DNA from: a virus
Length of the DNA stretch: 25,646 nt
Direction: 5' to 3' (one strand)
Virus record (IMG/VR): IMGVR_UViG_3300043409_000825
Span: 1-25,646 of that record
The notes beneath the pieces are model-generated. The model was not told the origin of the DNA, searched no databases, and worked only from the letters and a program-made list of their open reading frames with translations. Positions 1 to 25,646 of the stretch are shown here, piece by piece (position 1 is the first letter of the stretch; each line of letters begins with the position of its first letter). Made by a program: the position numbers and the translations under genes.

Positions 1-230
1 TTGATCGTGATCGAAACCATGCTGCCGAACACGCCGCCTCTGAATGACCATTCGACAAGCATAACATCTCCCTCGACCATCCAGTCATCGCCCCTGTATT
101 TTCGCACAGGGTCAGTCACCAACACTCTGTCGCCAGTTCGCGGCACAAACTGTAGCTCTCGGTCAATCCACTTGTTCTGACCCCATGAGAATCTTGCCAG
201 AATGGTATCTGTTCGTGGTGTTGGTGTCAT
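1..230 (-). CDS. Hypothetical phage protein, 3'-truncated by the window edge
   Basis: An open frame of 76 codons starts at the ATG at 228-230 and runs off the left edge without a stop. The start overlaps the stop of the upstream gene as ATGA, the commonest junction in this phage, which is the main reason for calling it a gene. The N-terminus is MTPTPRTDTILARFSWGQ. The rest is basic and beta-prone, with RTGDRVLVTDP and a W-rich segment that ends near the edge. I do not recognise the family. A small SH3-like beta barrel is conceivable but unproven. Confidence 0.6.
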   Translation of the reverse strand, partial: MTPTPRTDTILARFSWGQNKWIDRELQFVPRTGDRVLVTDPVRKYRGDDWMVEGDVMLVEWSFRGGVFGSMVSITI

Positions 231-547
231 TTTGTTTCCTCCCATTTTCCAATTGTTTTGAGTAAAGCCTCTGCCCGTTGGGCTGCGGTTGAGTTGTAGC
301 ACAGAAACCATTCGCCTCCGGTGATCCTTTGAAGATGGATGCTGAAATCTCCCCGTTGATTATTCCTGAGAACCTTCTCCGCTTCGTGCATGGCGTTGAG
401 GTCATTGAGGTAGTCGGGAACGGAGTGTGGTTCTGTTGGGTGATGACCAATGCCTATGTCGGGTGGACCTTCGATGGATTTGACTATTCGCACGTGCGTG
501 TAGCCGCAGAACTCTGCGATGGCGATTCGTTGTGCTTTTGGGGTCAT
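227..547 (-). CDS. Small phage protein, probable ABA-sandwich domain (106 aa)
   Basis: The start is placed at the ATG at 547, not at a longer upstream frame, because this ATG overlaps the preceding stop as ATGA. The N-terminus has RIAIAEFCGYTHVRI. This is followed by VPDYLNDLNAMHEAEKVL and a C-terminal AAQRAEALLKTIGKW. This order (RIAEA-like start, P-x-Y-x-x-D-x-N-A centre, alanine-rich W-ending helix) is what I associate with the phage ABA sandwich domain, a small fold of unknown function common in phages. The family match is from pattern memory, not from a search. It sits in a chain of overlapping small genes downstream of the SSB and HTH genes. Confidence 0.75.
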   Translation of the reverse strand: MTPKAQRIAIAEFCGYTHVRIVKSIEGPPDIGIGHHPTEPHSVPDYLNDLNAMHEAEKVLRNNQRGDFSIHLQRITGGEWFLCYNSTAAQRAEALLKTIGKWEETK

Positions 548-957
548 GGTTGTGACTCCTTGGTGCAGGGTTTCCACTCGGTTGAGCCGTGTTGGCGGCG
601 AAGATAAGAGGTAGCGAGGTAGGAATAATCTACTGGCCCCCCGTAGCTCAGTCGGAGATATACCGCATCCCATTCGGACAAGGTTTGGATGACGCACCCC
701 CCAAAAAGTTTGAACTCATCCGTTGCGCGGATGTCGTTGATGTCGAGCGGGACAGTTTTGGTGGATGTTCCCGAATCAGCTTTCGGTAACATGTCATCCA
801 TGACGGCATTCAGCACCGCTTGAGCGAAGGCTTGTCTGGCTGGTTCGTCTGCCTGCCATGAGTGAGATTGTTTTGATACGCTCATATAGTGGTATCTTTT
901 GTTATCGGCAAATGCCGCAGCTGCGCCGAGGTCGGCTAGTTCTTTGAGTGTTTTCAT
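544..957 (-). CDS. Hypothetical protein (137 aa)
   Basis: The start at 957 overlaps the upstream gene's stop (ATGA), and its own stop at 544-546 overlaps the next ATG the same way, so it lies in a translationally coupled chain. The N-terminus (LKELADLGAAAAFADNK) is helical. The middle has WQADEPARQAFAQAVLNAV, and the C-terminal third is tyrosine-rich around LRLSYGGPVDYSYLA. No catalytic motif, signal peptide or membrane segment is visible. I do not recognise the family. Confidence 0.7.
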   Translation of the reverse strand: MKTLKELADLGAAAAFADNKRYHYMSVSKQSHSWQADEPARQAFAQAVLNAVMDDMLPKADSGTSTKTVPLDINDIRATDEFKLFGGCVIQTLSEWDAVYLRLSYGGPVDYSYLATSYLRRQHGSTEWKPCTKESQP

Positions 958-1196
958 GGTGTTGGTGCTTTGTATTTCGACAGTTTAGTGACTCGCAAGG
1001 GATAACCAATATCCTCTGCCCACTTCCTCATATCGTCGATGTTGTAACCGACTCTGCGTTCAGCTTTTGATACTGGGTATCCAGCCAGCAAGATTGCGTT
1101 TGCACGCTTTAAGATTCTCAGTTTGTCATCATTTGTTAGTGCAGCATGCAAAGCATACTTCCTTCGACCTGCTTCGGTTCGTTCTGTTGTGTTCAT
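954..1196 (-). CDS. Small probable DNA-binding protein, HTH-like (80 aa)
   Basis: A short, basic protein. Residues about 37-65 (AGYPVSKAERRVGYNIDDM) read as a helix, a turn and a second helix, similar to helix-turn-helix segments that sense a sequence through the second helix. This is a pattern judgement only. The N-terminus TERTEAGRRKYALHAALT is basic and helical. It follows the SSB gene after a 20-base AT-rich gap and overlaps the next gene by ATGA. It may be a small phage regulator or a recombination accessory factor. The sequence does not decide between them. Confidence 0.65.
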   Translation of the reverse strand: MNTTERTEAGRRKYALHAALTNDDKLRILKRANAILLAGYPVSKAERRVGYNIDDMRKWAEDIGYPLRVTKLSKYKAPTP

Positions 1197-1216
1197 TGTT
1201 TTGTTTATTGATTTTA

Positions 1217-1642
1217 TTAGAAGGGGATTTCGTCAGTAGAATCAAGGTCAGGCTCAGGCTTTTGATAAGTGATCTTGCGTGACGGCAATTGATCTGATTG
1301 CTCTGGCATTGCTGTCTGAGCAGATTTCGCTTTGTCATTTGGCAGCAAGGTGAACTGGGTGACAACGAAGATCAGTTTGCGCTTTTCCTCACCGGTTGTC
1401 TTATCGTTCCACTTGTCCTCATCAAGCCTGGTTTCAAGCGCAACAACGTGACCTTTCTTCACATAATTGGCAAAAGTCTCAGCCGGTTTTTTCCAGATTT
1501 TGAAATCCAGAAACACGGTTTTCTTTTTGTCACCGAATCCAATGTCGAGTGCTCCGCTAAATTGAGCAACTGCTGACCCATCAGGAGTGTAACGGATGTC
1601 AGGATCACGAGTTAAGCGGACGATAAATTGTTGTGCGTTCAT
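1217..1642 (-). CDS. ssb: Single-stranded DNA-binding protein
   Basis: 141 residues, slightly shorter than bacterial SSB. The OB-fold region spans about residues 5-102: FIVRLTRDPDIRYTPDG at the start, AVAQFSGALDIGF, then FKIWKKPAETFANYVKKG with the conserved W and the K-G turn, and DKWNDKTTGEEKRK. A disordered linker ends in the acidic tip DSTDEIPF, close to the classic DDDIPF tail that recruits replication and repair proteins. It would coat single-stranded phage DNA and work with the RecT-like annealase, nuclease and resolvase encoded just upstream. The gene lies 4 bases after the HTH gene. Function is well supported by both the fold motifs and the tail. Confidence 0.95.
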   Translation of the reverse strand: MNAQQFIVRLTRDPDIRYTPDGSAVAQFSGALDIGFGDKKKTVFLDFKIWKKPAETFANYVKKGHVVALETRLDEDKWNDKTTGEEKRKLIFVVTQFTLLPNDKAKSAQTAMPEQSDQLPSRKITYQKPEPDLDSTDEIPF

Positions 1643-1646
1643 TTGG

Positions 1647-1940
1647 TTATTTCTTCTTTGATTTGGTGTAATAATCTGACGTTGATGCTGCTTTCCACAA
1701 AATGGAAATGACTTCTAATGGTATGCAATGTGTTGAGCTTCCGCACAGCCAGTTGACGATTCGTGACATTGGGATATCTGACTTTTCAGAAAGTCTCTTG
1801 AGCGTGATTACATTGCGAATCATTTCTGCTCTGATCAATTTCGCTATGTCACGAGACAACTTTTCCGACTCAAGTGTTTGCTGCGTTACAATGGCTCGTG
1901 ATCGAGACAATGCTTTTTGCATGGTTTTGATATTGCTCAT
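1647..1940 (-). CDS. Small helix-turn-helix protein (97 aa)
   Basis: A lysine/arginine-rich protein. Residues about 46-65 (TLKRLSEKSDIPMSRIVNWL) read as the helix, turn and recognition helix of a Cro/C1 or XRE-like DNA-binding domain: L-x-x-L-S-E-K-S-x-I-P-x-S-R-I. A helical N-terminal arm of about 40 residues precedes it. It probably regulates phage transcription, but no operator can be assigned. It starts by ATGA overlap with the resolvase-like gene and sits directly ahead of ssb. It could also be a non-regulatory DNA-binding accessory protein. Confidence 0.75.
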   Translation of the reverse strand: MSNIKTMQKALSRSRAIVTQQTLESEKLSRDIAKLIRAEMIRNVITLKRLSEKSDIPMSRIVNWLCGSSTHCIPLEVISILWKAASTSDYYTKSKKK

Positions 1941-2302
1941 TCTTTTGTGATTGTGATTTCGATTCGTGGATTCGAAGAGTCTTTAGCGAAGACCGGACGC
2001 TCAGGCCAAAGTGCTCTGTCGTTGACGATAATGCCGGCATCAGCGATTCCATCTTCAGCCGCTTTCAGTGATGCCATGAAATTCGATGGATCAGGGAATG
2101 CTTTTGTTCTGAAGAATGCTTTGGCGTTGAGCTTTGCCTTTTTCCATTTTGGTTGCTGTTCATTTTTGAGAGCACAGAGCGATGCCGCCCAGGCATGCAT
2201 TCGATACTTTTTCACATACTTTGCTTTCACGGCCCAGTGGCACCGAGCATTTGGCGACAGCATGCGCGGAGGCAGGTCGAGCACTATTGTTATTTGTTCC
2301 AT
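1937..2302 (-). CDS. RusA-like Holliday junction resolvase, altered active-site motif
   Basis: 121 residues, the normal RusA length. The N-terminus has the family pattern of a beta strand then PPRMLSPNARCHWAVK. The centre FPDPSNFMASLKAAEDGI and the following DAGIIVNDRALW match the RusA core (D-x-D-N, K, D-G-L, G-x-x-x-D-D). RusA cuts four-way DNA junctions as a dimer, using conserved aspartates. Here the expected second Asp of D-x-D-N is Ser (D71-P-S73-N74), and the late D-D is N94-D95, so activity is uncertain. The start overlaps the end of the zinc-finger-like gene by 13 bases. It lies in the recombination block with the RecT-like protein, the nuclease and SSB. Confidence 0.85.
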   Translation of the reverse strand: MEQITIVLDLPPRMLSPNARCHWAVKAKYVKKYRMHAWAASLCALKNEQQPKWKKAKLNAKAFFRTKAFPDPSNFMASLKAAEDGIADAGIIVNDRALWPERPVFAKDSSNPRIEITITKE

Positions 2303-2571
2303 TTGCGTTCCCTTTCTGCATCGTATGCCTGATCTGCCTCGTGATCACACCTGTCACAATCTCCCCATTCGTTGCCGTGTTTGCAGCAATCGAGCGTGTG
2401 GGATTCTGGTTCATAATCTTCAAAAATAGACTCAGGATATGCATTGGCATCAGGATCAATAGTCTTTCCACACAAAGTGCAAACGCACGAGCCGTCATCC
2501 ATCACATCCATCATCTCATCGCAGCACTCTGGTGCTTCAGGGTAATCAGGGGGATCATCTCGGTGGTTCAT
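2290..2571 (-). CDS. Acidic cysteine-rich, zinc-finger-like protein (93 aa)
   Basis: Nine cysteines fall in two clusters: C16-C17 with C29, C31-x2-C34, and C62-C63 with C72-x2-C75. Each cluster could hold one zinc ion in a ribbon or knuckle (CTLCGK and CDRCDH are typical knuckle sequences). The rest is strongly acidic (DDPPDYPEAPE; ESIFEDYEPE), so it is more likely a protein-protein or regulatory factor than a DNA binder. It starts by ATGA overlap with the nuclease gene, which suggests co-production with the recombination enzymes. I cannot name a family. Confidence 0.7.
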   Translation of the reverse strand: MNHRDDPPDYPEAPECCDEMMDVMDDGSCVCTLCGKTIDPDANAYPESIFEDYEPESHTLDCCKHGNEWGDCDRCDHEADQAYDAERERKWNK

Positions 2572-3746
2572 GATGCGCCCTCCAATGCAATGCCTTTCAC
2601 GATCTCCATGCTGCCTTTGCTGGTTTCGGTAGCATTCAGCAGGACTTCGTCGACCAAGTTGTCGAGTGCTTTACCTTTCGCGCCGGTGCTCTGTTTGATG
2701 AGCGTCTTGACGCTACCGAGAGGGATCGAGCATTCAGCCGCAAATGCATCTCCGGTCACGCCGTGAGTCGAGAGACGACCAAAGACCGTAGTGACATCAC
2801 TGACGCTGCGCCGGCCTTTCTTTTCGCGCAGAGAGTAACCATCGATCTCGCCGGCGGCGATGCGCTTGCGAAGTTCAAGGTCATGAGCGACCAAGAACCA
2901 CTCCATGAACTTTCGACCATGCTCGTATGTTCGGACAAGCATTTCGTTGGACATTGCAGTATGATCACCCATGCGGGCAAATATCTGAGCCTTAACCTGG
3001 TCATCTGTGCCGGCTATTGTGTCAGGTTGGATCACTTCGGTGACATCCCAGGTTGCCTCTTGAAACGCAATGCATGACATCTTCGCTTTGCACCATTTGC
3101 AATGGTCGCCAGCGACCGCATCCGATGGTGTTGCTAGTTCAGCCATGTTCAGTGTGCTGATCATCGTGTTCTGAGCCAGCATCAATGCCTCGCTGTCGTA
3201 GTGCGCTACCGTTGGCTTGCCAGCCCAAGGCTGGATGATTGCGACTGCTGCTGTTTCAATCGGCCGATACATGGACACGAGTGCTGCCAGTGCCATCAGT
3301 TGGTGGTTGTCCACAGCATCCGCAGTTGTGCCGCGACCTGTCTTGTAGTCGAGGATCAAAGCAAATGTGCCGTCGATGATGATCACATCTGCCTGACCCG
3401 TGAAACGCAGGGCAATGCGAGCACCGTCTTTAACGACCACCACTTTACCAAACTGCGTCAGACCGAGACGGACTTCCTTCATGGTCACCACCTCTGGGTT
3501 GCTGATATATTGAGCGATCAATTCATCCGCATGGGCTTTGCACATGTCGTGCGTCTGCTCTTCATCTGCTGACAATGTGCTCATTTCAGCTTCGCCGGCT
3601 AGCACCGCATGTATGAGTGTCCCTGACGCTGCTGCTGGGCTTTCGGTGTCCTCCATGCCTAAAGACATTTGATGCGATGGTGGACAAGCTGAAAGCCTTT
3701 CAAATGCGCTTGCGCTGGGCAAGCCGTGACGTGGGTCGGTGATCAT
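2568..3746 (-). CDS. RecB/Cas4-type PD-(D/E)XK nuclease, DUF2800-like, probable Fe-S cluster
   Basis: 392 residues from the ATG at 3746, chosen because an AAAGGAGG ribosome binding site lies 8 bases upstream. A frame open back to 3923 lies inside the RecT-like gene and was not used. The N-terminus (PSASAFERLSACPPS, then SGTLIH with H46) matches the start of DUF2800/RecB-type nucleases. D120 and the D133-Y-K135 motif, followed by Q149, form the PD-(D/E)XK core. C21 together with C216-x2-C219-x5-C225 has the Cas4/AddB arrangement that binds a 4Fe-4S cluster. It is probably the exonuclease partner of the RecT-like annealase one base upstream, resecting DNA ends before strand annealing. Motifs were seen directly; pairing with the annealase is inferred from position. 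Confidence 0.88.
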   Translation of the reverse strand: MITDPRHGLPSASAFERLSACPPSHQMSLGMEDTESPAAASGTLIHAVLAGEAEMSTLSADEEQTHDMCKAHADELIAQYISNPEVVTMKEVRLGLTQFGKVVVVKDGARIALRFTGQADVIIIDGTFALILDYKTGRGTTADAVDNHQLMALAALVSMYRPIETAAVAIIQPWAGKPTVAHYDSEALMLAQNTMISTLNMAELATPSDAVAGDHCKWCKAKMSCIAFQEATWDVTEVIQPDTIAGTDDQVKAQIFARMGDHTAMSNEMLVRTYEHGRKFMEWFLVAHDLELRKRIAAGEIDGYSLREKKGRRSVSDVTTVFGRLSTHGVTGDAFAAECSIPLGSVKTLIKQSTGAKGKALDNLVDEVLLNATETSKGSMEIVKGIALEGAS

Positions 3747-3747
3747 A

Positions 3748-4683
3748 TTATTTGCCTCCTTTCTTTGCGAGGTCAGCGAGTTGGACGAAATTGTCGTCGA
3801 GGAACTTGAGCAACTCGGATCCTGCCTCGTTGATCGGGTAGTAATTCTCGCCGCCTTCGCCGTTTGCCTGCAAAGTCTCCAGCATAGTCGACCAATGGAT
3901 GCCGGCGGCATCGAGACGATCAATGATGCGATCGGTCAATGACTTGACCGGTTGCGCCTTGCTTTCCTCTTCAGCCTCCAGCTTCGCGATCTCAGCCTTG
4001 AAGACCGGCACATCTGGAATGTCCTTCGGTTCCTCCACCTTTTTTGGTTTCTCGATGAACAGTTTGCCGGCCTTTGCTGCGACCGGTGTGACATCGCGCA
4101 CAGCAGCATCTTGAGCCTCCTCTGCGGTAAGCATTCCCAGAGTGATGTCCGGTGCATATAGACGGGCAAAGAACGCAGCGGCGCGGTAGCGCAGCATGAG
4201 TTCAGGCATCGTGAGCCACTTGGATCCTGCCTTAGTGCTCCAGCCTTCGGCCTTTGCCATAGCAAGAGTGATCTTTGGCCCATCGAGGACAGTGCCGTCA
4301 TCTTTCGATTTTGACCAGGCGACACATGAGCGATCACCGGTGCCTTCGGTGCCTTCCATGCGGAATTGAAGAGGCTCAAATCGGCCAGAGGCATTGACCA
4401 TAGCGATCAGAAACGTGGCGCGGAATGATGGGCGACCGTGGATGATGTCCACGTTCTGAAGCACCATAAACGGGTCTGCACCGAGACGTTTGGCGATGCT
4501 GATGCCGATGGCACAATTGGCGATGTTGCCTTGGAACTCTTTGGGAACCAAGCTGGAAGATGCAAACATCTTGGCCTGACGTTGCAGCATGTCGAATGCT
4601 GCTGACTCCCGCTGAATTTGAACGTCTGTGATTTCTGTGGTGGTGATTTGTGTGCTCATTGTCGTTGTGTTTCGTTGGTTCAT
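3748..4683 (-). CDS. RecT-family single-strand annealing protein
   Basis: 311 residues. The start overlaps the upstream stop (ATGA) and has a GGCAGGGAA purine run before it; M9 (MSTQITTT) is an alternative. The core reads NCAIGISIAKRLGADPFMVL (residues 56-75), HGRPSFRATFLIAMVNASG (82-100) and the strongly conserved block LTMPELMLRYRAAAFFARLY (157-176) followed by PDITLGMLTAEE. These are hallmarks of RecT/Bet-type annealases of phage and prophage origin. A charged tail (residues about 200-260) and a helical C-terminal segment follow. It would anneal complementary single strands during phage recombination. The nuclease gene follows after a single base, the classic two-gene recombination unit. 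Confidence 0.92.
   Translation of the reverse strand: MNQRNTTTMSTQITTTEITDVQIQRESAAFDMLQRQAKMFASSSLVPKEFQGNIANCAIGISIAKRLGADPFMVLQNVDIIHGRPSFRATFLIAMVNASGRFEPLQFRMEGTEGTGDRSCVAWSKSKDDGTVLDGPKITLAMAKAEGWSTKAGSKWLTMPELMLRYRAAAFFARLYAPDITLGMLTAEEAQDAAVRDVTPVAAKAGKLFIEKPKKVEEPKDIPDVPVFKAEIAKLEAEEESKAQPVKSLTDRIIDRLDAAGIHWSTMLETLQANGEGGENYYPINEAGSELLKFLDDNFVQLADLAKKGGK
3755..3762 (-). promoter_or_regulatory. Strong ribosome binding site of the nuclease gene
   Basis: AAAGGAGG on the minus strand lies 8 bases ahead of the ATG at 3746 and inside the last codons of the RecT-like gene. It fixes the nuclease start. It also shows that the host translation system uses the standard anti-Shine-Dalgarno sequence. 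Confidence 0.85.
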
Positions 4684-5024
4684 TTCCCTGCCTTGATGTC
4701 TGCGCTATTTTGCGCGGACGCTGTTCTACGCTCAACGGTTTCGCTGATGTAAAGTTGTTCGGCCTGCTCTTCGCAAGCGTTCCATGTTGCCTGACTAACG
4801 ATTTCGCTGATGTCAGTGCCGCCGGCATAGATGCCCTCGACGTTACCTTTCGAGTGAGAGAAGAACACGCCTGGAACTCCGACCATTTCGGTTAGGTCAC
4901 TTCCGTAGCGGATCTCTGGCGTGGTCGCGCAAACGTCAGTGACCTCAATTAACGAGGCGATGAGCACACTCATTGCTGCCAGTTGCTCTGGAATAGTGCT
5001 GATATTGGTTCCGTTGATTTTCAT
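4680..5024 (-). CDS. Hypothetical protein (114 aa)
   Basis: The N-terminal half is hydrophobic and helical (STIPEQLAAMSVLIASLIEV) but too polar for a clear membrane span. The middle has glycine-rich turns (MVGVPGVFFSHSKGNVEGIY), and the C-terminus is helical and charged (QATWNACEEQAEQLYISETV). It ends by ATGA overlap with the RecT-like gene, so it is translated just ahead of the annealase. I do not recognise a family. No catalytic motif is visible. Confidence 0.65.
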   Translation of the reverse strand: MKINGTNISTIPEQLAAMSVLIASLIEVTDVCATTPEIRYGSDLTEMVGVPGVFFSHSKGNVEGIYAGGTDISEIVSQATWNACEEQAEQLYISETVERRTASAQNSADIKAGK

Positions 5025-5041
5025 GTTGTGTGTGTGTTGAA

Positions 5042-5209
5042 TTATTCTGCCTGAAACTTTTTATCTTGGCAATCCTGCCAACCTTTGTTGTAGGAAGTGG
5101 AACGGATGTGTTTGATGAGACGCTCGTCAATGATACCCTGCCTCCAGATGAAGACGGTGAAGATCATGGTAGCGGCTAAAGAACCGCAAAGGAATGGAAG
5201 GATGATCAT
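5042..5209 (-). CDS. Small single-span membrane protein (55 aa)
   Basis: The start is placed at the ATG at 5207-5209, one T after the upstream TAA, a junction form seen several times in this phage. The frame stays open further upstream but only inside the preceding gene. Residues 1-21 (MIILPFLCGSLAATMIFTVF) are a clear membrane segment. A charged cytoplasmic tail follows, with DERLIKHIRSTSYNKGWQD. Small one-span proteins of this type occur in phage early regions. Its role is unknown. Confidence 0.65.
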   Translation of the reverse strand: MIILPFLCGSLAATMIFTVFIWRQGIIDERLIKHIRSTSYNKGWQDCQDKKFQAE

Positions 5210-5210
5210 A

Positions 5211-5495
5211 TTAAGCAGCAGTAGCAAAGGTTGATTTGAGCACCTTGGAAGGCACTGGCTTTCCGTTGGCAATGCTGATGGCGTGAACTTTGTATTTGTG
5301 TCCACCACCTTGCAAAGAACGCCCATAACTGGAGATACGGAAAACCATTCCGTTGACCTCATGTCGGAAGTGGAAGTCAACTGCGCTCCTGACTGCTGAG
5401 TGGACGTAGGTGTGACCGTAGTCACGGGTCTGGAGAGCATAGCGGATAAGGCTACGGACAAGATCTGCTGGAGTGTTGATAGCGAGTTTAGTCAT
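5211..5495 (-). CDS. Hypothetical basic protein (94 aa)
   Basis: A basic, histidine-rich protein (RDYGHTYVHSAVRSAVDFHF; SLQGGGHKYKVHAIS) with an N-terminal helix and an alternating beta-like second half. No known motif is recognised. It is followed after one base by the 55-residue membrane protein gene, so the two are probably co-translated. The 54-base gap upstream carries a GC-rich hairpin. Confidence 0.65.
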   Translation of the reverse strand: MTKLAINTPADLVRSLIRYALQTRDYGHTYVHSAVRSAVDFHFRHEVNGMVFRISSYGRSLQGGGHKYKVHAISIANGKPVPSKVLKSTFATAA

Positions 5496-5516
5496 TATTG
5501 TGTTGTGTTAATTGTT

Positions 5517-5533
5517 GCGCGTTGCAGCCGCGC
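5517..5533. other. GC-rich hairpin in a gene gap
   Basis: GCGCG and CGCGC form a perfect 5-bp stem around a 7-base loop, between the stop at 5550 and the start at 5495. No T run follows on the minus strand, so it is not a normal rho-independent terminator. It might slow transcription or shape the mRNA end. It may also be chance. Confidence 0.3.
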
Positions 5534-5549
5534 CCCTGAGTTTATGCAA

Positions 5550-5879
5550 TTATGCTTTAAGCGAAGCATTAACACCATTGATAACAACATTTGATTGATC
5601 TTCCACAGTGATAAGATTGTCATTCCAGAAAACTTCCACTGCTTGGAATGTTTCACCATTAGACTTTTTTTCAGTGTAACTGGTGCCAACGCAGCAAATC
5701 TGCTTATCTTCACGAAGAAGAATCTTTTCCAGTGCCGCTGCCAAATCTTCATCAACTTCTATAAAGTTGATTGAGTTTGGCTGAAGGGTATAAGATTCGG
5801 AACCTTTCCACACATTGTTTTTCTTGATGTAAGTAGCTTGACGATTTTCGCTATCAATAGGGAATGTAATGGATTTCAT
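5550..5879 (-). CDS. Hypothetical protein, AT-rich gene (109 aa)
   Basis: The start is placed at the ATG at 5879 (MKSITFPIDSENRQ). The frame is open further upstream only from a TTG codon inside the leader. The sequence is polar and beta-prone (QATYIKKNNVWKG; SINFIEVDEDLAAALEKIL), with CCVGTSYTEKK near the middle and AVEVFWNDNLITVEDQ near the end. The gene is visibly richer in A and T than its neighbours, which fits recent acquisition. It is the first gene after a leader with repeated TTGAC boxes and could be the first gene of the left-hand transcript. Function is unknown. Confidence 0.7.
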   Translation of the reverse strand: MKSITFPIDSENRQATYIKKNNVWKGSESYTLQPNSINFIEVDEDLAAALEKILLREDKQICCVGTSYTEKKSNGETFQAVEVFWNDNLITVEDQSNVVINGVNASLKA

Positions 5880-5903
5880 ATTCGTGTGGTGTGTTTGGTT
5901 TGC

Positions 5904-5978
5904 TTTGACAATGCAATCAAAGCACAGCTCACCCACCACCGTCAAGCGGATTTGTTTTATTTTGTCAAAAAAGTCAAA
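5904..5978 (-). promoter_or_regulatory. AT-rich leader with repeated TTGAC boxes and an inverted repeat
   Basis: This 99-base gap (5880-5978) separates the lysis-side genes from the recombination-side genes. On the minus strand TTTGAC occurs at 5973-5978 and 5964-5969, CTTGAC at 5941-5946, and the inverse GTCAAA at 5904-5909. The last box is part of a 7-bp inverted repeat (5902-5908 with 5917-5923). TTGAC resembles a -35 core, but I find no convincing -10 element at the right distance from any copy. It could be a regulator-binding cluster or a promoter of a non-sigma70 type. Confidence 0.35.
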
Positions 5979-6185
5979 CTACCCGTGCCGGCGCACCCAT
6001 TTTGCGAGTGTCTCTGACAGGCTGTAGGAGTCGCCATCGTTCAGGACGCAGGCGCATTTCTCGTGTTCACAACATACCCACGTCACGCCAGGTTCGTGAT
6101 GCACCTGCAAGGTTGCGACCTTCCGCTTTTTGCATTTAGCAGTGGCACAAAAGTGCTCTGCAATGCGCTCGAAATCGGAGATCAT
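5979..6185 (-). CDS. Small cysteine-rich, zinc-ribbon-like protein (68 aa)
   Basis: Cysteines C13-x4-C18 and C38-C39-x4-C44-x-C46, with HH and H41, suggest a zinc-binding ribbon (AKCKKRKVATLQVHHEP; TWVCCEHEKCACVLND). A helical C-terminal end (SLSETLAKWVRRHG) follows. The start overlaps the stop of the 50-residue gene as ATGA. It resembles the small zinc-ribbon proteins frequent in phage genomes, which lack an assigned role. Confidence 0.7.
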   Translation of the reverse strand: MISDFERIAEHFCATAKCKKRKVATLQVHHEPGVTWVCCEHEKCACVLNDGDSYSLSETLAKWVRRHG

Positions 6186-6334
6186 AAAATTTCATTATCA
6201 GGAGTTGAGATCCTGATTCGATCTTCGGGCAGGTTGGCGCAGTGACATGACGCTAGGCTAATCGCATCGCTCAAAGAATCAGCCTCATCTATCGACTCCC
6301 ACACGCCGCATTCCTTGCCCTCGATGATATACAT
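6182..6334 (-). CDS. Small hypothetical protein (50 aa)
   Basis: The ATG at 6332-6334 lies 6 bases after the endolysin stop, and the frame ends by ATGA overlap with the next gene. The 50-residue product begins MYIIEGKECGVWESIDEADS and is acidic, with a C-H-C cluster (SLASCHCANLPEDRI) in the second half. Tight packing at both ends supports it as a real gene despite its length. The family is unknown. Confidence 0.6.
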   Translation of the reverse strand: MYIIEGKECGVWESIDEADSLSDAISLASCHCANLPEDRIRISTPDNEIL

Positions 6335-6340
6335 GGTTGG

Positions 6341-6964
6341 TTAAAATACATCAGCACCGGCTGATTTGCGCCGGCGCATTTCTGCGAGCATCTCGCTTTC
6401 CTTCATGCCATTTGCCCATGTGGGTCGGAGCTGGAAGTGCGGTTGGTCTTGGATGGATGACCAATCGCCACCCCACTCAAAGCCAAGAGCTTTGCCGAGT
6501 TGCCCGACAGTCTTATAGCTTGGTGATTCGTCGAGATATTTACTGCCATCAGCCGAGAATACACCGACATCAAAAGCCACTCCAAAGTTGTGGTTACTGT
6601 AGCCGCCGCGAGCATTGGTGACGATCTTACCAGAAGACGTTCGGCCTTGCGCGTAGAGTGCATTCTGTTCGTCGTAAGTTCGCAGACCGGAGATCACCTT
6701 GATCTTGATGCCTGACGATGCTGCGCGTTGCACTAGTTGTCGCGCTTTGTCTTGGAGTCGTGGATGCAGAGTCGCGATCACACGTTCACTGCGCTCATCG
6801 ACCGTCTCGCCGGTGAAAGTGATCGTCGGCATAGGGTCTGGCTTTGGTTGCTCCTTTGCCGGCAAAGCCTTATCCAAAGCAGTAAGCGTGATGTTGCCTG
6901 GGTTGCCATCAGCAAACACTCCAAGTCGAGTCTGAACGAGTTTCGTGAAGTCGGTTGTATTCAT
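6341..6964 (-). CDS. Endolysin, M15 peptidase (L-alanyl-D-glutamate / VanY-type)
   Basis: 207 residues. The catalytic domain occupies about residues 60-180: SGLRTYDEQNALYAQGR (92-108), the zinc motif SNHNFGVAFD (123-132, ligands H125 and D132), WGGDW (164-168) and DQPHF (173-177) with D173 as the expected catalytic acid and H176 as third zinc ligand. This S-x-H-x-x-G-x-A-x-D plus D-x-x-H pattern is that of T5 endolysin and VanY/D-Ala-D-Ala peptidases, which cleave peptidoglycan peptides. The N-terminal 30 residues (FTKLVQTRLGVFADG) look like a shortened wall-binding segment. It has no signal peptide, so release would depend on a holin. It starts by ATGA overlap with the tiny upstream gene. 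Confidence 0.93.
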   Translation of the reverse strand: MNTTDFTKLVQTRLGVFADGNPGNITLTALDKALPAKEQPKPDPMPTITFTGETVDERSERVIATLHPRLQDKARQLVQRAASSGIKIKVISGLRTYDEQNALYAQGRTSSGKIVTNARGGYSNHNFGVAFDVGVFSADGSKYLDESPSYKTVGQLGKALGFEWGGDWSSIQDQPHFQLRPTWANGMKESEMLAEMRRRKSAGADVF

Positions 6965-7050
6965 AGTTTATACATTGCCATCATCGTGAAAATGGTCAGA
7001 GAAATGATCGCAATAATGATGCCGGCGGCATCTGCAATGGTCGTGATCAT
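6961..7050 (-). CDS. Very small membrane peptide next to the endolysin (29 aa)
   Basis: A 29-codon frame from the ATG at 7048-7050 to a TGA that overlaps the endolysin ATG. After MITTIADAAG it is one continuous hydrophobic stretch (IIIAIISLTIFTMMAMYKL), long enough to span a membrane. Position and overlap suggest translational coupling with the endolysin and a role in lysis, for example as a minimal holin partner or modulator. Small size makes this less certain than its neighbours. Confidence 0.6.
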   Translation of the reverse strand: MITTIADAAGIIIAIISLTIFTMMAMYKL

Positions 7051-7127
7051 GGCTCAAAAAGTGGTATAGTGTCAGAGGCTTGCACTCTGATGCGGGCTAA
7101 CGGGAAGACGCCCGCCCCACTCACCAT
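7047..7127 (-). CDS. Possible 26-codon ORF over two hairpins
   Basis: An ATG at 7125-7127, six bases after the holin-like gene's stop, opens a 26-codon frame (MVSGAGVFPLARIRVQ...) whose TGA overlaps the next ATG. That packing is the rule in this phage and is the only evidence for coding. The same bases form two adjacent hairpins, so it may equally be an untranslated RNA element. There is no recognisable domain. Confidence 0.35.
   Translation of the reverse strand: MVSGAGVFPLARIRVQASDTIPLFEP
7072..7115. other. Two adjacent hairpins between lysis genes
   Basis: TCAGAG (7072-7077) pairs with CTCTGA (7085-7090) around a 7-base loop. GCGGGC (7092-7097) pairs with GCCCGC (7110-7115) around a 12-base loop. 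An alternative stem CGGG (7101-7104) with CCCG (7111-7114) competes with the second hairpin. No T run follows directly on the minus strand, so this is not a clear terminator. Such structure could tune expression of the endolysin genes downstream. Confidence 0.4.
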
Positions 7128-7133
7128 GTGTTG

Positions 7134-7349
7134 TTAACCGTTATGACTGTTGTTGATCACCCCATCGTCAGCAAGGTCTGCAATCCTGTTTGCAGTATCT
7201 TTGACGAGTGATGCGCCAGCAAACGCTATGGCGGCATAGCCAGCATATTGAGCAGGCAGCATTGCGACCACGGGAAGAGATGCAACACCAGTGCCAATTG
7301 ATGCGGCTTTGGTGATAAGGGATAGCCAGAGGAGGAGTTTCTTTTTCAT
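7134..7349 (-). CDS. Probable holin-like small membrane protein (71 aa)
   Basis: A short lysine-rich N-terminus (MKKK) is followed by a hydrophobic stretch (LLLWLSLITKAASIGTGVA) and a second one (PVVAMLPAQYAGYAAIAFAG), which gives two candidate membrane spans. The polar tail (KDTANRIADLADDGVINNS) has a D-D-G-x-x-N-N-S ending that I associate with small phage holin-region proteins. Holins form membrane lesions that let the endolysin reach the cell wall. The gene begins by ATGA overlap with the 109-residue membrane protein and lies about 170 bases ahead of the endolysin. Topology is inferred from hydrophobicity. The MKKK start could alternatively read as a signal sequence. Confidence 0.7.
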   Translation of the reverse strand: MKKKLLLWLSLITKAASIGTGVASLPVVAMLPAQYAGYAAIAFAGASLVKDTANRIADLADDGVINNSHNG

Positions 7350-7675
7350 TGTGTCGAGGATGTGTTGGTAGTGGTTGTTTTACCACAATCTTTTTCAGCT
7401 TCAGTCCATGCGGTTTGGAGTGAAGTTGGGTCTTTTGGGGAAACTTGGGTGATGCCCATGTGTCCCTTAATTCGTGAAACGTCGATGGCTGTTGCTTGCG
7501 TCTGGGCTTTTAGCTCCACTACGTTTGCGGCTGTTTCAGTCACTCGCCATTCCAGTCTAGCGCCCCACAGAACTCCTCCACCTGCTGTTACCATGATGGC
7601 TAAGGCAATCTTCCACAGTTTTTCGACTCTCCCTAGGAGGTTATTGCAGTGGTCAAGCATTTCCAGAGGTTCCAT
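7346..7675 (-). CDS. Membrane-anchored coiled-coil protein in the lysis region (109 aa)
   Basis: One membrane span at about residues 21-40 (WKIALAIMVTAGGGVLWGA) is followed by a heptad-like helix (VTETAANVVELKAQTQATAI) and a polar, threonine-rich C-terminus. This anchored coiled-coil layout resembles spanin or Rz-like and holin-accessory proteins placed next to endolysins. It could also be a simple type of holin. It starts 6 bases after the 46-residue gene and overlaps the 71-residue gene by ATGA. Confidence 0.65.
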   Translation of the reverse strand: MEPLEMLDHCNNLLGRVEKLWKIALAIMVTAGGGVLWGARLEWRVTETAANVVELKAQTQATAIDVSRIKGHMGITQVSPKDPTSLQTAWTEAEKDCGKTTTTNTSSTQ

Positions 7676-7681
7676 GTGATG

Positions 7682-7822
7682 CTACTCAGTTTTTTCTGAT
7701 TCTTGGACAGTTGGTGTAGGGACGGCTGCGGTCAGTGCAGCATCAAGTTGGGCCGTGGCGTATCCAGCTTGGAACTGAGCCTGCATGGCAGCTTGAACAA
7801 CTTTTACGAGTTCAGGGTTCAT
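7682..7822 (-). CDS. Small hypothetical protein (46 aa)
   Basis: A 46-codon frame from the ATG at 7820-7822, which overlaps the upstream stop as ATGA, to TAG at 7682-7684. The product starts MNPELVKVVQAAMQAQFQAG, is alanine- and glutamine-rich and helical, and ends with an acidic tail (VQESEKTE). There is no membrane segment. It sits between tail-fibre-side genes and the lysis genes. Function unknown. Confidence 0.6.
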   Translation of the reverse strand: MNPELVKVVQAAMQAQFQAGYATAQLDAALTAAVPTPTVQESEKTE

Positions 7823-8043
7823 GCGACAGCTTCCAGTTGAGTGATGATACCGTCAAGAACAGATTGCGGCTGATCCTTGAGTGCGGCAGCGAGTTGTGCG
7901 GCAGTCGCGGCATAGTCGTCATCGGCCCACTTTTGGGCGGTATCGGTGATGAGCGTAATGGCAAGCTCTTCAGCCGTCCCAGTGCTGATGCGTTTAGCAA
8001 ATGCTGCTTCCTGCTTTTCGGAGAGAGAGATGGTGATGGTCAT
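7819..8043 (-). CDS. Small helical hypothetical protein (74 aa)
   Basis: The N-terminus has a short strand (MTITISLSEKQEAAFAKRIS) followed by alanine-rich helices (AATAAQLAAALKDQPQSVLD). No membrane segment or known motif is seen. It lies 8 bases after the tail-fibre-like gene and overlaps the next small gene by ATGA. Small proteins in this position are frequent in phages between fibre and lysis genes, without known roles. Confidence 0.65.
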   Translation of the reverse strand: MTITISLSEKQEAAFAKRISTGTAEELAITLITDTAQKWADDDYAATAAQLAAALKDQPQSVLDGIITQLEAVA

Positions 8044-8051
8044 AGTGATAG

Positions 8052-8876
8052 TTAGGCTACTTTTACGGTTCCAGTGTCGTTCCAGAGTGCTCCGGTTGTG
8101 AGCCCAGCGGAAGAGGTTGGGAGAACCGGAATGATTTCACCGAGGGTATTGATGGTGAGGCGAGTGGTGAGCGTGCCAACCGTGTTAGACGATACTGAGG
8201 CTGCGTATGTCGCTAGGATTAGCGACCCGCCAACCCCGCCTTCACCCGTCGTCCCACGGCAGTTTCCTCCGCTCACGGTAAGATTTGCGCCAGCCCCGTT
8301 GCTTGTGATGCGGTTGCAGGCTTTGAAGTGCTGGTTTGTGACGCCTGCTGCATCGGTGCCGAGTTGCAGGCAGTAGGCTCCGCCACGTCGAATGACAGCA
8401 GCAGTTGCGTCCGCTCCAATAGCCATCGCACAGGAGTCATTATACAACTCCAGAATGTTTGCAGTGCTGTTGGCATAGATATTCCCCGCCCTGACATAAC
8501 CAGTCCCAGCAATGAGGCTTCCCTCTGTGGTAATTGATCCGTTGTTAGCGACGGAAACCTTGATAGCCCCATCCACTCGGAAATCAGTAAAATTACCAGA
8601 AGCGGCATCGAGGTTGATGCCAAATGCCGTTCCAGAAGTTGACCACCCAGTAGCAGCCGTTGCACCTGTTGGCTGAATAAGCCAATGAGGCATGGTCGTC
8701 GTGCCTGTGCCACCTGTGAAAATGGTGCCATTCAGCAGCATCGGCGGAGTGGATGCTGCGCCGTTGGTGGACTGGATCAACTGGCCTGTGAGCGTGCCGC
8801 CTGCGAGTGGCAGCTTGGTGGCATCGGAGCCGCCTCCACCCGATGATCCGAATGCAGAGATGAATGAGTTGCTCAT
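8052..8876 (-). CDS. Tail fibre / receptor-binding-type protein (274 aa)
   Basis: The start is placed at the ATG at 8874-8876, one base after the previous stop. An in-frame TTG twelve bases earlier is less likely. After a flexible glycine-rich stretch (FGSSGGGGSD) comes LPLAGGTLTGQLIQS, the repeat-type motif widespread in phage tail fibres. A long glycine, threonine and serine-rich beta region follows, and the C-terminus (VLPTSSAGLTTGALWND) is typical of fibre tips and fibre-like virion proteins. It would bind the host surface. It lacks the T7 gp17 N-terminal anchoring domain, so attachment may need the preceding small protein. Receptor unknown. Confidence 0.8.
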   Translation of the reverse strand: MSNSFISAFGSSGGGGSDATKLPLAGGTLTGQLIQSTNGAASTPPMLLNGTIFTGGTGTTTMPHWLIQPTGATAATGWSTSGTAFGINLDAASGNFTDFRVDGAIKVSVANNGSITTEGSLIAGTGYVRAGNIYANSTANILELYNDSCAMAIGADATAAVIRRGGAYCLQLGTDAAGVTNQHFKACNRITSNGAGANLTVSGGNCRGTTGEGGVGGSLILATYAASVSSNTVGTLTTRLTINTLGEIIPVLPTSSAGLTTGALWNDTGTVKVA

Positions 8877-8877
8877 A

Positions 8878-9138
8878 TTAGTTGTCAATCACAATGGACA
8901 CGCCCGTGGTTCCTGTTGCCGATTTGATGCTGATTTCTTTAGCGTTAGCCACGACGCTAATACCAACGGAGCCGCTCACCGGAATCGTGATTTCCTTGTT
9001 TGCGCCAGAGTCGCCGGCCATCTCAATAAGGAGCGTGCCAGATGTGCCGTTGAGGATCGAAACGCGAACTGCGGGAATGTCCGCCAAGGCGACATACGAA
9101 GCGGTTGCTGTTACAGAGCGGAATTGTGAAGCGGCCAT
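8878..9138 (-). CDS. Small beta-rich virion-type protein (86 aa)
   Basis: The whole protein is made of alternating hydrophobic strands with glycine and serine turns (VRVSILNGTSGTLLIEM; KEITIPVSGSVGISVVA), like a small beta sandwich. It has no cysteines and no charge clusters. Placed between the giant internal protein and the fibre-like gene, it may be a fibre adaptor or decoration protein; that is inference from position. A candidate promoter lies just upstream. Confidence 0.7.
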   Translation of the reverse strand: MAASQFRSVTATASYVALADIPAVRVSILNGTSGTLLIEMAGDSGANKEITIPVSGSVGISVVANAKEISIKSATGTTGVSIVIDN

Positions 9139-9159
9139 AAGTGCTACATGGTGGTATTA

Positions 9160-9189
9160 ATTATCAGATTTGCAACTCATTATTGAGAA
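9160..9189 (-). promoter_or_regulatory. Candidate sigma70-type promoter before the fibre and lysis genes
   Basis: On the minus strand TTCTCA (9184-9189, 4 of 6 consensus bases) and GATAAT (9160-9165, 5 of 6) are separated by 18 bases, within the 53-base gap after the giant gene. The stretch is AT-rich and lies about 20 bases ahead of the next start. It would drive the small beta-rich, fibre and lysis genes. The match is moderate. Confidence 0.3.
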
Positions 9190-9191
9190 TG

Positions 9192-12100
9192 TTAATCTTC
9201 CTTGCCGTAGAATAGGGTTGAAGTGTCTTTGAAAACTCGATCGGCAATGCCTGGCGCAGATCCAGCCGGCGAAAATGGAGTGACCATCGCTCCCCCTGCC
9301 TTCATGATTTGCCATGCTCCACCGAGATAATCCTCATCTTCCATATTTTCTGGAAGTTTCTTGATGGATTGAAGGAATTGATCGGACATGTCAACCATTG
9401 GATTTGTCGAGGATCTCCAGTTCCTAGGCGCATCCTGCTTTTCTCCTGTGATTTTCTCAGCCGCAGCAGCAACTGCTGAAGAGATGAAGAATTCAGCCGC
9501 AGCACCAAGCAGGAACAATCCTTGCAAAGGCCCGACGATGGCAGCACGAATGAAGTTGTCGAGTTCCCACTCTTTGTCGTCGTCCTTGAATAACGACCGA
9601 GTGACAGCATTAGCGACTTGGAACATCAGCCCAGGAATTACCCAATAAGCCAAGACCTTTCGCATCGTCTCCTCGTTGGTTGCTCCTCCGCGCTTCCATT
9701 TCATCATTGCCTCACCTACGAGTCCAAGTTTTTGGCGAGGATCCGATGAGAACATGGAGAGCAAATTGAATACTCCGGTCGCATCATTCTCGATGAGAGA
9801 TCTACCAGACCAGTCATTTGGTTGAGCGGTTCGGCTCACGGCAATCTCCATTTCCCTCGATGCGTATTTGTGAGCAGCATCGTCGCCTGCGCCGGCATCC
9901 TTAGCTTGAGCAAACCGGTCACCATAGACCATTGCCGCCGAATACGATGTCAGCACGGCATCGGCGTATTGAGTCGGGACTGAACCAAACAAGAGCGCAT
10001 TCTCAATGAGTCTGAGCACTGCGTTCTTCGATTTGCCAGCATTCGACAAGATGTGCCTGATCTCAGGAGTGCCGCCAAGTGTGAGTCGATTTTGAATGAT
10101 GTTTGTGTCCCACATTTTGCCCCAATGTTCCACGCCTCGTGCAAATGCAGTCGGCCATCTCGTGATTGGTATTTCGCCCAGTGAATAGAACACGCTCGAA
10201 AGTGTCTTGATCGATGTGCCAACATTGAAAGCTAATGCCTTCATTGCCACTCCCGACTTCAGATTTCTCATCAATTTTGAGGAGTGGACTACCAATGCGC
10301 CTTTGCCAACACCTCGTGCCATTTCCAGTTGGATCCATGCGGACAGTGTTTGCATCGCTTCATTGCCATGCTCAGACCTGATCGCATTTTGCACATCTGC
10401 ATTGAGCATTACAGCCTGAGTATCGCGAAGATATTCAGCCATATGCACCCAGTAATCCATTTGGACAAAGTGCGATTGATACACTGCCAATGCGCTCTCG
10501 ATTCTCAGCGATGATGTGCGCCCGCGACGGGATTTCACTGCGCCAGGATTTACTGATTGGGAGACAACGCCAGAGTTTAATGGGTCAAGGCTAGCCTGAT
10601 TGCCCTGATGGTTTTTCAAAAGCGGAGCATAGAATTGAATCTGTGGCATTCTCGTGTGGAATAGCCTCATGAATACCTCGTTGGCTGTGGCATATTCGTT
10701 CGCATACTCTGCGCCGAACCATGCAAGCCAGTTCTTGGCATCGTCGCTCATGAATGCCTCAAGTTCAGTCTGGGTGATGTGATCGTAGCCATGCACCGAC
10801 TGCTGTTCAAGGATACCTGGCTGGCGCAATGCCATTGCCATGTATACTGCTTCCATTTGCGACAAAGGAATCTCGATGCGAGTGCCTGGAGTTTTGATCC
10901 TGTCGATGGTTAGATTGCGTTTGCGTGATGTCGGCAGGTTAGACCATGCGTCCATCTCGTCCTCCCACATCTGCGCCTCTTCGGCAGAGTAACCGAATGT
11001 GGATGGAGACTTGATGATGCGCTCAACTTCCTCAACGGTCTTCGTGTCGCTTTCCTTCTTCTCGCCTTCCATCTTGGTCACGCCACTGCGCTCAACTCTG
11101 CCTTCCATTTTCTCCAATTCGATGTCGAGACGAATCTTTGACTTGGTGCCGTAGAGAGTCCGCATGAAATCACGCAGGCTTTTCTTTCGTTCCGCTTGTT
11201 TTGTCTCAAACGCATTTATGCCAAGGATATTCTGCTCATCAAAGTGATCGGCAGTTTTATTGGATCGGCCAAAGACTGAAGATAGCACGAATCGATGCGA
11301 ACCTAACTCGCGAAGGAGTCCCTTCATTATGCCCTTTGTAGTGCCTTTGCCTTTATCTTTTCCTGCCTGCACTGTCGCTGCATTGGCCGCGCCGGCAAAC
11401 GCATCAGCCTTCGCCTGCTCGACCATCTTGGCAATCTCCGCAGCACGAGCCTCATCGATGATCTTGCGAGCATTGCGACCCTGTGTCATGAGATCTTTGA
11501 GATACTCGTGTGCCACGTCCATCTCTTCAGCAGTCGTCTGCTTGCCGTAGAGGTCACCGAAGACCTCAAGCAGTTGACTCTTGGCAAGCGAATCAGCAGC
11601 ATCTTCGGCGGTCTGTGCTGATATGATCTCAGCCTCATAACGTGCCGCCTCTTTGACCGTGTCATCAGTCGAAAGGCTTGCCATGTCGATGATCGTGTTC
11701 AGTTCGTCCTGCACGGTGACAATGAACTTCGACTTCGGAATCTCGCCGGCCTTGCCTTTTACAGAAGCAGATTCCAGCATTTTATCGATGCGTTCGCCAT
11801 ACTCCTTCTTCAGGTATCGCTCGACCGCTTTTTCCATCTTCGGAATGCGCTCCTCAATAAACTTGAGACGTGCCTCGTCGGAAGACAGTTTCACCAATGT
11901 TGATATGCTGCCAATAGTGCCGCGAATCTCGGTTGGCATTGATGACACAATTGCATCATGAAGCTGGATCCACCCATTGAGCTTATCCTTCAGCATTGCC
12001 GCCTTCGCTTGCTCTGGAGTAGTCTCTTTCTCAAGCGACTTCTTCACCCAGTCAGGAGTCTTGTCGGTGACCTTGCCGAGCTTTGCAATCCGACTTGCTT

Positions 12101-15100
12101 CCATCTCCGCGAGTTTGCGCTTTGCAGCACCTGGGCGACCCACATCGTAGAGTGCCTCACCTGAGATCGCTTGAGCACGCTTCAACGCCATCATGCCAAT
12201 CTTGAGCTTGGCATCAGGTGATCCTTCAAAGAGCGGGCGCAGCGACTGCTCTATTCGTCCAGTGAAGTCTGATCGGGAGATTGAGAAAGTTGGGCTAGTC
12301 GAAGAATATCTTCCCCGTCCTGTGCCAACAGAAGCGAGTCCATCACCTCCGCGAGTAATGTTTCCAATTCGTTTGGTGAGTTGGTTTCCAGTGAGTCCAT
12401 TTTTGAGTTCTTTCCTTGTTAGCGGTTTTGATTCCAGTTTCTTTAAATAGGCACCGTAGCTTTCGGGCGTTTCACCTGACTTCACAATCGAATAAGCCCA
12501 GAGCGCGGCTTGAACTTGCGATGGACTCCATCCGATTTCATTGGCTATCTTTGTGAGTATCTTTTCAGCCTTATCATATTGAGATTTGCTCGGAGTATCC
12601 ACACCGAAAAGCAGTCTCGCGATGTGCCGGTCAACGACCACTCTCGACAAATCACCTTCGTTGGCAGCAGTGTAGTTTGAGATCTTGCGACCTTTGGCGA
12701 CGAGATTGTCTTTGACCGCGTTGAGGTTTGAAATAACCGCTGGCAAATAACCGCTTTTAGCTTCGCCTCTCAATTTGCCATCGAATTCTTCACCGCGCAT
12801 CAGTTGTCCAAATGCTTTCAATGCCAGTCCAACATTAGCTTTTACGCTGGATGCTTGAGATGTAACCGACAAAATCTTTTGGAAAAGTTCAGCAGAATCA
12901 CCAAAGAATTCATCGAGCGTTTCCTTGTGCTCAGAATACCAGTCTTTCCACGAGGCTTGAGATAGCGCAGCATCAGTGAGTGCTTTCTTGGTAAGCAGGA
13001 CACGCAATGAATTCTTGCGGTTAGCTTTCTCCATCGAGAAATTGATGTCTGGCGATGCTTCGTTGAACCGTTGGCTGAGTGGGATGACGTTGCCTGCGTT
13101 GTCGTAGGTTACTGGGTCGGCGGATTTGATTTGTTTGTCAATTTTACCAACCTTTCCAAGAACAGTAGCTCCTCTCAATAGTGGTTCATTATCTCCGCCT
13201 GTTGTGTTATATGGATCAAGCATCCAACCAATTACATAATTGTCAGGCTTATCGAAGAGAGTTATGTCATACTGTCCGCCCTTGTTTTGATTTTCAGGCT
13301 TTAAAACCTCAATAACAGAAACTCCTTTTTCCTGAATATTTTCTCGCAAATTCTTACTTGTTCCATGTTCAGGAATCATACCTCTTCTTCTGGCAATGAC
13401 TAACTCAGGTTTTTTATTTCCAAGAACTCCTTCTATAAATACTTGGCCTTGATCATCGACATCTAACCATCTATCCCAATTTTCGGGCATAGATTCATCA
13501 TACAGTGCTGCATTCCAATTCACTTGAGAGTTTTCCGAAAACCCTTCTTGTGCGTGACCTTTCTCAATTAGAAGTTTTCTAATTCTTTGTCCGTAATCAT
13601 ACCCTTTAATTTCAGATGGAATTGGAATTTTATCTGTAACAAAAAGATTACCTACTCGATTGGGATACCTACCAACTTTTGCAGCCTCATCAACCAACCT
13701 CTGTGCCTTCTCCACGTCGCCGCTTTCGACTGCCGCAAGGTATTCGGCATCCTGCGCGGGAGTGATGGGGGAGATGGAGAAAGAAAGTGATTCGTTTACC
13801 GGATAATTCGTGTGCTGCTGACTGAGCATCTTTCCAGCAGTGGCAGGAAAAGTTTCATCAATGACGTTGTGCTTCATCATCCTCGCCACAGGCTTGCCCT
13901 TTAGAACATACTTGTAAGACAAGTGTTCTGGAACGCCTGCCTGCTCTGCTGTTTGAACCGACTCAGCTTCATCGAGTGGATCGAACCGAATAACGCCAAC
14001 CACCGATCCAGTTTTGACCCCCTTGAATGATTCCTCTTCGATGTTGCTAACGATGTCGATAGCATCAGGGAACCCTGCGTCTGCGTTTCGTTTAGACAGG
14101 AGAGCTTGATATGCAATCTTCTCGCCATCTGCTTTTGTGACGGTCTTGGTCTTTTGGAAGTAAGTGGCACCACGCTTCTTTTGCGGCATTCCAATGATAG
14201 CCTCCGCAGCCTCCTCAATAGTCTTCCACTTCTTTGTGTGACCCGTAGCTATCTCCGATTTAGGATGCTCCGCATACAATTCTCGAACACGGTTCAGTTC
14301 TGCAAGTGCCGCAGTCTTTGTGATGCGCTTATTACTGATGGACTCGTTCAGCAGTTTAAACCAAATCGTGCCAAAGGTTTTGTTGCCGATGACATTGCCT
14401 TCCTGCATCAAGATTAGCTTTACGAATCCGCCATTTTGCGCTGCTCGTCTTGCCACTCCTCGCGCAATGTTGTCGGCGTTGAATGCCCACACGACCCCAG
14501 CTTTTAGGTTCTCCACGATTGACGGGTAGAACATACCACCCTGCAAGGGAACGCCAGCAAACTCACCGACCTTCATTCGGTCGATGTGAATCGCAGCAAT
14601 CGTCTTCGTCTCTTTGTAGATTTCGTTTTTGATCTCCTCTGTGAATGGAGGAAATACTGTTGGCAGAAATGAAGGGGAAATAGAAAATGAAGTCTCCTCA
14701 GTCCACGGAATGGGATCACCCTCAGTCGGAAGGTCTTCGACTGGACTGTCTGGCGCAAGTTCTCCTGGCTCAGTCTGCGAATCATCTTCTTCTGCCTTTG
14801 GAGCAATCGAGAACGTGGTCGGCCCGACAAGCTGCGCCCCGTCTGGCATCTCGGTGATGTTGCTGGTGTCGGCGGGTTGTGCGCGGCTTGTGCTAAACGC
14901 TGCATCAGCACTACCCATCGAAAAATTAATGTCAGGCGATGCCTCGTTGAACCGCTCACTAAGTGGGATGACTTGGCCGGACTCGTCGCGGGTTACGGGG
15001 TCGGCGGATTTGATCTGGCTGGGATCAAAGACAAACCAATCGCGAGATTTTCCACGGTTTCCAGTGTAGGTTCCGCCCGCATAGCCGGCGGAAATCAAGG

Positions 15101-18100
15101 CATCGTTTGCCAACATTGGAGACGTTGCATCCTTGATCGCATTCCAAACGTCCTCGCCTACAACGGGGGTTCCGCTTTCTGCCTCGTCTGCAAATAGCGA
15201 TTCAATCGAATCTTTTGCATCCACGGTTTCCGCAATTTTCAGTGCTTCCGGTTTAGTAATCTGTGCGTCAGCGTCAAATAACGTGCCTGTTTTAAGCATG
15301 AATTGGCGAGCCTCCGCCTTGCCGAAACCTTTTGCCCTCTGAGCGGTGTTCGCTGCGTAAAATGCTGGGCCAAATAGTGCTTCCATATCAGCCTTTTGTG
15401 GGTCGTAAGCGTCCACCATACTGCCAGCGTGCCACGCCTGTACATCATATCCCGCCTTCTTCGCCGCCTCGTCCACCATGACCTGAGCCTTCGCCAAGTC
15501 GCCAGCCTTAGCAGCAGCGAGATACTCAGCGTCTTGCGCGGGTGTGACACGTCCCATGGACATTGACACGCCAGCGTCCGCAGCAAGGTCAGCAGCAGTG
15601 TCAACAACGGCATCGGCATTGCGATTGGATACATTCAGCCCAACGCTCTTTTCAAGCGCAGCGACGAAGTCCTGGTTGAGTCCGTTCGCATCGTGGATCG
15701 CTTTCAATTGAGCAGCGCGATAGAGAATGTTGAGCGTCTTTTCGCCAACAAGGTCGATAGCGTCTTTCAATTCCATGCCGGCAATGCTCGACTGGAGACT
15801 GCCAAGGTAGAGATTGAGCGGCATGTTAGGAGTGAAGGTCGGACGCTCGACTGCTTTCGTTGTCTGCACATAATACGACTTCGCGATGTGCGAGAATGCC
15901 TCAATGATTTCCATGTTGGAAACCTTGTCGTCATCAGTGGTGGCGATGAGAGGCATGTGCTTCTGACCCATCTGCATGGCCTGATCCTTCATCTTCGCTT
16001 CAACATCCCTGATTTGCAGGATCAGTTTTGTGCGACTTGTTGGGTCACTCATTAATCGCTTCACTCCGACTTCTGCGCTTTCCTCGATGAGGTCGAGAAG
16101 ACTGCCTCCTTTGTAAAGCGTGATGACTCCAACAGAGATTCCTTCACGTTGCTCAATTGAGTTTGTGCCGAGGATCCGGTAGTTCTTATTGTCGTTCGCT
16201 TCAGATTCAAGGGTTGCATTGTCGAGCGATACATCTTCAACTGCTCCATCAATTTGGCCTGTCAGCTTGATGCGCTCTTCGACTTGTGCGGTAGTCGATG
16301 GGAACAACTCGGTGAACTGTTTGGTGAACATGTCGTAGTCCATCATCAAGGCAACATCAAGACCCTGCTTTTCCTCCAAGGTATTAACCATTGATGTAAG
16401 GAATTCCTGCTCTGCTTTTCTGATGGTGATTCGACTGTTTTTCAGATATCGCATCCATGCTTCATTCGCTTCACTGAGTGAATCAAATTGTGCGCTGACT
16501 CCCTGATCAATGATATTGCCTTTGCCATCCTTCAGAATAGGAGTCGTAAACTGATACTTGCCATTGCCAATGTTTGCTGGAGTTCCAAGGCCAAAGTCCT
16601 GTCTGGCTTTGTTATGCCATTCAAGTGCCGCTGATTCTCTGATGTTGATTTTTCTTTTAGCTTCCTTGATCTGCTCTGGCGTTGCTTTATTGCCTTTGTC
16701 GAAACCTTTGCGGAACAGTTTATCGACTTCAGTGTAGTTGCCCTTCAAGCCTTCAACTGTGATCTGGTTGGCTAAGTCAGGAGCAATGCCTGATTTTACC
16801 ATATAGTCAGGCGATGTCATCAATGCGCGTGAGTTCTTCACGTCTGCAATCGAGATTCTGCCTGCCATGAGGAATGACACGATTAGTGCCGGCCCAAATG
16901 TCTGCTCTGCAATGTCCGCGATCTTCGGCATGCGCTCATCCCAGTCAGCTTTCGAGATTCCGCTTTCGATTGACCATGCAGATTGCCACTCAGAAAGCAG
17001 ATCTTGGGTGAGCAAAGGTGTCGCAGTCTGCATGACCTCTTCAGAGATCTCGGTCACCGTCCCGATTGCAGTGCGTGTTGCAACACGGATTGCTGCGCTC
17101 TTAACACTAGTTGTTGCAGCTTTGAGCCATTTGTCGATAAATGGAATCTTGATCTTTCCTAGCGGCAAAGCATTTGAGATGAATTCCTGAGTTGCCATAA
17201 ACGGTGCCGAAATAGCACCGACAACCTCTGCGTTCTCAAATGACACTCCTGCGTTTACTGCCTCAATAGTTGCCTCATCCCTGAACTGACCTGTCATGAT
17301 AGCAATCGACGCAGGGCTACTAATGAATGTCGCTGCCAGCAACGGAGTCATGCGTGCGACTCCGATGCCGGTTTCCTCCCACCAATTATTGCCGGCGATA
17401 GGATTGATTTTGCTGTGTGCCATCATCTTTACCTGGCCGGCTAAGACTTGGAGTTCTCGACGATTTTTGGCAACATCTACAATTCCCTGCATCTCAGGGA
17501 TGTTTTGATACAATGAAATTGCTTGTGATGTCAGCATCGACTCAGCCAATGACGCAGTGCCAGTGACTGCTTTTTCAACCTCTCGATCCATTGCAGTTGC
17601 CAGTTTCTGTAGATATGCCTGCTTCTCTTTTGGTGCAGCAGCACCCACTTCACCGATGGCATTGATCACAAGCAACCGCTCCTTTGGCGGCAATGGCAAA
17701 AGACTTTCAGCCACCTTTGTAAACGCATCAGATACGCCTTCAGCTTTCGTATCATATCCTTCAATGGTATTCGCCGCTTGATCAATGATCGTGCGGTATG
17801 GCGCAAGTCTCTGCGTGTATTCAAAGTGTATATTGCCAATCGAATCATAGTAGTCTTTTACACGACCAGCAACAGGCGAGCCGGTTAATCCCACGTCAAA
17901 TTCATTCATTGCGCTAATGGCTGTAAGATTGCGAGCCGCCGCGCTAAAGGCCAGGTTGTGAGCATTGTCCTCAGCTTTGTAGTTTTCTCTGATAAGGTTG
18001 TAAAACTCATCATTGGTGACACTCTTCTTTGGCAATTTAAAGACCTGCTGGGCATACGCATCCTGATAAGCTGGAAGCGTCAGACTAAAGTAATCGACAG

Positions 18101-18383
18101 GCTTTTTTTCTTGTCGAGATAGCCAAGCTGTATTGGCAGCACCTTTCTTGACGCTTGCAATCTCTTCAGGTGCCGACCCGAAACCGGCCATGATATCATC
18201 ATTAATCTTAACGCCTTCAATCGTGTCTGTCGTAAACGCTTTCTTAATGCCTTTATCTACCTTCAAATCTTCAGCTTGGAAGTATTCATCAAGAGCGGTT
18301 GCCATCTTGAACTTCTCACCATCAGGAACCGATGGATCTTCAATGCCTAATGCAAATTCCTTGGCTTTTGTTTCGTCAATCAT
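9192..18383 (-). CDS. Giant 3063-aa polyvalent internal virion protein (T7 gp16 position)
   Basis: One intact frame of 9.2 kb. Residues 1-940 are mostly helical, with hydrophobic patches near 350-370. Residues 945-1156 form an ADP-ribosyltransferase-like module: TPAQDAEYLAA arm, WHAGS at 984-988, FY at 1008-1009, and VFDPSQIKSADP from 1118, giving an H-Y-Q candidate active site. Residues 1237-1530 are an unrecognised module with YKYVLKGKPVARM. Residues 1541-1784 repeat both arms of the first module around a different core. Residues 1785-2020 hold VVVDRHIARLLFG and SPSQVQAALWAY, which I recall from phage polyvalent proteins. Residues 2030-2450 are charged and helical. The C-terminal 600 residues include two hydrophobic segments (about 2910-2932 and 2947-2978), as in C-terminal domains of large polyvalent proteins. 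Its place after gp14- and gp15-like genes implies ejection with the DNA; this is inferred. Confidence 0.85.
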   Translation of the reverse strand: MIDETKAKEFALGIEDPSVPDGEKFKMATALDEYFQAEDLKVDKGIKKAFTTDTIEGVKINDDIMAGFGSAPEEIASVKKGAANTAWLSRQEKKPVDYFSLTLPAYQDAYAQQVFKLPKKSVTNDEFYNLIRENYKAEDNAHNLAFSAAARNLTAISAMNEFDVGLTGSPVAGRVKDYYDSIGNIHFEYTQRLAPYRTIIDQAANTIEGYDTKAEGVSDAFTKVAESLLPLPPKERLLVINAIGEVGAAAPKEKQAYLQKLATAMDREVEKAVTGTASLAESMLTSQAISLYQNIPEMQGIVDVAKNRRELQVLAGQVKMMAHSKINPIAGNNWWEETGIGVARMTPLLAATFISSPASIAIMTGQFRDEATIEAVNAGVSFENAEVVGAISAPFMATQEFISNALPLGKIKIPFIDKWLKAATTSVKSAAIRVATRTAIGTVTEISEEVMQTATPLLTQDLLSEWQSAWSIESGISKADWDERMPKIADIAEQTFGPALIVSFLMAGRISIADVKNSRALMTSPDYMVKSGIAPDLANQITVEGLKGNYTEVDKLFRKGFDKGNKATPEQIKEAKRKINIRESAALEWHNKARQDFGLGTPANIGNGKYQFTTPILKDGKGNIIDQGVSAQFDSLSEANEAWMRYLKNSRITIRKAEQEFLTSMVNTLEEKQGLDVALMMDYDMFTKQFTELFPSTTAQVEERIKLTGQIDGAVEDVSLDNATLESEANDNKNYRILGTNSIEQREGISVGVITLYKGGSLLDLIEESAEVGVKRLMSDPTSRTKLILQIRDVEAKMKDQAMQMGQKHMPLIATTDDDKVSNMEIIEAFSHIAKSYYVQTTKAVERPTFTPNMPLNLYLGSLQSSIAGMELKDAIDLVGEKTLNILYRAAQLKAIHDANGLNQDFVAALEKSVGLNVSNRNADAVVDTAADLAADAGVSMSMGRVTPAQDAEYLAAAKAGDLAKAQVMVDEAAKKAGYDVQAWHAGSMVDAYDPQKADMEALFGPAFYAANTAQRAKGFGKAEARQFMLKTGTLFDADAQITKPEALKIAETVDAKDSIESLFADEAESGTPVVGEDVWNAIKDATSPMLANDALISAGYAGGTYTGNRGKSRDWFVFDPSQIKSADPVTRDESGQVIPLSERFNEASPDINFSMGSADAAFSTSRAQPADTSNITEMPDGAQLVGPTTFSIAPKAEEDDSQTEPGELAPDSPVEDLPTEGDPIPWTEETSFSISPSFLPTVFPPFTEEIKNEIYKETKTIAAIHIDRMKVGEFAGVPLQGGMFYPSIVENLKAGVVWAFNADNIARGVARRAAQNGGFVKLILMQEGNVIGNKTFGTIWFKLLNESISNKRITKTAALAELNRVRELYAEHPKSEIATGHTKKWKTIEEAAEAIIGMPQKKRGATYFQKTKTVTKADGEKIAYQALLSKRNADAGFPDAIDIVSNIEEESFKGVKTGSVVGVIRFDPLDEAESVQTAEQAGVPEHLSYKYVLKGKPVARMMKHNVIDETFPATAGKMLSQQHTNYPVNESLSFSISPITPAQDAEYLAAVESGDVEKAQRLVDEAAKVGRYPNRVGNLFVTDKIPIPSEIKGYDYGQRIRKLLIEKGHAQEGFSENSQVNWNAALYDESMPENWDRWLDVDDQGQVFIEGVLGNKKPELVIARRRGMIPEHGTSKNLRENIQEKGVSVIEVLKPENQNKGGQYDITLFDKPDNYVIGWMLDPYNTTGGDNEPLLRGATVLGKVGKIDKQIKSADPVTYDNAGNVIPLSQRFNEASPDINFSMEKANRKNSLRVLLTKKALTDAALSQASWKDWYSEHKETLDEFFGDSAELFQKILSVTSQASSVKANVGLALKAFGQLMRGEEFDGKLRGEAKSGYLPAVISNLNAVKDNLVAKGRKISNYTAANEGDLSRVVVDRHIARLLFGVDTPSKSQYDKAEKILTKIANEIGWSPSQVQAALWAYSIVKSGETPESYGAYLKKLESKPLTRKELKNGLTGNQLTKRIGNITRGGDGLASVGTGRGRYSSTSPTFSISRSDFTGRIEQSLRPLFEGSPDAKLKIGMMALKRAQAISGEALYDVGRPGAAKRKLAEMEASRIAKLGKVTDKTPDWVKKSLEKETTPEQAKAAMLKDKLNGWIQLHDAIVSSMPTEIRGTIGSISTLVKLSSDEARLKFIEERIPKMEKAVERYLKKEYGERIDKMLESASVKGKAGEIPKSKFIVTVQDELNTIIDMASLSTDDTVKEAARYEAEIISAQTAEDAADSLAKSQLLEVFGDLYGKQTTAEEMDVAHEYLKDLMTQGRNARKIIDEARAAEIAKMVEQAKADAFAGAANAATVQAGKDKGKGTTKGIMKGLLRELGSHRFVLSSVFGRSNKTADHFDEQNILGINAFETKQAERKKSLRDFMRTLYGTKSKIRLDIELEKMEGRVERSGVTKMEGEKKESDTKTVEEVERIIKSPSTFGYSAEEAQMWEDEMDAWSNLPTSRKRNLTIDRIKTPGTRIEIPLSQMEAVYMAMALRQPGILEQQSVHGYDHITQTELEAFMSDDAKNWLAWFGAEYANEYATANEVFMRLFHTRMPQIQFYAPLLKNHQGNQASLDPLNSGVVSQSVNPGAVKSRRGRTSSLRIESALAVYQSHFVQMDYWVHMAEYLRDTQAVMLNADVQNAIRSEHGNEAMQTLSAWIQLEMARGVGKGALVVHSSKLMRNLKSGVAMKALAFNVGTSIKTLSSVFYSLGEIPITRWPTAFARGVEHWGKMWDTNIIQNRLTLGGTPEIRHILSNAGKSKNAVLRLIENALLFGSVPTQYADAVLTSYSAAMVYGDRFAQAKDAGAGDDAAHKYASREMEIAVSRTAQPNDWSGRSLIENDATGVFNLLSMFSSDPRQKLGLVGEAMMKWKRGGATNEETMRKVLAYWVIPGLMFQVANAVTRSLFKDDDKEWELDNFIRAAIVGPLQGLFLLGAAAEFFISSAVAAAAEKITGEKQDAPRNWRSSTNPMVDMSDQFLQSIKKLPENMEDEDYLGGAWQIMKAGGAMVTPFSPAGSAPGIADRVFKDTSTLFYGKED
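13031..13130 (-). repeat. Direct repeat copy B, 3' arm of the chimeric module
   Basis: These 100 bases align without gaps to 14915-15014; by hand count about 83 bases match. They encode the module ending (QIKSADPVTYD, VIPLSQRFNEASPDINFSM) that closes the second ART-like module of the giant protein. Confidence 0.85.
13134..13676 (-). other. Exchanged core inside the second ART-like module
   Basis: This part of the giant gene encodes about residues 1570-1750. It lies exactly where the ART-like core sits in the first module, but it shares no WHAGS or FYAA motif with it. Its AT content is higher than its surroundings (two sampled 60-base lines gave roughly 58 and 65 percent by hand). Visible sequence includes DYGQRIRKLLIEKGHAQEG, ELVIARRRGMIPEHGTSK and YVIGWMLDPYNTTGGDN. 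I do not recognise the domain. Confidence 0.6.
13677..13763 (-). repeat. Repeat copy B, 5' arm of the chimeric module
   Basis: Encodes TPAQDAEYLAAVESGD through VDEAAK (residues 1541-1569). It matches residues 947-975 at about 22 of 29 positions by hand count. Bases differ at many third positions, so the duplication is not recent. Confidence 0.8.
14915..15014 (-). repeat. Direct repeat copy A, 3' arm of the ART-like module
   Basis: Gap-free partner of 13031-13130. It encodes QIKSADPVTRD and VIPLSERFNEASPDINFSM, the conserved tail that usually ends polyvalent-type ADP-ribosyltransferase modules. Confidence 0.85.
15459..15545 (-). repeat. Repeat copy A, 5' arm of the ART-like module
   Basis: Encodes TPAQDAEYLAAAKAGD through VDEAAK (residues 947-975), homologous to the arm at 13677-13763. 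Here it is followed by a complete ART-like core with WHAGS and FYAA. Confidence 0.8.
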
Positions 18384-18403
18384 TTGGATTCAGTCGGATT
18401 GTT

Positions 18404-19987
18404 TTATTTTTTCTCTTTGGAGAGCACTATTGGAACATTTTTCCTGGCTCTATTATTCCAATCTGCAAAATTGCTAGATGAAGGAAATAAAGAAGCATCT
18501 GTATTACTGTCTTTTATAAGACTATTAGCTCCGACTTTAATGCCTTGTGAATTATACACTTGCAAAAAGATTTTTTCCAACTCAAGACCAGTTTGTTTTT
18601 CTGGAGGTAGCTTGCTGTAAATGTCTTCGATTTGCAATTCCATTCGATGTTGCTTCAACAAAGTATCTGCACGCTTTTTGTAGTCTTCAGGTTTCTTGTC
18701 GTCACCTGGATCACCAAAGAACCCACCTTGACGCGATTCAGTTAATACTTGATGAATCACACTAGCATGAGTCGAGTATCCATCAGGAGCACCTTTTTTT
18801 AAAGCTTCATTGAATTGATCAGTTAATGGCAAGGTCATTGTTGCATCAAACTTCCTTAACCTAGCAATCAAACTAGCAATCTCAATCTGGCCGGTATTAT
18901 CAGGGTCTTGATTTTTATCGTATGACCTAATCAAGTTAGTCGCTCTTGAATAAAGAATGTCTGCTGATGACTTGTCAGGTGGAGCTGGATTAATAAAAAT
19001 CTTTTCAAGTTCTAACTGCTGAGATTTATTCATTTCAAGGTAAACAACTTGCGAAGCATCGGTAATTGAACCTTTAAGAATATTATCCACAATGCTTTTC
19101 TCTTCCCTTTTTTGGTTATCTATAAGAACATTTTCAGCATAATTAATTAAGATGCGGCGATCTTCTTCAGAAATATCTGGCAAATAACTTCTATTTTGTA
19201 ATGTTAAAAGATGCTTTGTTGGATTGGCATATCTTAGATCTGAGTCTTTTCTAAAAAGATCTGTTCTTTCATTGCCTTTAAGAGATTGAGCAAAATTAAC
19301 CGGCGTAATTGCGCCCAAATCTAATGCTTCTTTTGCCTTGTTAGGAACTGCCGCAATTGCTTCTGGATCTCCTTTGCGAGCAGCCTCTTCTGTTGTAGCT
19401 AAATCCTGCCTAACATCTTGCTGTTTCTGTTGAGTTGCTTTGTTTAAAATTCCATCAACTTGAGTCCCAGGAAGGACTGATCGAGCCGCTTCTGCCGCAG
19501 CGGCAGCCTCGTCATATTTTTTAGCAATAATCAAAGATTCGATTGAATTTAACACCTTGTTTTCAGACTGCTTAAACACATCAGCCTGCACACGAATCGC
19601 TCCATTGGTGCTCCAGTTGGATAGCTTGCTCTCAAGTTGCAATCTAGCCTCTGGCGTGAGTGCCATTGTCTTCACATCCTCACCGACCTTGCTTGAGATC
19701 TCGCTCCATTTCTTGCTCCAATTGGCATCGTCATTCATTCCTTCAGGCGACTGCTGATAAGTGATGAAATCCTTGTGAGCCTTGTCCATCGAAAGAGTCG
19801 CAGCAGTGACATTTGTGATGTCGTCAGCTTTCTTCTTCATCTCAAGCATCTTGAACCCAGCTTGGCCGATATTCATCAAGCCTTCACCGAGTGCCGCATT
19901 GGTTACGGCTGGAAGATCCGGTGTCTTGATCGTCGCGTTGCCTGTAGCCTGCGGCGTTGGGCTTTGTAGAATTGGAATGCGTGCCAT
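18404..19987 (-). CDS. Internal virion (ejection) protein, T7 gp15-like position (527 aa)
   Basis: A mostly helical protein. The N-terminus has a proline/threonine-rich lead (IPILQSPTPQATGNATIKTP), then helices including AALGEGLMNIGQAGFKMLEM. The middle has alanine-rich helical repeats (YDEAAAAAEAARSVLPGTQ). In T7-like phages the gene between gp14 and gp16 encodes a helical internal core protein that is ejected to form part of the DNA channel. This protein is shorter than T7 gp15 (about 750 residues) and has no clear membrane span. The 3' two thirds of the gene are distinctly AT-rich. It starts 3 bases after the previous stop. Function is inferred from order and helical character. Confidence 0.75.
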   Translation of the reverse strand: MARIPILQSPTPQATGNATIKTPDLPAVTNAALGEGLMNIGQAGFKMLEMKKKADDITNVTAATLSMDKAHKDFITYQQSPEGMNDDANWSKKWSEISSKVGEDVKTMALTPEARLQLESKLSNWSTNGAIRVQADVFKQSENKVLNSIESLIIAKKYDEAAAAAEAARSVLPGTQVDGILNKATQQKQQDVRQDLATTEEAARKGDPEAIAAVPNKAKEALDLGAITPVNFAQSLKGNERTDLFRKDSDLRYANPTKHLLTLQNRSYLPDISEEDRRILINYAENVLIDNQKREEKSIVDNILKGSITDASQVVYLEMNKSQQLELEKIFINPAPPDKSSADILYSRATNLIRSYDKNQDPDNTGQIEIASLIARLRKFDATMTLPLTDQFNEALKKGAPDGYSTHASVIHQVLTESRQGGFFGDPGDDKKPEDYKKRADTLLKQHRMELQIEDIYSKLPPEKQTGLELEKIFLQVYNSQGIKVGANSLIKDSNTDASLFPSSSNFADWNNRARKNVPIVLSKEKK

Positions 19988-19990
19988 AAA

Positions 19991-20644
19991 TTATAGTCCA
20001 GATGGAGTGGCTGATACGGTTTTTGGAGTATATCCTGAAGGGATTGTCGATTTGCCACCGGTTGTTTGCGGTCGTGTGCTGTATCCTTGATAAGCCTGGC
20101 CGGCGATCTGTCCAATGCTGGACACTAATTGAGCATTGCCCTGCGCCTTGATTGCCGCTGACTGCTGCTTGCCCATTGCCAGAAGCGATTGACCTTCATA
20201 CGACAGTTGTCGCTGAGACAGATCTGCCATGTGCTGCTGGTCGCTCAATTCAGTCTGCTGCTTTGCCCATGTATCTGCCTCCAATGACAGGCTTGTGCCG
20301 GTTCCGAGTGTTGCTCCGCTTGCTGCCATTGCCGCTGTCTGCTGCGCTCTAAACCTAGCCTGCTCAGTGACTGCTCGACGTTGGTTCTCTTCGTTCTGTT
20401 GCGCCTGACGAATCTGCTCCTGACCGATAGCCTTGTTCTGCGCTTCGGCATTGAGTTCGGCCTGCTTTGCAGCGGTTCTTGATGCATCATAAGACACATA
20501 TGCTCCAGCCGCACCTGCGACAGTTGATACACCTAATCCAATCAGTGCAATTGTGGTTGGTTCATTGCATGGCGGGACTCCCAACCATCCAAAGTTTGAG
20601 CAATTTAGCGGGAAGAAATCAAGACAGTCTTGGTGCGATCTCAT
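19991..20644 (-). CDS. Internal virion protein, T7 gp14-like (about 217 aa)
   Basis: A hydrophobic N-terminal segment (TTIALIGLGVSTVAGAAGAY) is followed by a long glutamine- and alanine-rich helix (AAKQAELNAEAQNKAIGQEQ; RQAQQNEENQRRAVTEQARF) and a glycine-rich end. This layout is typical of gp14-like internal proteins, which insert into the membrane on ejection. The start is uncertain. I used the ATG at 20642-20644, which overlaps the GNAT-like gene by 26 bases. Upstream ATGs exist at 20677 and 20698, and a TTG at 20584. None has a good ribosome binding site, and related proteins usually begin right before the hydrophobic segment. Confidence 0.75.
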   Translation of the reverse strand: MRSHQDCLDFFPLNCSNFGWLGVPPCNEPTTIALIGLGVSTVAGAAGAYVSYDASRTAAKQAELNAEAQNKAIGQEQIRQAQQNEENQRRAVTEQARFRAQQTAAMAASGATLGTGTSLSLEADTWAKQQTELSDQQHMADLSQRQLSYEGQSLLAMGKQQSAAIKAQGNAQLVSSIGQIAGQAYQGYSTRPQTTGGKSTIPSGYTPKTVSATPSGL

Positions 20645-21047
20645 AGATAATCTGTGTGCTGGTGGTTTTTGATACATGCCAACCGTCACTCTTGGCAAAG
20701 CGAGCCAGAGGAGTTTTGCAATGTGTTCTGACGAATTGATAATTCATGGGAATGCCTTCGCAATTCACAAGATTCTCCAAGAATGATTTGATGGTTGACC
20801 ACATGATTTGCCATGCGGTTTTGGAAGTTTTGATGCTGCTATTGGGTCGAGTGATGAAGTTATCGACCATTGCAATTGGAACGTCGAACACGAGGTAAAC
20901 CCACGAAACGGCACATGGTTCGCCGGCATCATCTGTGACAATGAATCCATTTTTGCTAAGGAACGCAGGATGGAAGGCTATATCCCGCGCTTTTGCCCAG
21001 GAGGCGACCAAATCAAAGTCATCTGATGTGTATGCTCTGATGTTCAT
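20619..21047 (-). CDS. GNAT-fold-like protein, T7 gp13-like (142 aa)
   Basis: The start at 21047 lies one base after the nozzle stop, with GGAAG 7 bases ahead; an in-frame ATG further upstream lies inside the nozzle gene. The sequence MNIRAYTSDDFDLVASWAKA is a typical acetyltransferase first strand and helix. A buried strand (PCAVSWVYLVFDVPIAMVDN) and a late RTHCKTPLARFAKSDGWH region occupy the acceptor and CoA-side positions of the fold. T7 gp13 and its relatives have the same place and layout, and act in virion assembly rather than as proven enzymes. The usual R/Q-x-x-G-x-G/A CoA motif is not visible, so catalysis is doubtful. Confidence 0.75.
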   Translation of the reverse strand: MNIRAYTSDDFDLVASWAKARDIAFHPAFLSKNGFIVTDDAGEPCAVSWVYLVFDVPIAMVDNFITRPNSSIKTSKTAWQIMWSTIKSFLENLVNCEGIPMNYQFVRTHCKTPLARFAKSDGWHVSKTTSTQIIYEIAPRLS

Positions 21048-21048
21048 A

Positions 21049-24000
21049 TTATCTTCCAGCCCCCGATGTGCCGTCGATCTCAACGTCCAATATCATGCCG
21101 GTGAGATTAAATGGCAGAGGATGCTTCGATGCGATCACGATGTCTAAGCAGTTGCCCCAGTCGTGGTTCACAGCGTCAGGCAATGTCTGACCGGTGACAT
21201 AACCGGTGGTGGTCGCAGTGAGTGATGGTGATACTGGGAACGCATCGATGTTGTCGATATTGATGCGAGTGCTGTAGGTGTAATCTGCACCTGACAATCT
21301 ATTCCAGACCTGACCGTAGAATGAGCGAAACAGTCGGAATGCTGCACGAGCAACTCTCCATCTCCTCATCTGAGCGGTGCCGTCACGAAGCTGGATCTCG
21401 ACTCTGTTCGGAATGATGTATGCAACATAAGGAAGACCGACATTCATTGTAGCATTTGTGGCAGACCCAACAAACGTCACTGTACTTGCGCCGGCGGTAG
21501 CTTCGATTGGTGCTCCAGCAGTAGTCACCGCCGATGTGCCGAGAATGAGTGATCGACTTGTTAGGTTAGCATTAGCTGAAACGGTATAGGTTGTCCCTGT
21601 CGAAGTCAGTATGCTGTAGCAATCGCAAAAGAACCCTGCTTTGCCGGTTGAATGTTGCGTGTCTGATGCTGATTGATAGTTCACATCTGATGACGTAACT
21701 GCGGCAATCATGATGGAACCATCGATGGACTCAAGGTTGATGGTTCCGCTTTTGCGGTTTGTCAGGAAGATGAGCGAATCTGCCGCAGTCGAGGATGAGT
21801 AGAGCGTGCAGAGCGACAAAATCTTGTCGCCGGTAAATGTCCGGTGCGAATGCCAGGCTGTGACCGAGTTCTCACGATCATAGGTGAATCCGCTCCATGA
21901 ACCGTCAGAATGCACAAGCCAGACAATCGGGTCAGGTGACTGCGAGTAAGTTATGTATTCAACTGTTGATCTGCTTGGGATGTGTTCCGCGAGCAGCATC
22001 ATGTCTGGCGCAGAGTAACCATCCTTCTCAAAGACGTAGGCAAACTCACGCAAACGGTCGTCTCGTGTCAACCACAGCAGGGAGTCGCCTGAAAGAACAG
22101 GCTGATGGTGCGACGAGCCATATCGACTCCACCTGCGAAGTCTGATATTCGCTGGCGTTAAAGCCGAGTCGGTGTCGCCGGTGTCTAGCGTCCACTCCTC
22201 GCCGCTCGTGCCGATGACCATCGTGCGCTTGAATGATGCCAACCACTGGATTTCATTCGCCTGAGTAGCCGCAAGCGTCATATCAATCGCACTCGTGTCG
22301 AGCGCACCGGTCAGGAATGTGTAGAAGTCATCCGTCTGACTCCCCCAGATGCGGGTCGGTTCCGTCGATGTCGATGCAAAGAATAAACGCTGATCGTGGA
22401 AAGCTACAGTCCGAGGATACCCACGAGAAACTGAGAATGCCGACTTCTGCCAAATAGCGAAGTCGCTTCCAAGGACTTCGTTCGGAATCAATGAGTTCAC
22501 TGCAAGTTGCGGAACTCCGATGAATTGATACGGAGTCGAAGATGAATATGTATTGAGAATGAATGGTATTTTAAGAATGCCATTCACTGGCTCAAGCGTC
22601 ATTCTTGCTAATGTTGCTGCAACTACTGGACGTATTGTTGATGCACGATACCATCCTCCAGTGTTTGGGGCAGTGCCTGAATAGGATATTGTCCCTTCAT
22701 TAATATCATTTATGTACCACTCACGGAGTGTTGAGTAATTAACCTGATCAAGCGATTCCTCTATGTGAACTGTAGTTAAAACGGGAGCAGAACCAGATGC
22801 CCATGTGGTTCTAAAGATAAACTCATTCTGAATAAACACGGATGAACTTGTTATTGTTCCAGGGGTGCCAGTTCCCATTATCTCATTGGCAAACCTCTTC
22901 GTTGAGCTTGGGGAGAGTAACCAGTTTGCGCCAATTTCATCAGCACTGAATGTTGTGCTCAAACTACTAATCAGCCTGTAATTAGTAATCTGGAGTCCGC
23001 TGCTTTTGTAGTTTACGCGAACCCATGCAGGAGTTGCCCCATCAGGAGCATTTGCCGCAGTTGCAGCACCGGCCGTGATGCACACATAGTTGCTTGCTTG
23101 GTATTCAGCGATTTGGCCAAACGCATAAGTTGTCCCAAGGTTCCATGATGACGTGTAGGTCGCTTCCGTCCAGTCAGCGGTCTTGAATATGTTAGCAGTC
23201 GATGTCGTTGCTGATTCATAGACAAAAGTGCGGATGTAAGATGAACTAGTTGTGACGTAAAATGCCCCAGTTGCAGCGGTGTAGGTTGCTGGTAAGCTTG
23301 ATCCCGATGAATCAAGTTGAAATACATCATCAGTAATTTTAGTAATGACGCTTGTAATGTTTGCAAGCGTTGCGCCACCAACACCATAAACCGTTACTGT
23401 ATCGCCGGTGCTTAAACCGTGACCAACAGAAGTAATGCGAATCTTGCTACTTACGATAGCAGCACCTGTGATTGCCTGCGTGAATGGCAGCGTGACAATG
23501 TTCCCTTTGGTGTAGGTTGAACTCGTGTTCCAGTCGTCTGCATTATACAGCAGGCGCATCGTCGTAGCATCCTTTGGCGCATCGAGCACAGGCGCAAAAT
23601 CAAATGGCACATCGACAAATGTCCACGTCCCGTCGCTATTCCTCGTCAAACGCTTTGGATGCTTGGTCGAGCAGGTGAAGAACATCACGTCATTCAATTG
23701 GACGTAGTGCAACAATGGAATCTCTGTGGACGTGTAGTCGGTCGTGACGGTAGTCACCGAGGTGAATGCGCCAGCGGTGTAGGAATACACCACGATTGAG
23801 TCTACTTTGAAGGCAAGCACAAAGTTTACGTCAGTGCTGCGCCTGAACGGGATAACTCTCAAGATGCCGCTATCTGTCACTCCAAACCTTGTGCCAGGCC
23901 GTTTGAACGCTCCACCGTAGGAGCGCACCATGAAGTTTTCGAGCATGCGACATCCTGTTGCATACTTTTCAGAATCGGTTCTGCCATCCATGATCGGTGA

Positions 24001-24051
24001 CATTTCGCCACCGTTGAAGACTGCTTTGATCGTTTGAATCTGTGAACTCAT
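21049..24051 (-). CDS. Tail nozzle protein, T7 gp12 (tubular protein B)-like (1000 aa)
   Basis: The N-terminus carries the family signature: FNGGEMSPIMDGRTDSEKY (12-30), CRMLENF and YGGAFKRPGTRFG (45-57). Further on are HDQRLFFASTSTEPTRIWGS with DDFYTFLTG, and WLASFKRTMVIGTSGEEWTL, both standard for gp12-like nozzles that form the tip of the short tail. At 1000 residues it is longer than T7 gp12 (794). Part of the extra length is a beta insert at about 194-268 with GHGLSTGDTVTVYGVGG, similar to one in the adaptor protein. The middle of the gene is AT-richer than its ends. It starts by ATGA overlap with the adaptor gene. Confidence 0.92.
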   Translation of the reverse strand: MSSQIQTIKAVFNGGEMSPIMDGRTDSEKYATGCRMLENFMVRSYGGAFKRPGTRFGVTDSGILRVIPFRRSTDVNFVLAFKVDSIVVYSYTAGAFTSVTTVTTDYTSTEIPLLHYVQLNDVMFFTCSTKHPKRLTRNSDGTWTFVDVPFDFAPVLDAPKDATTMRLLYNADDWNTSSTYTKGNIVTLPFTQAITGAAIVSSKIRITSVGHGLSTGDTVTVYGVGGATLANITSVITKITDDVFQLDSSGSSLPATYTAATGAFYVTTSSSYIRTFVYESATTSTANIFKTADWTEATYTSSWNLGTTYAFGQIAEYQASNYVCITAGAATAANAPDGATPAWVRVNYKSSGLQITNYRLISSLSTTFSADEIGANWLLSPSSTKRFANEIMGTGTPGTITSSSVFIQNEFIFRTTWASGSAPVLTTVHIEESLDQVNYSTLREWYINDINEGTISYSGTAPNTGGWYRASTIRPVVAATLARMTLEPVNGILKIPFILNTYSSSTPYQFIGVPQLAVNSLIPNEVLGSDFAIWQKSAFSVSRGYPRTVAFHDQRLFFASTSTEPTRIWGSQTDDFYTFLTGALDTSAIDMTLAATQANEIQWLASFKRTMVIGTSGEEWTLDTGDTDSALTPANIRLRRWSRYGSSHHQPVLSGDSLLWLTRDDRLREFAYVFEKDGYSAPDMMLLAEHIPSRSTVEYITYSQSPDPIVWLVHSDGSWSGFTYDRENSVTAWHSHRTFTGDKILSLCTLYSSSTAADSLIFLTNRKSGTINLESIDGSIMIAAVTSSDVNYQSASDTQHSTGKAGFFCDCYSILTSTGTTYTVSANANLTSRSLILGTSAVTTAGAPIEATAGASTVTFVGSATNATMNVGLPYVAYIIPNRVEIQLRDGTAQMRRWRVARAAFRLFRSFYGQVWNRLSGADYTYSTRINIDNIDAFPVSPSLTATTTGYVTGQTLPDAVNHDWGNCLDIVIASKHPLPFNLTGMILDVEIDGTSGAGR

Positions 24052-24899
24052 AGTGAATAACCTCCGCGAGAAAGGACAACCTGAGAGTCATCAAACGGAG
24101 TGATGCGCCGGCCTTTTCCCTCGTTGGCATCTCGTGACTTCACCGGTGGTGCTGCTGCCTTCGTAAAAAACTGATGAAGCTCGATTGCTCGACCACTGCT
24201 TCCGGCTGTGTCAGAAGCGATATATGAGGCGAGCAGATAGCTGAATGCCGTCACAAAATCAGCGGGATAGCTTGGAATCGTCGTGATACGTTGGATGTAT
24301 TTCAGATTGATCGTCTCGTCATCGCAAAGGATCAGTCCTTTTTCGAGCAGGAAATCAGATCCATCGTCTTCATTCTGTCCACCGTCAGCATTGATCGACA
24401 ATGGGCGCAGACAATCAGCCGGTGGCGTATGCTGGAAGTCGTAAGCAAACTGAGGAATGCCAACAACGGATCCGGTGCCGCTCGTGTAGGTTCCAGCAAA
24501 CACGGAATCGTCGAGCGTGAAATCATTGCCAGATACGGTGACATACCATTGGCCATTGGCAGAAGTAACACCGGCGACATCCTTCACATAAACTCGATCA
24601 CCGGTCGAATAGCCATGACCTGGATGCGTGATCTTGATCAACCCACTGGAATTGGTAACGGCTGTGCCGGTCAACGTGTGATACGTCACAGTTTGACGTT
24701 TACGGGCAGTGGCGAAATTCCATGGATGTGCTCGCAGCGTTTCATCGAGTGCAGTGTAGACAGGAGTTCCACCTTCAGGATTCCACCATTTACGAAGGCT
24801 CACAGCCTGCTGTGTGCTGTCGGTTGACAGTGCTGTCAGTGCTCGTCCACCCAAGTGGGCAATTGCCAGATTCGCGATCTCGGTTGCTGTTGCTGCCAT
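24048..24899 (-). CDS. Head-tail adaptor, T7 gp11 (tubular protein A)-like (283 aa)
   Basis: The start is placed at the ATG at 24897-24899. An in-frame GTG at 24917 lies at the edge of the terminator's T run and is unlikely. The N-terminal helix ATEIANLAIAHLGGRALTAL and ALDETLRAHPWNFATARKR (50-68) are the hallmark of gp11-like adaptors that join portal to tail nozzle. Residues about 74-147 (HPGHGYSTGDRVYVKDVAG, NGQWYVTVSGNDF) look like an inserted beta domain of the E1-FCCH-like type common in phage tail proteins. This accounts for the size beyond T7 gp11 (196 residues). DFVTAFSYLLASYIAS follows, also usual for the family. Confidence 0.9.
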   Translation of the reverse strand: MAATATEIANLAIAHLGGRALTALSTDSTQQAVSLRKWWNPEGGTPVYTALDETLRAHPWNFATARKRQTVTYHTLTGTAVTNSSGLIKITHPGHGYSTGDRVYVKDVAGVTSANGQWYVTVSGNDFTLDDSVFAGTYTSGTGSVVGIPQFAYDFQHTPPADCLRPLSINADGGQNEDDGSDFLLEKGLILCDDETINLKYIQRITTIPSYPADFVTAFSYLLASYIASDTAGSSGRAIELHQFFTKAAAPPVKSRDANEGKGRRITPFDDSQVVLSRGGYSL

Positions 24900-24908
24900 A
24901 GTAGTGGG

Positions 24909-24936
24909 ATAATACACAAAAAGCGGAGAAGTGCAA
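24909..24936 (-). promoter_or_regulatory. Candidate promoter embedded in the terminator
   Basis: On the minus strand TTGCAC (24931-24936) and TATTAT (24909-24914) lie 16 bases apart, each 5 of 6 bases from the sigma70 consensus. Both fall inside or just after the terminator hairpin. A transcript would start near 24902, only a few bases before the adaptor ATG, making it almost leaderless. No ribosome binding site is visible there, which fits. Confidence 0.4.
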
Positions 24937-24955
24937 CAGCACCGCTCCGCTCTTT
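24918..24955 (-). terminator. Rho-independent terminator after the 157-aa structural gene
   Basis: On the minus strand GCGGAG (24945-24950) pairs with CTCCGC (24923-24928). An inner GTGC/GCAC stem sits around a TGTT loop, and TTTTT (24918-24922) follows directly. It lies 14 bases after the stop of the 157-residue gene. This is the clearest terminator in the window and would lower readthrough from strongly expressed head genes into the tail genes. Confidence 0.85.
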
Positions 24956-24968
24956 GGTTAGTTTAGAA

Positions 24969-25442
24969 TCAATTGAAGTCCCAGTAAGCAATCGTGAAGT
25001 AAATCACTTTGCTTGCAGTGACAGTGTCAGCAGATGCCAGCGTGACAATAACTTGGGTATTGTCGGTAGTGGCAACAAAGGCCAAATCACCGGCAGTGCC
25101 AGCAAGAGTCGATCCAAAGGTAACGGTTCCACCAGTAGAAAGAACGATGCCGTCTGCGTAAACGTCAGCATTAGCGGAAGTGCCAATGTCGAGCGTCAGG
25201 GTAGTGCCAGGATCAACGCATGACACGTAGCTATCGCCACGCGATACGACTGCACCTTTGGGAAGGTAGCAGAGGCTGAACGTGTCACTGGTAGCTTCTG
25301 CGCCAGTGGTGGTGTATGTCGCAAGAAGGCACTTCAATGTGCCTCCGGTGAGAGATGCTGGCGAACGGGTTGGGCGTTCGGAACCATCAAGAAGCGCGGT
25401 GGCTTGATTGGTGAAGAGAGTAGTGTTTACGAGTGCAGCCAT
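24969..25442 (-). CDS. Beta-rich virion structural protein (157 aa)
   Basis: The N-terminus (ALVNTTLFTNQATALLDGSE) is followed by beta-prone sequence with SLCYLPKGAVVSRGDSYVSC and LTLDIGTSANADVYADGIVL. The pattern of a Leu-Pro-Lys-Gly-Ala turn, a long strand, then I-G-x-x-x-x-A-D-x-Y-A recurs in small phage virion proteins encoded next to the major capsid protein. It may be a decoration or head-associated protein. It is followed by a strong terminator, consistent with the end of a highly expressed head operon. The exact role is inferred. Confidence 0.75.
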   Translation of the reverse strand: MAALVNTTLFTNQATALLDGSERPTRSPASLTGGTLKCLLATYTTTGAEATSDTFSLCYLPKGAVVSRGDSYVSCVDPGTTLTLDIGTSANADVYADGIVLSTGGTVTFGSTLAGTAGDLAFVATTDNTQVIVTLASADTVTASKVIYFTIAYWDFN

Positions 25443-25479
25443 ATTGGTATTTTATTGAGTGTTGAACTTTAGCGTGTGG

Positions 25480-25646
25480 TTAGATTGTCGGGATTGGATA
25501 AGCTGAAATGTCGGCTGCATCTATCGCAGTAACAACATCAGTCACGGTAACGCCATTGGCGAGCTGACGAACAAAACGACGCAGTGCAACGACGTTAGTG
25601 TCGCTGATCACAAGATCGTCATCTGTCGCGCCTTCAAGAGTGGCGG
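25480..25646 (-). CDS. Partial gene at the right edge, 5' end missing
   Basis: The last 54 codons of a gene, from the window edge to TAA at 25480-25482. Visible sequence includes LEGATDDDLVISDTNVVALR, RQLANGVTVTDVV and the end ISAYPIPTI. It is acidic and beta/helix mixed. Given the T7-like order it lies on the head side, perhaps a small capsid-associated protein, but the visible part is too short to assign. Confidence 0.6.
   Translation of the reverse strand, partial: ATLEGATDDDLVISDTNVVALRRFVRQLANGVTVTDVVTAIDAADISAYPIPTI

Follow-up and report, generated by a model that had tools for sequence, protein, structure and literature searches.

Constant arms around putatively exchangeable domains in a giant, probably ejected, phage protein

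The viral sequence analysed here (IMG/VR record IMGVR_UViG_3300043409_000825; 25,646 nt, hereafter the window) encodes a giant protein in which two modules share both ends but differ in the domain between them. The locus raises the question of whether the shared ends (arms) form a constant frame within which domains (cores) are replaced by recombination, as proposed in a first-pass annotation made from the letters alone.

Two modules in one giant protein

The 3063-aa protein probably enters the host by injection or ejection from the virion, although ejection has not been shown. Genes for tail tubular proteins lie near its gene, and the gene next downstream (8052-8888) had no match in Pfam or PHROGs. 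Besides the two modules the protein contains a middle domain, for which a Pfam search gave no match, and a DUF7178-like domain that is present in the related phages L123-L126 and missing from L108 (Table 1).

Table 1. Features of the window relevant to the two modules and to recombination
Feature	Position	Strand	Evidence or remark
Single-strand DNA-binding protein	1217..1642	-	Pfam SSB E 4.7e-16
RusA-like Holliday junction resolvase	1937..2302	-	PHROG 34 E 1.1e-15
PD-(D/E)XK exonuclease (DUF2800)	2568..3923	-	Pfam E 1.2e-32, PHROG exonuclease E 7e-36
RecT-like single-strand annealing protein	3748..4683	-	PHROG 561 E 9.5e-79, Pfam RecT E 3e-4
Giant internal-virion/polyvalent-type protein (3063 aa), carrier of the modules	9192..18383	-	ORF
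FSIS tag closing the variable region; conserved C-terminal backbone starts here	12276..12287	-	Common to L108, L123, L124
DUF7178-like domain, residues 1814-1963	12495..12944	-	Pfam E 2.2e-5, just under curated cut-off
Module 2 downstream (3') arm, residues 1749-1784	13032..13139	-	About 71 bp at 96 % to L145, 70 bp at 94 % to L003
Core 2 (AT-rich core of module 2, about 177 aa; fold unknown)	13140..13670	-	GC 0.369, GC3 0.24
Module 2 upstream (5') arm, residues 1541-1571	13671..13763	-	Shared arm sequence
Middle domain, about residues 1237-1534, between two FSIS tags; mobile, function unknown	13782..14675	-	Homologues L159, L166, L174, L039; distant ones L123-L126
Module 1 downstream (3') arm, residues 1120-1156	14916..15026	-	Repeat with module 2 arm; 43-nt exact run with L016
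Module 1 core (core 1), predicted ADP-ribosyltransferase (ART) fold	15027..15446	-	Pfam, AlphaFold2, Foldseek
Module 1 upstream (5') arm, residues 947-979, predicted helical hairpin	15447..15545	-	Tracks backbone (91 % to L108)

Both modules begin with the shared 5' arm described earlier (TPAQDAEYLAA...VDEAAK), the DNA identity of the two copies being only 65 %. The likeness claimed for the 3' arms was reproduced at 83 % over 103 nt (13031-13133 versus 14915-15017), and this pair is by far the best direct repeat within 10 kb, the runner-up being 32 nt at 72 %. The match is not due to chance, given that numerous other phages carry the arm pair as well. The first-pass annotation had placed the two modules correctly on the nucleotide sequence; of its residue borders, the end of the shared tail of module 1 (1156) and the limits of module 2 (1541-1784) stood, but module 1 starts at residue 947 and not at 945. 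The second core is indeed AT-richer than its surroundings, the flanks having a GC content of 0.47-0.49 and a GC3 of 0.46-0.54.

Identity of the two cores

The earlier description of the first core as ART-like was upheld by the WHAGS and FYAA motifs and by the fold predicted for module 1 with AlphaFold2 (pLDDT 89.9); the match to Pfam ART-PolyVal (PF18760) was weak (E 0.035; score 15.3 bits, cut-off 31.2). Foldseek searches with this model returned viral ART-PolyVal proteins (E 1e-13) and weak matches to tankyrase ART domains. The best matches among solved structures were the cyanophage A4 pre-ejectosome protein (PDB 9k3a, E 6e-5) and the anti-CRISPR protein 6kyf (E 1e-3), the latter being AcrIF11, an ART inactivating a Cas protein. 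Identity to these two proteins is, however, 11-12 % with partial TM-scores of 0.34-0.43 by query, and an activity of module 1 has not been shown. The match to an ejectosome protein is suggestive only as regards packaging or injection of the giant protein. By its predicted fold core 1 is an ART; transfer of ADP-ribose from NAD+ is a prediction, and once ejected the domain would modify a host or defence protein.

The two cores had been called unrelated, and they could not be aligned as one fold either by sequence or by profile: comparison of core 2 with the framed ART cores described below gave an hhalign probability of 0.3 %, and the ART profile an E-value of 4.2. Relatives of core 2 were found in L001 (83 %), in L079 (by profile) and, weakly and over the C-terminal half, in L055 and L122. 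Core 2 had no match in Pfam or PHROGs, none in sequence searches of named phages and GTDB species genomes, and no genuine one in the PDB when used as a single sequence or as a profile; matches to polyphosphate kinase and tailspike structures were attributed to chance. A tblastn search of phages and plasmids with the related L079 core yielded nothing credible, and a streptavidin match of the L055 domain was dismissed as covering a short stretch, mostly at E 0.14-0.3. With three sequences AlphaFold2 reached a pLDDT of 36.9, and the model was set aside. The family of core 2 is rare, its fold and activity are unknown and none of its relatives has a known function; the role of core 2 as a host-directed effector is inferred only from its position. 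The domain may be a rare cassette that arrived from an AT-richer source.

The same arms around other cores

The expectation that related phages would carry the same arms around other cores was borne out in IMG/VR, where 151 different (unique) framed cores were found. The shift in base composition at the borders proved general, with the core poorer in GC than the flanks in 92 % of modules (p 2e-21). An ART profile matched 128 of the 151 cores at E<1e-3 and left about 15 without a match, and ART-PolyVal (PF18760) was matched by 68 of 127 framed cores at E<=0.01. The non-ART cores include a GNAT acetyltransferase (L087, above the curated Pfam cut-off), a probable ASCH domain (L050, weak Pfam match) and core 2.

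Since 128 cores belong to one superfamily, much of the diversity could be due to fast ART divergence with conserved ends. Taken alone, this explanation holds that the arms are the ends of a single ART family whose core diverges fast in an arms race, without exchange, and it is also favoured by the high confidence with which the arms were modelled together with the ART core (pLDDT near 98 and 93-95). It is considered unlikely, because the GNAT, the probable ASCH domain and core 2 occupy the same arms, the composition of cores differs from that of the backbone as stated above, and backbones 90-98 % identical in nucleotide sequence carry cores of no detectable similarity, a change too abrupt for divergence.

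The idea of exchange would have been undermined by relatives that always carry this exact pair of cores, but L108 and L123/L124, with backbones 80-98 % identical, have other cores at the first site and no module 2. Upstream, L108 is 96 % identical to the window over 1500 nt and L123 is 82 % identical, yet in both the core differs; the identity between the window and its relatives drops at the end of the 5' arm, at the arm/core border. The upstream flanks of L010 and L014 are 98 % identical and the cores unrelated, and L050 has flanks 83-95 % identical to those of L072, which carries another core, making this pair a candidate counter-example to divergence within a single ART family. Altogether 26 swap pairs, with homologous flanks and different cores, were counted. 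Identical cores were collapsed first, so the ratio of 26 to 2 overstates the frequency of differing cores. The many cores in the same arms and these pairs support the proposed role of the arms as a cassette frame; recombination via the arms remains an inference.

The arms occur almost always as a pair (88 of 88 and 80 of 84), and this could also mean that whole modules move by illegitimate recombination with the arms as passengers, not guides. The short FS-type tags at the outer module ends agree with such movement, as they coincide with some breakpoints in place of the arms (L124 rejoins at FSMEKAN). Against it, the upstream arm at the first site tracks the backbone (85 % to L123; for L108 see Table 1) while the core does not, and module movement should leave DNA in common in the cores of unrelated phages, just as in their arms, but no such sharing is seen in the cores. 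Movement of whole modules was judged quite unlikely. In blastn comparisons of the window with L016, L145, L102 and L042 the matches lay in the arms alone.

The reading that we consider likely is that each module is an exchangeable effector cassette within a giant, probably ejected, phage protein, with constant arms and a replaceable domain between them. The upstream part of this frame would be a helical hairpin that terminates in VDEAAKxAGY, the downstream part the sequence QIKSADPVTYD..GNVIPLSQRFN..DI.FS; recombination of related or unrelated phages would replace the domain enclosed by the two.

Conservation of the arms in DNA, and comparison with known systems

Synonymous codon positions of the arms are conserved, above all beside the core, and this holds even for phages without other DNA similarity. 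It was established on 46 flank clusters, each represented by a single module, and only with loci found by protein patterns, those found by a DNA pattern being left out. The ratio of observed to expected codon identity reached 3.1 in the 3' arm (Ser TCC) and 1.9 in the 5' arm beside the core; for conserved core codons it was 0.95-1.13 (one Thr 1.39), nothing comparable to the arms. An exact 26-nt box is present, in frame, in 48 viral stretches. Back-translated search patterns might have introduced a codon bias, but some of the codons with the strongest signal lie beyond the patterns (Thr12, Tyr13 and Gly17 of the 3' arm) and several codons within them show none (Leu22 and Ser23 of the 3' arm; Asp5 and Val12 of the 5' arm).

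Such sharp and local conservation could reflect another DNA or RNA function (an overlapping gene, RNA structure or the target of a site-specific recombinase) instead of homology used in exchange. This appears very unlikely: no antisense or shifted frame is open through the arms in all modules, nor through the cores, which leaves an overlapping antisense gene unsupported, and the inner boxes show neither direct nor inverted similarity to each other (p 0.18 and 0.15). An integron-like site-specific cassette system, with inverted-repeat sites at the borders, is likewise unsupported. RNA structure lies outside this evidence.

The arms of the window have exact runs of up to 38-43 nt in common with other phages, including L016, which is otherwise dissimilar to the window; at least 23 nt of exact sharing in a given arm was seen in only about 3 % of unrelated pairs. 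Between the window's own modules the exact runs are just 17 nt (3' arm) and 8 nt (5' arm), and exchange with other phages is therefore more probable than swapping between the two.

It is proposed tentatively, and with less than even confidence, that the arms are a dedicated DNA-level frame, held constant at synonymous positions, through which otherwise unrelated phages could pass individual effector domains of ejected proteins to one another, with the reading frame kept, by recombination of the annealing type. By inference, the exchange would take place within the arms by recombination over short homologies, with the RecT-type annealing protein, exonuclease and RusA encoded by the phage as its machinery, and the arms may stay alike through homogenising exchange or through selection for exchangeable ends. 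The RecT-like, exonuclease, RusA and SSB genes of the window make a plausible engine; the exchange itself is unobserved, and a link between the arms and any recombinase is lacking.

Phages face very varied host defences at entry. If the proposal is true, a constant frame for trading injected domains across unrelated genomes would explain the diversity of polyvalent proteins and imply an effector pool common to many phages. The arms could also serve as a search handle: effector or counter-defence domains that resemble nothing known, of which core 2 and the other non-ART cores may be examples, could be retrieved by means of them.

Mosaicism of polyvalent proteins is already known; no earlier account was found of an internal frame on both sides of a domain with borders conserved in DNA. 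According to Iyer et al. 2017 (PMC5512222), domain mosaicism is extensive in the polyvalent proteins that phages and conjugative elements encode, those with ART-PolyVal included, and cassette recombination was suggested for kinase loci. The window protein resembles them as a giant multidomain phage protein, predicted to be injected, with an ART-PolyVal-type domain, and it combines several unrelated domains (ART, core 2, the middle and DUF7178-like domains) in 3063 aa; term searches of that paper brought up neither a two-sided frame around different cores nor conservation of the borders in DNA. Recent fragment shuffling within phage proteins, another likeness, was described by Smug et al. 2023 (PMC10684548); targeted term searches of that paper brought up neither a flanking frame nor any protein of the polyvalent, internal-virion or ejection type.

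Polymorphic toxin systems, as described in the abstract of PMC3482391, also join a constant delivery part to effector domains exchanged by recombination, and the 26 swap pairs meet this pattern of variable domains against a constant part. There, however, exchange concerns the C-terminal tip, as a rule together with an immunity gene, whereas the window modules are internal, framed on both sides, possibly more than one per protein, followed by a conserved C-terminal backbone and without an identified immunity gene.

A mechanistic parallel is the relaxed-homology mosaicism driven by Red/RecT proteins (De Paepe et al. 2014, PMC3945230), for which the window has the RecT-like annealer, exonuclease and RusA. 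Lambda Red-beta needs a perfect match of 23-27 bp and its annealing tolerates about 17 % divergence (PMC3945230), a limit with which the likeness of the window's two 3' arms was compared; the length and divergence of the window arms fit these published needs. The mosaics described there are of genome scale, whereas in the window the homology blocks lie inside one reading frame, around single domains.

Framed modules of the giant protein

The 3063-aa open reading frame was confirmed as real. The neighbouring genes upstream of it in transcription order encode tail tubular protein A- and B-like products; this podovirus-like order leads us to expect a giant internal virion protein here. A RecT-like annealer, a PD-(D/E)XK exonuclease, a RusA resolvase and an SSB are encoded downstream on the same strand. 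The window also encodes a VanY/M15-type endolysin.

The first-pass annotation had described two sister modules with common arms around different cores, and these were recovered at its nucleotide positions, although its residue numbers for module 1 were two off at the start. The 3' (downstream) arms of the two modules share 83 % identity across 103 nt and form the top-scoring direct repeat of the surrounding 10 kb, and the 5' (upstream) arms have a common protein motif with DNA only 65 % identical. The core of module 2 was AT-richer, as proposed (GC 0.369 and GC3 0.24 against 0.47-0.49 and 0.46-0.54 in the flanks). The same composition check across the borders of 140 modules gave core GC lower than flank GC in 92 % (p 2e-21), a result unchanged with one module per cluster.

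Features of the window
Feature	Position	Strand	Remark
Tail tubular protein A-like gene	24048-24917		
Tail tubular protein B-like gene	21049-24051		
3063-aa ORF	9192-18383	minus	
Core 1	15027-15446		ART-like, module 1
3' arm, module 1	14915-15017		
Middle domain	13782-14675		between modules 1 and 2
Core 2	13140-13670		AT-rich, module 2
3' arm, module 2	13031-13133		
FSIS/FSM tags	12276-12287, 13770-13781, 14676-14687		first is FSIS; others exist
Endolysin	6341-6964		VanY/M15-type

The short FSIS/FSM tags stand at domain borders of the giant protein. Tags of the [FYML]S type occurred within 20 aa of a module in 44 % of cases upstream and 55 % downstream (background 11-13 %), and other lineages repeat a tag of their own inside one protein (FSSP six times in L032, NYSI five times in L096, RFQP four times in L088 and QPRD six times in L107). 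Such tags could be processing sites or linkers.

Identity of the cores

The model of module 1, based on an alignment with 62 framed ADP-ribosyltransferase (ART) modules, was confident (pLDDT 89.9), with the upstream arm as a helical hairpin. Foldseek matched it to uncultured-phage proteins of the ART-PolyVal type (E 1e-13). In the PDB the matches were a pre-ejectosome protein from cyanophage A4 (E 6e-5), 6kyf, which is an anti-CRISPR protein (E 1e-3), and, with weak support, the catalytic domains of tankyrases. Module 1, annotated earlier as ART-like, is thus an ART by predicted fold; for its activity and target there are no assay data. Between core 2 and the ART profile no similarity was detectable, and by profile the two cores are not divergent copies of one family, with the fold of core 2 unresolved. 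Its own model was unusable (pLDDT 36.9), and only its position leads us to infer that it acts as an effector.

An IMG/VR scan with module 2 gave 25 loci, nearly all of them the arms enclosing other cores, and scans with single arms raised the total to 151 unique cores; the annotation had proposed such a search of related phages. A downstream arm followed within 450 aa in 88/88 upstream arms with sufficient sequence beyond them, and 80/84 downstream arms had an upstream partner. The ART profile recognised 128 of the 151 cores at E<1e-3, with 8 doubtful and 15 unrecognised. The profile-negative cores include a GNAT acetyltransferase in L087 (Pfam score of 24.7 bits for a cut-off of 20.7) and, in L050, what is probably an ASCH domain. 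L001 and L079 carry relatives of core 2, and a domain of L055/L122 is weakly related to it over the C-terminal half; all of them lie between arms, which by eye are degenerate in L055/L122. Since GNAT, probable ASCH and core 2 families lie inside the same arms, the arms are, on sequence evidence, more than the mere ends of one enzyme family.

Another recurrent framed family begins with [MLI]SH[RK] (L032:10094-10438, L034:10094-10438, the L069_483 core and L097:10550-10921); it is not ART by profile, and the L032 member had no Pfam match. The framed 98-aa core L123:9692-9985, whose C-terminal YYESLGFVKKGKDMV resembles a GNAT acetyltransferase end, also lacked a Pfam match. In gut Clostridia genomes or prophages (L239, L241-L244; Oscillospiraceae, Ruminococcus, Clostridia) there are also framed ART modules that carry the DNA box described below.

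Evidence for exchange of cores

Flanking DNA outside the arms was compared between modules on different contigs, and 26 pairs had homologous flanks with different cores. L010 and L014, for example, are 98 % identical across 1500 nt upstream, with cores of 243 and 167 residues without similarity. Upstream of module 1 the relatives L108 and L123 are 96 % and 82 % identical to the window, and their cores at this site differ from the window's and from one another, which speaks for exchange rather than a fixed pair. Identity to these relatives persists across the upstream arm and drops at its inner end. On the downstream side, module 2 is missing from L124, whose similarity to the window resumes at the FSM codons after the downstream arm; in L108 the entire stretch from the end of module 1 to the FSIS tag differs. 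The middle domain has homologues in the otherwise different phages L159, L166, L174 and L039 and is therefore also mobile.

DNA conservation of the arms and proposed mechanism

If the arms were protein parts only, their synonymous positions would be expected to track the codon usage of each phage, which was not observed. When loci were taken from protein patterns only and each of 46 clusters of similar flanks contributed a single module, same-codon use exceeded expectation 3.1-fold at Ser7, 1.9-fold at Ala8, 2.2-fold at Thr12 and 1.7-fold at Tyr13 of the downstream arm, and 1.6-1.9-fold at Ala20, Gln21, Val24 and Ala27-28 of the upstream arm. This signal peaks at the inner arm ends, adjoining the core. 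Most outer arm codons and the conserved core codons HGT, GYDG and NP gave ratios near 1; the exceptions were Leu9 in the upstream arm (1.77) and the HGT threonine (1.39). An exact 26-nt box of the downstream arm occurs in frame in 48 viral stretches, and several Clostridia-type genomes contain a 21-nt version of it. By blastn the arms are the sole nucleotide similarity between the window and L016, L145, L102 and L042 (at most 96 % over 71 bp).

In the simplest model, co-infecting phages or resident prophages would recombine within the arms, catalysed by the phage-encoded RecT-exonuclease-RusA set, and one domain would be traded in frame. Red-beta needs a perfect match of at least 23-27 bp, and annealing by phage Red-type recombinases is effective up to about 17 % divergence (PMC3945230). 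The arms are about 100 nt long, the window's two 3' arms are 83 % alike and perfect runs to other phages reach at most 43 nt, values that we infer to lie within this range. Because the window's own modules have only short perfect runs in common, other phages are likelier exchange partners than the two modules are for each other.

The open-licence literature searched yielded no account of an internal, two-sided protein frame with DNA-conserved borders, and an earlier one may exist elsewhere. Mosaicism of polyvalent proteins (PMC5512222) and toxin-tip swapping (PMC3482391) have already been described, and the internal frame is apparently an undescribed variant of such known mosaicism.
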